Assembly: GCF_001895025.1 (NCBI RefSeq)
Contig: NZ_BCXI01000004.1
Location: 1-64,000 of the forward strand
Reading direction: 5' to 3'
Length of the DNA: 64,000 nucleotides
Origin: Rhodococcus zopfii NBRC 100606 = JCM 9919
Lineage (GTDB): Bacteria; Actinomycetota; Actinomycetes; Mycobacteriales; Mycobacteriaceae
Numbering within the stretch: position 1 is the stretch's first letter; every line of letters begins with the position of its first letter. The notes under the pieces are model-generated. The model was not told where the DNA came from and made no database searches. It was given only the letters and a program-made list of their open reading frames with translations. Below are positions 1 through 64,000 of the stretch, piece after piece. The position numbers and the translations under genes were made by a program.

Positions 1-1706
1 TCGGTGGTGGCGGCGAGTTGGTTGTCGGCTTGGCCGCCGAAGACGTAGATCTTGTTGCCGATGGTGACGGCGGCGCCGGCGGCGCGGGGTTGGGGCATGG
101 GAGGCAGTTCGACCCACTGGCCGTCGCGGACGGCGAAGACCCGATCGGAGGCGGTCGCGGTGAGATTCGGCCCGTCGGGAATCCACCCACCGAGCACGAC
201 GGGCACACCGTCCCATGTCACCGCCATCGCGTGATTGAGCGGCACCGGCAGGTCCGGGCCGGTTTTCCAGGTGTCGATCGCCGGGTCGTAGCCCTCGTGC
301 GCGGCGGAGGCGCCGTCGTCGTCGAGTCCACCGAACACCCACACCGTGCCGTCGGCGACGGTCGTCGCGGTCTGCTGACGCGCGGTCGGGGCGTCGCGCA
401 CCGCGCGCCACTGCGCGGTCGGGGGGAGTTCCTCGCTGCTCTCGCCGCCCGCGGTACCCGCGTCGGAGTCGTCCGACGGACGTAGCACCAGGTAGAGGCC
501 GGTCCCCGCGACCGCGAGGAACAGCACGGCGAGCACCGCGATCACGGCACGCAGCGACACCCGTCCTGTCCCGTCGTCGTCCGGGGGCGGGGCTGCGAAC
601 GGACGCTGCGGTGGCGGTGTCGCGCCGCGATGCCGGGGGGTCGCGGCGTGCTGTGTCGTCGCTGGGTGTTGTGTGGCCGCTGGGTGTTGTGTGGCTGCTG
701 CGTGTTGTGTCGTCGCCGAGTGTTGTGCGGGTGCTGCCGAGGCGTCGGCGTCGGCGTCGGCTTTCGGCAGCGGTCCCGTCACGGTCGGTTGGTCGTGCTG
801 GCGGGCGTTGCCGGGCAACGCCATCTCGTCGACGTGCCGCCCGTGCCGGGCCTGGATCTCCTGGAGTTCCCGGCCGAACTCGGCGGCGGTCGACGGGCGG
901 CTCCCCGGATCGGCGGACATGGCGTGTTCGAGCGCAGCGCACACGTCGTCGGGGATGCCCTGCGGCCGCAGGTCGGGGATGGGCTGGCTGCTGATGCGCA
1001 GGAACTGGGCGACGATCTCCTCGCCGGTGCGTCGTTCGAATGCGGCCCGGCCCGTCAGCATCGCGAACATGGCTGCGCCGAGCCCGTACACGTCGGAATT
1101 CGGTGTCGGTGGTTTGCCCTCGAGAACTTCGGGGGCGGTGAACGCGAGCGATCCGGTGAACGCGCCGGTCGCGGTTTCGAATCCGCCGGCGATCCGCGCG
1201 ATGCCGAAGTCGGTGAGCTGGGGCTCGCCGTACTCGGTCATGAGGATGTTCGCGGGTTTCACGTCGCGGTGCAGGGTCCCGGAGTGATGCGCGGTTTCCA
1301 GGGCACCGGCGAGTTTGACGCCGACGCGGACGACCTCCTGCCACGGCAACGGCCCGTCGCGTCGCACCTTCACCGCCAGCGAATCGTTGGGGTGATAGGG
1401 CATCACGATGTACGGCCGGCCGCTCGAGGTGACCCCGACCTGGAGGATGTTGACGATGTTGGGATGGCCGGACAGCCCGCCCATCGCGTAGCCCTCGCGC
1501 AGGAACCGTTCCCGGTTCTCGACGTCGAGGTCGGAGGAGAGCACCTTGATCGCGACCGTTCGTCCGAGCGAACGCTGCCGGCATCGGTAGACGACACCGA
1601 AGCCGCCTCGTCCCACGACCAGCGCATCGTCGAATCCCGCGGCGGACAGCTCCGCGGTGATTCCCTGACCCGCCGGGCGGGTCGCTTCCGGATCGAAATC
1701 GGCCAT
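1..1706 (-). CDS. Receptor-type Ser/Thr protein kinase with C-terminal Kelch propeller (partial, 3' end outside window)
   Basis: A Hanks-type kinase fills residues 25-285. Visible are the glycine loop GRGGFGVVY, the ATP-binding lysine in VAIKVL (K54), the catalytic loop HRDVKPAN (D148) and DFG (D167). A Pro/Ala/Gln/His-rich linker (about 300-380) precedes one membrane helix (383-407). Kelch-type repeats follow (WVFGG and YVFGG strands with GYDP/W spacing). The topology is therefore a cytoplasmic kinase with an extracytoplasmic beta-propeller sensor, analogous in plan to PknD, which carries an NHL propeller. The start is the ATG before ADFDPEATR; no stop precedes the window edge, so the gene is cut. 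It is transcribed away from the DUF2470 gene. The propeller's ligand cannot be told. Confidence 0.9.
   Translation of the reverse strand, partial: MADFDPEATRPAGQGITAELSAAGFDDALVVGRGGFGVVYRCRQRSLGRTVAIKVLSSDLDVENRERFLREGYAMGGLSGHPNIVNILQVGVTSSGRPYIVMPYHPNDSLAVKVRRDGPLPWQEVVRVGVKLAGALETAHHSGTLHRDVKPANILMTEYGEPQLTDFGIARIAGGFETATGAFTGSLAFTAPEVLEGKPPTPNSDVYGLGAAMFAMLTGRAAFERRTGEEIVAQFLRISSQPIPDLRPQGIPDDVCAALEHAMSADPGSRPSTAAEFGRELQEIQARHGRHVDEMALPGNARQHDQPTVTGPLPKADADADASAAPAQHSATTQHAAATQHPAATQHPATTQHAATPRHRGATPPPQRPFAAPPPDDDGTGRVSLRAVIAVLAVLFLAVAGTGLYLVLRPSDDSDAGTAGGESSEELPPTAQWRAVRDAPTARQQTATTVADGTVWVFGGLDDDGASAAHEGYDPAIDTWKTGPDLPVPLNHAMAVTWDGVPVVLGGWIPDGPNLTATASDRVFAVRDGQWVELPPMPQPRAAGAAVTIGNKIYVFGGQADNQLAATT
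648..737. repeat. Five 18-bp tandem repeats inside the kinase linker
   Basis: Five imperfect copies of an 18-base unit beginning GTGYTGTG lie head to tail at 648-665, 666-683, 684-701, 702-719 and 720-737. They stay in frame with the kinase gene and encode a six-residue repeat of the type ATQHPA on the minus strand, just inside the membrane helix. The copy number could vary by slippage without breaking the frame. Confidence 0.85.
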
Positions 1707-1785
1707 CGGCCCAGGCTTTCGAGGTGCGCATTGTGGCTCGCGTGCTAGGACGAGGATACCGCTGCAAGGACCCCGAAAAGGAAGA

Positions 1786-2550
1786 TCAGGGGCGGGCGCG
1801 CAGCCCGTTGACGAACGGGCAGCCGACGAGGCGACGCAGCGCGCGGCTCAGTCCGGTCGCGTCGTCGACCGGTTCGTGGAACGGGATGCGCACGTCATGA
1901 TCGCCGGTGCCCGATTCGATGCGTAAGCGCAGGCCGTACCGGTCGAGGCCGAGTGGCCGGATGCGGCCGGACCGCGCGGCCGGCGGGATGCGTCGCGCGA
2001 TGTGCGCGACGATGTCGGCGTGGTCCTGCTCGAGGTGCTGCAGCCACGCTGTTTCCAGCGCGGCGAAGGGGTCGGGCAGCGCGGTCAGCACATCGTCGAT
2101 GTCGACGGATTCGGCGCCGGTGGTGTCCGCGGCGACCACGGATGTCAGTTCCAGGCGCAGCAGTTCGGTGCCGTGTCCGACGTCGAGAAGTTCCGGATGA
2201 GGAAGGTCCTCGGCGACCTCGGCGGCGAGGACACGGGGGTTGTCGACCGGGTGCAGCGACCCGTTGAGCCAGATCAGGGACCGCACGGGATTGCGCAGCG
2301 TGAGCGGTGAATGGTCGGTGAGTTCGAGGACGGCGGGTAAGCCTGCCGACCCGGACTGCCAGGCGAGCGCGACGGCCGGGCAGTCGCCGGGAACGGTGAT
2401 GACGACGTCGCCGTCGGTGTGGAGGTGGTGGACCGCAGTGGTCACCGGATCGCAGCCGTCGACGGCGAGCACGGTCGAATCGGCGCGGACGAGCGCGGTG
2501 CACACTCGCTCCGCGGTGCTGGGGGCGGGAACGTCGGTGATGGTCTGCAT
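1786..2550 (-). CDS. DUF2470 (HugZ C-terminal-like) protein, probable Rv3839 ortholog, iron-regulated
   Basis: A 254-residue soluble protein. The C-terminal third (LEQDHADIVAHI... followed by GLDRYGLRLRI) has the look of a DUF2470 domain, which in HugZ-type proteins forms part of a heme-handling split-barrel fold. M. tuberculosis Rv3839 is a family member known to be repressed by IdeR. The start is the ATG before QTITDVPAP; a longer reading frame upstream crosses the operator and is rejected. An IdeR/DtxR-like box lies 18 bp upstream, so derepression under low iron is expected. A role in heme or iron use is inferred from family and operator; no catalytic residue is identifiable. Confidence 0.75.
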   Translation of the reverse strand: MQTITDVPAPSTAERVCTALVRADSTVLAVDGCDPVTTAVHHLHTDGDVVITVPGDCPAVALAWQSGSAGLPAVLELTDHSPLTLRNPVRSLIWLNGSLHPVDNPRVLAAEVAEDLPHPELLDVGHGTELLRLELTSVVAADTTGAESVDIDDVLTALPDPFAALETAWLQHLEQDHADIVAHIARRIPPAARSGRIRPLGLDRYGLRLRIESGTGDHDVRIPFHEPVDDATGLSRALRRLVGCPFVNGLRARP

Positions 2551-2567
2551 GCCGGCCTCCTCGGTTG

Positions 2568-2586
2568 GTAGGTGAGGCAAACCTAA
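2568..2586. promoter_or_regulatory. IdeR/DtxR iron box between divergent genes
   Basis: GTAGGTGAGGCAAACCTAA matches 16 of 19 positions of the DtxR/IdeR consensus palindrome TTAGGTTAGSCTAACCTAA, including both TAGG/CCTA cores. It lies 18 bp before the DUF2470 start and 49 bp before the divergent GTG at 2635, so it could control both genes. Confidence 0.85.
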
Positions 2587-2634
2587 GTCATTGTGACGGC
2601 CGTCGCAAGAGGCCGCTGGAGCTAACCTGAACCG

Positions 2635-3303
2635 GTGTCGATCCCGCTCTCCCTCGGAATGCCGCCGTCCCGTGACGAACCTCGGGGCCTCCTCGATGCG
2701 CTGCTGACCCACCGCGCGCCCGCGCCGGCGGGCGTGTCCGGTCGCCTCCTCGCGCCCCGGATCGTGACCGCGGCCGAGGCGGACTCCGGCGGCGACGTCG
2801 TCGTCGAACTCGATGCGAGCGCCGAGGCTCCCGTGCCGGTGAGCCGCCGACCGGTGCGTTACCAGATCGACTGCACCCCGGAGTATCTCGGTGATGTTGT
2901 CGCATTCACCGCGCCGGCGCCGCTGTGTGTGTACGTCGCGGGGGACACGCCGGCCGACACCGCCCGCGGACTCACCGCCGCCGGTCACATCCCCGGCCTG
3001 CCCGCCGGCCGCAGCGCCGACGAGATCGCCGACTTCCTCGCCGTCCTCGCCCACTCCGACACCGGCTACGTCGCGCGGGCCCGCGACGCCGCCGAGGTTC
3101 TCGTGCTGCTGTCCGCTACCACCGCGGCGCTGAGCGGATTCGACGTCCGGCAGGCGGTCACCGAACCCGACGCGGCCCGCCTCGCCGCCCTCGTCCCCGA
3201 GGCCGCCGCCGCGGTCCGCGAGATCCTGCTCACCGTCGAGGTCGACGACCCCGCCGCGATCGTCGCGGGGTTGGCCGACCTCGGCCTCACCGCCCCCGCC
3301 TGA
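2635..3303 (+). CDS. Conserved-looking hypothetical protein next to iron box
   Basis: A 222-residue Ala/Val/Asp-rich soluble protein with no signal peptide, membrane helix or motif I recognise. It starts at a GTG (VSIPLSLGMPPSRDEP). The middle (about 85-115) looks like alternating beta strands and the C-terminal half is mostly helical. It is divergent from the DUF2470 gene across the IdeR box, so iron-dependent expression is possible. Codon use fits its neighbours and the frame is clean over the full length, which supports a real gene. No function is assigned. Confidence 0.6.
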   Translation: MSIPLSLGMPPSRDEPRGLLDALLTHRAPAPAGVSGRLLAPRIVTAAEADSGGDVVVELDASAEAPVPVSRRPVRYQIDCTPEYLGDVVAFTAPAPLCVYVAGDTPADTARGLTAAGHIPGLPAGRSADEIADFLAVLAHSDTGYVARARDAAEVLVLLSATTAALSGFDVRQAVTEPDAARLAALVPEAAAAVREILLTVEVDDPAAIVAGLADLGLTAPA

Positions 3304-3384
3304 CCCGGCGAAGGTGCCTCCCGGCCGGAACGGTTGTGGTGCCGGGAAGGGACTGCCGGGACATCGGTGGCATAGTCGTGAGCT

Positions 3385-3984
3385 GTGACCACCAGCCTCG
3401 TCTACCGCAACGGCACCGTGTACGGCCTGGTGATGCGGATGCTGTACGGGCGTCATTATGCAGCCAGGTTCCGTGCCGTCGACTCGGAGATTCCGTCCGG
3501 CGCTTGCGTGCTCGACCTGTGCTGCGGTCCTGCGACCCTGTACACCCGCTATCTGCGTGACCGCGACGTCGACTACCGCGGCCTCGACCTCAACGAGCAG
3601 TTCGTGGCGGAGGTCCGGCACGCCGGGGGGCGCGCAGACGTGTGGGATCTGCACGCCGGCAACCCGCTACCCTCGGCGGACGTGGTCTTGATGCAGGCCA
3701 GCCTCTATCACTTTCTCCCGGATCCCGCGCCTGTGCTCGATCGGATGCTGGCGGCGGCGCGCGAGAAGGTGATCGTCGCGGAACCCATACGCAATTTCGC
3801 CTCCAGCGACAACCGGGTGCTTGCGACCCTGGGTAGGCGGTACACCGACCCGGGAGACGGAACCCGATCCCACCGCTTCACGGAGGAGACGCTCGATGCG
3901 CTCTTCGCCGGCTATGCGGACCGGGTGCGCAAGCAGACACTGATCGCCGGAGGCCGGGAGAAGTTGTACGTGCTCACGCCCTGA
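3385..3984 (+). CDS. Class I SAM-dependent methyltransferase
   Basis: A 199-residue protein with SAM-binding motif I VLDLCCGPATLY near residues 42-53, an acidic second strand end (YRGLDLN), and a motif like PSADVVLMQASLYHFLPDP. The length fits a bare Rossmann methyltransferase domain. The start is the GTG before TTSLVYRNG. It converges on the sugar aminotransferase with a 24-bp gap. Its position at the edge of a glycan-modification cluster suggests a carbohydrate or lipid-linked substrate, but that is inference from context only. Confidence 0.75.
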   Translation: MTTSLVYRNGTVYGLVMRMLYGRHYAARFRAVDSEIPSGACVLDLCCGPATLYTRYLRDRDVDYRGLDLNEQFVAEVRHAGGRADVWDLHAGNPLPSADVVLMQASLYHFLPDPAPVLDRMLAAAREKVIVAEPIRNFASSDNRVLATLGRRYTDPGDGTRSHRFTEETLDALFAGYADRVRKQTLIAGGREKLYVLTP

Positions 3985-4008
3985 GCGGCGACATCCGAGC
4001 GATATCTC

Positions 4009-5148
4009 TCAGACCCGGAACGTCGTCACCGCGTCGACAATCCTGGAGACCTGCTCGTCGGTGAGGCCCGGCCACAGCGGCAGCCGCAGGACAGTGCGGG
4101 AGAACTCGTGACTGCGAACGCACGGCACCGGCGTTCGGCCGAGCTTCAGGCCGGCGGGACTCGAATCCAGCGGAACGTAGTGGAACGGTGCCGCGATCCC
4201 CAGTCCCGCCAGGTACCGGATCAGCGCGTCGCGACGCTCCTCGGTGGGGGTGCGCAGGAAGTACAGGTGCGCGGTGTGCTCCCGATCCGGGGGCACGGTC
4301 ATCAGCCGCACATCGTTGCGTGCGGCCCAGTCGGGCAGCGCGGCCGCGTAGGCGTCCCACACCCGGTGCCGGCCCGACTGGATCAGGTCGAACTCGTCGA
4401 GCTGGGCGTCGAGGACGGCAGCGTTCAGTTCGCTGGGCAGGTAGCTCGAGCCGAGATCCTGCCAGGAGTACTTGTCGACGGTGCCGCGCAGGAAGCGTGC
4501 GCGATCGGTGCCCTTCTCACGGATGATCTCGGCCCGGTCCATCAGGATCCGATCGCTCATCAGGAGCGCGCCGCCCTCACCGCAGTGCACGTTCTTGGTG
4601 TCGTGGAAACTCAGCGTGCCCAGTGTCCCGATCGTCCCGAGGGGTCGCCCCCGCCACCGCCCACCGAGTCCGTGCGCGTTGTCCTCCACCAGCACGATGC
4701 CGTGGCCGTCCGCCAGTTCCAGCAGACCGGACATGTCGGCTGCGACACCGCCATAGTGGATCACCACCACCGCCCGGGTACGGGGGGTGATGACGGCTGC
4801 GACCGACGCCGGATCCAGGTTTCCGGTAGCCGGATCGATGTCGGCGAACACGCACGTGGCCCCGCGCAGAGCCATCGAAGTGGCGGTCGAGGTGAACGCG
4901 AAGCTCGGCACGATCACCTCGTCTCCCGGCCCCAGCCCCAGCAGCAGCCCCGCCATCTCCAGCGCAGAGGTGCACGACGTGGTGAGCAGTGCATGCGGCG
5001 CCTCGGTGATCGCGCGCAGCTTCGCGGTCGCGGAGGCGGTGAACGGTCCGTCTCCATGACTGTGGTCGGACGCCAGCACCGCCTCGAGGTTCGCCAGCTC
5101 ACCACGCGCGCGGTACGGACGATTGAACAGGATGCGGTCAGTGCTCAT
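4009..5148 (-). CDS. DegT/DnrJ/EryC1-type sugar aminotransferase (WecE/RffA-like)
   Basis: A 379-residue PLP enzyme, about the length of E. coli WecE (376). It has the N-terminal substrate loop FNRP, the PLP-stacking region TTSCTSALEMAG (56-67), VEDNAHG (154-160) and the Schiff-base lysine in SFHDTKNVHCGEGG (K185). Family enzymes transfer an amino group from glutamate to a nucleotide 4-keto-6-deoxyhexose (C4) or 3-keto sugar; WecE makes dTDP-4-amino-4,6-dideoxygalactose. The ATG chosen overlaps the end of the upstream glycosyltransferase by 11 bp, so the two are translationally coupled. A longer frame into the glycosyltransferase is rejected. The exact sugar is not decided by the sequence. 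Confidence 0.88.
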   Translation of the reverse strand: MSTDRILFNRPYRARGELANLEAVLASDHSHGDGPFTASATAKLRAITEAPHALLTTSCTSALEMAGLLLGLGPGDEVIVPSFAFTSTATSMALRGATCVFADIDPATGNLDPASVAAVITPRTRAVVVIHYGGVAADMSGLLELADGHGIVLVEDNAHGLGGRWRGRPLGTIGTLGTLSFHDTKNVHCGEGGALLMSDRILMDRAEIIREKGTDRARFLRGTVDKYSWQDLGSSYLPSELNAAVLDAQLDEFDLIQSGRHRVWDAYAAALPDWAARNDVRLMTVPPDREHTAHLYFLRTPTEERRDALIRYLAGLGIAAPFHYVPLDSSPAGLKLGRTPVPCVRSHEFSRTVLRLPLWPGLTDEQVSRIVDAVTTFRV

Positions 5149-6223
5149 TGTGGGCTTTCGGGTCGACGCCGGCGCCGGGAGCGACCGGAGGGTGATCCGG
5201 CCGAGGCAGGGGAGACTCGACAGTGAGATAGAGCGGTTTGCCGACCAGAACATGCAGCGCAACACCGAGATACTCGGCAATCAGCCCGAGCGAGAACAAG
5301 ACCGCGCCGGAACACAGCAACGTCACCACCATCAACGACGCCCACCCCTCTGGAGCCCAGTCGTCGGTGGTCAGCGCCCGGTAGGCGACAACGCCTGCCA
5401 TCACGAGGCCGGCTCCGGCCAACGTCACACCGAGCATGCTCACCACCCGGAGGCCGCGAGTGCCGGTACACAGGAGCATCTTCCAGAACAGGGAGAACAG
5501 CCGCCGGTAGTTGTACCCGGATTCGTCGCGTCCCTCGCTGCGCAGCGTGACGGGTACCTGCGCGACGTTGCCGACGACCCATGACAGCGCCACGTCGAGA
5601 TACACGCCGTTGGACGCGACTTGCGCGAGCGCCCGTCCGACGTCGCCGCGGATGAGCCGGAAGCTCTCGAAGCGCGTCGAGTCGGGAAACGCGAACAACG
5701 TCGCGAGCACGAGCTTGGCGCCCCGCGAAGTGAGGTTCCGCAGGAAACTGTGCGGCCGGGTGTTGGTCGGCTTGGAATACACCAGGTCGGCTCGGTCGGT
5801 CAGCGCCGCGTCCAGGAACGGACCGATGAACGACGGGTCGTGCTGTCCGTCCTCGTCCAGCGTCACGATCCACTCGCCGCGCGCCGCGGCCATCCCGGCG
5901 ATCGTCGCGGCGTCCTGGCCGAAGTTGCGGCTGAGCCACACGACGCGTACGTGCCGATGGTTGCGCGCGAGATCCTGGAGCACGACGTCGGAGAGGTCCG
6001 GCCCGTGGTCGTGCACCAACACGATGTCGTCGACGACGAACGGCGTGCCGCGCGGAGTCGATACGGGCTCGGCAAGCCGGCTCAGTTCGTCCACGAGCTT
6101 GCCGATCGTCTGCTCACCGCGGTACACCGGCACCACCGCCGTCACGGAAACGGGAGCAGGCGTCCGTGAAACGGAGTTGCCGACAGCGGACTCGTGTGGG
6201 GTGGGAATCTCGGAAACCGGCAT
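5138..6223 (-). CDS. Membrane-anchored GT2 glycosyltransferase (GtrB/polyprenyl-phosphate sugar synthase-like)
   Basis: A 361-residue protein. An N-terminal GT-A domain begins VSVTAVVPVYRGEQTIGKL, has a DxD-type acidic motif in TLDEDGQHDP, and continues with RFESFRLIRGDV and the Q/RxxRW-like acceptor region. Two C-terminal membrane helices follow (MLGVTLAGAGLVMAGVVAY and LMVVTLLCSGAVLFSLGLI). This is the plan of GtrB/ArnC/DPM-type enzymes that load a sugar onto polyprenyl phosphate at the cytoplasmic face. It is co-transcribed with the aminotransferase, which suggests the loaded sugar is an amino-deoxyhexose. The start ATG before PVSEIPTP is chosen from the onset of family similarity; the upstream frame has no such content. 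Confidence 0.85.
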   Translation of the reverse strand: MPVSEIPTPHESAVGNSVSRTPAPVSVTAVVPVYRGEQTIGKLVDELSRLAEPVSTPRGTPFVVDDIVLVHDHGPDLSDVVLQDLARNHRHVRVVWLSRNFGQDAATIAGMAAARGEWIVTLDEDGQHDPSFIGPFLDAALTDRADLVYSKPTNTRPHSFLRNLTSRGAKLVLATLFAFPDSTRFESFRLIRGDVGRALAQVASNGVYLDVALSWVVGNVAQVPVTLRSEGRDESGYNYRRLFSLFWKMLLCTGTRGLRVVSMLGVTLAGAGLVMAGVVAYRALTTDDWAPEGWASLMVVTLLCSGAVLFSLGLIAEYLGVALHVLVGKPLYLTVESPLPRPDHPPVAPGAGVDPKAHNEH

Positions 6224-6376
6224 CAGCAGTAACGACTTTCGACGACAGCGCGCGCCGGATTGTCGGCTTGGTTTCTGCCGCCGGAGCGCGAACCGTCGAA
6301 CGATAACACGCTCCACGGCCGGTCGCCGGTTTCCGAATGCTCCCAGTTCGCTGTGCACCGGTAGGGTCAGGCACTT

Positions 6377-8605
6377 GTGACGGACAATGTTCATCTCGAC
6401 TCTCGGCGGACGGTCATTCGCTGGGGGGCTGTCACCGCTGTGGGTGTCGTCGCGGGCTATGCGGCGGTGCTGCTTGCCAATGCGAGGCACTACTTCACCG
6501 ACGACACCGAGTCCCAGTACACCGCCCTGTGGGTCGGCCTCGGCAAGTCGCTGCGCGAGGGCACCTTCCCGTTGATGGTCCCTGAGCAATGGATGGCCGG
6601 GAACAACACGATGGACGATGCCGGGCTGTTCAACCCGCCCCAGTTGATCGTCGATCTGATCGCGCCGTCCATCGACAACGTCGCGGCGTACGCAACCGTC
6701 GTGAAGCTGTTGTTCTCGATCGTCGCAGCGCTCGGTGTCTACCGGATCTGCCTGGTTTACGGGGCACGACCGGTGTGGTCCGCCGTCGCAGGTGTTGCCT
6801 TCCCGCTGTCCGGGTGGTTCCTGTTCTTCGACCAGGCCAGCTGGATGACAGCCTTGACCGGCACCGCGTGGTTGGTGCACGCGTGGGCGTCGGCGGTCCG
6901 CTACACGCGCGGGACCGGCGGTCCGATTCCGGTGTTCGTATTCCTGTACCTGACAATCACAACCCAGTACATCTTCCCCGCGATCGAGGCGATCCTCGTG
7001 CTGGGCGCGGTCGCGGTCGGGGAATGGCTGTATCTGCGACGGTGGCAGCCGATCGCGCGGCTCGTCTCGGTCGCGGCGTGCGCGGGCCTGGCCGGGCTGA
7101 TCGCATTCCTGCCGAGCATGCTGTCTGCCGACGTCACGTGGCGAGGTGCGTGGGACGTGATCAACGATCCGTTCCTCACCGTGCCCTGGTCGGAATCGCT
7201 CAACGCTTCCCTGCCCAGCTCGCTACCTGCGTTCCCGTCGTGGTGGGGCTACGTCCAGCCGCTTCCGGTGACCTACATCGCATGGTTCCTGGTTCCCGCA
7301 CTGGCATTCGTCGACTGGCGCCGCGCGGCCGGCGCGTGGCGTGAGCTGATGTCGGTGGCACTGTTCTCCCTGGTGATGCTCATGTGGGCGGCGGGGCCCG
7401 GCACGATCGGCCCGTTGCGCTGGCCGGCGCGGGTGCTGCCGATGCTCGCGCTCGGACTGCTGGTGCTGGTGTGCGTGCTGATCGGGCGCTTCGGCACCCT
7501 CCGCAACGTGCGGGGACGGTCGGCAGCCGCCGCGGCCCTGATCGCGGTGCTGTGGATGCGGTCCGCATCGGCGGATCCGGCTCGCTGGTCGTGGCACCTG
7601 CTCTCCGCACTGGGCGTCGCCGCAGTGGGCGCCGCGGTGATCCGGCTCGCCCGTACCAGGGGAGCGGCGCCCGCGGCCGCTCTGACCATCATCGCGATGT
7701 TCCCGATCGCGTTTCTCCAGGTCCACGCCGCACAGCCGACCCCGATGGCGTGGAACCTGCCTGCGAAACGGTCCGACGCACAGAACGCATTCCCCGACTT
7801 CACCGGCACCACCCTGCAACTCGGGGACCGCGGACTACTGCAGAAACCGGACAAAAGCGTCGACGGAGCCTACGGCTCACTGGTGTTCGGCAATTATGCG
7901 CGTGCCGTCGAGCTGGACTACGTCAACGGCTACACCCCGACCGGGCACTTCTACTTCGGTGATCTGCTGTGCATGCGCTGGGACGGCAGCGTCTGCGCGG
8001 ATGCCTATCGGCGTGCCTTCGCGCCCGAACCCGAAACGGGGCGCACCCTTGTCGATCTGATGAACGTGGACCGGGTGGTCCTGCAGCGCGCCATGTTCCC
8101 GGACGTACGGGACACGGCCGCCCCCCAGGGGTGGACATGGGTCGACTATCCGGGCAACGACCGCTACATCTGGGTGCTCGAACGCGAGGACGGTCTCACG
8201 TCGTCCCGCAACGGCCGGATCTCCGCCGTCGACGGGGTCTCCGCCACGTCGCTCGGCGAGTCCGACACCAGCAGCCGGGTCCGGGTCACCTCCGCCGGCG
8301 GCGGTCGGGTGGTCTTCGCCCGTCTGGGCTGGCCCGGCTACCGCGCCTCGCTCGACGGCGAGCCGATTCCGATCACCACGGTCGCCAGGTCTTTCGTCGC
8401 AGTCGACGTTCCCGCGGGTACCGACAACGCCGAGCTGGTGCTCACCTGGCGCCCACCCGGATGGAAAATCGGCATCGTCAGCGCCGCAGCCGGCCTTGCC
8501 GGACTTGCCGCGCTCCAATGGCTGTGGAGGCGCAACCGCCGGAGCAACCGGCCGGCACCCGCCGAAGGTGAAGCCGACCGGCCGCCGATCGGAGTCACAG
8601 CGTGA
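6377..8605 (+). CDS. Large polytopic membrane protein, YfhO/GT-C-like
   Basis: A 742-residue protein with about 12 hydrophobic helices over the first 460 residues and a final helix near 695-715. A large extracytoplasmic domain of about 230 residues lies between them. The arrangement is that of YfhO-family/GT-C membrane proteins, which use polyprenyl-linked sugars outside the membrane (YfhO glycosylates lipoteichoic acid in Bacillus). The first loop has acidic residues (TDDTESQYTA) where GT-C enzymes carry catalytic carboxylates. It starts at a GTG (VTDNVHLDSR), 153 bp from the divergent glycosyltransferase start. The following GtrA gene overlaps its stop by 4 bp, so the two form an operon. 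Confidence 0.75.
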   Translation: MTDNVHLDSRRTVIRWGAVTAVGVVAGYAAVLLANARHYFTDDTESQYTALWVGLGKSLREGTFPLMVPEQWMAGNNTMDDAGLFNPPQLIVDLIAPSIDNVAAYATVVKLLFSIVAALGVYRICLVYGARPVWSAVAGVAFPLSGWFLFFDQASWMTALTGTAWLVHAWASAVRYTRGTGGPIPVFVFLYLTITTQYIFPAIEAILVLGAVAVGEWLYLRRWQPIARLVSVAACAGLAGLIAFLPSMLSADVTWRGAWDVINDPFLTVPWSESLNASLPSSLPAFPSWWGYVQPLPVTYIAWFLVPALAFVDWRRAAGAWRELMSVALFSLVMLMWAAGPGTIGPLRWPARVLPMLALGLLVLVCVLIGRFGTLRNVRGRSAAAAALIAVLWMRSASADPARWSWHLLSALGVAAVGAAVIRLARTRGAAPAAALTIIAMFPIAFLQVHAAQPTPMAWNLPAKRSDAQNAFPDFTGTTLQLGDRGLLQKPDKSVDGAYGSLVFGNYARAVELDYVNGYTPTGHFYFGDLLCMRWDGSVCADAYRRAFAPEPETGRTLVDLMNVDRVVLQRAMFPDVRDTAAPQGWTWVDYPGNDRYIWVLEREDGLTSSRNGRISAVDGVSATSLGESDTSSRVRVTSAGGGRVVFARLGWPGYRASLDGEPIPITTVARSFVAVDVPAGTDNAELVLTWRPPGWKIGIVSAAAGLAGLAALQWLWRRNRRSNRPAPAEGEADRPPIGVTA

Positions 8606-9111
8606 CCGGCGCCGAAGGCCATCGCCGCCGCCTCACATCCGGCACGGGGGACAGCGGCGTGGTCAAGGAACCTTCGCCGGGACTGGTGCTCCGGGTGATG
8701 CGTCGGCCAGAAGCCGGATTCGCGCTGATCGGGGCGTTCAACACGGTCTTCGGCATGGCGCTGACCGTGTTCTGGCTGGCCGTCCTCGGCGACGACTGGC
8801 CACCGGCGGTGGCTGTCGTTCTCGCCTACGCGATCGGCGTTGTGACCGCATTCGTCCTGCACCGCACGCTCGTGTTCCGTGTCCGTGGACGGGTGGTTCG
8901 CGACTTTCTCGCGTTCGTGGCAGTGAACTCGGGAGGTCTCCTCCTGAACGTCCTCTTGCTTTCGCTTGCCGTGCAGGTACTGAATCTGCCGAGGATCCCG
9001 TCCGCGATCGTGATCATGGCTCTCGTCGCGATCGCCAGCTGGTTCGGGCACCGGCACATCTCGTTCCGGCGACCGCGGAACTCGGCGGTCGAGCCCGGAA
9101 CGAAGCGGTGA
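8602..9111 (+). CDS. GtrA-like family membrane protein
   Basis: A 169-residue protein with four closely spaced helices. GtrA features visible are the N-terminal FALIGAFNTVFGMAL, the middle YAIGVVTAFVLHRTLVFR and the C-terminal FGHRHISFR. GtrA/PF04138 proteins are proposed flippases for polyprenyl-phosphate sugars or accessory partners of GtrB. The GTG start overlaps the preceding membrane protein's stop (GTGA), which implies a shared complex or pathway. Together with the divergent GtrB-like and WecE-like genes this makes a complete donor-synthesis, flipping and transfer set. Confidence 0.85.
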   Translation: MTGAEGHRRRLTSGTGDSGVVKEPSPGLVLRVMRRPEAGFALIGAFNTVFGMALTVFWLAVLGDDWPPAVAVVLAYAIGVVTAFVLHRTLVFRVRGRVVRDFLAFVAVNSGGLLLNVLLLSLAVQVLNLPRIPSAIVIMALVAIASWFGHRHISFRRPRNSAVEPGTKR

Positions 9112-9189
9112 CACCGAGCTTCCGCTTTACCGCCGGGATCGTCACTCTCGGCGCGGTCCGCAGCGCAACACGGCCGGAGCGCGGATGCG

Positions 9190-10122
9190 ATGCGTAACCT
9201 CGTAGGCGTGCCACGCATCGCCTACTTCGGTCCGACCGGGACCTTCACCGAAATGGCCCTCGCTCACCTGGAGGACACCGGAATCTTCGACGGCCCGGTC
9301 GAACGGGTGTCGGCGGCCAGCCCACCCGCCGCGCTGCAACTGCTGCGCGACGGCGACGTCGACGGTGCCGTGGTGCCGATCGAAAGCTCCGTCGAAGGGT
9401 CCGTTCCGCCGACGATGGACGCACTGTCCATCGGACCGCGCCTGCAGATCGTCGCGGAAACCGAACTGGACGTGGCGTTCACCGTCGTCGTCCGTCCCGG
9501 CACCACCGCCGATCAGGTCCGGACCGTCGCCGCGTACCCCGTTGCGGCGGCGCAGGTGCAGCAGTGGATCGCCGAGAAACTCCCGCAGGCCGAGATCGTT
9601 GCCGCCTCGTCGAACGCCGGCGCGGCAGAGGACGTCGCCGCCGGCAAGGCCGACGCCGGAGTCTCCACCGCACTGGCCGGTGAACGGCTCGGCCTCGATG
9701 CCCTCGCCGAGGGGGTCGCGGACTTCGCCGGTGCCCGCACCCGATTCGTGCTGCTGACCCGGCCCGCGAAGACCCCGCCGCGCACCGGGCACGACCGCAC
9801 CGCGGTGATCCTGCAACTGCCGAACGAACCCGGATCGCTCGTGCGGGCCATGACCGAGTTCGCGACCCGCGGCATCGACCTCACCCGCATCGAGTCGCGC
9901 CCGACCCGCCGGGAATACGGCACCTACTTCTTCCACTTGGACTGCGTGGGACACATCGACGACGCGCTCGTCGCCGAGGCGCTCAAGGCCCTGCACCGGT
10001 TCGCGCAGGTCCGGTTTCTCGGATCGTGGGCGGCGGTCGCCGACAACGGTGTGCCCCCGGTGTCGGACGAAGCGGATGCGCAGTGGCTCGATGCGCTGCG
10101 ACGGGGAGAGGAAGACCGGTGA
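9190..10122 (+). CDS. pheA: Prephenate dehydratase
   Basis: A 310-residue monofunctional enzyme that converts prephenate to phenylpyruvate in phenylalanine synthesis. The catalytic domain begins RIAYFGPTGTFTEMA and includes the GAVVPIESSVEGSV motif and a TRF motif (ARTRFVLL). A C-terminal ACT domain (about 195-280) carries the phenylalanine-binding signatures PGSLVRAM and the ESRP motif LTRIESRPTRR. Feedback inhibition by Phe is therefore expected. ATG 9190 has an upstream GGAG at 9-nt spacing; an in-frame GTG at 9208 (VPRIAYFG) is the alternative and gives the shorter N-terminus seen in mycobacteria. The next gene overlaps its stop. Confidence 0.95.
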   Translation: MRNLVGVPRIAYFGPTGTFTEMALAHLEDTGIFDGPVERVSAASPPAALQLLRDGDVDGAVVPIESSVEGSVPPTMDALSIGPRLQIVAETELDVAFTVVVRPGTTADQVRTVAAYPVAAAQVQQWIAEKLPQAEIVAASSNAGAAEDVAAGKADAGVSTALAGERLGLDALAEGVADFAGARTRFVLLTRPAKTPPRTGHDRTAVILQLPNEPGSLVRAMTEFATRGIDLTRIESRPTRREYGTYFFHLDCVGHIDDALVAEALKALHRFAQVRFLGSWAAVADNGVPPVSDEADAQWLDALRRGEEDR

Positions 10123-10781
10123 GCGGCAGATTGATCCTGGCCCGGCACGGGCAGACGGTGGCGAACGTGGCGCGGCGGCTGGACACCAAGCTGCCCGGCG
10201 CCGAACTGACGGAACTCGGTGTTGCACAGGCACACACGCTCGGCACGAACCTCGCCGACCGGCCGCCGGTGCTGCTGGTCGCCTCCCACGCGATCCGTGC
10301 CCGCCAGACCGCCCACCAGATCGAACTGGCCTCCGGTGTCGCCGCGACCGTCCGCGCCGGATTGCACGAGGTGCAGGCCGGCGATCTCGAGGACCGCAGC
10401 GACGAAGAGTCACACAAGCTGTTCATGAAGGTCTACGAGTCGTGGCACAGCGGCGACCTGCGCTCGCGGGTTCCCGGCGGCGAATCCGGCCTCGACGTGA
10501 TCGACCGGTATGTGCCGGTCGTCGAGGACCTGCGTGAACAATTCCTCGGTGACGGGTCGGGCGACGTGGTGGTGGTCAGTCACGGTGCCGCGATCCGGCT
10601 GGTCGCCGCGTATCTCGGCAAGGTGCCGGGCAGCTTCGCGACCAGCAACCACCTCGCGAACACCCAGACCGTCGAACTGGTGCCGCGCCCCGGCGGCGGC
10701 TGGGAATGCGTGCGGTGGGGCACATTCCAGGCGCCGTTCCACCGAACCGGGGGCGCGGGCGCCGACGATCCGATGGGCTGA
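10119..10781 (+). CDS. Histidine phosphatase (phosphoglycerate mutase-like), Rv3837c-like
   Basis: A 220-residue member of the histidine phosphatase superfamily. The catalytic RHG is at the N-terminus (LILARHGQTVANVARR), an arginine motif follows (SHAIRARQTA), and the second histidine lies in VVVSHGAAIRL. It starts at a GTG overlapping the pheA stop (GTGA), the same pairing as Rv3838c-Rv3837c in M. tuberculosis. Family members are cofactor-dependent mutases or broad phosphatases; residues specific for glycolytic mutase are not clear, so phosphatase is the safer call. An upstream in-frame extension into pheA is rejected. Confidence 0.88.
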   Translation: MSGRLILARHGQTVANVARRLDTKLPGAELTELGVAQAHTLGTNLADRPPVLLVASHAIRARQTAHQIELASGVAATVRAGLHEVQAGDLEDRSDEESHKLFMKVYESWHSGDLRSRVPGGESGLDVIDRYVPVVEDLREQFLGDGSGDVVVVSHGAAIRLVAAYLGKVPGSFATSNHLANTQTVELVPRPGGGWECVRWGTFQAPFHRTGGAGADDPMG

Positions 10782-10782
10782 G

Positions 10783-11634
10783 CTACCGGTCCGCCCGGTC
10801 CCGTTCGAGACGGGCGACGAGGTCGCCGAGCGCCCGCCGCAGGACGCCGTTGGTCCCGGCACTCAGCGTCGTCCACGAGGTGCCGTCGGGAGCGGCCGAC
10901 GACGTGCCGACGACCCGCCCGGCGGTCGTGTCGAAGACCGTGACGGGACCCCCGACCGGACCCGTCGCACCGTCGCCGTGCCGGATCCCGACGATCTCGG
11001 CGAACGTGCCGCACGGCCCGAGCGCCGCCCCGAGCAACGCCGCCTCCGCAGCGGGCACCCCGGCTTCCGCCAGCCGACGGGTGGTGCGCGCGCCGTCCCC
11101 CGCGCCCTCGGTCAGCGCCGCGGACAGTCGCGCGGTCGGCAGACTCACCCCGCCGGTGCGGGCCGGCCCGGCCGGACCCAGCATCCGCACGATCGGGGAC
11201 ACGGATCCGGGGTCGGCGTCGTCGAGCACGAAACCGCCGGGCACGACCCGCGCGGTCACCGTGCGGTTGCCGGCGCCGGACACCCCGCACTCGGCGCTGC
11301 CGTGCGCGAGACCCAACCGGTCGACCGTGCCGTCGTGGAACCGTCGCACCGCGACCTCCCACGCCGGCCGGCCGAGCGTGCGCAGCCGGTCCGCGACCGC
11401 CGGGTGCACCGCGCCGGCCCGGACCAGGCCGCGCGCGCCGAGCGCGTCGGCCGCCCGGGCGAACGCCACCTGCCGCTCGGTGTCGCTGTCGTGGTGCTGA
11501 CGATGCGCCAGCACGACCGGCATTTCCGGTACTGCCGCCAACCCGATGAGGACGTGCACTTCGTCGTCGCTGACCGGGACCGGTCCCAGCGAGCCGGTTC
11601 CGGAGAGGACGCCGAGCGTATCGATGCCGATCAC
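10783..11634 (-). CDS. ESX secretion-associated protein, EspG-like
   Basis: A 283-residue soluble protein of EspG length. It starts at a GTG overlapping the PPE stop (GTGA). It has the mixed alpha/beta, charge-poor composition of the family (DEVHVLIGLAAVPEMPVVLAHR, later GGFVLDDADPGSVSPIVRML). EspG proteins are cytosolic chaperones that bind the tip of PE-PPE heterodimers and feed them to a type VII (ESX) secretion system. The assignment rests on length, composition and position last in a PE-PPE-x operon; no short diagnostic motif exists. No ESX core gene (eccB/C/D/E, mycP) is present in the window. Confidence 0.7.
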   Translation of the reverse strand: MIGIDTLGVLSGTGSLGPVPVSDDEVHVLIGLAAVPEMPVVLAHRQHHDSDTERQVAFARAADALGARGLVRAGAVHPAVADRLRTLGRPAWEVAVRRFHDGTVDRLGLAHGSAECGVSGAGNRTVTARVVPGGFVLDDADPGSVSPIVRMLGPAGPARTGGVSLPTARLSAALTEGAGDGARTTRRLAEAGVPAAEAALLGAALGPCGTFAEIVGIRHGDGATGPVGGPVTVFDTTAGRVVGTSSAAPDGTSWTTLSAGTNGVLRRALGDLVARLERDRADR

Positions 11635-12896
11635 CGGCCCGGTTCCGGGCCCGCGCCCAGCACGGCGGGAACCACGGTCCGTCCGTCGGCGAAATGCTCG
11701 ACGGTCGGACGGAAGTCGGTGCGGGTGTCCTGATTGTCGTCGCTGCCTGCTGCACGAGCCGCGGCCGATCCGGCGCCGTGCGCCGGGGCCGTCGTGTCGC
11801 CGACCGGATCGCCGGGGATCCGCAGGTCGCCGCGGACCGGGCCGGTTGCGGTGCCCCCGGTGGAGCCGATCGAGGTCATCCCCGCCGCGGTTCCGCCCGC
11901 GGCGGCGAGTCCGCCCGCCGTCGAGAACGCGCCGAGTCCGGGGGCGCTCCCGATCGCGCCGGCTCCGCCGGCCGCGGCGGAGGGCACCGCGGCCGGCGCT
12001 GATCCGGGTCCGAAAACGTTGCCCGTTCCCGGTGTGTACGTCGACGTCGCGACGGTGGGCGTGTGGCCCTGCCCGAACGTGTGGCCCTGCCCGAAGGCCG
12101 ACGCGACCTCCGACGGCGACCCGGCGACACCGACCCCACCGGACGCCACGTTCGCGACCTCGGCGGCGACCCGGCCGGCCTCTCCGCCGACGCTCCGGAG
12201 CACGTCCCCGTTGCCGAGCGCGTCGCCGACGCGGGACACCACCGAGCGGGCACCGTCGACGACGGACTGCACCGGATCCGTGAACTGCACGTGCTCGGTG
12301 TGCTCTGTGCGGGAGACGACCGTCGCGAGCTGCTGCACGCCCACCGTGTCCGGCGCGCCACCGGTCAGCGACGGCGGTGCGGTGAAGCGGTCCGGTATCG
12401 CGGCGAACAGCGACGCCGCCTCGTAGGCCTCCATCGCGGCGGCGGCGCGAAGGTCGAGCGCCTTCTCCGCGGCCTCCGCGGCCGCGGCGCCACCGTTCAC
12501 CGCGCCGCCGGCCGTGTAGGCGGCGACCTTCGCGGCCTGCACCGCAGCGATCTCCGGCAGGCTCGGCATCGCGATCAGTGCGGTCGCGTACGCACCCGAC
12601 CCGACCGCGGCCTTCTGTGCCGCCGCGGTCGCCTCCCCGACGACCGATTGCGTCCACGCGATGAACGGGCCGAGGGCGGTGATCGCGGTACCGCCGGTCG
12701 TGCCCTCCCAGCCGAGGCCCAGTTCCGCCGCGACCCGGGTGAGTGTGATGTCGGCGTCCGCGAATGCCGCGGCGACCGCGGCCCAGGCCGGTCCGGCGGC
12801 GCCGATCGGCAGCGGACCCGTGCCCGTGGTCAGGCTCGTCGAGTTCAGGGTGGCGCCCCGCGGCAACCACACGACCCCGGTCATTCCGAGCGTCAT
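11631..12896 (-). CDS. PPE family protein
   Basis: A 421-residue protein. The N-terminal helical domain (about 1-180) matches the PPE fold, but the signature near the N-terminus reads WLPRGATLNSTSL in place of a canonical PPE motif. The C-terminal half is low-complexity Ala/Gly/Ser/Thr with a short duplication (FGQGHTFGQGHT). PPE proteins pair with PE proteins and are secreted by ESX systems. The gene lies 37 bp downstream of the PE gene and overlaps the EspG-like gene by 4 bp, which is classic operon order. Rhodococci carry few such genes compared with mycobacteria. Confidence 0.75.
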   Translation of the reverse strand: MTLGMTGVVWLPRGATLNSTSLTTGTGPLPIGAAGPAWAAVAAAFADADITLTRVAAELGLGWEGTTGGTAITALGPFIAWTQSVVGEATAAAQKAAVGSGAYATALIAMPSLPEIAAVQAAKVAAYTAGGAVNGGAAAAEAAEKALDLRAAAAMEAYEAASLFAAIPDRFTAPPSLTGGAPDTVGVQQLATVVSRTEHTEHVQFTDPVQSVVDGARSVVSRVGDALGNGDVLRSVGGEAGRVAAEVANVASGGVGVAGSPSEVASAFGQGHTFGQGHTPTVATSTYTPGTGNVFGPGSAPAAVPSAAAGGAGAIGSAPGLGAFSTAGGLAAAGGTAAGMTSIGSTGGTATGPVRGDLRIPGDPVGDTTAPAHGAGSAAARAAGSDDNQDTRTDFRPTVEHFADGRTVVPAVLGAGPEPGR

Positions 12897-12933
12897 CGGC
12901 TCTACCTTTCTGACAGCAGGTGGGAGAGGTCGG

Positions 12934-13260
12934 TCACACCGTGGCGTGCAGGGCGGCGACCCGCCGCGTCTCGAGATCGGTGTAGTGCGCGGCCTGGTTG
13001 CGGATGGTCAGCGCAGCGGTCCGCAATTCCTCGACACCCCGCGCGGCCGCAGGCCGGAAACTCGCGGTGAGTCCGCCGAAGTGCTGCGAAATCAGCCGGG
13101 ATACCTCCTCCGCCCCTGGTGGCGGCACGTCCAGGGCCGGATCTGCTGCCTGCACGGATGCTTCGAGGCGTGATGCGAGGGCCTCGAGTTCGGCGGCGGC
13201 GACGAGCAGAGCGTCGGGATCGACGTAGATGTGGTCGGGCACGGGCCGTTCTCCTGACAT
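12934..13260 (-). CDS. PE family protein
   Basis: A 108-residue two-helix protein of PE-domain size. It carries the typical opening IYVDPDALLVAAAELEALAS, a central turn rich in proline (DPALDVPPPGAEEVS), and a C-terminal YxxxE signal (Y93-E97 in HYTDLETRR), the general type VII secretion motif. The ATG before SGERPVPDH is chosen because it leaves about 20 residues before the PE helix; a longer frame to 13482 has no PE-like content. It is first in the PE-PPE-EspG operon and divergent from a TetR gene. Confidence 0.78.
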   Translation of the reverse strand: MSGERPVPDHIYVDPDALLVAAAELEALASRLEASVQAADPALDVPPPGAEEVSRLISQHFGGLTASFRPAAARGVEELRTAALTIRNQAAHYTDLETRRVAALHATV

Positions 13261-13374
13261 CTCGGGTGCGGATGGCGGGCGCGGTGGTCCGTTCGCCCTC
13301 GAAGGGTTGGACGCGTCGCGGTCCGGATCGGTTCCCCTCGATTTGTGCCGGGTATCCTCGAGGCCGTCAGTGAC

Positions 13375-13388
13375 AGAGCGATCGATAG
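13375..13388. promoter_or_regulatory. Candidate TetR operator (CGATCG palindrome), site 1
   Basis: AGAGCGATCGATAG is an imperfect palindrome around CGATCG, ending 14 bp before the ATG of the first TetR gene. The position suggests autoregulation. It resembles the sites at 16017, 26501, 27289 and 27419. Confidence 0.45.
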
Positions 13389-13402
13389 GTTGGGGTGCGG
13401 GA

Positions 13403-14044
13403 ATGGGAACTTCCACCGGCGACACAGTCACCGACGGGGTGGCCGTGCCGGATTGGCGGAAGCTCGAGGCGACCGAGCTCACCCCGATCCTGTCCGCCGC
13501 ACTCGACGCGTTCTACGAGACCGGCTTCCACGGCACGTCGGTCCGTGAGATCGCGCGGCGCGTGGGCGTGACGGTTCCGGCCCTGTACTACCACCACGAA
13601 AACAAGGAGGGGCTGCTCATCGCGCTGCTGGAGCTGTCCACCAGCGATGTGCTCTCACGGGCGCACGCCGCGGACGCCGACGGCGGCGACGACCCGGTGC
13701 GGCGGCTGTCCAACGTCATCGAAGCCATCGTGCTGCGGATGACGCTGCGCGCGCGGCTTGCGGCGCTCGAAGGTGAGTCGCGGTATCTGAGCCCGGACAA
13801 CAGGCAGCGTTATCGCGCGGTCCGCAAGGGCGTCGAGCAACTTGTCCGCAGCATCGTCGAGGAAGGGACCGCGAGCGGCGTGTTCGACGTCGACGACCCG
13901 GCGGAGACCACCCGCGCGCTGCTGGGCATGTGCCAGTCCATTCCGCGCTGGTACCACTCCGAGGGCACACTCACCCCGGAAGAGGTCGCGGCGAAGTACG
14001 TCGACATCACGCTCAAGACGGTCGGGGCGCCCTCGCGGCGGTGA
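13403..14044 (+). CDS. TetR-family regulator (paralog 1)
   Basis: A 213-residue repressor. The helix-turn-helix lies at about 35-65 (FHGTSVREIARRVG, VTVPALYYHHENKEGLL), followed by an all-helical ligand-binding domain. It is closely similar to the regulator at 18947, with near-identical recognition helices, so the two may see the same operator. The ATG before GTSTGDTVTDG is preceded by GTGCGGG; longer frames cross the candidate operator. It opens the catabolic region and stands next to a divergent crotonase/oxidoreductase pair. Acyl-CoA or a pathway acid is a likely ligand, by analogy with other beta-oxidation TetRs. Confidence 0.85.
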   Translation: MGTSTGDTVTDGVAVPDWRKLEATELTPILSAALDAFYETGFHGTSVREIARRVGVTVPALYYHHENKEGLLIALLELSTSDVLSRAHAADADGGDDPVRRLSNVIEAIVLRMTLRARLAALEGESRYLSPDNRQRYRAVRKGVEQLVRSIVEEGTASGVFDVDDPAETTRALLGMCQSIPRWYHSEGTLTPEEVAAKYVDITLKTVGAPSRR

Positions 14045-14098
14045 TCGCAGCTCCGACGACGGCGGTGTGAGCCGCCGCCGTCGGGGGAGTGGCGGTGC

Positions 14099-14884
14099 TT
14101 ACCGGTTGCGGTACACCGCGGGGCGCTTGTCCAGGAACGCGCGGGCGCCCTCGTGGAAATCGTCGGCGGCGAGCAACTGCAGCTGCCCGGCGCGTTCACG
14201 AGCGAATGCGGCGTCGAGTTCGGTGAGGGTCGCGTCGTTGATCGCGGCCTTCGTCGAGCCCAGCGCGTCGGCCGGCCCGTCCGCGAGCCGCTGCGCCAGC
14301 GCCTCGATCGCGTCGGCGTATCCGTCGTCGGGGTAGGCGTCGGCGATCAGGCCGGCCGCGACGGCCTCGGTGGCGGGCAGGCGCTCGGCGAGCAGCGCCA
14401 TCTTCAGCGCGCGGGCCCGTCCGATCGACGCGGCGACCAGCGCGGATGCGCCGCCGTCCGGCATCAGCCCGACCTTGGTGAACGCGAGCAGGAAGTAGGC
14501 CGATTCGGCCGCGACCGTCAGGTCGCAGGACAGCGCCAGCGAGACGCCCACCCCGGCCGCGGGGCCGTTGACGGCGCCGATCACGGGACGCGGGAACGTC
14601 CGGATCGCGGCTACGGCGCGGTTCGCCGCGTCGATGGTCGCGGGCGAGGGGGGACCGTCGGCGGATTCGACGCTGGACAGATCCGCGCCGGTGCAGAATG
14701 CGCGACCGCTGCCGGTGAGCACCGCGACCCGCACGGTCGCGTCGCCGGCGTGCTTCTCGAACGCCTCGGCGATTGCCTCGAGGGTTTCGGTGGTGACCGC
14801 GTTCATGCGGGCGGGGCGGTTGATCGTCACGCGCAGGACGCCGTCGTCGACGAGTGTGTCGACGCCGGGGATGTCGTCGGGCAT
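14099..14884 (-). CDS. Enoyl-CoA hydratase/isomerase (crotonase) family
   Basis: A 261-residue crotonase. Oxyanion-hole segments are SGRAFCTGADLSSV (about 58-71) and IGAVNGPAAGVGVSLAL (about 100-116). At the position where a hydratase has its catalytic glutamates the sequence is TKVGLMPDGGASALV, with Asp in place of the second Glu, as in PaaG-like isomerases and 2-ketocyclohexyl-type members. Isomerase or a non-hydratase reaction is therefore possible. It is co-transcribed behind the MDR oxidoreductase with a 19-bp gap. Confidence 0.85.
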   Translation of the reverse strand: MPDDIPGVDTLVDDGVLRVTINRPARMNAVTTETLEAIAEAFEKHAGDATVRVAVLTGSGRAFCTGADLSSVESADGPPSPATIDAANRAVAAIRTFPRPVIGAVNGPAAGVGVSLALSCDLTVAAESAYFLLAFTKVGLMPDGGASALVAASIGRARALKMALLAERLPATEAVAAGLIADAYPDDGYADAIEALAQRLADGPADALGSTKAAINDATLTELDAAFARERAGQLQLLAADDFHEGARAFLDKRPAVYRNR

Positions 14885-14903
14885 GGTGTCTCCTTCGAAA
14901 GTG

Positions 14904-15875
14904 TCAGGACCGCAAGGACAGTGCGACCTTGCCGGTGGCGGACCGGTGCGCGAGCGCCAGCAGTGCGTCGGCTGCGCTCGTCATCGGGTGGAGCGTGGGT
15001 TCCGGGACCTGCAGGGCGCCGGTCCGCAGCAGCGGTTCGAGTTGCGCCCACTGCCGGGCCGGGTAGTCGGGGAAGGTGCGGACGTATTCGCCCCAGCCGG
15101 CGCCGACGACCGACGTGTTGCGCAGCAGGAGACGGTTGACCTTGACGGTGGGGATCTCCCCGCCGGTGAAACCGAGCACGACGACGCGCCCGTTCGGGGC
15201 GAGGCTGCGCAGGCTGTCGGTGAAGCGGTCGCCGCCGACGGGGTCGAGGACGATGTCGACGCCGCGCCCGCCGGTCAGTTCGAGGACACGGTCCTTGAAG
15301 CCGTCGACCGGCACGGTGTGGGTCGCGCGATTCGCCCGGGCCACTTCGGCTTTCGCGTCGGTGCTCACGACGGCGATGGTCTCGAGCCCGAGCGCCGCCG
15401 CGACCTGGAGGGCGGCGACGCCGATGCCGCCCGCGGCGCCGTGCACGAGCACGGTGTCGCCGGCGCGGTAGCGGGCGCGTTCGTCGAGCGCGAAGTGGAC
15501 GGTCAGGTAGTTCATGAGGAATCCGGCGCCGGCGCTGAGTGAGACCGAATCCGGCAGGGGGAATACGGAATTCACATCCACGGCGACGGTCTGCTGCCAC
15601 GCGCCGCCGGTGGCGAGGACGGCGACGCGCTGCCCGGGGGTCAGCCCGCTGCCGACCGGCGCGGAGCGAACGGTCCCGGCGCCTTCGACGCCTGGAACGA
15701 ACGGCAGGGGCCGCACGACCTGGTAGGCGCCGCTGGTCTGCAGCAGGTCCGGGAACGAGACGCCCGCGGCGTGCAGGTCCACGATCACCGCGTCGGTACC
15801 GGCGGCGGGTTCGGGGATGTCTACCAGGCGCAGGCCGTCGGGTCCGTTCGTGTCGGTCAGTTGTACTGCCTGCAT
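14904..15875 (-). CDS. Zinc-independent MDR oxidoreductase (quinone oxidoreductase/enoyl reductase-like)
   Basis: A 323-residue NADPH:quinone-reductase-type MDR protein. It has the GroES-like N-domain (VDLHAAGVSFPDLLQTSG, PFVPGVEGAGTV) and a Rossmann NADPH-binding motif (VLVHGAAGGIGVAALQVAAALG). No structural or catalytic zinc cysteines are visible. Members reduce quinones or the 2,3-double bond of enoyl thioesters and enones. Its place directly before a crotonase gene and divergent from another crotonase favours a CoA-ester or enone reductase, but this is inferred. The start ATG is well placed and 180 bp separate it from the divergent gene. Confidence 0.85.
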   Translation of the reverse strand: MQAVQLTDTNGPDGLRLVDIPEPAAGTDAVIVDLHAAGVSFPDLLQTSGAYQVVRPLPFVPGVEGAGTVRSAPVGSGLTPGQRVAVLATGGAWQQTVAVDVNSVFPLPDSVSLSAGAGFLMNYLTVHFALDERARYRAGDTVLVHGAAGGIGVAALQVAAALGLETIAVVSTDAKAEVARANRATHTVPVDGFKDRVLELTGGRGVDIVLDPVGGDRFTDSLRSLAPNGRVVVLGFTGGEIPTVKVNRLLLRNTSVVGAGWGEYVRTFPDYPARQWAQLEPLLRTGALQVPEPTLHPMTSAADALLALAHRSATGKVALSLRS

Positions 15876-15957
15876 GGGTCTCCTCGTCGGCGGGTTAGAC
15901 CGTGTCCGCGGACGTGCACCGTGGTCCGCAACACAGGGCTCATCCTTACCAGAGGCT

Positions 15958-15973
15958 ACTGATCGTGCGCTAG
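15958..15973. promoter_or_regulatory. Candidate TetR operator, site 2
   Basis: ACTGATCGTGCGCTAG matches the site at 26501 (ACTGAACGATCGCTAG) at 13 of 16 positions, with the same outer ACTGA and CGCTAG arms. It lies in the divergent control region between the MDR gene and the crotonase at 16056. Confidence 0.4.
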
Positions 15974-15988
15974 CTAGATCGAGATGTT

Positions 15989-16004
15989 GACCGAGCGATC
16001 GGTC
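15989..16004. promoter_or_regulatory. Candidate TetR operator, site 3
   Basis: GACCGAGCGATCGGTC has perfect 6-bp inverted arms (GACCGA/TCGGTC) around four bases and contains CGATCG. It overlaps a possible -35 element TTGACC at 15987-15992, where a bound repressor would block polymerase. Confidence 0.5.
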
Positions 16005-16016
16005 CGTGGTAGTCCT

Positions 16017-16030
16017 TTAGCGATCGATAA
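16017..16030. promoter_or_regulatory. Candidate TetR operator, site 4
   Basis: TTAGCGATCGATAA is palindromic except at one symmetric pair (TTA.CGATCG.TAA). It ends 25 bp before the ATG of the crotonase at 16056, near the expected transcription start. With site 3 it makes a paired arrangement. Confidence 0.5.
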
Positions 16031-16055
16031 GTAGAGGTCATGGGAAGGACAATCG

Positions 16056-16856
16056 ATGGCCGACGAGCAGACCACCACCGAACCTGCCGCTCTGTACGAG
16101 CGTCGCGGCGGCGTCGCCGTCATCACTCTCAATCGCCCCCGGGCCCTCAACGCGGTGAACGCCGCGCTGTCCACGGCCGTCGGCACGCTCCTGGAACAGG
16201 CCGAGGCGGACGACGACGTACGCGTCGTCGTGATCACCGGCGCGGGTCGCGCATTCTGTGCCGGTGCAGACCTCAAGGCGCTCGCCGCGGGCGAGAGCAC
16301 CGCCGCCGACGGGCATCCCGAGTGGGGCTTCGCCGGCTACGTCCAGCACTGGGTCAGCAAGCCGACCATCGCCGCGGTCAACGGATTCGCGCTGGGCGGC
16401 GGCACCGAACTGGTGCTCGCCTCCGATCTCGCGGTCGTCGACGAGCAGGCGCAGCTCGGCCTGCCCGAGGTCAAGCGCGGCCTGTTCGCCGCGGCCGGCG
16501 GGGTCATCCGTCTTCAGCAGCAGATCCCGCGCAAGGTCGCGCTCGAACTCGCCCTCACCGGCGAGCCGATCACGGCTGCGCAGGGCAAGGAACTGGGCCT
16601 GGTCAACCGGATCGCGCCGCACGGTACCGCGCTCGAGGTCGCTCTCGAACTCGCCGAGGCGATCGCCGCCAACGCACCCCTGTCGGTGCGCGAGTCGAAG
16701 GCGATGATCCACCGGACCGCACACGGTGACGACTGGGCCCCCGGCGTGTGGGACGCCAACACCGCCGCGATGAAGGTGGTCTTCACCAGCGCGGACGCGA
16801 AGGAAGGCCCGACCGCTTTCGCCGAGAAGCGCCAGCCGGTCTGGCAGGGTCGCTGA
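16056..16856 (+). CDS. Enoyl-CoA hydratase (crotonase) family
   Basis: A 266-residue crotonase. Oxyanion-hole motifs are AGRAFCAGADLKAL and IAAVNGFALGGGTELVLA. The stretch QLGLPEVKRGLFAAAGG has a glutamate at the first catalytic position and alanine/glycine at the second, seen in several steroid and fatty acid members. It is the first gene of the plus-strand operon crotonase, thiolase, SDR, TetR, NMO, ACAD, SDR, with a GGGAAGGA ribosome site. It should hydrate or isomerise an enoyl-CoA before the dehydrogenase and thiolase encoded next. Confidence 0.9.
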   Translation: MADEQTTTEPAALYERRGGVAVITLNRPRALNAVNAALSTAVGTLLEQAEADDDVRVVVITGAGRAFCAGADLKALAAGESTAADGHPEWGFAGYVQHWVSKPTIAAVNGFALGGGTELVLASDLAVVDEQAQLGLPEVKRGLFAAAGGVIRLQQQIPRKVALELALTGEPITAAQGKELGLVNRIAPHGTALEVALELAEAIAANAPLSVRESKAMIHRTAHGDDWAPGVWDANTAAMKVVFTSADAKEGPTAFAEKRQPVWQGR

Positions 16857-16935
16857 CCCCGACGATCTCGGCCCGGCGCCACCCGGCCCCTCGCAGCGCC
16901 GGGCCGCACTCCACCCCCTTGGAAAGGAACCTGTC

Positions 16936-18129
16936 ATGACCACAGCTGTCATCGTCGACGTCGTCCGTACCGCGGTCGGCAAGGGCAAGCCCGGCGGTGC
17001 CCTGTCCGGCACCCACCCCGTCGAACTGCTCGCGCACGTCCTCCGCTCCCTCGTCGAACGCAACGGCATCGACCCCGCCCAGGTCGACGACGTCATCGGC
17101 GGGTGCGTCCAGCAGGTCGGCGAGCAGGCGGTGAACATCTCGCGCTCCGCTCTGCTGTCCGCAGGCTTCCCCGACTCGGTCCCGGCCACCACCATCGACC
17201 GCCAGTGCGGCTCGAGCCAGCAAGCCGCCCACTTCGCCGCGCAGGGCGTCATCGCCGGCGCCTACGACATCGCGATCGCGTGCGGTGTCGAGTCGATGAG
17301 CCGCGTCCCGATGGGCACCGCCGCCCTCGGCAAGGACGCCAACGGGCCCGGTGTCGCCGCGCGCTACCCCGAAGGCCTGGTCAACCAGGGCATCTCCGCC
17401 GAGCTCATCTCCGCGAAGTGGAAGCTCGACCGCGACGCGGTCGACGCATTCTCCGCGCAGTCGCACCAGCGTGCCGCCGCCGCGATCGCCGCCGGACACT
17501 TCGACCGCGAGATCGTGCCGTTCACCGTCACGAACGCCTCGGGGGAGCAGGTCCAGCACACCGTCGACGAGACGGTGCGCGCCGCCACCACCGCCGAGGG
17601 CCTCGCCGGCCTGAAGCCGTCGTTCTACACCGAGGAGTACGCGGCCCGGTTCCCCGAGGCCCAGTGGATCATCACCCCCGGCAACTCGTCGCCGTTCACC
17701 GACGGAGCGTCCGCCGCGCTCATCATGAGCGAGGAGATGGCCAACAAGCTGGGGCTGACCCCGCGGGCACGCTTCGTGTCGTTCTCCGTCCTCGGCGACG
17801 ACCCGCTGTTCATGCTCACCGCGCCGATCCCGGCGACGAAGAAGGTACTCGCCAAGGCCGGCCTGACCATCGACGACATCGACGCCTACGAGGTCAACGA
17901 GGCGTTCGCTCCCGTCCCGCTCGCCTGGGCACACGAACTGAACGCCGACCCGGCCAAGCTCAACCCGTGGGGCGGCGCCATCGCCCTCGGCCACGCGCTC
18001 GGTTCGTCGGGCACCCGCCTGCTCTCCACCCTGGTCAACCATCTCGAGGCCACCGGCGGCCGGTACGGTCTTCAGACGATGTGTGAGGGCGCGGGCATGG
18101 CCAACGCCACCATCATCGAACGACTCTGA
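16936..18129 (+). CDS. Acetyl-CoA acyltransferase (thiolase)
   Basis: A 397-residue degradative thiolase that cleaves 3-ketoacyl-CoA with CoA. The acylated cysteine is C91 in DRQCGSSQQ. The catalytic motifs [21 protein letters not shown] (the usual GHP proline is Ala) and the C-terminal base MCEGAG (C383) are intact. AAGGAACC precedes the ATG. It lies 79 bp after the crotonase and 28 bp before an HSD10-like dehydrogenase, so the three encode the last steps of a beta-oxidation spiral. It resembles FadA-type thiolases of actinobacterial catabolic clusters; substrate length cannot be read from the sequence. Confidence 0.92.
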
Positions 18130-18157
18130 TCCACAACACGATTCGAAAGGTGTGAAC

Positions 18158-18919
18158 ATGATCGTCAACGACAGCGTTGCCGTCGTCACCGGCGGTGCCT
18201 CGGGCCTGGGCCTGGCCACCGTCAAGGCTCTGGTCGCCGACGGCGCCCAGGTCGTCATCATCGACCTGCCGTCGTCCAACGGTGAGACCGTCGCCAAGGA
18301 GCTCGGTGACCGTGTGCGTTTCGCCGCCGCCGACGTCACCGACGAGGCCGCCGTCGCCGAGGCGCTCGACCTGGCCGAGTCGCTCGGCCCGCTGCGGGTC
18401 GCGGTGAACTGCGCCGGCATCGGCAATGCCGTCAAGACGGTGAGCAAGAACGGCGCGTTCCCCTTCGACGCGTTCAAGAAGGTCGTGAACGTCAACCTGT
18501 TCGGCACGTTCAACGTCATCCGCCTCGCCGCGGAGCGCATCGCCAAGACCGAGCCGATCGACGGCGAGCGCGGCGTCATCATCAACACCGCCTCCGTCGC
18601 CGCGTTCGACGGCCAGATCGGCCAGGCCGCGTACTCCGCGTCCAAGGGCGGCGTCGTCGGTATGACCCTGCCGATCGCCCGTGACCTCGCGTCGCTGCTG
18701 ATCCGCGTCGTCACCATCGCCCCGGGCCTGTTCAAGACCCCGCTGCTCGGCTCGCTGCCGGAGGCGGCCCAGGAGTCCCTCGGCCAGCAGGTGCCGCACC
18801 CGGCGCGTCTCGGCGACCCCGCCGAGTACGGTGCCCTCGCCGCGCACATCGTCGCCAACCCGATGCTCAACGGCGAGACCATCCGTCTCGACGGTGCCAT
18901 CCGTATGGCCCCGCGCTGA
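18158..18919 (+). CDS. SDR 3-hydroxyacyl-CoA dehydrogenase, HSD17B10-like
   Basis: A 253-residue short-chain dehydrogenase. It has the cofactor motif TGGASGLG (11-18), NCAG in the fourth strand, a serine in [12 protein letters not shown], and the catalytic YSASK. The inserted loop between NCAGIG and the N-x-x-FGTFNV segment is typical of type II 3-hydroxyacyl-CoA dehydrogenases (HSD10), which oxidise 3-hydroxyacyl-CoA and 2-methyl-3-hydroxybutyryl-CoA with NAD. GAAAGG precedes the ATG. Its position next to the thiolase supports the role. Confidence 0.88.
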
Positions 18920-18946
18920 TCCGACCGGTGTGAGAGGACGGGGCCG

Positions 18947-19573
18947 ATGACTGCGCAGCCCGAACCGGAGTTCTCCGGCGACTGGCGGGTGTTCGAACCC
19001 CTGCAGCTCGGCCCCATCCTCGAACACGCCCTGGAAGCGTTCGGCGAGAACGGCTTCCACGGCACCACCGTCCGCGACCTGGCCCGCCGGGTCGGCGTGA
19101 CGGTGCCCGCGCTGTACTACCACCACGAGAACAAGGAAGCCGTTCTCGTCACCCTGCTCGACGCCGCCGTCCTCGACCTCATCGACCGTGTCCGCGCGGC
19201 GGTCGAGGACGGCGGCGCCGACCCGGTCGCCCGCTTCTCGAATGCCGTCGAGGCGATCGTGCTCAACATGACCAACCGCGCGAAGCGCTCCGGACTGGAT
19301 TCCGAACTGCGGCACGTGTCCCCGGAGAACAGGCGCACCTACGCCGCCACCCGCAAGCGGCTCGAGCTCATCATGCTCGACCTGGTGCGCGACGGCGACG
19401 AACAACAGGTGTTCGACGTCGACGACATCGAGGAGACCGTGCGGGCGCTGCTCGGGATGTTCCAGTCCATCGTCCGCTGGTATCAGCTGGACGGACCGCT
19501 GACACCCGCCGAGGTCGCCGCCCGCTACCGGACCATCGCGCTGCGCATCGTCGGACACCGCAGCCCCGCCTGA
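18947..19573 (+). CDS. TetR-family regulator (paralog 2)
   Basis: A 208-residue repressor that is a clear paralog of the one at 13403. The recognition region FHGTTVRDLARRVG...VTVPALYYHHENKEAVL differs at only a few residues, and the C-terminal FDVDDIEETVRALLGMFQSIVRWY also lines up. It sits inside the plus-strand operon, 27 bp after the SDR and 15 bp before the next gene, so it is made together with the enzymes. It could compete with or back up paralog 1 at the CGATCG sites. Confidence 0.87.
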   Translation: MTAQPEPEFSGDWRVFEPLQLGPILEHALEAFGENGFHGTTVRDLARRVGVTVPALYYHHENKEAVLVTLLDAAVLDLIDRVRAAVEDGGADPVARFSNAVEAIVLNMTNRAKRSGLDSELRHVSPENRRTYAATRKRLELIMLDLVRDGDEQQVFDVDDIEETVRALLGMFQSIVRWYQLDGPLTPAEVAARYRTIALRIVGHRSPA

Positions 19574-20572
<999 letters not shown>

Positions 20573-20596
20573 ACCACATACTTACTGGGGGATAGC

Positions 20597-21754
20597 ATGC
20601 AACGCACACTGTTCGAAGCCGACCACGAAGCGTACCGGGAGACGGTGCGCGAGTTCCTCGCCCGTGAGGTCGAGCCGAATTACGAACGCTGGGAAGAAGA
20701 TCGGCTCATCGACCGATCCGTGTACCTGGCGGCCGGCAAGGCCGGGATCCTGGGGCTCGGTGTGCCGGAGGAATTCGGTGGTTCCGGCGTCACCGACTTC
20801 CGGTTCCGGCACATCGTCCAGGAGGAGATCGCGCGGACCGGCACCACGTCGTTCGGCGCGACCCTCGCGCTGCAGGACGACATCGCGATCCCGTATCTTC
20901 TGCATCTCGGTACCGAGGAGCAGAAGGCCCGCTGGCTGCCGCGCATGGCGACCGGTGAGCTGATCGGCGCGATCGCGATGACCGAACCGGGCGCCGGGTC
21001 GGACCTGCAGGGTGTCAAGACCACGGCCGTGCGTGACGGCGAGGATTGGGTCATCAACGGCCAGAAGACATTCATCACCAACGGTATCCATTCCGACCTC
21101 GTGATCGTCGTCTGCCGTACCGATCCGGGTGCCGGAGCGAAGGGGTTCTCCCTCATCGTCGTCGAGCGCGACACCCCCGGATTCAGCCGTGGACGCAAGC
21201 TGCACAAGGTCGGTCTGGCCGCGCAGGACACCGCCGAGCTCGTCTTCGAGGATGCGCGGGTCCCGGCCGGGAATCTGCTCGGCGTGGAGGGGCGCGGGTT
21301 CTTCCACCTGATGGAGAACCTGCCGCTCGAACGTATCGGCATCGCCGTCTCGGCGATCACGTCGGCGCGCGCCGCGTTCGAGTGGACCAAGCGGTATGCC
21401 TTCGAACGCAAGGCCTTCGGCAAGCCGATCGGCGATCTGCAGAACACGCGCTTCGTGCTCGCGGAGATGCTCACCGAGATCGAGATCACCGAGTCGCACA
21501 TCGACCGGTGCGTGCTCGCGCTCAACGCCGGCGAGCTGACCGCGGTGGATGCGTCGAAGGCCAAGTGGTGGGCGACCGAGCTGCAGAAGCGTGTCGTCGA
21601 CCGCGGTGTGCAGCTGCACGGCGGATACGGCTACATGATGGAGTACCCCATCGCCCGCGCCTACGTCGACGCCCGCATCCAGACCATCTACGGCGGCACC
21701 ACCGAGATCATGAAGGAGATCATCGGCCGCGACATCGCGTCCGAATTCTCCTGA
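20597..21754 (+). CDS. Acyl-CoA dehydrogenase (LCAD/IVD-like)
   Basis: A 385-residue FAD enzyme. It has the flavin-binding AIAMTEPGAGSDLQG, the substrate/FAD segment ERKAFGKPIGDLQN and QLHGGYGYMMEYP. At the position where MCAD has its catalytic Glu the sequence reads IYGGTTEIMK (Gly). The base is then expected in the G helix, as in LCAD and isovaleryl-CoA dehydrogenase, and PLERIGIAVSAI supplies a glutamate there. It should start each cycle by making a 2,3-enoyl-CoA, passing electrons to ETF. It follows the NMO-like gene by 24 bp. Confidence 0.92.
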   Translation: MQRTLFEADHEAYRETVREFLAREVEPNYERWEEDRLIDRSVYLAAGKAGILGLGVPEEFGGSGVTDFRFRHIVQEEIARTGTTSFGATLALQDDIAIPYLLHLGTEEQKARWLPRMATGELIGAIAMTEPGAGSDLQGVKTTAVRDGEDWVINGQKTFITNGIHSDLVIVVCRTDPGAGAKGFSLIVVERDTPGFSRGRKLHKVGLAAQDTAELVFEDARVPAGNLLGVEGRGFFHLMENLPLERIGIAVSAITSARAAFEWTKRYAFERKAFGKPIGDLQNTRFVLAEMLTEIEITESHIDRCVLALNAGELTAVDASKAKWWATELQKRVVDRGVQLHGGYGYMMEYPIARAYVDARIQTIYGGTTEIMKEIIGRDIASEFS

Positions 21755-21824
21755 CGAACAACGGAATGGGTGCCCGCGAACGGTCTTCGGTTGCGGGTGC
21801 CCAGTCCCGGCCCGAGGAGTGAGC

Positions 21825-22583
21825 ATGTTCGATCTGACCGGAAAACGTGCGCTGGTCACCGGTGGATCCGCCGGCATCGGCCTGGGCATGGCCCGCGGGC
21901 TGGCCCGCGCCGGCGCCGACGTCGTCCTGTGGGGCCGCGACCCCGGCAGGCTGGAGACCGCGGCCGCGGGGCTCGCGGAGTTCGGCGGTCGCGTCCTGAC
22001 CCGGTCGGTCGACGTCTCGGACGAGCAGGCGGTCGCCGCCGGGGTCACGGCGACGGTCGAGGCGCTGGGCGGTCTCGACGTGGTGGTGGTCAACGCCGGT
22101 ATCGGTGTGCCGCTCGCGAAATTCGCCGAGTCGACCACCGCGGACTACCGGAAGGTGATGGGTACCAACCTCGACGGCGCGTACTTCACGCTGCGTGAGA
22201 CCACGAAGACGCTCGTCGCGCAGGGCAGCGGGGGATCGGTGATCGTGACATCGAGTCTCGGTGCACACGAGGGTGCGGGTCGCAACCAGGCCTACGGCGC
22301 CTCCAAGGCGGGTGTTCTCGCGCTCGCCAACGGGTGCGCGGTCGAACTGGCGCGCTACGGGATCCGCGTCAACAGCGTGCTCCCGGGCTGGGTCGCGACG
22401 GACATGACCGGTCCGTTGCAGGATTCCGAGATCTTCAACTCCCACGTCATCTCCCGGGTGCCGCTGGGGCGCTGGGCGACTCCCGAGGACTTCGAGGGCA
22501 TCGCCGTGTATCTCGCGAGCGATGCGTCCGCATTCCAGACGGGTAGCTCGACGATGATCGACGGCGGATACAGCATCTTCTGA
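21825..22583 (+). CDS. SDR-family oxidoreductase (FabG-like)
   Basis: A 252-residue classical SDR with TGGSAGIG (12-19), NAGIG, a catalytic serine in VTSSLGA, YGASK, and the C-terminal DGGYSIF. GAGGAG lies 5 nt before the ATG; a GTG two codons upstream is possible but would overlap that site. It is the last gene of the plus-strand operon and converges on the kinase gene. Family members reduce ketones or oxidise secondary alcohols with NAD(P). With the kinase/dehydrogenase genes nearby it could oxidise or reduce a 4- or 3-hydroxyacyl group, which is inference. Confidence 0.88.
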   Translation: MFDLTGKRALVTGGSAGIGLGMARGLARAGADVVLWGRDPGRLETAAAGLAEFGGRVLTRSVDVSDEQAVAAGVTATVEALGGLDVVVVNAGIGVPLAKFAESTTADYRKVMGTNLDGAYFTLRETTKTLVAQGSGGSVIVTSSLGAHEGAGRNQAYGASKAGVLALANGCAVELARYGIRVNSVLPGWVATDMTGPLQDSEIFNSHVISRVPLGRWATPEDFEGIAVYLASDASAFQTGSSTMIDGGYSIF

Positions 22584-22604
22584 CGGGAACGATCGGGCGG
22601 GGAC

Positions 22605-23666
22605 TCAGCCCTGCCCGATCCGGTCGAGGGCGCGCCGGAACAGACTCAGCGTCGTCGCGTGCAGCCGCTGCCCGACCTCGCCGTCGGCCTTGCCCGCGCA
22701 GGCACGCGCATAGGTGCCCTCGAGGATGATGCCGAGTTTGAAGCACGCCAGCACGACATACCAGTCGAGGGCGGACAGGTCCCGATCGGATTGTGCCGCA
22801 TAATGTTCGACGAGCTCGGCGCGGGTGGCGAGGCCGCCCGCGTCGCCGAGGGCACCTCCGATCGTGCTGTCGTCGTTGCCGTGCTCCGGCCACGTCGCCA
22901 GGAGCCAGCCGAGGTCGAGCAGCGGATCGCCGATCGTGCACATCTCCCAGTCGAGGATCGCCGCGACCTCCGGCCCCGACCGGGAGAACATCACATTGCC
23001 GATGTGGTAGTCGCCGTGCAGGATTCCCGGAGTCCACCGCTGCGGCACCGACCGCGCCAGCCAGCCGGCGATCGCATCGACGCCGGGCAGCGGTTCACCC
23101 GGGTACCCGTCCAGCGCGGTGTAGGACTCGAGTTCGCGCAGCCACCGCGGCACCTGCCGTTCGACGAACCCGTCCGGATGTCCGAAATCGCCCAGACCGA
23201 TCGCGGTGTGGTCGACGGACGCGAGGGTCGCGAGCGCATCGATCATCGACAGGCCCATCCGATGCCGGATGCCCGGATCGGAGGCGTGCGGTTCGGGCAG
23301 CCCCACGAACGCATTGAACCCGTCGACCGGTTCGACGAGATAGAACGCGGCACCGGGCCAGACGTCCTCCTCGGGGCACGCCGCGATCAGGCGCGGATGC
23401 GGAACGGCGGTGTCCGACAGTGCGTCCAGCATCCGCATCTCCCGGCGCAGCACGTCGTTGGTGCGCGCCCGCAGATGACGCGGGCCGCGCCGCACCACGA
23501 ACGAGCGGTCGCCGCGGGTGAACCGCACCATCAGGTTCTGGGTGCCGCCGGTCAGTTGCTCGAGACCGGTGATCGGCCCCGGCCCGAACCCGCGGGCGCT
23601 CATCCAGGCATCGAGCGCCGTGATCTCGTCTGCGGACAGCGGCGGGACGTTCGGGGCATCGCTCAT
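22605..23666 (-). CDS. APH-fold acyl-CoA kinase-like protein (ACAD10/11 N-domain-like)
   Basis: A 353-residue aminoglycoside-phosphotransferase-fold kinase. It has the nucleotide loop QLTGGTQNLMVRF, the Brenner motif ILHGDYHIGNVMF (D219, N224) and the metal-binding LDWEMCTIGDP (D239). These phrases are typical of the subfamily encoded next to acyl-CoA dehydrogenases (M. tuberculosis FadE36 and the N-terminal half of ACAD10/11), not of antibiotic resistance kinases. LvaA of Pseudomonas putida, of the same fold, phosphorylates the 4-hydroxyl of 4-hydroxyvaleryl-CoA. The gene is convergent with the SDR/ACAD operon. Its own substrate is unknown. Confidence 0.85.
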   Translation of the reverse strand: MSDAPNVPPLSADEITALDAWMSARGFGPGPITGLEQLTGGTQNLMVRFTRGDRSFVVRRGPRHLRARTNDVLRREMRMLDALSDTAVPHPRLIAACPEEDVWPGAAFYLVEPVDGFNAFVGLPEPHASDPGIRHRMGLSMIDALATLASVDHTAIGLGDFGHPDGFVERQVPRWLRELESYTALDGYPGEPLPGVDAIAGWLARSVPQRWTPGILHGDYHIGNVMFSRSGPEVAAILDWEMCTIGDPLLDLGWLLATWPEHGNDDSTIGGALGDAGGLATRAELVEHYAAQSDRDLSALDWYVVLACFKLGIILEGTYARACAGKADGEVGQRLHATTLSLFRRALDRIGQG

Positions 23667-23786
23667 CGCCGTGACCTTAGTGGCCGTGATGCGCGAGGGG
23701 ACGCGAAAACGGGGAGACCCATTGCGCCGCCAGGGGACTTCGGTAATTGTGAGATGACACCGCACAATCGTCCCGAAAGGATGAAC

Positions 23787-24074
23787 ATGGCACTCACTGC
23801 CCTGCTGGAACTCGAGTTCAAGCCCGACGCCCTCGACGACGCGAAGAAGGTTATGGATCGGGTGCTCGGCGAGACCCGCGGCTTCGACGGCTGCCTCGGC
23901 ATCGAGATCCTCGTGGACAAGGGCAACGAGGCCCGCTGGGTGATCGTGGAGAAGTGGCAGTCCGCCGACCACGACACCGCCTACCGCAAGTTCCGAGCCG
24001 GCCCCGGCGCGATCACCGATCTCGGCCCGTTGCTCGCGGGAGCCCCGAAGCTCACGCACTACGGCGAACTCTGA
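23787..24074 (+). CDS. Small ABM-like (antibiotic biosynthesis monooxygenase fold) protein
   Basis: A 95-residue ferredoxin-like protein. It has the ABM pattern LLELEFKPDALDDAKKVMDRVL, then GCLGIEILVD, WVIVEKWQSADHDTAYRKF and the final HYGEL. The fold includes cofactor-free quinol monooxygenases and heme degraders, but also many uncharacterised dimers. GAAAGG precedes the ATG at good spacing; a second ATG two codons earlier is possible. It stands alone between two minus-strand genes. The reaction cannot be decided. Confidence 0.75.
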   Translation: MALTALLELEFKPDALDDAKKVMDRVLGETRGFDGCLGIEILVDKGNEARWVIVEKWQSADHDTAYRKFRAGPGAITDLGPLLAGAPKLTHYGEL

Positions 24075-24140
24075 CAGTCCGGCGGGCGTGGAACGGTACA
24101 TCCCACGCCCGCCGGTCGTGTCGTCTACGGGGCCGGTCGG

Positions 24141-25118
24141 CTACAGAGCGAGGCGCGCGCGAGCGGCGGCGTATTCCGTGCGGAACCGCGCGATCACGTC
24201 CGCCACGGATGCGACCGCCTCGATCGACCCGACACCGTGCCCGGCACCCCAGATGTCCCGCCACGCCTTCGGGCCGGGCGCGCCACCTTCGGTGGCGGTT
24301 TCCGAACCCAGGTCCATCTTCGACGGATCCGAGGTCGCCAGGTTGTCCGGATCCATGCCCGACGCGGAGATGCTGCCGCGCAGGTAGTTGGCATGCACGC
24401 CGCTGAACAGGTTCGTGTAGACGATGTCGGACGCGGTCGAATCGACCAGCATCTGCTTGTAGGCGTCCGAGGCGTTGGCCTCGGTGGTCGCGATGAACGC
24501 CGATCCGACATACGCGAGGTCGGCGCCGGCGGCCTGCGCGGCCAGGATCGAGTTGCCGTGCGCGATCGATCCGGACAGCAGCAGCGGACCGTCGAACCAG
24601 GTGCGGATCTCCTGCACGAGCGCGAACGGCGACTGGGTGCCGGCGTGGCCGCCCGCGCCCGCGGCGACCGCGATGAGGCCGTCCGCGCCCTTCTCGATCG
24701 CCTTCCGCGCGAACCGGTTGTCGATGACGTCGTGCAGCACGATGCCGCCGTAGGAGTGCACGGCGTCGTTGACGTCCTGCCGCGCGCCGAGCGAGGTGAT
24801 GACGATCGGCACCTCGAACTCGACGACGGTCGCGAGGTCCTCGGCGAGCCGGTCGTTCGACTTGTGGACGATGAGGTTCACCGCGAACGGGGCCGACGGG
24901 GCGTCGGGGTTGTTGGCGTCGTACTTGGCCAGTTCTTCGGTGATCCGCGTCAGCCATTCGCGCAGCTGCGACTGCGGGCGCGCGTTGAGGGTCGGGAACG
25001 AACCGACGATCCCCGCGCTGCACTGCGCGATCACCAGGTCCGGGTTGGACACGATGAACATCGGCGATGCGACGACGGGCAGGCGCAGGCGGTCGCGGAG
25101 GACGGGCGGCAGGCTCAT
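24141..25118 (-). CDS. Nitronate-monooxygenase-fold flavoprotein (paralog 2)
   Basis: A 325-residue FMN TIM-barrel protein that opens LPVVASPMFIVSNPDLVIAQ, with the NMO/enoyl-reductase features AGAGGHAGTQSPFALV and GSGSIAHG-like LLSGSIAHGNSI followed by GADLAYVGSAFIAT. It is only distantly similar to the copy at 19589. AGGAGA precedes the ATG. It lies 29 bp downstream of the SnoaL-like gene on the same strand. As for paralog 1, a CoA-ester reductase or oxidase role within the pathway is more plausible than nitronate detoxification, on context alone. Confidence 0.82.
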   Translation of the reverse strand: MSLPPVLRDRLRLPVVASPMFIVSNPDLVIAQCSAGIVGSFPTLNARPQSQLREWLTRITEELAKYDANNPDAPSAPFAVNLIVHKSNDRLAEDLATVVEFEVPIVITSLGARQDVNDAVHSYGGIVLHDVIDNRFARKAIEKGADGLIAVAAGAGGHAGTQSPFALVQEIRTWFDGPLLLSGSIAHGNSILAAQAAGADLAYVGSAFIATTEANASDAYKQMLVDSTASDIVYTNLFSGVHANYLRGSISASGMDPDNLATSDPSKMDLGSETATEGGAPGPKAWRDIWGAGHGVGSIEAVASVADVIARFRTEYAAARARLAL

Positions 25119-25147
25119 GAACTTCTCCTGGGTGTGTGGTCGGTCGG

Positions 25148-25549
25148 TCAGGCGGGGCCGAGCTGGGCGGCCATGCGTGGGATGAGGGCTTGCAGGCCCT
25201 TGAGCGGCCGGACCATGACCTTGAATCGGGTGATCCGATCGTGCTCGTCCCATTCGATCAGGTCCACCCCGTTGACGTGGATCCCGTCGAGTTCGGCGAC
25301 GAATTCGAGTACTGCCGAATTCGGGGCGTACCACTCACCGACGTAATGGAATCCGGTGTCGCCGCCGAACACGGCCAGGGCCGCGCGCAGGTAGGCGAGC
25401 GTCACGGCTTTACCCTCCTGCGGGGTGAAAACCGCGGGGGACAGGAATACGGCGTCGTCGGCGACGAGTGCGTCGAGTGCCTCGAGATCGTTCGTCTCGA
25501 TCACGCGGTGCCAGCGGTCGACGACGGCTGGGCGGTCGGGGTTCGTCAC
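25148..25549 (-). CDS. SnoaL-like / NTF2-fold protein
   Basis: A 133-residue protein with the cone-shaped NTF2 pattern: DRWHRVIETNDLEALDALVA, DDAVFLSPAVFTP, then EFVAELDGIHVNGVDLIEWD and DRITRFKVMVRP. The fold houses isomerases, hydrolases and cyclases of small polyketides and steroids (delta-5-ketosteroid isomerase is a relative). It begins at a GTG and is the middle gene of the minus-strand group crotonase, SnoaL-like, NMO-like. A palindrome lies about 60 bp upstream. A lactonase or isomerase step is possible but not shown. Confidence 0.75.
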   Translation of the reverse strand: MTNPDRPAVVDRWHRVIETNDLEALDALVADDAVFLSPAVFTPQEGKAVTLAYLRAALAVFGGDTGFHYVGEWYAPNSAVLEFVAELDGIHVNGVDLIEWDEHDRITRFKVMVRPLKGLQALIPRMAAQLGPA

Positions 25550-25607
25550 GTCGGTCGCCTCTCGGTCGCGGATGTCGAGCCGAGCGTAAGGTCCCGGCCG
25601 TTAAACA

Positions 25608-25619
25608 GTCAATGTTGAC
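25608..25619. promoter_or_regulatory. Palindrome GTCAATGTTGAC upstream of SnoaL-like gene
   Basis: The 5-bp arms GTCAA/TTGAC are perfect around TG. The site lies between the crotonase stop and the SnoaL-like start, at a promoter-like position. It differs from the CGATCG set, so a separate regulator may act here. Chance occurrence is not excluded. Confidence 0.25.
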
Positions 25620-25622
25620 GGT

Positions 25623-26480
25623 TCAGGGGTGGAACGGGGGGCTCGGCAGGTCGTCGCCGAACAGATCGGGGGTATCAGTGCTGACCCGGTCGGGGAACAC
25701 GGCCGCGCGCTTCTCGAGGAACGCGGCGATACCCTCGCGGGCATCGGGGCCGACGCCGCGGAGATTGATGCCGCGTGATTCGGCGCGGTGCGCGAGCATC
25801 GGGTGATCCGACCCGAGCGAGCGCCACACGAGCTGCCGCGACAGCGCCACGGACACCGGCGCCGAGTGCTCGGTGATCCGGCGGGCCAGCGCGTACGCCT
25901 CGTCGAGCACCGATTCCCTCGGGTGGAGCGAGTAGAGGAGACCGGCCTGGTGGGCCTCGGCGGCGTCGACGAGGCGGCCGGAATAGATCCAGTCCAGCGC
26001 ACGCTGCAGCGGCACCAGCTTGGGCAGGAACCACGACGAACACGATTCGGGAATCAGTCCGCGACGGTTGAAGACGAATCCGATGCGCGCGTCGTCGGCG
26101 GCAAGCCGGAAGTCGGCGGCCAGCGTCATGGTGATCCCCACCCCGACGGCAGGGCCGTTGATGGCGGCGACGATCGGCTTGCGCGATTCGAACATGCGCA
26201 ACACGACGCGCCCGCCGCCGTCTCGCCGCAGATCGTCGCCGGAGTGCTCGTCCTGCCACTCGGCGAACGTGTCGGCCCCGGCGGACAGATCGGCTCCCGC
26301 GCAGAACGCTCGTCCGGCACCGGTGAGAACGACGGCGCGGACGTCGTCGTCGGCGTCGCAGCGATCGTAGGCGTCGATCAGCTCGTACTCCATGGTGGTC
26401 GTGAAGGCGTTGAGCTGGTCGGGACGGTTCAAGGTGATCGTGGCGATCCCGTCGCCGATGGCGAGTCGAATGTGCTCCAT
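25623..26480 (-). CDS. Enoyl-CoA hydratase/isomerase (crotonase) family
   Basis: A 285-residue crotonase with the oxyanion-hole motifs AGRAFCAGADLSAG and IVAAINGPAVGVGITMTL. The stretch RIGFVFNRRGLIPESCSSWFLP carries a glutamate at the second catalytic position. The 20-residue insertion after the first motif (DTFAEWQDEHSGDDLRRDGG) and the ESCSSW phrase are typical of actinobacterial EchA-type hydratases. It is transcribed away from the third TetR gene across a CGATCG palindrome, and is followed by the SnoaL-like and NMO-like genes. Confidence 0.88.
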   Translation of the reverse strand: MEHIRLAIGDGIATITLNRPDQLNAFTTTMEYELIDAYDRCDADDDVRAVVLTGAGRAFCAGADLSAGADTFAEWQDEHSGDDLRRDGGGRVVLRMFESRKPIVAAINGPAVGVGITMTLAADFRLAADDARIGFVFNRRGLIPESCSSWFLPKLVPLQRALDWIYSGRLVDAAEAHQAGLLYSLHPRESVLDEAYALARRITEHSAPVSVALSRQLVWRSLGSDHPMLAHRAESRGINLRGVGPDAREGIAAFLEKRAAVFPDRVSTDTPDLFGDDLPSPPFHP

Positions 26481-26500
26481 GCGGTCAGCATCCCATGGTT

Positions 26501-26516
26501 ACTGAACGATCGCTAG
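26501..26516. promoter_or_regulatory. Candidate TetR operator, site 5
   Basis: ACTGAACGATCGCTAG lies 20 bp before the crotonase start on the minus strand and 65 bp before the TetR start on the plus strand. It could repress both. It shares 13 of 16 bases with site 2. Confidence 0.5.
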
Positions 26517-26581
26517 GGCAACCTTCCGCCCGGTACCTCTACGCTGTGGGTTGTCGACCGGTGACGGGATGGGAAACGGAA

Positions 26582-27187
26582 ATGTGTGCTGCGAAGGGCG
26601 CGCCGGCCGGCGCCGGCCGTCAGGTGATCCTGGATTCCGCGCTGCGGAACATGAACCAGCGCGGCTACCACGGCACATCCATGCGCGACATCGCACGCGA
26701 CGCCGACATGACGGTCGCGTCGATCTACCACCACTTCAAATCCAAGCAGGAGATCCTGCAGGACATCATGACCCGGGCGCTGCACGACGCGATCGCGATG
26801 ACCCGCGGCGCCCTCCTGCGCGCGGGAGGGGCGCCGGGAGACCAGCTCCAGGCGGTCGTACGCGCCTGGATCATGTTCCACACGACCCGCCAGTCCGATG
26901 CCCTCGTCGGCGCCACCGAACTCCGCAGTCTCGACTACGAAGGCCGGCGGCTCGTCGTCGCACTGCGCGACGAGCAGGAGAGCGTCTTCCGCGACATCAT
27001 CGATCGCGGGGTCGAGGACGGCGCGTTCACCACCGCGCTGCCCCGCGATGCGGCGCGCGCGATCATTCACATGGGCCAATCGGTCTGCACGTGGTGGCGA
27101 CCCGACGGGCCCCTGAAGCCCGAGGAGCTCGCGGACCGGTACGCGGACCTCGCGCTGGCCATGGTGCAACCCGCGGACAACCGGTAG
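26582..27187 (+). CDS. TetR-family regulator (third, distinct)
   Basis: A 201-residue repressor with the helix-turn-helix GYHGTSMRDIARDADMTVASIYHHFKSKQEIL at about residues 21-52 (motif parts: MRDIARDADMT and SIYHHFKSK). The ligand domain includes FHTTRQSDALVGATELRSL, typical of the KstR2/FadR-like actinobacterial TetRs that bind acyl-CoA. It is less similar to the two paralogs at 13403 and 18947 than these are to each other. ATG 26582 keeps the operator outside the coding sequence; a GTG at 26561 is an alternative. It is the likeliest regulator of the downstream kinase operon. Confidence 0.85.
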   Translation: MCAAKGAPAGAGRQVILDSALRNMNQRGYHGTSMRDIARDADMTVASIYHHFKSKQEILQDIMTRALHDAIAMTRGALLRAGGAPGDQLQAVVRAWIMFHTTRQSDALVGATELRSLDYEGRRLVVALRDEQESVFRDIIDRGVEDGAFTTALPRDAARAIIHMGQSVCTWWRPDGPLKPEELADRYADLALAMVQPADNR

Positions 27188-27288
27188 CGCAACCACTTTC
27201 ACGCGCCGCTGGATCGCTGGGCGGCGCCGCGGGCGTACGCCGCTGAATCGCAGTGGGGATCCACGCCGGGACCGCGCTCTTCGATCAA

Positions 27289-27304
27289 GCGAACGATCGA
27301 TCGG
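27289..27304. promoter_or_regulatory. Candidate TetR operator, site 6
   Basis: GCGAACGATCGATCGG is nearly symmetric (CGA.CGATCG.TCG). It lies in the 274-bp gap between the third TetR gene and the kinase gene, about 90 bp upstream of the kinase promoter. Confidence 0.45.
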
Positions 27305-27381
27305 CTGTGTCGGCGGGAGCGGGTAGGCGGCTGCTGCCCCACATGCAAAATTGCTGGATATGTGCGGCGATGCACCCACGG

Positions 27382-27410
27382 TTGACACCAAGCGTGTCCC
27401 GGGTCACTAT
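27382..27410 (+). promoter_or_regulatory. Sigma-70-type promoter of the kinase/ACAD operon
   Basis: A perfect -35 TTGACA at 27382-27387 is followed after 17 bp by CACTAT at 27405-27410 (4 of 6 matches to the -10 consensus). The expected start is near 27417, just before the operator at 27419. Confidence 0.65.
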
Positions 27411-27418
27411 TGTTCCAT

Positions 27419-27434
27419 CCGAACGATCGTTTGG
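27419..27434. promoter_or_regulatory. Candidate TetR operator, site 7, at the transcription start
   Basis: CCGAACGATCGTTTGG is palindromic at 14 of 16 positions. It covers the expected +1 to +17 region of the promoter at 27382 and ends 27 bp before the kinase ATG. A bound repressor here would block initiation. Confidence 0.6.
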
Positions 27435-27461
27435 TAAGAACTTCTGGAAGGGGTTCATCCG

Positions 27462-28523
27462 ATGGCCGCATCCCCGGCGGGCGCGCTTGCCGAACTCGAC
27501 CTCGACGCGTTGAGCGCGCATCTGCGGGCGACGCTCGACGGCGGCCTCGCGGGGCCGCTGACCGCCTCGCTCATCGGCGGCGGCCGCTCGAATCCGACCT
27601 ATCGCCTGAGCGACGGTGAGAGTGAGTGGGTGCTGCGCCGACCTCCGTACGGTCACGTCCTGCCCAGCGCGCACGACATGAAGCGCGAGTACACCGTCAT
27701 CGACGCGTTGGCTGGTTCCGCGGTCCCGGTCCCCGTCGCCGTGCACCTGTGCGAGGACACCGCGGTGCTCGGCGCGTCGTTCTATCTCATGAACCTGGTC
27801 GACGGCCGCCCGGTCGGCACGACCGAACAGGCCGAGGAACTCACGCCGGGACAGCGCCGCGGCCTCGGTCTCGCCCTCGCCGATACGCTCGCCGACCTCC
27901 ACGAGATCGACCCGGCCACGGTCGGACTGGACGATTTCGGCAGACCCGACGGCTATCTCGATCGACAGCTGAAACGCTGGGCGCGGCAGTGGGAGTCGTC
28001 GAAGACCGCGGAGCGGCCCGAGGTGGCCGTCCTCCTCGACAAGTTGGGGCGGGCGCTGCCCCGAACCCGATTCCCGGGCATCGTGCACGGTGACGTCAAG
28101 CTCGACAACGTGCTCGTGTCCCGGGACGACCCGGCTCGTATCGTCACGGTATTGGACTGGGAGATGGCCACTCTCGGAGACACACTCGCCGATGTGGGCA
28201 TCATGCTCAGCTTCTGGGACGTTCCCGGGCAGCCGGCCAATCCCATCACCCGGGGGCTCGCGACACTCGACGGGTTCCCCACCCGTGCAGAACTTCTCGA
28301 GCGTTATGCGTCGCGTCGCGGCATCGAGCTGCCCGAGGTCGACTGGTACGTCGTGTTCGCCGACTTCAAGATCGCCGTCATCATGGAGGGCATCGCGGCC
28401 CGGCACGCGCAGGGCGAGACCGTCGGCGAGGGTTTCGACGGGGTCGCCGGCATGACGGAACCGCTACTGCAACGGGCGCTCGAACTGGCGACTCGGTCGT
28501 CCGATCCCGAACTGCGCCGCTGA
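27462..28523 (+). CDS. APH-fold kinase, probable 4-hydroxyacyl-CoA kinase (ACAD10/11 N-domain-like)
   Basis: A 353-residue kinase with the nucleotide loop IGGGRSNPTYRL, ATP lysine region EWVLRRPP, the Brenner motif VHGDVKLDNVLV (H209, D211, N216) and LDWEMATLGD (D232, E234). Subfamily phrases such as LVDGRPVG and LADLHEID also fit the N-terminal kinase half of ACAD10/ACAD11. The ACAD gene follows after 25 bp, so the vertebrate fusion is here two genes. By analogy with LvaA and ACAD11 it should use ATP to phosphorylate the 4-hydroxyl of an acyl-CoA. GGAAGGGG precedes the ATG. An antibiotic kinase is unlikely given the neighbours. Confidence 0.85.
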   Translation: MAASPAGALAELDLDALSAHLRATLDGGLAGPLTASLIGGGRSNPTYRLSDGESEWVLRRPPYGHVLPSAHDMKREYTVIDALAGSAVPVPVAVHLCEDTAVLGASFYLMNLVDGRPVGTTEQAEELTPGQRRGLGLALADTLADLHEIDPATVGLDDFGRPDGYLDRQLKRWARQWESSKTAERPEVAVLLDKLGRALPRTRFPGIVHGDVKLDNVLVSRDDPARIVTVLDWEMATLGDTLADVGIMLSFWDVPGQPANPITRGLATLDGFPTRAELLERYASRRGIELPEVDWYVVFADFKIAVIMEGIAARHAQGETVGEGFDGVAGMTEPLLQRALELATRSSDPELRR

Positions 28524-28548
28524 CATCCAGAGAACAGGAGTCACCACA

Positions 28549-29778
28549 ATGGATTTCGCGTACAGCCCGAAGGTCGAGGAGTTGCGGAGCAAGCTCACCG
28601 CATTCATGCAGGACCGGATCCTGCCGGCCGAGGTGATCGCGGCGCAGCAGCTCGCGAGCAAGCCCGATTACTGGGGCGCCCCGCCGATCATGGCGGACCT
28701 CAAGACCGCGGCCAAGCGGCAGGGACTGTGGAACCTGTTCCTCCCCGAGGACGGCGGTGCCGGTCTGACCAACCTCGAGTACGCGCCGCTCGCCGAACTC
28801 ACCGGCTGGAGCCCACATCTCGCTCCCGAAGCCCTGAACTGCAATGCGCCGGACACCGGCAACATGGAACTGCTCGCCCGCTTCGGCACGGACGAGCAGA
28901 AGGTGCAGTGGCTCGCCCCGCTCCTGGACGGTGAGATCCGCTCCTGCTTCTCGATGACCGAGCCGGATGTCGCGAGCTCGGACGCCTCCAACGTGCGGCT
29001 CGAAATCGCCGACGACGGCGACGACTGGGTGCTCACCGGCCGCAAGTGGTGGACCACCGCCGCACTCCGCGACGACACCCGGGTCGCGATGGTCATGGGC
29101 GTCACCGACCCGGACGCCCCGGCCGGTTCGCGGCACTCGATCGTCCTGGTACCCATGGACACTCCGGGGGTGCACGTCGAACGTTCCACCACGGTCCTCG
29201 GTTTCGACGACCGACACGAGGGCGGGCACGGCGAGATCGTCTACGACCGCGTCCGTGTTCCCAAAGCCAATCTGCTCGGCCCTCGCGGCAAGGGTTTTGC
29301 CGTCGCGCAGGCACGTCTGGGCCCGGGCCGGATCCACCACTGCATGCGCCTGATCGGCATGGCCGAACGCGCCATCGCGCTCACGACCGAGCGGGCCCGC
29401 ACCCGGGTCGCGTTCGGGAAACCGCTCGCCGACGAGGGAGTCGTGCAGGCCACCGTCGCCGACGCCCGGATCAAACTCGACGCGGCACGCCTGATGGTGC
29501 TGCGCGCCGCGTGGCGGATGGACGTCGAGGGCGCGAAGGCCGCCCGTCACGACATCGCCGCCGCGAAGGTCATGGTGCCGCTGACCGTCAAGTGGATCCT
29601 CGACGAGGCGATCCAGATCTTCGGCGGCGCGGGACTGTCCCAGGACACGCCGCTCGCGATGCTCTACTCGCAGGCACGGTTCCTCCAGATCGCCGACGGA
29701 CCCGACCAGGTGCACCGTCGTTCGCTCGCCCGCGCCGAGTTCGGTGCCACTCCGCCCCTGCGAGAGGTCCGTGGCTGA
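28549..29778 (+). CDS. ACAD10/11-type acyl-CoA dehydrogenase
   Basis: A 409-residue FAD enzyme with phrases shared with the dehydrogenase half of vertebrate ACAD10/11: LNCNAPDTGNMELLARFG (98-113), FSMTEPDVASSDASN (134-148), RKWWTT and LGPGRIHHCMRLIG (257-270). At the MCAD catalytic Glu position the sequence is IADGPDQVHR, giving Asp (D383) by eye alignment. In this subfamily the flavoprotein acts on 4-phosphoacyl-CoA, eliminating phosphate on the way to 3-hydroxyacyl-CoA. It is placed between the kinase (25 bp) and the MHS transporter (58 bp). Confidence 0.88.
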   Translation: MDFAYSPKVEELRSKLTAFMQDRILPAEVIAAQQLASKPDYWGAPPIMADLKTAAKRQGLWNLFLPEDGGAGLTNLEYAPLAELTGWSPHLAPEALNCNAPDTGNMELLARFGTDEQKVQWLAPLLDGEIRSCFSMTEPDVASSDASNVRLEIADDGDDWVLTGRKWWTTAALRDDTRVAMVMGVTDPDAPAGSRHSIVLVPMDTPGVHVERSTTVLGFDDRHEGGHGEIVYDRVRVPKANLLGPRGKGFAVAQARLGPGRIHHCMRLIGMAERAIALTTERARTRVAFGKPLADEGVVQATVADARIKLDAARLMVLRAAWRMDVEGAKAARHDIAAAKVMVPLTVKWILDEAIQIFGGAGLSQDTPLAMLYSQARFLQIADGPDQVHRRSLARAEFGATPPLREVRG

Positions 29779-29836
29779 CCGGCGAACCCCGCCGACCGCT
29801 CTTTCCTTCACCCCGCCCGACAACGAGGACGATGCG

Positions 29837-31186
29837 ATGTCTGAAACACGAACCCACACACACTCTCTCGATACTCCGGCAGCGCCGGCCCCACGTGCCG
29901 GTCGTGCTGCCGTCGCGTCGGCGATCTCGACATCGCTCGAGTGGTACGACTTCTTCATCTATTCGACAGCCGCAGCACTGGTGTTCAACACCACCTTCTT
30001 CGCCACCGACAGCGAAGTGGTCGCTGCGGTGAACTCCTTCGCGACCGTCGCAGTCGGATTCATCGCCCGCCCGATCGGCGGGGTCCTCGCCGGGCACTTC
30101 GGTGACAAATTCGGCCGCAAACCCGTTCTCGTGGCTGCCGTGGTGCTCATGGCCATCGCGACATCGCTGATCGGCTTCGTGCCCACCACCGAGATCATGT
30201 GGCTCGCACCGATGATCCTGGTGACCTTGCGCATCTGTCAGGGCCTGGCCGTCGGGGCGCAGTGGGGCGGTGCCGTCCTGCTGGCCACGGAGAACGCCCC
30301 GGCGAACCGGCGCGGGTTCTTCGGAAGCTTCGCGCAACTCGGCGTCCCGATCGGCGTGGTCCTCGGCAACGTCGTGTTCCTGGTGATCACCTCGACCGTC
30401 GCCCAGGATTCGTTCCTGTCGTGGGGCTGGCGCATTCCGTTCTGGATCAGTCTCGTGATGCTGCCCGTGGCATTCGCGATCCATCGCTACCTGGAGGAGA
30501 CCCCCGAGTTCAAGAAGATCGCGGAAAAGCTCGACCAGGCTCCGGCCCTGCGGCGTTCCCCGATCCTCGAAGTGCTGCGCAAGAACCCGGGAACCGTGCT
30601 CATGGCTGCCGGCTCGAACGCGATCGGCGTCATGTTCTTCTACACGATGATCACCGGTTCGGTGCAGTACGCCACGACCTACCTCGGTCTCGAACGGTCG
30701 ACGGTGCTCACCTTCATCCTGATCGCGTGCCTGCTGCAGATTCCGCTGGTGCCGCTGTTCGGGCATCTGTCCGACCGCGTCGGCCGCAAGCTGATCTTCG
30801 GTGTCGGTACCGTCGCCATGATGGCGTGGGGCGTGCCGATGTGGCTGCTGATCGGCGCATCCGGACCCGGCACCGTGTGGCCGTTCGCGATCGCGGTGAT
30901 CGTCGGCGTCGTCGCCATGTCGTTCCAGACAGGCACCCAGGGCACGTTGTTCTCCGAGCTGTTCCCGCCCGAGGTGCGCTTCTCCGGGGCGTCGCTCGGC
31001 TACCAGATCTCCGCGATCATCGGTGGCTTCTCTCCGATGATCATGGTGCTGCTCATCAACGGTGAGGCCGGAAACGCATGGAAGGTGGGCGTATTCCTCG
31101 CCGTCGCCGCCGCGATCGGACTGCTGTGCCTGATCGCCATCGTCCGCAGGTACTCCCAGCCGCACGAGTCCGCGCACGCAGCCTGA
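29837..31186 (+). CDS. MHS-family (MFS) metabolite:proton symporter
   Basis: A 449-residue transporter with 12 helices. It opens AISTSLEWYDFFIYSTAAALVF, the classic start of the MHS group (ShiA, ProP, KgtP). The loop 2-3 motif GHFGDKFGRKPVL and the loop 8-9 motif HLSDRVGRK are complete. MHS carriers bring in carboxylates and other small polar acids with protons. The start is the ATG before SETRTHTH. Being in the operon with the CoA ligase and kinase, it probably imports the acid that the pathway degrades; LvaF of the levulinate cluster is a comparable partner. Confidence 0.9.
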   Translation: MSETRTHTHSLDTPAAPAPRAGRAAVASAISTSLEWYDFFIYSTAAALVFNTTFFATDSEVVAAVNSFATVAVGFIARPIGGVLAGHFGDKFGRKPVLVAAVVLMAIATSLIGFVPTTEIMWLAPMILVTLRICQGLAVGAQWGGAVLLATENAPANRRGFFGSFAQLGVPIGVVLGNVVFLVITSTVAQDSFLSWGWRIPFWISLVMLPVAFAIHRYLEETPEFKKIAEKLDQAPALRRSPILEVLRKNPGTVLMAAGSNAIGVMFFYTMITGSVQYATTYLGLERSTVLTFILIACLLQIPLVPLFGHLSDRVGRKLIFGVGTVAMMAWGVPMWLLIGASGPGTVWPFAIAVIVGVVAMSFQTGTQGTLFSELFPPEVRFSGASLGYQISAIIGGFSPMIMVLLINGEAGNAWKVGVFLAVAAAIGLLCLIAIVRRYSQPHESAHAA

Positions 31187-31210
31187 CCGACACGAACAAG
31201 GAGTAGATCG

Positions 31211-32749
31211 ATGGTGGACTTCCCGGACACCCACGCCGCGGCGGACCCCGGCCGTCCTGCGTACATCATGGCGGACAGCGGTACCGTCGTGACCTATCGC
31301 GAACTGGTCGACGACTCGCGTGACATCGCAAAGCTGTTGTGGTCGAGGGGACTTCGCCACGGAGATTGTGTTGCCGTGCTGATGGAGAACAGCGCGCCGT
31401 TCCCGAAGATAGCCTGGGCGGCGCAGCGCATCGGTCTGCGCTACGTCACGCTGTCGACGCGGCTGCTGCCCGACGAGGTCGCCTACATCCTCGGTGATTC
31501 GGGGGCCCGGGCGCTGTTCACCAGTGTCCGCCATCTCGATGCCGCGGCCGACGCCGCGGATGCGGTGCCGGGGCCGGGACACCGATTTGCCGTCGACGGT
31601 TCCGGCCGGGGATTCGAGAACCTTTCGGAAGCACTGGCTTCCGTTCCTCACGAGGTCGTGCCGGACGAATGCGAGGGTGTCGACCTGCTGTACTCGTCCG
31701 GCACCACCGGCCGGCCCAAGGGGGTCGTGGCGGAACTGCCGCTGCACCCGCTCGGAACCCCGCCGGGGGTGGCTGCGCTGCTGCACGATCAGTGGGGGTT
31801 CGACCGGGACAGTGTCTACCTGTCCCCGGCGCCGCTGTATCACGCTGCGCCGCTGCGCTTCACGATGACCGTGCACCGGTACGGCGGTACCGCGATCGTA
31901 ATGGAGCGATTCGACCCGGAGCGGGCACTCGAACTCGTCGAACGCTACCGGGTGACCCACACCCAGATGGTGCCCACCATGTTCATCCGGATGCTCAAGC
32001 TGCCGGACGAGCAGCGGACCGGACACGACGTGTCGTCGCTGCAGGTGGTGATCCACGCCGCCGCGCCGTGCCCCCCGGACACCAAGCGCGCCATGATCGA
32101 CTGGCTCGGGCCGATCATCCACGAGTACTACTCGTCCACCGAGAACAGCCTGTTCACGACGCTGGACTCGCACGAATGGCTGGCCCATCCCGGATCGGTG
32201 GGCCGGGCGATCCTAGGTGTGCCGCACATCCTCGACGAGTCGGGCAACGAGCTGCCGCCCGGTGAATCCGGCACGATCTGGTCCGAGGGGGGTCTGCTCT
32301 TCGAATACCTGAACGACCCGGCGAAGACCGCCGAATCCCGCAACGATCGGGGTTGGACGACGGTCGGCGATCTCGGCTACGTCGACAACGACGGCTTCCT
32401 CTACCTGTCGGACCGCCGTGCCGATCTGATCCTGTCCGGCGGCGTGAACATCTATCCGCGCGAATCGGAGGACGTGCTCGTCGTACACCCGAAGGTCGCC
32501 GACGCTGCGGTGTTCGGCATTCCGCACGACGAACTCGGCGAGGCCGTCCACGCCGTCGTGCAGACCGCACCCGGCGTGGTCGCCGACGGGGCGCTCGAGG
32601 AGGAACTGCTCGCGTTCTGCCGTGAGAGGCTGTCGACCTTCAAATGCCCGCGCCGGATCGATTTCGTCGACGAGCTGCCCCGCCACGCCACCGGCAAGCT
32701 CTACAAGCGGCTGTTGCGTGACCGCTATGCCCGGCAGACGGTCTCGTGA
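31211..32749 (+). CDS. Acyl-CoA synthetase (AMP-forming)
   Basis: A 512-residue ANL enzyme with the P-loop YSSGTTGRPKG (161-171), the A5 motif YYSSTENS, the A7 motif TVGDLGYVDNDGFLYLSDR, the hinge RADLILSGGVNIYPRE and the C-terminal catalytic lysine in HATGKLYKRLL. The residue run VAELPLHPLGTPPG after the P-loop lacks long-chain FadD signatures, so a short- or medium-chain or substituted acid is likely. AAGGAG precedes the ATG. The following crotonase overlaps its stop by 4 bp. It should activate the imported acid to its CoA thioester, the first committed step. Confidence 0.9.
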   Translation: MVDFPDTHAAADPGRPAYIMADSGTVVTYRELVDDSRDIAKLLWSRGLRHGDCVAVLMENSAPFPKIAWAAQRIGLRYVTLSTRLLPDEVAYILGDSGARALFTSVRHLDAAADAADAVPGPGHRFAVDGSGRGFENLSEALASVPHEVVPDECEGVDLLYSSGTTGRPKGVVAELPLHPLGTPPGVAALLHDQWGFDRDSVYLSPAPLYHAAPLRFTMTVHRYGGTAIVMERFDPERALELVERYRVTHTQMVPTMFIRMLKLPDEQRTGHDVSSLQVVIHAAAPCPPDTKRAMIDWLGPIIHEYYSSTENSLFTTLDSHEWLAHPGSVGRAILGVPHILDESGNELPPGESGTIWSEGGLLFEYLNDPAKTAESRNDRGWTTVGDLGYVDNDGFLYLSDRRADLILSGGVNIYPRESEDVLVVHPKVADAAVFGIPHDELGEAVHAVVQTAPGVVADGALEEELLAFCRERLSTFKCPRRIDFVDELPRHATGKLYKRLLRDRYARQTVS

Positions 32750-33549
32750 CCGCTGTCGAGGTCACAGCGCCGATCGCCGGCGTCGTGCAGGTGACCTTGA
32801 ACCGCCCCGACGCCCTCAACACGCTCACCGCGGAGGCGGTGGCCGAGTTCCGCGACGTCCTGACCGGGATCGCCGCGGACCGGTCGTGCCGTGTTGTGGT
32901 GCTCACCGGCGCCGGACGGGCGTTCAGCGCCGGGCTGGACCTCAACGGCTACGGCGACGACGAGCGGATCGCTGCAGAAGGGGAGGTCGGCCGGATGCTC
33001 TCCCGGCAACAGGACATCGCCGGGCTCGCGCAGCAGCTCCACGAACTCCCGCAGCCGGTGATCGCCGCCGTCAACGGGCCCGCGGCGGGCGGCGGCCTCG
33101 CGCTGGTGTGCGCGAGCGACATCCGCCTGGCCGCGACCCCGGCGATCTTCGCAGTCTCCTTCATCCGGGCGGGCTTCTCGGCGTGCGACATCGGGGTGTC
33201 GTGGCTGCTGCCCCGGATCGTCGGGGCGGGAGCCGCCCACGAGCTCATGCTCACCGGCCGGCGTTTCGACGCGGCCGAGGCGTACCGCATCGGCCTCGTC
33301 GGCGCGATCCTCGAACCCGACGAGCTGATCGACTCGGCGCTCGCCAAGGCCCGGGAGATCATGCCGAACCCGCCGCTGTCGGTGGAGCTCACCAAGCAGG
33401 GCATGTGGCTCGCGCTCGAGACCCCGTCGTTCGACGCGTCGGTGGCGTTCGAGAACCGTCAGCAGGTGTTCACCGCCCTCACCGAGGACCGGCGGGAGGC
33501 GACCGCCGCGTTCCTGGAGAAGCGGCCGCCCACCTATCGGCGCAGGTAG
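32746..33549 (+). CDS. Enoyl-CoA hydratase/isomerase (crotonase) family
   Basis: A 267-residue crotonase. The first oxyanion motif is AGRAFSAGLDLNGYGDDERI and the second VIAAVNGPAAGGGLALVCA. The catalytic stretch is AGFSACDIGVSWLLPRIVG, with Asp at the second catalytic position in place of Glu, a feature of dienoyl-CoA isomerase-like and other non-hydratase members. The GTG start overlaps the CoA-ligase stop (GTGA). It closes the operon, and a strong hairpin follows. Confidence 0.88.
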   Translation: MTAVEVTAPIAGVVQVTLNRPDALNTLTAEAVAEFRDVLTGIAADRSCRVVVLTGAGRAFSAGLDLNGYGDDERIAAEGEVGRMLSRQQDIAGLAQQLHELPQPVIAAVNGPAAGGGLALVCASDIRLAATPAIFAVSFIRAGFSACDIGVSWLLPRIVGAGAAHELMLTGRRFDAAEAYRIGLVGAILEPDELIDSALAKAREIMPNPPLSVELTKQGMWLALETPSFDASVAFENRQQVFTALTEDRREATAAFLEKRPPTYRRR

Positions 33550-33563
33550 GCCAGGAGACCGCA

Positions 33564-33602
33564 CGGGTCCCGCGGCCCGGTCCTACGAGGGCCGGGGACC
33601 CG
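33564..33602 (+). terminator. Hairpin terminator after the catabolic operon
   Basis: CGGGTCCC (33564-33571) pairs with GGGACCCG (33595-33602), with additional GGCCC/GGGCC pairing inside. No T-run follows, as is common in actinobacteria. It lies 15 bp past the crotonase stop. Confidence 0.6.
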
Positions 33603-33645
33603 CGGGCGTCAGGGTCCGGAGACTCACAAGGTAAGGTCCTAGGTC

Positions 33646-33771
33646 ATGGACATTCTCGAAATCGTGGGCATGGCAGTCGTGATCATCGTGGTGCTGCAGG
33701 TGATCCTCGGTTCGCTGGCGCTGCTGGCGATCTCGACGGTCAACCCGCACTTCATGCAGCGCAACAAGTAG
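33646..33771 (+). CDS. 41-residue membrane peptide
   Basis: A short frame from ATG to TAG encodes one hydrophobic helix (VGMAVVIIVVLQVILGSLALLAI, seen as two parts: VGMAVVIIVVLQ and VILGSLALLAI) between an acidic N-terminus (MDILE) and the polar tail NPHFMQRNK. AAGGT-rich sequence precedes the ATG. It sits alone between the catabolic terminator and the convergent metallopeptidase gene. A single-pass regulatory or complex-stabilising peptide is plausible; I do not recognise a family. Confidence 0.45.
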   Translation: MDILEIVGMAVVIIVVLQVILGSLALLAISTVNPHFMQRNK

Positions 33772-33798
33772 GCGCTGACCCGGCAGGAACGCTGCGCT

Positions 33799-33822
33799 GG
33801 GGCTGCCGGACCCGTCAGCCCC
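33799..33822. terminator. Small bidirectional hairpin
   Basis: GGGGCTG (33799-33805) pairs with CAGCCCC (33816-33822). It overlaps the stop of the convergent metallopeptidase gene and lies 28 bp past the small membrane peptide gene. Confidence 0.4.
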
Positions 33823-34165
33823 AACCGAGTTCGTGGAGGCGGTCTTCCTCGATGCCGAAGTAGTGCGCTATCTCGTGGATCACGGTGACCGCCACTTCGT
33901 GCACCACGTCGTCCTCCGACTCGCAGATGTCGAGGATCGCGTCCCGGTAGACGGTGATCGTGTCCGGCAGCGACCCCGCGTAGTGCGAGTCGCGTTCGGT
34001 GAGCGCAATCCCGTGGTACAGGCCCAGTAGGTCCGGCTCCTCGTCGTGCCGCGCGTCGACCAGCACCACCACGTTGTCGATCGCCTCGGCCAACTGCTGC
34101 GGAATCAGATCCAGAGCCTCGGAGACCAGTTCGTCGAAGCGCTCCTCGTTCATCCGGACACTCAT
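33815..34165 (-). CDS. Minimal zincin-like metallopeptidase family protein (Rv3836-like)
   Basis: A 116-residue protein with the zinc motif HEIAHYFG near residues 98-105, preceded by the amphipathic DDVVHEVAVTVI. The small size and motif fit PF06262 (DUF1025, a minimal gluzincin fold). The ATG start overlaps the stop of the septum-formation gene (ATGA), so they are coupled as in the Rv3835-Rv3836 pair. A second ATG four codons in (MNEERF) is an alternative. The substrate is not known for the family. Confidence 0.82.
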   Translation of the reverse strand: MSVRMNEERFDELVSEALDLIPQQLAEAIDNVVVLVDARHDEEPDLLGLYHGIALTERDSHYAGSLPDTITVYRDAILDICESEDDVVHEVAVTVIHEIAHYFGIEEDRLHELGWG

Positions 34166-35217
34166 CGCGCCCCGTTCGGGAGCGGAGCTGCGCCCGGCAA
34201 CGGCGTCGGCAGCGACCGTCCCTCCGGCACCGGCGGCGGCGCGACCGGCGGCTGTCCGTCGATCAGGATGTCGCCCTTCGCCGAACCGGTGATCGACGCG
34301 AAGCCGCCACCCTCGACCTGCTTACCGACCGAGCAGTTCACCCTGCGGCTTCCCGCGAGCCAGCTGTCGAAATCCAGGTTGTCCCAGAACAGCGTCAGCG
34401 TCTTGTTGCGCAGCGCCTCCGGATCACCCAGATAGGCGTTGGTGCTCTCGGTGCACGTCGACTCCAGGAACTTGTCCTGGTCGGCCATGCTCGGCACCCC
34501 GCCGGGGAACTGGGGGGACAGATCCACCACCGCCGCAACCTCGAACGCATGCGGCTGGGAGCACTCCACCGGATCGGCGGGCACTCCGTTGTTGATACCG
34601 ATGCACGTGCCGACCTCCCAGGCACGGGACTGGTCCTGATCGGCGACGCGGCCCTCGATCGGCAGCAGGTTGCCGGTCGTCGACGAGAACTGCAGCCCGC
34701 ACCGCAGGGTCCGTTCACCGGCGTCCCAACCGGCTTCACCCGGATTGATGAGTCCGACGCTGAACTTGCCGTGCGGATCGAAACGGCCCTGCAGGTAGTC
34801 CATGGCGGCGGGCGCGCAATGCTCATCGCGCAGCTCCGTGAAACGCAGGACCGACGGGAACCGTGAACCCGGACCCCACTCCGCACCCGGGAACACACTC
34901 AGGTCGATGTCCTGAACCACCTCGAACAGGTGGGTCTGCTCGCAGTCGACCTTCGCCAGATCGCTGGCGTCGATCGCCGACCAGGTCAGGCAGTCGCCGC
35001 CGACCGCGGTCCCGAACGCCTCGCCGGCGACCGCGCCCGTCGTGAACAGGGCACCGCCGGTCCCGGCGGAATCGTCGCCCGAACCGCCGAACCCGGCGAC
35101 CACCGCGGTCGCGACGGCGGCGAGTACCGCGCCCGCCGCGACCAGTATCAATGCGCGGCGGGTCAGCTTCGCGGACGGCGGTCGCCGCGTGGACTGCTGC
35201 TCGTTCTCCTCGGCCAT
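34162..35217 (-). CDS. Septum-formation family membrane protein (Rv3835-like)
   Basis: A 351-residue protein with a short cytoplasmic N-terminus ([17 protein letters not shown]), one membrane helix ([21 protein letters not shown], residues about 27-47) and a large outer domain. It carries repeated Cys/Trp/Phe phrases of the septum-formation domain ([21 protein letters not shown] and [27 protein letters not shown]), a tandem duplication of one motif. The C-terminal tail is Pro-rich. A longer frame from 35229 adds MMDA; the ATG at 35217 is preferred. It is encoded upstream of the metallopeptidase and divergent from the ankyrin gene. Confidence 0.8.
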
Positions 35218-35264
35218 CGCATCCATCATGCCTGCCGTCCGCGCGCGGGGTAACTTCGGTGTTC

Positions 35265-35657
35265 GTGACCGACGACCCGATCGACCCCGAGGTCCAGGAA
35301 ATCGCGCAGCGCATGTTCGACGCGGCGCGGGCCGGTGCGGCCGACACTCTCGCCGCCTACCTCGATGCCGGGGTCCCGGTGAACCTCACCAACAGCACCG
35401 GCGACACCCTGCTGATGCTCGCCGCCTATCACGCGCATCCCGCAGCCGTGCGGGTCCTGATCGAGCACGGTGCCGACATCGACCGGCTCAACGACCGCGG
35501 GCAGTCGCCGCTCGCGGGCGCGGTCTTCAAGGGAGCGGAAGAGGTGGTGCGGGCGCTCGTCGCGGCCGGTGCCGATCCGCACGCGGGCCATCCCACCGCG
35601 GAGGATGCCGCGCGGATGTTCGGGAGGGACGACTACCTGCAACTCTGGCACCGGTAG
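35265..35657 (+). CDS. Ankyrin-repeat protein
   Basis: A 130-residue soluble protein with about three ankyrin repeats: [31 protein letters not shown], then [31 protein letters not shown], and a final partial repeat with [13 protein letters not shown] (each motif quoted in parts of the repeat). Such small proteins act as binding platforms. It starts at a GTG ([11 protein letters not shown]); another GTG two codons upstream is possible. serS follows after 11 bp, so it is probably the first gene of that operon. Confidence 0.82.
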
Positions 35658-35668
35658 GCTTCCCTCTC

Positions 35669-36931
35669 GTGATCGACCTCAAGTTCCTCCGCGAGAATCC
35701 CGATGTCGTCCGTGCCTCGCAGCGCACCCGAGGTGAAGACCCCGGTCTCGTCGACGCCCTGCTCGAGGCCGACGAGACCCGTCGCGCCGCGGTGCTGGCC
35801 GGCGACAACATCCGCGCCGAGCAGAAGGCGCTGGGTAAGAAGGTCGGTCAGGCGTCCCCCGAGGAACGCCCCGCGTTGCTCGCCGGGTCGAAGGAACTCG
35901 CCGCGAAGGTCAAGGAACTCGAGGCCGAGCAGCACGCCGCGCAGGAAGCCCTCGACCGCGCGCACCTGGCGATCTCCAACGTCGTGCAGGAAGGAGCCCC
36001 GGCCGGCGGTGAGGACGACTTCGTCACCCTCGAGACCGTCGGGGAACTGCCCAGCTTCGACTTCGAACCGAAGGATCACCTCACGCTCGGCGAGTCGCTG
36101 GGCCTGATCGATATGGAACGCGGCGCGAAGGTATCCGGTGCCCGCTTCTACTTCCTCACCGGCTACGGCGCGCTGCTGCAGCTCGGCATGCTTCAGCTCG
36201 CTGCGCAGAAGGCCACCGCCAACGGTTTCACGATGATGATCCCGCCCGTGCTCGTGCGGCCCGAGATCATGCAGGGAACCGGCTTCCTCGGTCAGCACGC
36301 CGACGAGGTGTACCGCCTCGAGGAGGACGACCTGTACCTCGTCGGTACCTCCGAGGTGCCGCTGGCCGGCTACCACTCGGGTGAGATCATCGACCTGTCC
36401 GCGGGGCCGAAGCGATACGCCGGCTGGTCGTCGTGCTTCCGCCGCGAAGCGGGCAGCTACGGCAAGGACACCCGCGGCATCATCCGCGTCCACCAGTTCG
36501 ACAAGGTGGAGATGTTCGTCTACTGCAAGCCCGAGGACGCCACCGACGAGCACCAGCGTCTGCTGGCGTGGGAACGCGAGATGCTCGCCGCGATCGACGT
36601 GCCGTACCGGGTCATCGACGTCGCCGGCGGCGACCTCGGTTCGTCCGCGGCCCGCAAGTTCGACTGCGAGGCGTGGGTGCCGACGCAGGAGCGCTACCGC
36701 GAACTGTCCTCGACGTCGAACTGCACCACCTTCCAGGCCCGCCGCCTCGGCGTGCGGTACCGGGACGAGAACGGCAAGCCGCAGATCGCCGCGACCCTCA
36801 ACGGCACCCTCGCCACCACTCGCTGGCTCGTCGCGATCCTCGAGAACCATCAGCAGGCCGACGGTTCCGTGAAGGTGCCCGCCGCGCTGGTGCCGTTCGT
36901 CGGCCGAGAGGTGCTCGAACCGGTCGGCTGA
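35669..36931 (+). CDS. serS: Seryl-tRNA synthetase
   Basis: A 420-residue class II synthetase that charges tRNA-Ser (and tRNA-Sec where present). The N-terminal long coiled coil (about 30-100) precedes motif 1 ([20 protein letters not shown]), motif 2 ([21 protein letters not shown]) and motif 3 ([16 protein letters not shown]). The serine-binding [10 protein letters not shown] is intact. It begins at a GTG ([14 protein letters not shown]) as in other actinobacteria; the in-frame upstream extension is rejected. It corresponds to Rv3834c in the conserved order. Confidence 0.97.
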
Positions 36932-36954
36932 GGTCGCACGGGGCGGGCGTGTAC

Positions 36955-37006
36955 GACGCGCCGGCTGCCTCCGGCGAGCTGACGCGCCGGCTGCCTTCGG
37001 CGAGCG
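36955..37006. repeat. Two tandem 26-bp hairpin units behind serS
   Basis: Two copies (36955-36980 and 36981-37006) differ at two bases. Each holds CGCCGG-loop-CCGGCG with 6-bp arms. The pair lies in the convergent gap between serS and the thioesterase gene and may terminate transcription or stabilise the serS mRNA end. Confidence 0.6.
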
Positions 37007-37108
37007 AATGTATCCTTCGTCTCCGTCAACCGAATGGGTGTACCACTCGCTCGATCGGAAGGTGCGGTGCCCGGCCGGGGCGTCCCTCGTGCAGGTGCGC
37101 GGTCCGGC

Positions 37109-37591
37109 TCAGCTCAGGATCATGCAGGTGGTCGAGCCGGTCGCCAGCAGCCTGCCCTGCTCGTCGCGGGCCTCGCCGCGCGCCGTCGCGGTCCGGCGCC
37201 CCGAGTGTTCGCAGAAGCCGTGCACCCGGACGATGTGCCCCGGCTGCACCGGCCGCAGGTACCGCACCTGCAGATCGAGGGTCGTGTAGCCGACGCCCGC
37301 GGACAGGGTGCTCGACACGGCGAAGCCCATCGCGGTGTCGAACAGTGTCGCGAGAACCCCGCCGTGCACACTCCCCACGGCGTTGCTGTGGAACTCCTGC
37401 ACCTCCAACGTCACCTCGGCGAATCCCTCCCGCGCGTCGGTGACAGTGAACCCCAGCGTGCGCGACGTCGGGTGGTGGGGGATGCTGCCGTCGATGAGGC
37501 CGCGCAGGAAGTCCAGGCCGTGCATGTCGCGGTTGGCGGCCGAGGTGGGGGCAGGGTCGTCCCACGTGTAGGTACGTTCGCGTTCGATCAC
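37109..37591 (-). CDS. PaaI-family hotdog thioesterase
   Basis: A 160-residue hotdog protein with FHSNAVGSVHGGVLATLFDTAMGFAV (the catalytic Asp and HGG; quoted here in parts VHGGVLATLFDTAMG) and the closing strand TGSTTCMIL. PaaI thioesterases hydrolyse acyl- or aryl-CoA. The start is uncertain: GTG 37591 (VIERERTYTWDDP) gives the usual family N-terminus, while an ATG at 37648 (MHSIVSSRQ) adds 19 residues. It is transcribed towards serS and divergent from an MFS gene. Confidence 0.8.
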   Translation of the reverse strand: MIERERTYTWDDPAPTSAANRDMHGLDFLRGLIDGSIPHHPTSRTLGFTVTDAREGFAEVTLEVQEFHSNAVGSVHGGVLATLFDTAMGFAVSSTLSAGVGYTTLDLQVRYLRPVQPGHIVRVHGFCEHSGRRTATARGEARDEQGRLLATGSTTCMILS

Positions 37592-37739
37592 GTCCTCGAC
37601 CGTAAAACACTGGCTACGGCGCTGCCGGGATGAGACGATACTGTGCATGTCCCGTCGATGTTGACTTGCACCGACCACATCACTGACCGCCCGCGCCGTC
37701 GCGTACTCCGCGACGCGCGAACTCGTCCCGCTCTACGGC

Positions 37740-38882
37740 GTGTACGGCCTGCTGTTCGAGGACAACGGCCTGTCGACAGCGCAGATCTCCTCCCTGTTCG
37801 CGGTGTGGTCGATCTCGGCATTCGTGACCGAGGTGCCGTCCGGCGCGTGGGCCGACACCGTGCCCCGCAGAACTCTGCTGTTCGGCAGTGCCGCCCTGCT
37901 CACCGCGTCGTTCTCCCTCTGGATGCTGGTGCCGAGCTACTGGGGTTTCGCGGCCGGTTTCGCGCTGTGGGGTCTGGCCGAGTCCATGAAATCCGGCACA
38001 TTCGAGGCGTTGCTGTACGAGGAACTGGCGGCACTCGGCGCGCAGAGCAGGTACGCGACGGTCCAGGGCTATGTGAACTCCGCCGAGGTGACGTGCGTGT
38101 TCCTCGCGACTCTGTCGGCCGGTCCGCTGTACGCGCTCGGCGGATACACCCTGGTCGGGTGGGTGTCGATCGCGATCACCGTCGCCGACGGACTGCTGGT
38201 GTTCACGCTTCCCGCCGCCCCCCGGAAAGTCCGGGTCGACCGCACCGACGCGGCACCGGACGACGACGGCACCTTGGTCGCGCGATACGTGCGGGCACTG
38301 CGCGACGGCACCGGCGAGATCCGCACCGACCGGATCGTCCGGCGGGCGGTGCTGCTCACCGCGGTGCTGATGTCGTTTCTGGCGCTGGAGGAGTACTTCG
38401 CGCTGCTCGCCCGTGACGGCGGTGCGTCGACCGCACAGGCCCCGCTACTGGTGGCGATCACCGTCGTCGGGCAGGTCGTGGGTGCCGCGGTCGCCGGACG
38501 CACCGCCGGGATGAGCGGGCGGGTCATGGCCGTCGTGTTGTGCGCGGCCGCAGCCCTGATCGCGGTCGGGGCCCTTGCGGGAGGCGTCGCGGGGTTCGTG
38601 GCGATCGGCATCGGGTACGGCGCCCTGCACAACACCGGGATCGCCGCAGAGGTGCGGATGCAGGACGCGATGTCCGGATCGGCCCGCGCGACCGTCACAT
38701 CGGTAGCTGGTCTGACCAGCGAGGTCGCGGCGCTCGCGCTGTTCGCGGGGTTCGCAGTGGGCTCGGCCTGGCTGTCGCTGTCGATCCTGGTCGCAGCGGT
38801 CGCGGTGCCGGTACTGTCGGCCGCGGTCGCGGCGCCGCGAATGTTGCCCTCCAGCCCCCGCAGCCCTCGCGTCGCCGGGTGA
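37740..38882 (+). CDS. MFS transporter with unusual 5' end
   Basis: A 380-residue (as called) MFS protein with about 11 helices after the GTG, including the loop 2-3 motif GAWADTVPRRTLLF. Coding-like sequence continues upstream in the same frame (LTARAVAYSATRELVPLYG-type residues at 37683-37739), where most relatives have helix 1, but no ATG, GTG or TTG occurs between the TGA at 37662 and the GTG at 37740. A CTG start at 37683, a frameshift, or real loss of part of helix 1 could explain this. The substrate is unknown; drug or sugar efflux are both possible. Confidence 0.7.
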   Translation: MYGLLFEDNGLSTAQISSLFAVWSISAFVTEVPSGAWADTVPRRTLLFGSAALLTASFSLWMLVPSYWGFAAGFALWGLAESMKSGTFEALLYEELAALGAQSRYATVQGYVNSAEVTCVFLATLSAGPLYALGGYTLVGWVSIAITVADGLLVFTLPAAPRKVRVDRTDAAPDDDGTLVARYVRALRDGTGEIRTDRIVRRAVLLTAVLMSFLALEEYFALLARDGGASTAQAPLLVAITVVGQVVGAAVAGRTAGMSGRVMAVVLCAAAALIAVGALAGGVAGFVAIGIGYGALHNTGIAAEVRMQDAMSGSARATVTSVAGLTSEVAALALFAGFAVGSAWLSLSILVAAVAVPVLSAAVAAPRMLPSSPRSPRVAG

Positions 38883-38954
38883 TGGTGCCTTCACCGGGAT
38901 GGACCGAATTTCGGTTCCATCACCCAGCGGACAGTGCTCACGCGGGGGCAGTGG

Positions 38955-40538
38955 TCACAACTTGGTGCTGCGCAGCTCGTGACCCCTGGAGGTCTTGCAC
39001 CGGCCCGTCTCGAGATCCCACTGCCAGCCGTGGAGGTTGCAGGTCAGGGTGCTGCCGTCGACGACACCGAACTTCGAGAGGTCGGCCTTCAGGTGCGGGC
39101 AGCGGCGCTGGACCTCGTAGCCACCGATCTCGATCGAGGCGGAATCGTCGTGTGCCTCGGCGAACCAGCCGTCCGCGTACGCGATGCGCTCGTCGGTGAG
39201 GCACTTGAAGAACGTGTAGAGGAATTCGTTGTAGCCGCCGACCCGCCACGCCGTGAACCGGGTGGACAGGAAGATCGTGTTGACCCAGTCCGGCTCGTCG
39301 TCGCGCAGCACGGTGCGGACCAGCTCCGGCGCGATACGGAAGCCGTAGCGGTACTTGCCCTCTCCCTCGATCGGCTCGCGGACGACCCGCTTCGGGAAGT
39401 CGAGCACGACGGTTTCGTCGCCCATCACGAGACCGACCGGATAGCCGATGCCGTCGCAGATCAGATCGGACTGCGCCATGATCGGCTCGAACTTCGCCTT
39501 GAGCGCGCCGATCAGCGGCTCGCCCTCGGCCGGTGCCCAGGTCGCCTTCTCGGCCGCGATGATCGGCTCGAACCGCTGCGCCATCTCCTCGATGTACGCG
39601 GCCTTGTCGGTGAAGATCCGCTCGACCTGCTCGTCCGGGATCGGATGCGTGAGCGTCATCTGCTCGCTGCCCGTCAGATCCACCACCGAACCCGGGATCA
39701 TCAGCAGGCCGCCGTCGCGGCCGTGGATCCGCAGTTGCTCGAGAAACACCTGCTGATCGGGGAAGATGTTGCCGACGTCGCCGTGGTCGTCGTTGAGGTC
39801 GCGCAGCTCGGGGTCGAGGAACACCGGCGGTCCGGCGGACGGGACGATCCACGTCGCACCGACCTGCTCGATGTAGGAGCGGCACCGATCCATGCCCCGC
39901 TGCCGCTTCTGCTTCCCGAAGTTGCGCTTCGTGCCGGCCGGGATGTCGTAGACCATCGGGTACCAGATGGCGCCCGAGTACTGCAGCAGGTGGACGTCGA
40001 TGCGACCGAACGCGTCGAGCATCGGATCCATGTCGATGGGCCGCGCGTCGTTCATGTTGAACACGGTCGTCGTGCCGTCGGACACGACGAGACCGGAGTC
40101 GCCGATCGGGCCGTCCGCGGGCGCGCGCAGCGCGATGATCATGACGTCGAGCGAACCCGGCGGGAGCGGAGCCTGCGGAGCGACCTCGATGCCGGCGCTC
40201 GAGATCCGGTGTTTGACGGAATCGGTGGTCTCGAAGAACTTCGTGAAGCCGAGGGCCTCGAGTTCGCGCTTGAGATCGGGCACCGGGAAGTCCGGCAGCA
40301 GCACCGTCGCGTTCTTGCTGACGTGCTTGCTCAGGGTCCCGGGGTCGAAGTGGTCCTTGTGCAGGTGAGAAACGTACAGGTAGTCGACGTCGCCGAGGGC
40401 GTCCCAGTCGAGCTGGGTGTTGTCCGGGAACGGCACCCACGATGCGAAGTACGCGGGGTTGACCCACGGGTCGCACAGGATCGATCCCGCCTCGGTCTGG
40501 ATGTGGAACCCGGCGTGTCCGACGCTGGTGATCTGCAC
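38955..40538 (-). CDS. namH: UDP-N-acetylmuramic acid hydroxylase (Rieske/MBL type)
   Basis: A 527-residue protein, close to NamH of M. tuberculosis (Rv3818, 516 residues). An N-terminal metallo-beta-lactamase-like domain has the motif HLHKDHFD (58-65). The C-terminal Rieske domain binds a 2Fe-2S cluster with RRCPHL (C480, H482) and CNLHGW (C500, H503). NamH hydroxylates UDP-MurNAc to UDP-N-glycolylmuramic acid, which marks the peptidoglycan of mycolata and raises lysozyme resistance. It starts at a GTG (VQITSVGHAG) with AGGGAGG at 8 nt; the much longer frame upstream is rejected. An electron-transfer partner is not encoded nearby. Confidence 0.9.
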   Translation of the reverse strand: MQITSVGHAGFHIQTEAGSILCDPWVNPAYFASWVPFPDNTQLDWDALGDVDYLYVSHLHKDHFDPGTLSKHVSKNATVLLPDFPVPDLKRELEALGFTKFFETTDSVKHRISSAGIEVAPQAPLPPGSLDVMIIALRAPADGPIGDSGLVVSDGTTTVFNMNDARPIDMDPMLDAFGRIDVHLLQYSGAIWYPMVYDIPAGTKRNFGKQKRQRGMDRCRSYIEQVGATWIVPSAGPPVFLDPELRDLNDDHGDVGNIFPDQQVFLEQLRIHGRDGGLLMIPGSVVDLTGSEQMTLTHPIPDEQVERIFTDKAAYIEEMAQRFEPIIAAEKATWAPAEGEPLIGALKAKFEPIMAQSDLICDGIGYPVGLVMGDETVVLDFPKRVVREPIEGEGKYRYGFRIAPELVRTVLRDDEPDWVNTIFLSTRFTAWRVGGYNEFLYTFFKCLTDERIAYADGWFAEAHDDSASIEIGGYEVQRRCPHLKADLSKFGVVDGSTLTCNLHGWQWDLETGRCKTSRGHELRSTKL

Positions 40539-40594
40539 TTCGTTGCCCTCCCTGAACTGGCGACCGACGTGACCCCCAGGGTAGGCGTCGCCGA

Positions 40595-41422
40595 TCAGCT
40601 CACTTCGCCCAGGCAGTATCCGTTCGCTCCGGTTGTGACGAGCACCTCCAGATCGCGTGCGGCGCCGGCGTCCACCACCGGGACCGTCACGGCCGCGTAC
40701 ACGTCGTCCATCGCCCAGAAGGTCGCCGCTTCCGCATCGAACGAGGTGAGCTCGGTGAACACGTCCGGGTCGGTCGACAGCGGCGGCACATCGGGAACAC
40801 CGGTCCCGTACGGATCCCAGATCGCCCGGCTGTCGCACGCCAGCGGGTACCGCGCCTCGGTGTCGGCGGGATTCACCGGCTTCCCGGCGGCGCGCGCAAG
40901 GAAGCGTTCGACGGCGTGGACGGCGTCCTCGCCGGTGTACGGGTTCGCCCCGGTGGGATGCACGTACGGGCACGCGTAGCCCGCCGCGATCTCGTGGCGC
41001 AGCACGGACACGTCGGTACCGCCCGCCGACCACGTCACCGCGAACTGCCCGTCCTGTCCCGGTTGCCGGACGGCCGCGGTGATCGCGTCGACGTCGGCGT
41101 ACATGGCGGCCGCGCGCTCGGGTGCGATGGTCCAGCACCGGGACACCACGTCGTCGCCGTCGACCAGGTCGTTCGTCCACGACTGCAGCGCGGGCGCCGC
41201 AGCGGGATTACCCCGGACCTCGCCGACCACCACCGCCGGCTCGGCGTGCGGCGTGGTGGCGGCTACTGCGGTGGTCTCGGCCGTCGTGGGCGGTTCGGGC
41301 GTCTCGGTGGGGATGCCGGACTGCCCGTCACCGGCACATCCGGCGACCGCGACGGCGACGGCGACGGCGACGGCCGCTCCGGTGAGCGCGAGCAGGCGGG
41401 ACTTTCCGGAGACGACGAGCAA
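40595..41422 (-). CDS. Secreted lipoprotein of unknown function
   Basis: A 275-residue protein with a lipoprotein signal: basic KSRLL, the hydrophobic run AAVAVAVAVAV, and the lipobox VAGC with Cys near residue 29. A Thr/Pro/Glu-rich spacer (30-60) leads to a globular domain with three cysteines besides the lipid anchor (SRCWTI, YACPYVH and LACDSR among them). Only a TTG start is available; AGGGG lies 6 nt before it. It is divergent from the acyltransferase gene, 63 bp away. I do not recognise the domain. Confidence 0.72.
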   Translation of the reverse strand: MLVVSGKSRLLALTGAAVAVAVAVAVAGCAGDGQSGIPTETPEPPTTAETTAVAATTPHAEPAVVVGEVRGNPAAAPALQSWTNDLVDGDDVVSRCWTIAPERAAAMYADVDAITAAVRQPGQDGQFAVTWSAGGTDVSVLRHEIAAGYACPYVHPTGANPYTGEDAVHAVERFLARAAGKPVNPADTEARYPLACDSRAIWDPYGTGVPDVPPLSTDPDVFTELTSFDAEAATFWAMDDVYAAVTVPVVDAGAARDLEVLVTTGANGYCLGEVS

Positions 41423-41485
41423 TGGATACCCCTGACGAAGATCGTGATCGGTGCTGTTTCCGTGGCTCCGGCTACGCTAGCCGTC

Positions 41486-42289
41486 GTGGAACCCTTCTAC
41501 CGGACCATCATCGGCGTGGCACGCACACTCTTCGCTGCGCAGGGCTTGAAGTTCACGATCACCGGGGAGGAACACATCCCGGCCACCGGCGGCGCGGTCA
41601 TCGCGATCAACCACACCGGGTACATGGACTTCACCTACGCGGGCATCCCGGCGCGCGCCACCAAGCGGTACATCCGTTTCATGGCGAAGAAGGAGGTCTT
41701 CGACAACAAGATCTCCGGACCGATGATGCGTGCGATGAAGCACATCCCCGTCGACCGCGGTGACGCCGGCGAGTCGTATCGGCACGCCGTCGAGTCCCTC
41801 CGCTCCGGTGAACTCGTCGGTGTGTTCCCCGAGGAGACGATCAGCCGCAGCTTCGAACTCAAGGATTTCCGTTCCGGCGCGGCACGCATGGCGCTCGAGG
41901 CGGGCGTGCCGATCGTGCCGATGGTCATCTGGGGTTCGCAGCGCGTGTGGACGAAGGGGCATCCGAAGCACCTGGGCCGCACCAACACTCCCATCGTCAT
42001 CAAGATCGGCGCCCCCGTCGTCCCGCACGAATCGCCCGCGGAGACCACCGCGGAACTGCACAAGGTGATGGAGACGATGCTGCACGAGGTGCAGCAGGGC
42101 TACCGGCACGAAGCGGGCGCCTACTGGGTGCCGCGTCGGCTCGGCGGATCGGCGCCCGGTCGTGAGGAGGCCGACGCCGAGGACGCGCGCGTCGCCGCGG
42201 AACGTCGCGCCCGCAAGGAACGTGAACGCGCCGAACGAGAGGGTCGCGGGAACGAACCGGGCATCGAACCCGGCGCTCCGGGACAATAG
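41486..42289 (+). CDS. 1-acylglycerol-3-phosphate acyltransferase-like protein (PlsC family)
   Basis: A 267-residue acyltransferase with motif I INHTGYMDF (H-x4-D), motif II-like IRFMAKKEVFDN, motif III VFPEETISRS and motif IV VPIVPMVIWGSQRVW. The C-terminal 45 residues are highly charged (Glu/Arg/Ala-rich coiled tail). It corresponds to the Rv3814c-Rv3816c acyltransferase family in this conserved neighbourhood. The GTG before EPFYRTIIG is used; an in-frame upstream region overlaps the lipoprotein gene and is rejected. The HAD gene follows after 4 bp. Phospholipid synthesis is likely; a special acceptor is not excluded. Confidence 0.88.
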   Translation: MEPFYRTIIGVARTLFAAQGLKFTITGEEHIPATGGAVIAINHTGYMDFTYAGIPARATKRYIRFMAKKEVFDNKISGPMMRAMKHIPVDRGDAGESYRHAVESLRSGELVGVFPEETISRSFELKDFRSGAARMALEAGVPIVPMVIWGSQRVWTKGHPKHLGRTNTPIVIKIGAPVVPHESPAETTAELHKVMETMLHEVQQGYRHEAGAYWVPRRLGGSAPGREEADAEDARVAAERRARKERERAEREGRGNEPGIEPGAPGQ

Positions 42290-42293
42290 GCTG

Positions 42294-43118
42294 GTGAGTT
42301 CCCACGTTCCGAGCCTCGTCGCGACCGATGTCGACGGCACCCTGATCGACGACGCGAACCGCGTGTCGGAACGGACCCGTGCCGTGGTGCACGCGGTCGT
42401 CGAATCGGGGACGCCGTTCGTGCTGGCCACCGGCCGGCCGCCGCGGTGGATTCCGCCGGTCGTCGAGGAACTCGGGTACGCCCCGCTGGCGGTGTGCGCG
42501 AACGGCGCAGTGATCTACGACAGTGCGGCCGACCGAGTCATCCACACGACGCTGCTGTCCGCCGACGAGCTGGCGTGGATCGCGGACGTCGCAAGCTGGG
42601 TGCTGCCGGGCGCCGGGCTGGCTGCCGAGCGGGTCGCGGAGAGCGCACACGACGCGGCGAGCCCGCAGTTCGTGAGTGCCCCCGGCTACGAACACGCCTG
42701 GCTGAATCCGGACAACACCGAACTAGCCGAGCACGAGGTGATCGCCGAGCCCGCGATCAAATTGCTCATCCGGATGGCGGGGACGACGAGCCGGGAGATG
42801 GCCGACGCGCTGGCGCCCGCGCTCGCGGGCCTGGTCGACCTGACCTATTCGACGGACAACGGCCTGATCGAGATCTCCGCGGCGGGCGTGACGAAGGCGT
42901 CGGGTCTGCGCGAGGCGGCCGGGCGGCTCGGGGTGGCCGCGGAGGGGATCATCGCGTTCGGTGACATGCCCAACGACATTCCGATGCTGTCGATGGCCCG
43001 GTACGGGGTGGCCGTCGAGAACGCCCATCCCGACGCGAAGGCCGCCGCAGACGAAGTGACCGCCACCAATGCCGAGGACGGGGTTGCCCGTGTCCTCGAG
43101 CGCTGGTGGCGGCCCTGA
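42294..43118 (+). CDS. Cof-type HAD phosphatase (Rv3813c-like)
   Basis: A 274-residue HAD hydrolase with motif I VATDVDGTLID, motif II FVLATGRPP, the conserved lysine in EPAIKLLI, and motif III FGDMPNDIPMLSMA. The long C2B cap between motifs II and III marks the Cof/YbiV group, which dephosphorylates sugar phosphates and small cofactors. It starts at a GTG (VSSHVPSLVA) and is co-transcribed with the acyltransferase. It converges on the amidase gene with only 7 bp between the stops. Confidence 0.9.
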   Translation: MSSHVPSLVATDVDGTLIDDANRVSERTRAVVHAVVESGTPFVLATGRPPRWIPPVVEELGYAPLAVCANGAVIYDSAADRVIHTTLLSADELAWIADVASWVLPGAGLAAERVAESAHDAASPQFVSAPGYEHAWLNPDNTELAEHEVIAEPAIKLLIRMAGTTSREMADALAPALAGLVDLTYSTDNGLIEISAAGVTKASGLREAAGRLGVAAEGIIAFGDMPNDIPMLSMARYGVAVENAHPDAKAAADEVTATNAEDGVARVLERWWRP

Positions 43119-43125
43119 ACTTCGC

Positions 43126-45165
43126 TCAGGGAGCGGGTGCAGGTTCCGGTGCCGCCTCGGGCGCCGGTGCCGTTTCCGGAGCGGGCGCCGGGGCGGGCGC
43201 GGCATCGGCGGACGCTGCCTCGACCGGGGGAGCGGTCCGCAGTGATTCCTCGTAGGCGTCGTTGTAGGCGCGCAGCACCTTGGTGATCGCGCCGGTGGCC
43301 TCGTTGAAGATCAGCGACCCGAACTCGAAGTCCGACCGCCAGCCGTCCGGCACGCGGTATTCGTCGCTCGTCGGCAGGCCGAGCTCGCCCTCGTCGAGCC
43401 CGAGCTGTTGCCACGCCTTGTAGATCGCGCCGAGCACCGTCCACACGCCGCCGTTCGGGGAGGTGTAGATCGCGCCGTTGACGAACTGTGCGTGCTGGAA
43501 CCCTGCCTTCGACTGCAGGATGCCGGACAGTGCCGCGCCCAGGCGCCCGACCTCGCCGCCCTCGGAGATCCACTTCTGGGCGAGGGGGGAATTGTCGGTC
43601 AGCCGCAGAAACTCGGTGATCAGGCCCTGCGCGTTCTCCGCGGATCCGGTCGACGGGGCGCCGACGGAGTTCGGCGGGACCGGATTCGTGCCGTCACCCG
43701 TCGATCCGTCACTCGTCAGCAGTGCCGTGTCGGGCGCCGACGGGGCGGTTCCGGCCGCCGCGGCCGCGGCAATGTCGCGGATCTTGCTCATCTGGGCGTA
43801 TCCGGAGTCGCCCGGGCAGCTGGTGCTGCCCACGTCGCGGTGCGCGAAGATGATCGGCAGATCGACGGCGGCACCCTGCGGGTAGGGCGTGAACGACGTG
43901 CCCTCCGAGTACATGGTGGTCCGGCCCTTCGGGTCCAGACCGGCCTTCGCGAGCCGCCAGCCGAGGAACTTGCCGACTGCGTCCAGTGTCGCCTGCGGCG
44001 GCGTCACGCTCGAGAAATCTCCCATCATGGCGATGCCCATGGTGTTCTCGTTGAATCCACCGGCGTGCGCTCCCTGGACGGGACGGTCGAGCCCGCCGGC
44101 CCGGCCTTCGAAGATCTGCCCGTACCGGTCGACGATCACGTTGTAGCCGACGTCGCACCAGCCGAGGGTCTGTGAGTGGTACGCGTAGATGGCACGGACG
44201 ATCTCGGCGGACTCGGCCTTCGAATAGTCGTTGCTACCGGCCGTGTGGTGCACGGTGGCGCCGCCGAGCGCGTCGTCGTAGGTGGGGTCGTCGCAGCGCA
44301 GCGACTCGTCCGCACCCCACTGTGCTCGGCTGATCACCTTCGGTCCGCTCCCGCCGACGGGCGAGGCGACGTCCGACAGATGCGCATCGCCGGGGCCGCT
44401 GCCCGGGTTGATGAGCACTGCGGTGACGTCGTCGGTGGGCGCGGCGGCCGCTTCCTGCGCGCGCAGCGGGCGCGACGACGACGCCGGGACGTACCCGAGG
44501 TCGGGGGCGGGGTCCTGCGGAGCAGCGACGGGAACCTCGGCCGGTGCAGGAGCCTCGGCTGGAGTTGGGGCTTCGGCGCCGGCGAGTGTGGGTTCCGGTC
44601 CGGGCCGCGGCGTCAGCAGGACCTGCACTGCGCGCGTGAGACCGACGTAGATCGGCTCGGTGCCACCGCGGTCGTCGGTGGCGTTGTCCGTGCGGCTCGA
44701 CTCGATCGGTTCGGTGGCCGTCCACGGACTCCAGCTGCCGTCCTCGTGCTGGGAGCGGATCAGTGCGTCGGTCGCCGCCACGTCGCGGGCGGCCAACGCG
44801 ACCATGCTGAACGGGTTCTCGCGGCTGATCTCCTTGACGGTGGCACCGATGCGATCGACGAGGCCGGTCGCGTCCGGATTGGGTGCGGGCGTGATGGCCG
44901 GCAGACCCTCGACGAGTTCCTTGATGCTGAGGTCCGGAAGGTTCAGCCCCGTCAGATCCTGGAGGGGAATGACGACGTCGGGTGCGTTCGCGAGTACGAC
45001 CTCGGCGATCTGCGGTGCGATGGCGACGATCGTATCCGTCGTCTCGTTCGCGGCGCGGACGTCGGACGTTGCGTTCGTCATGCCGGACACGGCGAACGGA
45101 GTGGCGACCGCCAGGGCAGCGACGGCACCCAGGACGATCGACGGCTTCGGGCGGCGATGCGGCAC
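43126..45165 (-). CDS. Secreted N-acetylmuramoyl-L-alanine amidase with LGFP segment (Rv3811-like)
   Basis: A 679-residue protein with an N-terminal signal helix (IVLGAVAALAVATPFAVSG), an extended linker, and a peptidoglycan-recognition/amidase-2 domain at about 275-440. Zinc ligands and core phrases visible are ATVHHTAGSNDY, GWCDVGYNVIVDRYG and FAHRDVGSTSCPGD. A C-terminal LGFP-like cell-wall-binding stretch (ELGLPTSDEYRVPDGW) is followed by an Ala/Pro/Glu tail. It should cut the stem peptide from muramic acid outside the cell. It starts at a GTG (VPHRRPKPS) with GGGGAG upstream. The divergent SpoIID-like gene is 314 bp away. Confidence 0.88.
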   Translation of the reverse strand: MPHRRPKPSIVLGAVAALAVATPFAVSGMTNATSDVRAANETTDTIVAIAPQIAEVVLANAPDVVIPLQDLTGLNLPDLSIKELVEGLPAITPAPNPDATGLVDRIGATVKEISRENPFSMVALAARDVAATDALIRSQHEDGSWSPWTATEPIESSRTDNATDDRGGTEPIYVGLTRAVQVLLTPRPGPEPTLAGAEAPTPAEAPAPAEVPVAAPQDPAPDLGYVPASSSRPLRAQEAAAAPTDDVTAVLINPGSGPGDAHLSDVASPVGGSGPKVISRAQWGADESLRCDDPTYDDALGGATVHHTAGSNDYSKAESAEIVRAIYAYHSQTLGWCDVGYNVIVDRYGQIFEGRAGGLDRPVQGAHAGGFNENTMGIAMMGDFSSVTPPQATLDAVGKFLGWRLAKAGLDPKGRTTMYSEGTSFTPYPQGAAVDLPIIFAHRDVGSTSCPGDSGYAQMSKIRDIAAAAAAGTAPSAPDTALLTSDGSTGDGTNPVPPNSVGAPSTGSAENAQGLITEFLRLTDNSPLAQKWISEGGEVGRLGAALSGILQSKAGFQHAQFVNGAIYTSPNGGVWTVLGAIYKAWQQLGLDEGELGLPTSDEYRVPDGWRSDFEFGSLIFNEATGAITKVLRAYNDAYEESLRTAPPVEAASADAAPAPAPAPETAPAPEAAPEPAPAP

Positions 45166-45479
45166 TGTTGCTTCTCCCCTTGTGTGTTCAGCCTTGTGTG
45201 TTCAGCGTTCCTGTGTCAGCTGCTCCGGGCAGGGTCTCAACGGACCGAATACTCCGTCACGAGCCCGATTCGCGTGGCGTATCGGCCTCATTTTTATGCA
45301 ACTTGTGATTCTCGTGTGACTGGTGTGTCTGTTGTTGCCTTGTTCAGTCACTCTTGCCACACTAGTCGCAGTAAACCTTAAGCCTCAACCTGAGCTTGAG
45401 GATTTGTTTCGAATGTCCGATCGTGCGAACTGTCCGTTCGCGCGGCACCCCGGAGTGCGACAACGAGGGAGCGCAGCGC
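45166..45479. other. Divergent control region, no gene seen
   Basis: These 314 bp between the amidase and SpoIID-like genes contain no convincing reading frame. They hold a 14-bp tandem repeat near the amidase start, and an inverted repeat CCTCAA-7-TTGAGG at 45383-45401 nearer the SpoIID-like gene. The local base composition is less GC-rich than its surroundings, as expected for promoters. Confidence 0.6.
45180..45207. repeat. 14-bp tandem repeat in amidase leader
   Basis: TTGTGTGTTCAGCC (45180-45193) is repeated directly as TTGTGTGTTCAGCG (45194-45207). It lies 15-42 bp upstream of the amidase start, in its untranslated leader or core promoter. Confidence 0.7.
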
Positions 45480-47036
45480 ATGTCACGACAGCCGAACCGC
45501 CGCAGGGGACGAATCCGCAGGAGCCGCATCATCGTCGGACGGCCGCTCCGCGCCGGCTGGAAGCCCGCGGTCGCACGCGCAGCCACGCTCGGTCTCGCAC
45601 CCGCCCTGTTGATCGGCGCCACGGTCGGCGGCATCGCACACGTGCGTTCCGGTACACCCGGGGTCGAGCAGGCCGTCGCCGCCGACACCCCGTTCACCTT
45701 CAGCGGTTACGGCCACGGCCACGGCCGGGGCATGGGCCAGTGGGGTGCGTACGGATACGCGCAGGACGGCTGGACCGCGGAACGGATCGTCGGGCACTTC
45801 TACGGTGGCACCTCGCTCGGCACCGTCGACGTCGCCCCGATCGCCGTGCGGCTCATGGGTCAGGACGACGTACCCCTCGCCGTGTACTCCGACGCCGGAC
45901 TCGTCGTCGCAGGTCAGCAGGTCGGACCCGGCGATGCCGCGCATCTGACGCCCACCGCGGACGGTGGCGCCGACGTCGTCGTCACCGCCGGGTGTTCGGG
46001 CGAGGTGCGCTGGCAGGGCCGCGCCGACCTGCCCTGGGTCGACCCGGTCGACCTCGGCGAGGATCGGCCCGGGAACGAACATCTCAAGCTGTGCGCCGAC
46101 GGCACCGCCTACCGCGGCGCCATCGGGGTCGTGCTCGACGGCAGCGCCGCCCGCACCGTCAACAGGCTGTCCGTCGAGGACTATCTGCGTGCTGTCGTGC
46201 CCGTCGAATCGCTTCCCGGCTGGGCCGACACCGGTGGTGCCGAGGCGCTCCGGGCCCAGGCCATCGCCGCCCGCTCCTACGCGCTCGCCGAGCAGCGCCA
46301 CGAGAAATGGCAGACTTGCGACACGCAGAGCTGCCAGGTGTACGGAGGTTCGGCGAAGGAGGATCCGCGCACCGACGACGCCGTGCGCACCACCCGCGGC
46401 ATGGTGCTGCTGAAGGACGGCAAGGTCGTGCGCACCGAGTTCTCGGCGTCGACCGGCGGATACAGCGCGGGCGGCGACTTCCCGTCCGTCGAAGATCTCG
46501 GCGACAAGGTGGCACCGAACCAGCAGTGGGCCAAGACGCTCACCGCCGGCGAGATCGGGAATGCGTTCGGGGTCGGCGAGCTGCAGAACTTCGAGGTGCT
46601 GACCCGCAACAACCTCGGTGCCGACGGGGGTCGCGTGACCCGCGTCCGGGTGGTCGGCGCCGACCGCACCATCGAGACCACGGGCGCTGAGGCCCGCGCG
46701 AAACTGGGGCTGCGGTCCGACTGGTTCACCGTGAACGAGGGTGCGGAATCGGCGGTTCCGCCGAGCACCCCCGCCCCCGAAACGGGCCCGGAGGTCGCCA
46801 TCACGCCGTTCGGCACCGATCAGAGCCCGGCCATCCAGGAGAAGTACAACGAGCTCGGCGGCGTCACCGGCCAACTGGGCTCGCCCGTCGGACCCGAACT
46901 GATGCTGCCCGACGAGCGCGGCAAGTTCCGGGTGTTCACCAACGGGGTCATCCTGTGGACACCGGAGTTCGGCGCCCAGGTGTTCGACGCATCGATCCTG
47001 CGGCAGTGGCTGCCGGGGACCGGTAGCGCCGAATAG
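45480..47036 (+). CDS. SpoIID/LytB-domain secreted protein with LGFP-like C-terminus
   Basis: A 518-residue protein with a twin-basic N-terminus and signal helix (ATLGLAPALLIGATVGGIA). It has the SpoIID N-terminal phrase FTFSGYGHGHGRGMGQWGAYGYA (quoted parts: GHGHGRGMGQWGAYG) and core VEDYLRAVVPVESLPGW, followed by ALRAQAIAARSYAL and the CDTQSCQVYGG segment. The C-terminal 60 residues form one LGFP-like wall-binding unit. SpoIID enzymes are lytic transglycosylases acting on denuded glycan; here sporulation is not involved, so septal or polar wall remodelling is probable. It occupies the place of erp in the M. tuberculosis order. Confidence 0.87.
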   Translation: MSRQPNRRRGRIRRSRIIVGRPLRAGWKPAVARAATLGLAPALLIGATVGGIAHVRSGTPGVEQAVAADTPFTFSGYGHGHGRGMGQWGAYGYAQDGWTAERIVGHFYGGTSLGTVDVAPIAVRLMGQDDVPLAVYSDAGLVVAGQQVGPGDAAHLTPTADGGADVVVTAGCSGEVRWQGRADLPWVDPVDLGEDRPGNEHLKLCADGTAYRGAIGVVLDGSAARTVNRLSVEDYLRAVVPVESLPGWADTGGAEALRAQAIAARSYALAEQRHEKWQTCDTQSCQVYGGSAKEDPRTDDAVRTTRGMVLLKDGKVVRTEFSASTGGYSAGGDFPSVEDLGDKVAPNQQWAKTLTAGEIGNAFGVGELQNFEVLTRNNLGADGGRVTRVRVVGADRTIETTGAEARAKLGLRSDWFTVNEGAESAVPPSTPAPETGPEVAITPFGTDQSPAIQEKYNELGGVTGQLGSPVGPELMLPDERGKFRVFTNGVILWTPEFGAQVFDASILRQWLPGTGSAE

Positions 47037-47046
47037 ACACGATCTG

Positions 47047-47085
47047 AAGCGGCCGCCGTCGAGTTCGACTCGACGGCGGCCGCTT
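47047..47085 (+). terminator. Strong intrinsic terminator
   Basis: A perfect 18-bp stem (47047-47064 with 47068-47085) encloses the 3-base loop TCG and is followed by TCGTT. It lies 10 bp after the SpoIID-like gene. Confidence 0.9.
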
Positions 47086-47097
47086 TCGTTGTTGACA

Positions 47098-47112
47098 TTG
47101 ACGCAACGTCAA
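47098..47112. promoter_or_regulatory. MerR-type operator TTGACGCAACGTCAA
   Basis: The 6-bp arms TTGACG/CGTCAA are perfect around CAA. A TTGACA at 47092-47097 abuts it. MerR/TipA regulators bind palindromes between promoter elements; the site lies 35 bp before the regulator's GTG, so autoregulation is likely. Confidence 0.5.
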
Positions 47113-47147
47113 GAGGCACGCTGGATGTCACGAGGAAAGGGAACACC

Positions 47148-49213
<2,066 letters not shown>

Positions 49214-49251
49214 GCGTGGGGGAACTCGAGGACAACGTGCAGGGGAACACC

Positions 49252-51150
49252 GTGAGTTCAGACACCGCGGCGCCACTCGGTAAGTCGCTGCTGCAGCGCA
49301 TCATCCTGCCGCGGCCCGGAGAGCCGCTCGACGTGCGCACCCTCTACCTGGAGGAATCGCCGACCAACGCGCGCCGCGCGCACGCCCAGAGTCGCACGAC
49401 GCTGAGCATCGGCGCGGAGTCCGAGGTGTCGCTGTGCACTTACTTCAACGCGTTCCCCGCGAGCTACTGGCGGCGCTGGAGCACGCTGGATTCCGTCGTG
49501 CTCCGCCTCGAGCTGTCCGGGCACGGCCGCGTCGACGTCTACCGCAGCAAGGCCGACTCGAGCCGCATCCACGTGCAGGGCCGCGAGTTCACCGGTGCCG
49601 ACGACACGACGACGGTCGTCGAACTCGAAACCGACCTCGGTCCGTTCGAGGACGGCGGCTGGATCTGGTTCGACGTCACCACCGACACCGAGGTCACGCT
49701 CGTCGCTGCTGGTTGGTATGCGCCGGTCGAGGCGCCCGGCGCGGCGTCGGTGGCCGTCGGCATCCCGACGTTCAACCGTCCCGCCGACTGTGTGAAGGCG
49801 CTGCGCGCGCTCGCGTCGGATCCGCTGGTCATGGACGTCGTCGACGCTGTGATCATTCCCGACCAGGGCACCCGCAAGGTGCGCGACCAGGACGACTTCG
49901 CCGAGGCAGCCGCGCCGTTCGGTGACCGCCTGGTCATCCACGACCAGGCCAACCTCGGCGGGTCCGGCGGCTACAGCCGCATCATGTACGAGGCGCTGAA
50001 AACGACCCGGGCCCCGTACATCCTGTTCATGGACGACGACATCGAGATCGAACCGGACTCGGTGCTGCGGGCGCTGGCGCTGTCGCGGTTCGCGAAGACC
50101 CCGATGCTCGTCGGCGGCCAGATGCTCAACCTGCAGGAGCGCAGCCACCTGCACACGATGGGCGAGGTCGTGAACCGGTCGATCTTCATGTGGTCGGCCG
50201 CCCCGAACGTCGAATACGACCACGACTTCTCCACCAAGCCGCTGCGCGACCGCGAGAACTCGAAGCTGCTGCACCGCCGCATCGACGTCGACTTCAACGG
50301 CTGGTGGATGTGCATGATCCCGCGGGTCGTCGCGGAGGAGATCGGCCAGCCGCTGCCGCTGTTCATCAAGTGGGACGACGCCGAGTACGGGCTGCGGGCC
50401 CGCGCCGCCGGCTACCCGACGGTGACGATGCCCGGTGCCGCGATCTGGCACATGGCGTGGTCCGACAAGGACGATGCGATCGACTGGCAGGCGTACTTCC
50501 ACCTGCGGAACCGGCTCGTCGTCGCGGCGCTGCACATGCCCGGTGACGGTCGCGGCCTCGTGCTCGACACGGTCAAGGCGACGGTCAAGCACCTCGTGTG
50601 CCTCGAATACTCGACCGTCGCGATCCAGAACAAGGCCATCGAGGACTTCCTCGCCGGACCGGACCGGCTGTTCGAGTTGCTGCCGACCGCCCTCGGCCAG
50701 GTCCACGCGCTGCGGAAGAACTTCTCGGACGCGGTGGTGCTGCCGTCGTCGACGGAACTGCCGCTGCCCTCGGGTGCCGGTGTGGGTGCGGTCGGTCTGC
50801 CGCGCGGGCCGATCGGGAAGCTCTCGCGGCTCGCGAAGGGCGTGGTGCACAACCTGCGCCCGGCCACCGATGCGCACCACGAGCAGCCGCAGCTGAACGT
50901 GCCGACGATCGATGCCCGCTGGTTCCTGCTGTCGCAGGTCGACGGTGTGACCGTCACCACCGCGGACGGGCGCGGCGTCGTCTACCGTAAGCGCGACCGC
51001 GCGCAGGCCGGGGCACTGCTGTCCGAGGCGCTGCGACTGCGGCGTGAACTGGCACGACGGTTCCCGGAGCTGAAGAAGCAGTACCAGGATGCGGTTCCTG
51101 CCCTGACGAGCAAGGAGGAGTGGGAACGTGTCTTCGCTGTCGAGCAGTGA
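49252..51150 (+). CDS. glfT2: Galactofuranosyltransferase GlfT2
   Basis: A 632-residue polymerising GT2 enzyme that extends galactan with alternating beta-(1-5) and beta-(1-6) galactofuranose. An N-terminal beta domain (ILPRPGEPLDVRTLYLEES) precedes the GT-A domain. The metal-binding DDD lies in FMDDDIEIEP (261-263) and the catalytic WDDAEYG follows (W374). The conserved HMAWSDKDDAIDWQ is present. GTG 49252 has AGGGG at proper spacing and gives the M. tuberculosis-like N-terminus. A GTG at 49210 overlapping the glf stop would add 14 residues. It corresponds to Rv3808c. Confidence 0.95.
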   Translation: MSSDTAAPLGKSLLQRIILPRPGEPLDVRTLYLEESPTNARRAHAQSRTTLSIGAESEVSLCTYFNAFPASYWRRWSTLDSVVLRLELSGHGRVDVYRSKADSSRIHVQGREFTGADDTTTVVELETDLGPFEDGGWIWFDVTTDTEVTLVAAGWYAPVEAPGAASVAVGIPTFNRPADCVKALRALASDPLVMDVVDAVIIPDQGTRKVRDQDDFAEAAAPFGDRLVIHDQANLGGSGGYSRIMYEALKTTRAPYILFMDDDIEIEPDSVLRALALSRFAKTPMLVGGQMLNLQERSHLHTMGEVVNRSIFMWSAAPNVEYDHDFSTKPLRDRENSKLLHRRIDVDFNGWWMCMIPRVVAEEIGQPLPLFIKWDDAEYGLRARAAGYPTVTMPGAAIWHMAWSDKDDAIDWQAYFHLRNRLVVAALHMPGDGRGLVLDTVKATVKHLVCLEYSTVAIQNKAIEDFLAGPDRLFELLPTALGQVHALRKNFSDAVVLPSSTELPLPSGAGVGAVGLPRGPIGKLSRLAKGVVHNLRPATDAHHEQPQLNVPTIDARWFLLSQVDGVTVTTADGRGVVYRKRDRAQAGALLSEALRLRRELARRFPELKKQYQDAVPALTSKEEWERVFAVEQ

Positions 51151-51700
51151 TCGATCCGCTGCCGGGAAGACCACCGACGCCTGGAAGAGCACCGAGGCGG
51201 AGATCCAGATCCTGCAGGCCGTACAGGCGACGGTCGGGGCCCGGCCGCAGGCGATCGCGATCGCCCGCAGCATGTCGCACTTCGGTGAGCACGCCCTCGG
51301 CTGGGCCGCGATCGGTGGTGTCGGCGCACTCGTCGACCGTCGTCGTCGCCGGCAGTGGGCGGGCGTCGCGGTCGGAGCGGTCGGGGCACACGCGGCGTCG
51401 ATCGTCGTCAAGCGCATCGTGCGCCGGCCGCGGCCCGACGATCCGACGGTCGCGGTGAACGTGTCGACGCCGAGCCGGTTGAGCTTCCCGTCGTCGCACG
51501 CCACCTCGACCACCGCAGCCGCGGTCCTGCTCGGTCGGCTGACCGGGCTACCCTTGCCCGCGGTACTCGTCCCGCCCATGCTGCTGTCGCGCCTGGTCCT
51601 CGGTGTGCACTATCCGACGGACGTCCTGGCCGGCGCCGCGCTGGGGGCAGTCTCGGCCGCCGCGGTCGTGCGGGCAGAAAAGAAGTTTGGAGAACGATGA
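51128..51700 (+). CDS. PAP2-family phosphatase, candidate decaprenylphosphoryl-phosphoribose phosphatase (Rv3807c-like)
   Basis: A 190-residue membrane protein with the PAP2 motifs KRIVRRPRPDD (K-x6-RP), FPSSHATST (PSGH variant) and SRLVLGVHYPTDV (SR-x5-H-x3-D). Rv3807c is the proposed phosphatase removing the 5-phosphate of decaprenylphosphoryl-5-phosphoribose, made by the next gene's product. It overlaps glfT2 by 23 bp and ubiA by 4 bp, so the three are tightly coupled. The start ATG lies within glfT2 and is preceded by GGAGTGGGAACG. Confidence 0.9.
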   Translation: MSSLSSSDRSAAGKTTDAWKSTEAEIQILQAVQATVGARPQAIAIARSMSHFGEHALGWAAIGGVGALVDRRRRRQWAGVAVGAVGAHAASIVVKRIVRRPRPDDPTVAVNVSTPSRLSFPSSHATSTTAAAVLLGRLTGLPLPAVLVPPMLLSRLVLGVHYPTDVLAGAALGAVSAAAVVRAEKKFGER

Positions 51701-52602
51701 GCGAGGAACCGGCAACCGTTACCCGGCCGCCCCAGAACCTGCCTGCGGGCATCGTCAAGGCGGTCCGACCACGCCAGTGGATCAAGAACGTACTGGTACT
51801 CGCGGCGCCGCTCGCCGCGGGTTCGGCCACCGAATTGGATGTGCTCGGACCCGTCGCGCTGGCGTTCGTCGTGTTCTGCATGGCGGCCTCGGGCATCTAC
51901 CTGGTCAACGACGCGATGGACGTCGAAGCCGACCGTGCGCATCCGACGAAGCGGTTCCGGCCGATCGCCGCGGGTGTCGTTCCGGTCAACCTGGCGTTCG
52001 GCCTGGCCACGGTGCTGCTGGTCGGGTCGATCGCGCTCTCGTTCCTGGCGAACTGGCAGCTCGCGGTCGTGATGTCCGTGTACATCGGCATCCAGCTCGC
52101 CTACTGCTTCGGGCTCAAGCATCAGGCCGTGCTCGACATCTGCATCGTTTCGTCCGGCTTCCTGATTCGCGCGATCGCCGGTGGCGTCGCGGCGGGCATC
52201 CCGCTGTCCCAGTGGTTCCTGCTGATCATGGCGTTCGGTTCGCTGTTCATGGCGGCCGGCAAGCGGTACGCGGAGCTGCGGCTGGCGCACAAGACCGGCG
52301 CGAAGATCCGCAAGTCGCTCGAGTACTACACCGAGACCTACCTGCGGTTCGTGTGGACGCTCTCGGCGACCGCGGTCGTCATCTGCTACGGCCTGTGGGC
52401 GTTCGAACGCGACATGCTGGCCGATTCCAACTGGTTCGCCATCTCGATGATTCCGTTCGTCGTCGCGATCCTGCGGTACGCGGTCGACGTCGACGGCGGC
52501 GAGGCGGGGGAGCCGGAGGAGATTGCTCTCGGCGACCGGGTTCTGCAGTTGCTCGCGATCGTGTGGATCGTGGTGGTCGGTGGTGCTGTCTACCTCTTCT
52601 GA
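51697..52602 (+). CDS. ubiA: Decaprenyl-phosphate phosphoribosyltransferase (UbiA family)
   Basis: A 301-residue UbiA-fold prenyl transferase with about nine helices. The first Asp-rich motif is YLVNDAMDVEADRAHPTKRFRP, read as NDAMDVEAD followed by HPTKRFRP, which is typical of DPPR synthase. The second region is YCFGLKHQAVLD and the YAELR loop. It transfers 5-phosphoribose from PRPP to decaprenyl phosphate, the first step to the arabinose donor DPA. It corresponds to Rv3806c, an ethambutol-resistance-associated gene in M. tuberculosis. ATG overlaps the previous stop (ATGA). Confidence 0.95.
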   Translation: MSEEPATVTRPPQNLPAGIVKAVRPRQWIKNVLVLAAPLAAGSATELDVLGPVALAFVVFCMAASGIYLVNDAMDVEADRAHPTKRFRPIAAGVVPVNLAFGLATVLLVGSIALSFLANWQLAVVMSVYIGIQLAYCFGLKHQAVLDICIVSSGFLIRAIAGGVAAGIPLSQWFLLIMAFGSLFMAAGKRYAELRLAHKTGAKIRKSLEYYTETYLRFVWTLSATAVVICYGLWAFERDMLADSNWFAISMIPFVVAILRYAVDVDGGEAGEPEEIALGDRVLQLLAIVWIVVVGGAVYLF

Positions 52603-54532
52603 CGTCGCTGCGGACGTCGACTCGTCGGCGCGGAAGGGCGGACCGGCCCACCGCGCCTCCGGAGCTTCCGGGCTGTCCCGAGGTGTGTTCGTCACGGGTG
52701 TCGTCGTCACCGGCGTGCTCATGTTCTGGGGTGCGTGGGAGCGTCGCTGGATCGCCGACGACGGCTTGATCGTGCTGCGCACGGTCCGGAACCTGCTGGC
52801 CGGCAACGGCCCGGTGTTCAACATCGGGGAACGCGTGGAGGCCAACACGTCGACGTTGTGGACGTACCTGGTCTACGGATTCGGCTGGTTCACGGGGACG
52901 CGGCTCGAGTACGTGGTGCTCGGGTTGGCGCTGGTGTTGTCGACCGCGGCGGTGGTCGTCGCGATGCTCGGCACGGCCCGTCTCTACCGCTGGCGGCTTC
53001 GCGGCGCCGGCGGCACGCTGCTGCTGCTGCCGGCGGGCATGCTCGTCTACATCGCGGTTCCGCCCGCGCGCGACTTTGCGACGTCCGGGCTCGAGAGCTG
53101 CCTGGTGATCTTCTGGATCGCGCTGCTGTGGCTGCTCATGGTGCGCTGGTCCACGACCGAGACGCCGGGGTCCGCCGGGGTGCTCGGGACGGCGTTCGTC
53201 GCCGGCCTCGGGCCGCTGGTTCGCCCCGAACTGGCGGTCCTGGCGGGCATCGCGTTGGCGATGCTGTTCCTCGCCGCCGATCAGACCTGGCGCCTGCGCG
53301 TCGCGATGGTCGCGGTCGCGGGTGCGGTGCCGGTCGGCTACCAGATCTGGCGAATGGGCTACTACGGCCTGCCCTACCCGAACACCGCGGTCTCGAAGGA
53401 CGCGGGCGGTGCCAAGTGGGCGCAGGGTTTCGAATACCTGGGCAATCTGGTGAACCCGTATCTGCTGTGGCTCCCGCTGCTCCTGCTGCTGCTCGTGGCG
53501 GTCGTGATGCTCACGACGAGCCGCCGGGGTGGCGCGAGCGTCGGCGACCGCGTGCGCGGTCTCGCATCCACCGATGCGCGGACCCTGCTCGCCCGCGGGC
53601 AGCGGGCACTGCGCACACCCGCCGCGGTGGTGGTGTTCATGCTGGGTAGCGGCGTGCTCCTCGCGTTGTACTCGCTGCGTGTCGGTGGCGACTTCATGCA
53701 CGGGCGGGTCCTGTTGCCGCCGTTGTTCTGTCTCCTCGTTCCGGTCGCGGTGGTGCCCCTGCGCCTGCCGGAGCACGGTGAGCCGCCGCGTGCGCGGACG
53801 ATCGCCGGTGCGGTCGGGGTGCTGTGGCTCGGTACGGTCGTGTGGTCGGCGTTCGCGGCTGGAACCACGGGCATGACCGAGGGTGCGGTGGTCGGTCGGT
53901 CGGGCATCGTCGACGAGCGCGCGTTCTATGCCATGAACACCGGTCATGCGCATCCGATCCGAGCCGAGGACTACCTCGACTATCCGCGGATGCGGGCGAT
54001 GGTGGAGGCGATCGAGAACACGCCGAACGGTGGGTTGCTGCTGCCGACGCCGTCGTTCGACGCGTGGGATGTGGTTCCGCCACCGGAGCCGATCCCGCCG
54101 GGCGGGGCCGGGCACACGGTGTTCTTCCTCAATCTGGGGATGACCAGCATGAACACGCCTCTGGACGTGCGCGTGATCGACCAGATGGGTCTGGCCTACC
54201 CGTTGGCCGCGCACACCGAACGGCTCGAGGACGGCCGGATCGGGCACGACAAGGTGCTGTACCCGGACTGGGTGGTCGCGGATTCGGGGATGGTGAACGT
54301 GCACCCGTGGCTGCCCGGCTACCTCGACGAGGATTGGGTGGCGCAGGCCGAGGTGGCGCTCACGTGTCCGCAGACCCGGGAAGTGCTCGAATCGTCGAGC
54401 GCGGAACTGACGTGGCCGCTGTTCAAGCGGAATCTGACCCATGCGCTCGAGTACGCGAAGTACCGCTTCGACCGCGTGCCGAAGTACGAGATCGAGCGGT
54501 GCGGTCTGGTAATACCGCCGCCGCGGGGGTGA
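52583..54532 (+). CDS. aftB: Terminal beta-(1-2) arabinofuranosyltransferase AftB
   Basis: A 649-residue GT-C membrane enzyme (AftB of M. tuberculosis is 627). About ten helices in the first 430 residues are followed by a C-terminal outer domain. The first outer loop carries the acidic pair in RWIADDGLIVLRTVRNLLAGNG (part: IADDGLIVLRT), where GT-C enzymes have catalytic carboxylates. It adds the terminal beta-(1-2) arabinofuranose to arabinan, on which mycolates are hung. It starts at a GTG (VLSTSSDVAADV) and overlaps ubiA by 20 bp. A GTG one codon upstream is also possible. Confidence 0.92.
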   Translation: MLSTSSDVAADVDSSARKGGPAHRASGASGLSRGVFVTGVVVTGVLMFWGAWERRWIADDGLIVLRTVRNLLAGNGPVFNIGERVEANTSTLWTYLVYGFGWFTGTRLEYVVLGLALVLSTAAVVVAMLGTARLYRWRLRGAGGTLLLLPAGMLVYIAVPPARDFATSGLESCLVIFWIALLWLLMVRWSTTETPGSAGVLGTAFVAGLGPLVRPELAVLAGIALAMLFLAADQTWRLRVAMVAVAGAVPVGYQIWRMGYYGLPYPNTAVSKDAGGAKWAQGFEYLGNLVNPYLLWLPLLLLLLVAVVMLTTSRRGGASVGDRVRGLASTDARTLLARGQRALRTPAAVVVFMLGSGVLLALYSLRVGGDFMHGRVLLPPLFCLLVPVAVVPLRLPEHGEPPRARTIAGAVGVLWLGTVVWSAFAAGTTGMTEGAVVGRSGIVDERAFYAMNTGHAHPIRAEDYLDYPRMRAMVEAIENTPNGGLLLPTPSFDAWDVVPPPEPIPPGGAGHTVFFLNLGMTSMNTPLDVRVIDQMGLAYPLAAHTERLEDGRIGHDKVLYPDWVVADSGMVNVHPWLPGYLDEDWVAQAEVALTCPQTREVLESSSAELTWPLFKRNLTHALEYAKYRFDRVPKYEIERCGLVIPPPRG

Positions 54533-54810
54533 AACCGCGGGTAGTTCCGGATCGTCCGGTTGGGAATCCACGTCCGATCTCGATAGGATCACGCCGTGTA
54601 ACGAGTCGATAACGCTCTAGGGCTCGTGGCGGGAGCCCGCATCTGCATTTGTCCCGTGACCAGCGGGACGGGGGTTTGTCAGACCTCCCGTAGTCATTTA
54701 CAGTCTTGACCGCAGTGTGACTTGTGGCGCCGCTCCGCGGACCGCCACCGCCGGAATCCGACGGGGAACGCGTAGGCGGACGCCGCAGATCGAGAAAGTG
54801 AGCATTGTTC

Positions 54811-55821
54811 ATGCGTTTAGTCCCGAGGTTGTCGCAGCGCCTCCGCAGCCGGGTGCTCGGCACCGCAGCTGCCGCGCTCGTGCTGCCGGTCGCGGCCGGT
54901 GCCGCCGGAATCACCGCCGCAGTTGCCGCCCCCGCGCAGTCCGCCCCGATCGCGCACAGCGCGCCGGCCGGCGGCTTCGAGGAAGTCTTCGTCGACTCCG
55001 ACATGGGCCCGATCAAGGTGCAGATCCAGTGGGCCGCTCGTGGTGGCGACGCCGCGCTGTACCTGCTCGACGGTCTGCGTGCACGCGATGATGCGAACGC
55101 CTGGTCCTTCGAGACGAACGCACTCACGCAGTTCGCCAATGACAACGTCTCGCTCATCATGCCGGTCGGCGGTGAGTCGAGCTTCTACACCGACTGGTAC
55201 TCGCCCAGCAACCTCAACGGCCAGGACGTCACCTACAAGTGGGAGACCTTCCTGACCGAGCAGCTGCCCGGATACCTCGCGACGCGCGGCGTCTCGCCGA
55301 ACAACAACGGCATCCTCGGCCTGTCGATGGGTGGTTCCGCCGCCCTGACGCTGGCCGCGTACCACCGCGACCAGTTCAAGTTCGCGTCCTCGCTGTCGGG
55401 CTACCTCAACCTGTCCGCTCCGGGCATGCGTGAGGCCATCCGCGTCGCGATGCTCGACGCCGGCCGCTACAACGTCGACGCGATGTGGGGCCCGCCGTGG
55501 AGCCCGGCCTGGCTGCGCAACGACCCGTTCGTCTTCGCACCGAAGCTCGAGGGCCTGTCGCTGTACATCTCGGCGGCCAGCGGCCTGCCCGGCCAGCACG
55601 ACAAGCCGCAGGGTCTGACCGGCGTCTACAACACCGGTAACGCGATGGGCCTCGAGGCGCTGTCCCTCGTCCAGACCCGCGCGTTCCAGGTGAAGCTGGC
55701 CACACTCGGCATCTCGGCCTCCTTCGACTTCCCGGCCCGCGGCACCCACGCGTGGAAGTACTGGGAAGACCAGCTGTGGAAGGCCCGCCCGCAGATCCTG
55801 GATGCCCTCAACGCGCACTGA
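54811..55821 (+). CDS. Mycolyltransferase (antigen 85 family)
   Basis: A 336-residue secreted esterase with a signal peptide (cut near AAVAAPAQS, residue 40). The alpha/beta hydrolase core has GGESSFYTDWY, the fibronectin/substrate region YKWETFLTEQLPGYL, the nucleophile GLSMGGSAA (S172) and the histidine in GTHAWKYW. It moves mycolates between trehalose monomycolate and arabinogalactan or a second trehalose. The ATG before RLVPRLSQ is used. It follows aftB after a 278-bp gap that should hold its own promoter. It matches FbpA by position (Rv3804c), but the exact member is not claimed. Confidence 0.93.
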   Translation: MRLVPRLSQRLRSRVLGTAAAALVLPVAAGAAGITAAVAAPAQSAPIAHSAPAGGFEEVFVDSDMGPIKVQIQWAARGGDAALYLLDGLRARDDANAWSFETNALTQFANDNVSLIMPVGGESSFYTDWYSPSNLNGQDVTYKWETFLTEQLPGYLATRGVSPNNNGILGLSMGGSAALTLAAYHRDQFKFASSLSGYLNLSAPGMREAIRVAMLDAGRYNVDAMWGPPWSPAWLRNDPFVFAPKLEGLSLYISAASGLPGQHDKPQGLTGVYNTGNAMGLEALSLVQTRAFQVKLATLGISASFDFPARGTHAWKYWEDQLWKARPQILDALNAH

Positions 55822-55833
55822 CGCCGAAGGCGC

Positions 55834-55856
55834 TCGACGCGCGACCGTCGCGTCGA
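55834..55856 (+). terminator. Hairpin after first mycolyltransferase
   Basis: TCGACGCG (55834-55841) pairs with CGCGTCGA (55849-55856) over a 7-base loop, 12 bp after the stop. Confidence 0.5.
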
Positions 55857-55909
55857 CCGAGCGCTGAGGCGTCCCACTCGGACGCATATCGGCGCACACT
55901 GCCGGCCAT

Positions 55910-55952
55910 CATGCCGCCCGATCACCCCCCCACGGGGTGGCCGGGCGGCATG
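55910..55952 (+). terminator. Long hairpin terminator
   Basis: CATGCCGCCCG (55910-55920) pairs with CGGGCGGCATG (55942-55952), with further CACCCC/GGGGTG pairing inside. It is followed by TGTCGTTGTG. It is the stronger of the two terminators here. Confidence 0.75.
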
Positions 55953-55978
55953 TGTCGTTGTGAACAAATTTCCCACCA

Positions 55979-55987
55979 GTCACAGCG
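55979..55987 (+). promoter_or_regulatory. Possible MtrA-type motif GTCACAGCG
   Basis: The exact word GTCACAGCG occurs 167 bp before the second mycolyltransferase, and a second GTCACA starts at 56066. MtrA of M. tuberculosis binds loosely conserved GTCACAgcg-like direct repeats, including before fbpB. The 87-bp spacing here is longer than the tandem arrangement described, so this is tentative. Confidence 0.3.
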
Positions 55988-56153
55988 CGCCGTCGTCGAT
56001 CCCGGGACTTTCCCGTGTACAAACGATCTTCGGACGCAGTGGAAGCGACCTTCGAACGCGGAGCAGTCACAAATTCCGGAGACGAAGCAGGCACACGACC
56101 TTCGGATGTGGCCTCGGCTCCCGCGAACGGCCCGGCAACGCAGGAAGTGAGCG

Positions 56154-58022
56154 ATGCACATGCGAACAGCGATCGGCGGTCCACGAGTGAAGCGACGGAT
56201 CCTGGGCGCACTCGCCGCGACACTGGTCGCGCCGATGGCGGCGGGACTGACCACCGTTGCGGTCGCCTCCGCGGAACCGGCCCGGACCGCTCCCGTTGCG
56301 ACGCAGGCCCCGGCCTCGGGTATCACCGTCCAGCGGGTCGATTGGCTCACCGATCGCCGCGTCGCCGTGTGGATCAACTCCCCGTCGATGGGAACGCCGA
56401 TCCAGGTCCAGTTGCTGTTGGCCCGGGACTGGAACATCCGGCCCGACGCGCGCTTCCCCGTCGTGTACCTGCTCGACGGTATGCGCGCGCAGGACGACGA
56501 GAGCGGCTGGACGCTCAACACCGACGTCGAGGCGTTCTTCGCGGAAAAGAACATCAACGCCGTGCTGCCCATCGGCGGCCAGTCCAGCTTCTACTCGGAC
56601 TGGGTGGACCAGAACAACGGTCAGAACTACAAGTGGGAGACGTTCCTGACCAAGGAATTGCCCCAGGTCCTCGAGCGCGACTGGAGGTCCACGAGCACCC
56701 GCGCTGTGGTCGGTCTGTCCATGGGCGGCACCGCCGCGATGTTCCTGCCCGCACGCAATCCCGGCTTCTTCCAGTTCGCGGCGTCCCTGTCGGGCATCCT
56801 CACCACCACGACGCTGGGCATGCCCGAGGCCATCGGGTACGCCATGCAGGACGCGGGCGGCTTCGACGTCGATGCCATGTGGGGTCCGCCCGGCAGCGAC
56901 ACCTGGGAGTCGCACGATCCGTACCTGCTGGCCGAGAAGCTGCGCGGTGTGAGCCTGTACGTATCCAGCGGAAGCGGCAGCACCGGCCCGTACGACCAGC
57001 CGTCGGGCGTTCCCGGTGTGAGCACCAACTACGCGGGCATGGGCCTCGAGATCCTGTCGCGGCTGACCTCGCAGGCGTTCGCGACCAAACTCAACAAGAT
57101 CGGGATCCCGGCGCAGGTCGTGTACCGCCCGTCGGGCACGCACTCGTGGCCGTACTGGGAGTTCGAGCTGCACCAGCTGTGGCCGCAGCTGGCGAACACG
57201 CTCGGTGTGCCGGTGGAGAAGCCCGTGTGCTCGGCGGCCGGCTCGATCGCGGACACCGCGGGGGCCAACCCCTGGCTCGGTGACTGCGTCACCGCGGAGT
57301 ACCCCGTGGCCGGCGGCCGGGTCCAGGACTTCCGGTTCGGCCGGGTCTTCGCGTCCGAGGCGGGTACCTTCCCGGTCGGCGGTGCCATCGGCGGCGCCTA
57401 CCAGGGCAGCGGCGGCCCGGCTGGTCCGCTCGGCTACCCGAAGACCTGGGAGAACGGCACCCCGGACGGTCGCGGGCGGTTCAACCACTTCCAGCACGGT
57501 TCGATCTACTGGACGCCGCAGACCGGCGCCCACGCGATCCGCGGTGCGATCCTCGACGAATGGGCGCGGCAGGGCTGGGAGGGCGGTCCGCTCGGCTACC
57601 CGGTGCTCGACGAGGTCGCGACGCCGAACAAGCCGGGTGTCGTTCAGGGCTTCGAGATCGGCGCGCTGTACTGGAGCGAGCCCACCGGCGCCCACGCCGT
57701 GCAGGGCATGATCCTGGGCAAGTACGGCGAGCTCGGATACGAGAACGGCTGGCTCGGCTTCCCGAAGACCAGCGAGATCCCCGTGAAGGACGGCGGCCGC
57801 TTCAACGAGTTCGAGGGCGGCAACATCTACTGGAGCCCGCTGACCGGCGCCTGGCCGGTGCGTAACGGCGCAATCTTCGACGCGTGGAAGGAAGCCGGGT
57901 ACGAGAACGGCCGGCTGGGCTTCCCGATCAGCGACGAGTTCCCGATCGAGGGCGGAGTCCGGCAGAACTTCCAGGGCGGGTTCGTCACCCGGGTCGGTGA
58001 CGTCACCGCAGTGACCCCCTAG
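56154..58022 (+). CDS. Mycolyltransferase with C-terminal LGFP repeats
   Basis: A 622-residue secreted protein. After a signal peptide (cut near VASAEP, residue 41) the antigen-85 domain (about 55-345) has GGQSSFYSDWV, YKWETFLTKELP, the nucleophile GLSMGGTAA (S189) and GTHSWPYWEFEL. The remaining 250 residues are at least four LGFP units, each with a G-P-L-G-Y/F-P core (PLGYPKTWE, PLGYPVLDE, WLGFPKTSE, RLGFPISDE) and a following Y-W-S/T-P/E strand. LGFP repeats anchor proteins in the mycolate/arabinogalactan wall, as in corynebacterial PS1-type mycolyltransferases. ATG 56154 or 56160 may start it. Confidence 0.93.
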   Translation: MHMRTAIGGPRVKRRILGALAATLVAPMAAGLTTVAVASAEPARTAPVATQAPASGITVQRVDWLTDRRVAVWINSPSMGTPIQVQLLLARDWNIRPDARFPVVYLLDGMRAQDDESGWTLNTDVEAFFAEKNINAVLPIGGQSSFYSDWVDQNNGQNYKWETFLTKELPQVLERDWRSTSTRAVVGLSMGGTAAMFLPARNPGFFQFAASLSGILTTTTLGMPEAIGYAMQDAGGFDVDAMWGPPGSDTWESHDPYLLAEKLRGVSLYVSSGSGSTGPYDQPSGVPGVSTNYAGMGLEILSRLTSQAFATKLNKIGIPAQVVYRPSGTHSWPYWEFELHQLWPQLANTLGVPVEKPVCSAAGSIADTAGANPWLGDCVTAEYPVAGGRVQDFRFGRVFASEAGTFPVGGAIGGAYQGSGGPAGPLGYPKTWENGTPDGRGRFNHFQHGSIYWTPQTGAHAIRGAILDEWARQGWEGGPLGYPVLDEVATPNKPGVVQGFEIGALYWSEPTGAHAVQGMILGKYGELGYENGWLGFPKTSEIPVKDGGRFNEFEGGNIYWSPLTGAWPVRNGAIFDAWKEAGYENGRLGFPISDEFPIEGGVRQNFQGGFVTRVGDVTAVTP

Positions 58023-58206
58023 GGCCGCTCTCGACCGCAGGGTCGCAGGCACCTATCGTCGGGCGGTGATCGGAGCGACGGCTTCGGTCACCGCCCCGCG
58101 CTCTCTGTAGCCTGGGGCGGTGCCGGCGCCATGCTCCTGCCGGCTCACGACACCGTTCGCCCATCAGACCGTTCGCTCACGAAACCGGATGCGAGGACAC
58201 CACCAC

Positions 58207-58776
58207 ATGCCTGCACGGACCCGTTCGCGCTCGACCCGTGTGGTCGGCGCCTGCGTCGCCGCACTGACCGCCGCCGCTGTGCTGGGCGCCTGCGGAAGCG
58301 ACGACTCCACCGCGACGAGCACCCCTTCGGCCACCACGTCCGCGGCGGCCACGTCCACGTCGGCGGCCGCGACGACCACGGCGGGTGCCGAGAGCTCCGC
58401 AGCGGAGTCCACCCAAGCCGGCGCACCCGTGACGAGTCCCGGCGAGGCCGCGACCGCACCGCCGGCCGAGCCCCAGACCGCTCCCGGCTTCCCCGGCCCG
58501 ACCGAGGTTCCGACCGATGCGCGGGACGCGGCGTTCCTCGACGCACTGCGCGCGGAGGGCGTCGAACCGTCCGGTGACGGCAGCAGCGCGATCAACACCG
58601 CCAACTACATCTGCGGCGCGATCGACCAGGGCGGCAGCGACGAAGAGATCAAGACGATCGTCACGGCACTGGTCGGCAGCGACGCCGTCGCCGCGGGTGT
58701 CGAGATCACCGAGGAGCAGGCCGCCCAGACCGCGGACATCTACATCGCGACCGCCCGCTCGACCTACTGCAGCTAG
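58207..58776 (+). CDS. DUF732-family lipoprotein
   Basis: A 189-residue secreted protein. A signal sequence VVGACVAALTAAAVLGACGS ends in the lipobox LGAC. A Thr/Ala/Ser-rich linker (about 40-85) follows, then a DUF732 domain (about 100-185) with the pattern DAAFLDALRAEGV, AINTANYICGAID and IATARSTYCS; its two cysteines probably form a disulfide. The function is unknown. GAGGA lies 10 nt before ATG 58207; an ATG at 58189 would add six residues. The cutinase gene follows after 12 bp. Confidence 0.8.
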   Translation: MPARTRSRSTRVVGACVAALTAAAVLGACGSDDSTATSTPSATTSAAATSTSAAATTTAGAESSAAESTQAGAPVTSPGEAATAPPAEPQTAPGFPGPTEVPTDARDAAFLDALRAEGVEPSGDGSSAINTANYICGAIDQGGSDEEIKTIVTALVGSDAVAAGVEITEEQAAQTADIYIATARSTYCS

Positions 58777-58788
58777 GGGATTCACAGC

Positions 58789-59751
58789 ATGATGGCCCGG
58801 ACGAACAAGAGGCGGCGCGGACGCGTCGTCGTCGTGATCGTTGCGCTTCTCGTCCTGGTCGTCGTGCTTGCGCTGTGGTACATCCTCGCCGGGCGCCTGC
58901 CCGCACCGGGCCCGTTGCTTCCGCCGACGCCGGAAAAGCCGCAGTCGCAGCCGGCCGAGTGCCCCGACGTCCAGGTGGTCGCGGTGCCCGGCACGTGGGA
59001 GTCCGCGGTCGGCGACGATCCGTACAACCCGACCGCCAATCCGTTCTCGTTGATGCTGAACGTGACTCGACCGCTGCAGCAGCAGTTCGATCCGCAGCGC
59101 GCGGACGTGTACACCGTGCCGTACGTGGCGCAGTTCTCGAACCCCGTGGCGCTGCCGCCGGACGGTCAGCAGTCGTACAACAACAGTCGCACCGCGGGCA
59201 CCGCGGCGACGGAGGACATCCTGAGCCGCCGCTCGGCCGAGTGCCCGCTCACGTCGTACTTCCTGACGGGCTTCTCCCAGGGTGCGGTCATCGCCGGTGA
59301 CGTCGCAGCGAAGATCGGCGCGGGGAACGGACCGGTGCCCGCGGACCGTGTTCTCGGTGTCGCGCTCATCGCCGACGGTCGACGCGACCCCGACGCCGCC
59401 CCGACGATCGGGCCGCCGGTCGCCGGGGTGGGAGCCGAATTGTCGCTGGCCGGTCTGAAGCTGCCGGGGATGAGCTTGACCGGGCCCCGGCCCGGCGGGT
59501 TCGGTGAGCTCGCCGACCGGACCGTGCAGATCTGCGCGCCCACCGACGGCATCTGCGATGCGCCGCCGGATGCACTCAGACTCGGCAATCTGCTCGCGAG
59601 TGCGCCGCGGCTGCTCGAGTACTACAACAACCCGGTGCACGCGATGTACAACACGTTCGTCGTCGACGACGCCGGGACCACGTCGACGCAGTGGGTCGCG
59701 CGCTGGGCGTCGGAGAAGATCGAGGCAGCGCCGACGCCTCCGGAAGAGTGA
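58789..59751 (+). CDS. Cutinase-family hydrolase (Rv3802c-like phospholipase/thioesterase)
   Basis: A 320-residue envelope esterase held by an N-terminal helix (RVVVVIVALLVLVVVLALWYI in parts, residues 12-33) with a Pro-rich stalk. The alpha/beta core has VVAVPGTWES, the nucleophile GFSQGAVIAG (S163), the acid in CAPTDGICDAPP, and the histidine in NPVHAMYN. Rv3802c is an essential phospholipase A/thioesterase that supports mycolate homeostasis and is inhibited by tetrahydrolipstatin. Its usual place is just before fadD32; here an LLM gene lies between. Two adjacent ATGs (58789, 58792) may start it. Confidence 0.92.
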   Translation: MMARTNKRRRGRVVVVIVALLVLVVVLALWYILAGRLPAPGPLLPPTPEKPQSQPAECPDVQVVAVPGTWESAVGDDPYNPTANPFSLMLNVTRPLQQQFDPQRADVYTVPYVAQFSNPVALPPDGQQSYNNSRTAGTAATEDILSRRSAECPLTSYFLTGFSQGAVIAGDVAAKIGAGNGPVPADRVLGVALIADGRRDPDAAPTIGPPVAGVGAELSLAGLKLPGMSLTGPRPGGFGELADRTVQICAPTDGICDAPPDALRLGNLLASAPRLLEYYNNPVHAMYNTFVVDDAGTTSTQWVARWASEKIEAAPTPPEE

Positions 59752-59897
59752 TCCACGGGGTGGGTTACCGGGCGGTAGTGTTGGGCATCACGACCCGATA
59801 CAATCTCTCCACCGTCGGCACTTAGACTCGACAATCGGCTGCGTCCGGAGTGTCCGGGCCGTGGCGCACGGACACAGCACACGGGAGAGAAGGTTCG

Positions 59898-60899
59898 ATG
59901 AGCGCCACCGACGGCTCCGCAGCACTTCAGCCGCGGAAGTTTCGCTTCGCCGCCGGTGGGGAAGGCAACGCCGAGGAAGGCGGGGCCAGACGTTTCGTCA
60001 AGCTCGCCCAGCGGGCCGAGGAACTGGGCTACGACAGCTTCATGATCCCGGACCACCTGGGTAACCAGGTCGGCCCGATCGCCGCGCTCGGTGCCCTGGC
60101 CGTGGCGACCGACAGGATCCGGATCGGCACCGCGATGCTCGCGAACGGGTTCCGGCATCCCGCGATCCTCGCGAAGGACGCCGCGACCATCGACGTGCTC
60201 TCCGGTGGCCGACTCGAACTCGGTCTCGGGGCCGGGTGGATGAAGGACGAATTCGACAAGGCGGGCATCGCCTACGACCGTCCCGGGGTGCGTATCGAGA
60301 AGCTCGAGGAGACGCTGCAGATTCTCGACGTGCTGCTGCGCGGGCGGGAGTGCACGTTCGAGGGCAAGCACTACCGCGTCGACGGTCTCAAAGGCAGTCC
60401 GCGGCCGCGTCAGGGGCCGCGACCACCGATCGCGGTCGGTGGTGGTGGGCCGCGCATGCTCGCCCTCGCGGCGCGGTACGCCGACATCATCTCGGTGGCA
60501 CCGCCGACGAACAGTGACGGAAAGCTGTTGCTGTCCGGCATCACGATGGACAGCACGATCGAGCGGGTGGACGTGATCCGGCGGGCCGCCGGTGATCGTT
60601 TCGCCGACATCGAGTTGAACTGGACTATCACCATGATCCTCGTCACCGATGACAAACAGCAGGCCGCAGAGATGGCGCTGGGTGCGCTCGATCAGGGATT
60701 CCCCCCGAACATCGAGGTCGATACCCGTCTGACGGTCGACGACATCCTCGAATCCCCCTACCTGGCAATCGGTTCGCACGAGGAGATCGCCGAACGGATT
60801 CGTGCGGTGCGGGCGAAGACCGGTATGTCGTACGTCGGTGTCTTCCCGACCCAGATGGAGGCCTTCGCGCCCGTGATTCCCCTGCTCGCTGGGGAATGA
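59898..60899 (+). CDS. LLM-class (luciferase-like) F420-dependent oxidoreductase
   Basis: A 333-residue TIM-barrel protein with family phrases LAQRAEELGYDSFMIPDHLG, VATDRIRIGTAMLANGFRHPAILAKDAATIDVLSGGRLELGLGAGW (in parts: IRIGTAMLANGFRHP and GGRLELGLGAGW) and IAVGGGGPRMLALAARYADIISV. These are typical of F420-dependent LLM enzymes in actinobacteria; FMN use is not excluded. It is not part of the conserved mycolate block in M. tuberculosis as I recall it, so its insertion between the cutinase and fadD32 genes is unusual. GAGAAGG precedes the ATG. Confidence 0.85.
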   Translation: MSATDGSAALQPRKFRFAAGGEGNAEEGGARRFVKLAQRAEELGYDSFMIPDHLGNQVGPIAALGALAVATDRIRIGTAMLANGFRHPAILAKDAATIDVLSGGRLELGLGAGWMKDEFDKAGIAYDRPGVRIEKLEETLQILDVLLRGRECTFEGKHYRVDGLKGSPRPRQGPRPPIAVGGGGPRMLALAARYADIISVAPPTNSDGKLLLSGITMDSTIERVDVIRRAAGDRFADIELNWTITMILVTDDKQQAAEMALGALDQGFPPNIEVDTRLTVDDILESPYLAIGSHEEIAERIRAVRAKTGMSYVGVFPTQMEAFAPVIPLLAGE

Positions 60900-60930
60900 G
60901 GCAATGAGGATCTGTAACATATTCGTGATC

Positions 60931-60952
60931 TCGGACCGATGAATCGGTCCGA
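60931..60952. promoter_or_regulatory. 22-bp perfect palindrome upstream of fadD32
   Basis: TCGGACCGAT and ATCGGTCCGA flank GA, giving 10-bp perfect arms. It lies 32 bp after the LLM stop and 136 bp before the fadD32 start. It could be a repressor site for fadD32-pks13 or a terminator for the LLM gene; no T-run follows. Confidence 0.5.
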
Positions 60953-61046
60953 CAGGTTGCACGTTCGCACGCGACGAAGCTGCGAGGGTGCCACTGTCCG
61001 TGTAGCGCGAACGAACGAATCGCGAAGTAAGGAACGGGGCGCAACC

Positions 61047-61091
61047 ATGTCGGGTGGTTGTGGGATCGCTTCGACAGGGAGAAGGAATTGA
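61047..61091 (+). CDS. Possible 14-codon leader frame before fadD32
   Basis: ATG to TGA encodes [25 protein letters not shown] lies before its ATG. Its TGA overlaps the fadD32 TTG start (TTGA), so translation may be coupled. Another reading is that it is chance; the frame is too short to test for coding bias. Confidence 0.35.
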
Positions 61092-62977
61092 GCGTCGGTT
61101 TCGAAGAGTTCATCGATGAGAACGGTCGGATCGTTCTGCCCGAGGGCAACACGCTGCTCGATCACCTTGAACAGCACACGCACGGCAACGGCGGCGATCT
61201 CGCGTACCGGTACATCGATTACTCCCGCGAGCGCGACGGAGAGGTGCACGAGCTGACGTGGCACCAGTTCGGCGTGCGGATGCGCGCGATCGCCTCCCGC
61301 CTCCAGCAGATCACCAAGCCGGGTGACCGTGTCGCGATCCTCGCCCCCCAGGGCCTGGACTACGTCGTATCGTTCTTCGCGGCGATCTATGCCGGCGCCA
61401 TCGCGGTGCCGCTGTTCGATCCGGACGAGCCGGGGCACACCGACCGCCTGCACGCCGTGCTCGGCGACTGCACGCCCAGCGCGATCCTGACGGCGACGTC
61501 GTCCGCTGCCGGCGTCCGCCAGTTCTTCCGTCCGCTTCCGGCCGCGGAGCGCCCCCGCGTCATCGCGGTCGACGCCATCCCCGATTCGGTCGCCGACACG
61601 TGGACACGCCCGGAAATCGGTACCGACGACGTCGCCTACCTGCAGTACACCTCGGGCTCGACCCGGGTCCCGGCCGGCGTGGAGATCACCCACCGGTCGG
61701 TGCTCACCAACGTCGTGCAGATGGCCGACTCGATCGAACTCAACGAGACCTCCCGCGGCGTGACCTGGCTTCCGCTGTTCCACGACATGGGTCTGCTGAC
61801 GGTGATCCTGCCCGCCATCGGCGGCAAGTACATCACCATCATGAGCCCGCGCGCGTTCGTGGCGCGGCCCGGCCGGTGGATCCGCGAACTGGCCGCCGTC
61901 TCCGACGGCGCCGGCACGTTCGCCGCCGCCCCGAACTTCGCGTTCGAGCACGCCGCCGCGCGTGGCCTTCCGAAGGCGGGGGAGACCCTCGACCTGTCCA
62001 ACGTGATCGGGCTGATCAACGGCAGCGAGCCGGTGACCACGTCGTCGATGCGCAAGTTCAACGAGGCGTTCGCGCCGTACGGCCTGCCGAAGACCGCGAT
62101 CAAGCCGTCGTACGGCATGGCGGAGGCGACCTTGTTCGTGTCGTCCACCAAGCACAGCGACGAGGCGAAGGTCATCTACGTCGACCGCCACGAGCTCAAC
62201 GCGGGCCGGATCGTGAAGGTGGATCCCGAGACCCCGGGCGCGATTGCGCAGGTCTCCTGCGGCTACGTCGCGCGCAGCCAGTGGGCGGCGATCGTCGACG
62301 CCGAGACCGGCGCCGAGGTCCCCGACGAGCACGTCGGTGAGATCTGGCTGCACGGCGACAACATCGGCATCGGCTACTGGGGCCGCAAGGACGAGACCGA
62401 CGAGACGTTCCACAACCGGATCACGAACCGTCTCGACGACAACAGCCACGCCGAGGGCACCGCGCCGGACGCCAACTGGTTGCGCACCGGTGACTACGGC
62501 GTCTACATCGACGGCGAGCTGTACATCACCGGTCGCGTCAAGGACCTGGTGATCGTCGACGGCCGCAATCATTACCCGCAGGACCTCGAGTTCTCGGCGC
62601 AGGAGGCCAGCACCTCGCTGCGCCCCGGCTTCATCGCGGCATTCGCGGTCCCGGCGAACCAGCTTCCGAGCGACGTGTTCGAGAACGAGGCCTCCGGCCT
62701 CAGGTTCGACGCCGACGATGCTTCCGAACAGCTCGTGATCGTCGCCGAGCGCGGCCCGGGGGCCGGCAAGGCCGATCCGCAGCCGATCGCCGACGCGGTG
62801 CGCGCGGCGATCGCGACCCGCCACGGTGTGACGGCACGCGACATCCTGCTGGTCCCGGCCGGATCCATCCCGCGCACGTCCAGCGGCAAGATCGCACGCC
62901 GGGCCTGCAAGGCCGCCTACATCGAGGGAACGCTGCGCGGGGGCTATCAGCAGCAAGCATTCCCCGATAGCGTGTAA
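61088..62977 (+). CDS. fadD32: Long-chain fatty acyl-AMP ligase FadD32
   Basis: A 629-residue ANL enzyme, matching M. tuberculosis FadD32 (637) over nearly its whole length. The P-loop is [15 protein letters not shown] (184-198). Other motifs are [42 protein letters not shown] and [19 protein letters not shown]. The FAAL insertion is present. It makes the meromycoloyl-AMP and loads it on Pks13. TTG 61088 is chosen because AGGGAG lies 6 nt upstream; a TTG at 61058 would add 10 residues. pks13 follows after 35 bp. Confidence 0.97.
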
Positions 62978-63012
62978 CAATTGTTCTCTTTCACGGGTAG
63001 CGTGGTGGGTTG

Positions 63013-64000
63013 ATGGCTGACATTGAAATGACCGTCGCGCAGCTGCGCGAGTGGCTGCGGAACTGGATCGCCGACGCGACCGGGCAACCGGCGTCGCAGA
63101 TCTCCGACGATCGTCCGATGGAGGAGTTCGGCCTCTCGTCGAGAGACGCCGTGGCCCTCAGCGGTGAGATCGAAGACCTGCTCGGCGTCACGCTCACTGC
63201 GACGATCGCGTACCAGCACCCGACCATCGCGTCGCTGGCCACCCGCATCATCGAGGGCGAACCCGAGGGGCCCGCCGCCGCCGACGAGGCGTTCTACGCG
63301 GTCGGCGGCATCACCGGTGCCAAGGACATCGCGATCGTCGGCATGTCCACCCGGCTGCCCGGCCACGTCGACACTCCCGCGCAGATGTGGGAACTGCTCG
63401 CCGAGGGCCGCAGCGGCGTCACCGACCTGCCGGAGGGCCGCTGGTCCGAGTTCGACGGCGACCCGGTCGTATCCGAGGCCATCGCGAACGCCAACACCCG
63501 CGGTGGCTACCTCGACGACGTCAAGGGCTTCGACGCCGAGTTCTTCGCGATGTCGCCGCGCGAGGTCGAGATGGTCGACCCGCAGCAGCGGCTCGCGCTC
63601 GAACTTGCGTGGGAAGCGCTCGAGCATGCCCACCTGCCGGCGAGCGAGCTCAAGGGCGGCTCCGTCGGTGTGTTCATCGGCAGCTCGGCCAACGACTACC
63701 AGCTGCTCGCCGTCGCCGACCCGTCGGCGGCGGACCCGTACGCGATCACCGGTACGTCCACCGCGATCGTCGCCAATCGGGTGTCGTACTTCTTCGATTT
63801 CCGCGGCCCGTCGGTGACCCTCGACACCGCGTGCTCGTCGTCGCTCGTCGCGGTGCACCAGGCCGTGCGCGCGCTGCGCGGCGGCGAAGCCGACGTCGCC
63901 CTCGCCGGCGGTGTGAACATGCTGCTCGCGCCCGCCGGGACCCTCGGCTTCGACGAGACCGGCATGCTCACCGCGGACGGCAAGATCAAGGCGTTCTCCG
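63013..64000 (+). CDS. pks13: Polyketide synthase Pks13 (5' part only)
   Basis: The first 329 codons of the condensing enzyme that joins the meromycolate and the alpha-branch to make mycolic acid precursors. An N-terminal ACP has FGLSSRDAVAL, with the phosphopantetheine serine at S43. The ketosynthase begins at about 103 (KDIAIVGMSTRLPG) and has its active cysteine in DTACSSSLVA (C274). The C-terminal AT, ACP and thioesterase domains lie beyond the window. It starts at the ATG before ADIEMTVAQL and is co-transcribed with fadD32. It corresponds to Rv3800c. Confidence 0.97.
   Translation, partial: MADIEMTVAQLREWLRNWIADATGQPASQISDDRPMEEFGLSSRDAVALSGEIEDLLGVTLTATIAYQHPTIASLATRIIEGEPEGPAAADEAFYAVGGITGAKDIAIVGMSTRLPGHVDTPAQMWELLAEGRSGVTDLPEGRWSEFDGDPVVSEAIANANTRGGYLDDVKGFDAEFFAMSPREVEMVDPQQRLALELAWEALEHAHLPASELKGGSVGVFIGSSANDYQLLAVADPSAADPYAITGTSTAIVANRVSYFFDFRGPSVTLDTACSSSLVAVHQAVRALRGGEADVALAGGVNMLLAPAGTLGFDETGMLTADGKIKAFS

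Follow-up and report, generated by a model that had tools for sequence, protein, structure and literature searches.

What does Rhodococcus, a soil bacterium, do with a kinase gene and an acyl-CoA dehydrogenase (ACAD) gene that head a run with genes for a carrier, CoA ligase and crotonase? The question is raised by a stretch of 64,000 nucleotides of Rhodococcus zopfii (hereafter the window), in which a preliminary description had recognized these five genes and read the first two as a split counterpart of the ACAD10/11 fusion proteins. All five were found at the place and in the order claimed, including the 25-bp gap between kinase and dehydrogenase, and the motifs quoted for them (HGDVKLDN, LDWE and QARLGPGRIHHCMR among others) are all present in the translations. 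The cassette is a well-supported new member of the known ACAD10/11-Lva phosphate-elimination system.

Layout and regulation of the cassette

The unit comprises seven genes, since a divergent enoyl-CoA hydratase and a TetR-family regulator, both outside the range first described (27462-33549), are to be added to kinase, dehydrogenase, MHS-type carrier, CoA ligase and crotonase (Table 1). The closest NCBIfam models of two products score below their cut-offs, namely TIGR00883 (metabolite/H+ symporter) for the carrier, with 363.8 vs 443.45 bits, and FadD4 for the ligase, with 633 vs 850 bits. Also new here are a conserved palindrome, a second kinase near the cassette and the occurrence of six kinase-dehydrogenase pairs in the genome.

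Table 1. Features of the cassette and its surroundings in the window
Feature	Coordinates	Strand	Basis or position
Second APH kinase, same kind	22605..23669	-	PF01636 7e-38
Enoyl-CoA hydratase (crotonase family), divergent cassette gene	25623..26480	-	PF00378 1.6e-49; NF006109 above cut-off
Possible TetR operator, variant copy TGAACGATCGCTAGG	26502..26517		between divergent hydratase and TetR
TetR-family regulator	26579..27187 (range as scanned)	+	TetR_N and TetR_C_24
Probable TetR operator (predicted) CCGAACGATCGTTTGG	27419..27434		27 bp 5' of kinase start
Hydroxyacyl-CoA kinase (predicted), LvaA / ACAD10-11 kinase-domain type	27462..28523	+	PF01636 (APH) 5e-52
4-Phosphoacyl-CoA-type acyl-CoA dehydrogenase (predicted), LvaC / ACAD10-11 type	28549..29778	+	N, middle and C domains
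MHS-type metabolite:H+ symporter	29834 (start as taken)..31186	+	PF00083 Sugar_tr, PF07690 MFS_1
AMP-forming acyl-CoA ligase (FadD4-like)	31211..32749	+	PF00501 AMP-binding 7e-70
Crotonase / enoyl-CoA hydratase	32746..33549	+	PF00378 ECH_1 2e-54

The palindrome upstream of the kinase is probably bound by TetR. Its core is exact before the kinase in the window, G012, SMB37, G015 and G007/GD02 and no more than partly retained in pRB98 and P23. Of the 12 further loci in the clade to which the window's dehydrogenase belongs, 8 have a TetR copy more than 55% identical. The variant copy, with three mismatches against the palindrome pattern, is retained in the window, G012 and SMB37. In genome G000, exact matches to CGAACGNNCGTTYG with an AT centre are confined to the kinase and to three sites at C1:131045-131628, and two further exact matches, on C14 and C39, differ in their centres. 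A scan of five genes surrounding the C1 sites found an AurF-like gene and none for beta-oxidation, and this regulon search in G000 gave no clue to the substrate. Allowing one mismatch yielded 96 forward matches vs 22 for the control; these were set aside and the exact ones used. Scans for sigma-70 promoters and terminators gave no signal clearly over chance.

The enzyme pair compared with ACAD11

The similarity of the dehydrogenase to ACAD11 is far beyond chance: the human protein (2wbi) is matched at 6e-116, whereas human SCAD, the top match among ordinary ACADs of the PDB, reaches 6.5e-42. In the tree that had been proposed as a check, whose rows include neither LvaC nor ACAD10, it falls within an ACAD11 clade of 48 rows that contains the human and mouse proteins (support 100/99) and from which seven ordinary ACADs split off at 100/100. 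Inside this family, the window's dehydrogenase belongs to a clade of 11 rows (100/100) on a long stem of 0.55. According to the accessible text of PMC12440821, mutation of R626, H634, R637 or the catalytic D753 of ACAD11 stalls the turnover of 4-phosphoacyl-CoA. In the alignment, the phosphate set of mammalian ACAD11 is retained as R256, H264 and R267, and its catalytic base, Asp instead of Glu, as D383 (in IADGPD), a position occupied by N in the base-inactivated chain 8v3v. The Arg/His/Arg and Asp set is present in all of the 80 loci from named records and in the dehydrogenases of all six pairs of this genome, and is absent from human SCAD and from the six ordinary ACADs of the same genome that were aligned.

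The kinase has the APH fold as predicted from its sequence, and its similarity to ACAD11 is likewise far beyond chance: among structure chains it matches mouse ACAD11 8v3v (7e-48), as well as 9o56 (1e-58) and 3dxp (2e-58), and beyond the four top sequences the next chain drops to 3e-10. By alignment it retains the catalytic D211 and N216, the metal-site D232, and R75, E76 and R168, and equivalents of D220, N225 and two Arg residues of the mammalian ACAD11 kinase domain are conserved. R75 and R168 align with Arg residues modelled as CoA contacts, published as R86 and R176, where the second equivalence needs a one-residue shift between published and chain numbering and the first is a reading, R86 lying two residues off the Arg matched to it. 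Because a dehydrogenase of the ACAD11 clade with its marker residues adjoins a kinase that keeps its catalytic and CoA-binding residues, phosphate elimination is the well-supported predicted chemistry of the pair.

The second kinase, about 2 kb beyond the cassette, also retains the catalytic and CoA-binding residues in the alignment. It has no phospho-type dehydrogenase beside it, and two of the three relatives examined adjoin such a dehydrogenase. Of the six pairs of the genome, four branch outside the ACAD11 clade; such a number in one genome suggests a division of substrates among the pairs. It is conceivable, though on the doubtful side, that phosphorylation followed by elimination is a general and multiplied strategy of Rhodococcus, in which the six pairs would dehydroxylate different acyl-CoAs and, at some loci, two kinases of differing selectivity would feed one dehydrogenase. 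The loci with two kinases in such a reading would be that of the window (second kinase, kinase and dehydrogenase) and pRhX5, where the order is kinase-ACAD-kinase, for example with one kinase per mirror image of the hydroxy acid.

Distribution and relation to known systems

The preliminary description had taken the split between the two genes and the lack of an LvaB-like partner as signs of a distinct actinobacterial version, and this part of it is not supported. A separate kinase gene lies immediately upstream of the dehydrogenase at 78 of the 80 loci from named records, so the split pair is the ordinary arrangement in Actinobacteria. Among the APH matches listed, none lies within 2.5 kb of 30 of the 80 dehydrogenases in one search set, and G036 has a dehydrogenase with no adjoining kinase. 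The lack of LvaB within the run had been correctly observed, kinase and dehydrogenase being 25 bp apart and the run leaving no space for a small gene; it does not set a new version apart, because in the accessible text of PMC6692424 the levulinate cluster of Pseudomonas citronellolis LA18T also has kinase and dehydrogenase without LvaB, which P. putida requires. Unlike the window's unit, that cluster includes a gene for a histidine phosphatase, and its regulator is of the sigma54 type. Separate genes are described for LvaA/LvaC of P. putida and for a Burkholderia pair in PMC11342911, whose main text nowhere names LvaB. Mammalian ACAD10/11, built from the same two families, are instead single fused proteins, whereas the window's two genes are separate and lie in a catabolic cassette with a TetR; ACAD10 has a HAD domain that the window's unit lacks. 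In the literature accessible to our search, no actinobacterial version of the system turned up.

The cassette comes and goes as a unit. The same-genus relative G007 lacks approximately 25626-33610 as a single block, divergent hydratase included, and both flanks align at about 89%. The block ends carry no clear repeats, just a 9-bp direct match, and the G+C content of the block (0.679) is like that of the flanks (0.688 and 0.686). The carrier, ligase and crotonase follow the pair in the window's order in three genomes (the window's, G012 and G001, which is SMB37); G005 (JCM 9791), an assembly of 950 contigs and 75% completeness, has on a short contig the carrier, the ligase and a shortened kinase, with crotonase and TetR absent. 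These genes therefore need not define the chemistry of the pair. The Rhodococcus megaplasmids pRB98, pGD02.2.1 and P23 pA carry the same type of pair, with dehydrogenases 83-85% identical to that of the window, but with different partners, among them a CaiB-type transferase, a tyrosine phosphatase, SurE and PPDK-like enzymes.

Phosphatases recur near such pairs: in Ideonella and Deinococcus the pair adjoins a histidine phosphatase, of which the Burkholderia locus has a homologue, and two Rhodococcus plasmids carry a tyrosine phosphatase close to the pair. A phosphatase companion was rejected as a general actinobacterial rule, since PF13350, the family searched in Actinobacteria, lies near a dehydrogenase only at G007:C186 and G036:C6, by a by-eye comparison of positions.

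Proposed pathway, alternatives and meaning

The cassette quite probably serves the uptake and catabolism of a hydroxylated carboxylic acid through kinase-dehydrogenase phosphate elimination, where we infer the reactions and the C4 position. The acid would be imported by the MHS carrier and converted by the ligase into its CoA thioester; the kinase would phosphorylate a hydroxyl, most likely at C4; the dehydrogenase would eliminate the phosphate, using FAD without net oxidation, to give a 2-enoyl-CoA; and the crotonases would hydrate this for general beta-oxidation. TetR, acting at the palindrome just 5' of the kinase, would turn the unit on. The logic from carrier to crotonase proposed at the outset is coherent, and phosphate-recognition and catalytic residues are intact in both enzymes.

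Unlikely, yet to be taken seriously, is that the chemistry is the same but acts on a hydroxyl at a position other than C4, or on something else than a plain fatty acid, such as a 5-hydroxy, branched, cyclic or aryl-substituted acid, to which the window clade would have adapted by divergence. The long stem of that clade and the sharing out of substrates suggested by the six pairs would agree with this, as would the NMO-type flavoproteins found near 11 of its 13 loci (which include two near-identical or close pairs) vs 1 of the 75 other named-record loci; however, ACAD11 has identical residues at the phosphate and base positions tested, and MHS-type carriers and the ligase would fit small acids. 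A strict levulinate/4-hydroxyvalerate pathway, the counterpart of lvaABCDE with a neighbouring SDR as LvaD, is improbable. Ligase, kinase and dehydrogenase do parallel the roles of LvaE, LvaA and LvaC, the ligase by family and not by orthology, and SDRs lie nearby at 18083-18919 and 21819-22583, but the block that comes and goes contains none. Moreover, in published descriptions (the accessible texts of PMC6692424, PMC11342911 and PMC12440821), from which the likeness to LvaA/LvaC is taken rather than from direct alignment, the P. putida lva cluster resembles the window's unit in that kinase and dehydrogenase are separate genes accompanied by a carrier and a CoA ligase, whereas its regulator is the sigma54-type LvaR instead of TetR, its carrier an acetate-type symporter instead of MHS, and LvaB stands between its genes where the window has nothing. 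Finally, an ordinary acyl-CoA dehydrogenase operon adjoining an unrelated antibiotic or sugar kinase is hardly credible given the tree, the residue set and the 78/80 adjacency, even if Pfam and NCBIfam name nothing closer than APH or phosphotransferase, the best NCBIfam model, APH(3'), reaching 35 bits vs a cut-off of 205.

The predicted phosphate-elimination cassette gives a physiological, and probably inducible, setting to an enzyme pair whose human fusions, ACAD10 and ACAD11, were assigned only in 2024-2025. The rule that an adjoining kinase goes with the Arg/His/Arg and Asp set, which holds for six of six pairs in the genome, the six aligned others lacking the set, is a simple means to rename many genes of the 'acyl-CoA dehydrogenase family' and 'phosphotransferase family' in Actinobacteria, and the six pairs of a single genome form a natural panel for the determinants of substrate choice.

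The kinase-dehydrogenase pair and its active-site residues

The five genes that had been proposed to run from kinase to crotonase are in place in the window, all co-directional and separated by 25, 55, 24 and –4 bp (with the carrier start taken as 29834), and searches with family profiles assigned them to the families claimed. The dehydrogenase is 91% identical to that of Rhodococcus sp. SMB37 and 90% to that of JCM 9791, its nearest named relatives; in the PDB it matches 4hr3 (7.7e-118), human ACAD11 (5.8e-116) and mouse ACAD11 (2e-111), and the top ordinary ACAD there, human SCAD, at just 6.5e-42. Its expected placement with ACAD11, apart from ordinary ACADs, was recovered as a 48-row clade (100/99) in a maximum likelihood tree of 59 rows, which contains nine of the 80 best-match loci, has no LvaC or ACAD10 row and omits L025, L026 and L027, among the closest relatives, as near-duplicates. 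Seven ordinary ACADs (six from the 6.3 Mb own genome and human SCAD) lie beyond a 100/100 branch; the program warned of long branches, both among these ordinary sequences and for two paralogues of the own genome. Inside the ACAD11 clade, the 11 rows of the window group branch together (100/100, stem 0.55), separate from ACAD11 and from the branch with 4hr3 and the own copy on contig C46.

ACAD11, as described in PMC12440821, requires R626, H634 and R637, modelled as holding the 4-phospho group, and D753 as the base. By alignment, the equivalents in the window dehydrogenase are R256, H264, R267 and D383, the last aligning with N in 8v3v, an ACAD11 chain with a mutated base. The whole residue set is found in all 80 best-match loci and in 6/6 aligned own-genome dehydrogenases adjoining a same-strand kinase, and it is missing from 6/6 other aligned own-genome dehydrogenases, which are only a sample of 66 matches in total; among these set-less enzymes is the ordinary ACAD at 20597, from which the second kinase is 874 bp distant on the opposite strand. 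The window kinase retains in alignment the catalytic Asp, the Asn, the metal Asp and both Arg near the CoA, although the R86 equivalence is our interpretation, as R86 of the paper counted onto a neighbouring residue.

Split genes and known systems

The preliminary description proposed, from the missing LvaB-like partner, that the split pair would be a distinct actinobacterial version, an argument that does not hold. A separate kinase gene is normal: it stands directly upstream of the dehydrogenase in 78 of the 80 loci (all except L069 and L080; median gap 27 bp). These loci, being the window's best matches and almost entirely from Actinobacteria by record title, sample bacteria unevenly. In 78/78 the kinase frame has already reached a stop where the dehydrogenase match begins (within 60 bases), so these are two genes rather than a fusion. 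In four non-actinobacterial plasmids (Burkholderia, Ideonella, Deinococcus and Cytobacillus) the genes are likewise separate, 0.9-1.7 kb apart. An ACAD11-type dehydrogenase at 1e-100 occurs in 51 of 61 genomes (own plus 60 relatives), at least 38 of which have one with an APH kinase within 2.5 kb; among the 80 dehydrogenase genes listed, this is true of at least 50, on the same strand in at least 48.

As for LvaB, according to PMC6692424 the P. citronellolis levulinate cluster did not yield an lvaB homologue either. In PMC11342911, Burkholderia kinase and dehydrogenase orthologues substitute for the ACAD10 parts, and LvaB is nowhere named in that main text. A histidine phosphatase gene adjoins the kinase in Ideonella, Deinococcus and, by homology, Burkholderia plasmid loci (see Table), likewise in P. 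citronellolis (PMC6692424), and can be set beside the HAD domain carried by ACAD10; a phosphatase is possibly a recurring partner of the pair outside Actinobacteria.

Table. Coordinates of features in the window, elsewhere in the own genome (G000) and in compared loci (L numbers)
Feature	Location	Remarks
Beta-oxidation set	window 14099-22583	beside the cassette, retained in cassette-less G007; two enoyl-CoA hydratases, quinone-oxidoreductase-like gene, thiolase, two SDRs, TetR, PA1024-type NMO, ordinary ACAD
NMO gene	window 19589	PA1024 type
Ordinary ACAD	window 20597-21754	Gly where the usual catalytic Glu stands
Second kinase	window 22605-23669 (-)	complete; ~2 kb from cassette; no phospho-type dehydrogenase of its own
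CGTTAAACAGTCAATG stretch	window 25560-25630; L183 7660-7730	identical; ahead of SnoaL-like gene
Kinase	window 27462-28523
Dehydrogenase	window 28549-29778
G007 C11 matches	window 13277-25625; 33611-37999	89.7%; 89.4%
Palindrome core, three copies	G000:C1:131045-131628 (L170 9045-9628)	near AurF-like gene
Broken dehydrogenase pieces	G000:C15:7459-8005	one 67% identical to window dehydrogenase over 69-141, internal stop
pRhX5 genes	L184 5965-9908	R. erythropolis; kinase, phospho-type dehydrogenase, second kinase, consecutive
Histidine phosphatase, Ideonella	L151 9132-9824
Histidine phosphatase, Deinococcus	L152 9933-10631
Histidine phosphatase, Burkholderia	L150 about 2655	by homology

A seven-gene unit and its putative operator

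Contig C11 of G007, a genome of the same genus, matches the window on both sides of the cassette, and the two matches are separated by 62 bp; the hydratase, TetR, kinase, dehydrogenase, carrier, ligase and crotonase are absent between them. The same block occupies an identical site in genome G012 and lies between an NMO gene and an SDR gene in SMB37. This joint absence and presence indicates that the seven genes act as a single unit; a search for repeats at the block ends found none marking them. On contig C186, in other gene surroundings, G007 carries a kinase-dehydrogenase pair of its own. The pair is more widely retained than the unit, since its partners vary in plasmid and more distant loci.

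Ahead of the kinase lies the palindrome CCGAACGATCGTTTGG, with 27 bp between its end and the kinase start. Its core, allowing C for the final T of the right arm, is exact before the kinase in the window, G012, SMB37, G015 and the near-identical G007 and GD02 loci. A 9-bp half occurs upstream in the Rhodococcus megaplasmid loci pRB98 and P23 and in three distant actinobacterial loci (L056-L058), and in three species the space separating the hydratase and TetR genes holds the variant TGAACGATCGCTAGG. A loose pattern (three mismatches, both strands) gave 10 matches in the window vs 3.4 expected, a count attained by 2/100 shuffled controls, so the weight of the palindrome lies in its conservation and position, not its number. 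The TetR protein, more than 55% identical in 8 of the 12 other window-clade loci, would bind this palindrome. The CGTTAAACAGTCAATG stretch is perhaps another operator.

An NMO-type flavoprotein gene is present in 11 of 13 window-clade loci (the window, L054, L055, L134, L137, L138, L009, L010, L056, L057 and L058; absent from L136 and L011), which are partly dependent (L137 and L010 near-identical, L057 and L058 close), vs 1 of 75 other best-match loci, 57 of them longer than 21 kb and the others shorter.

Multiplied pairs and two-kinase loci

The own genome carries six kinase-dehydrogenase pairs, on contigs C4 (the cassette), C46, C1, C15, C31 and C37, and in the five others the dehydrogenase comes first, the reverse of C4; the C15 kinase is divergent, its Arg sites not being retained in the alignment. 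Among three relatives of the second window kinase, those of pRhX5 and Sphingomonas JE1 accompany phospho-type dehydrogenases, and the one from the R. qingshengii CX-1 plasmid lacks such an immediate neighbour. The second kinase of pRhX5 is 50% identical to the first kinase of the window. From these gene arrangements it is reasonable to propose that two kinases may feed one dehydrogenase and, since the kinase part of ACAD10 yields about fourfold more product from the R form (PMC11342911), mirror-image forms are a natural guess for such loci.

The mechanism first proposed, in which an acid would be imported, converted to its CoA ester, phosphorylated at a 4-hydroxyl and passed to beta-oxidation, is well supported at the sequence level. 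The enzymes of the cassette belong to a kind already known, and the case made for a distinct version does not hold. The points that deserve follow-up are the rule linking residue set and kinase, the multiplied pairs, the two-kinase loci and a seven-gene unit that is present or absent as a block.
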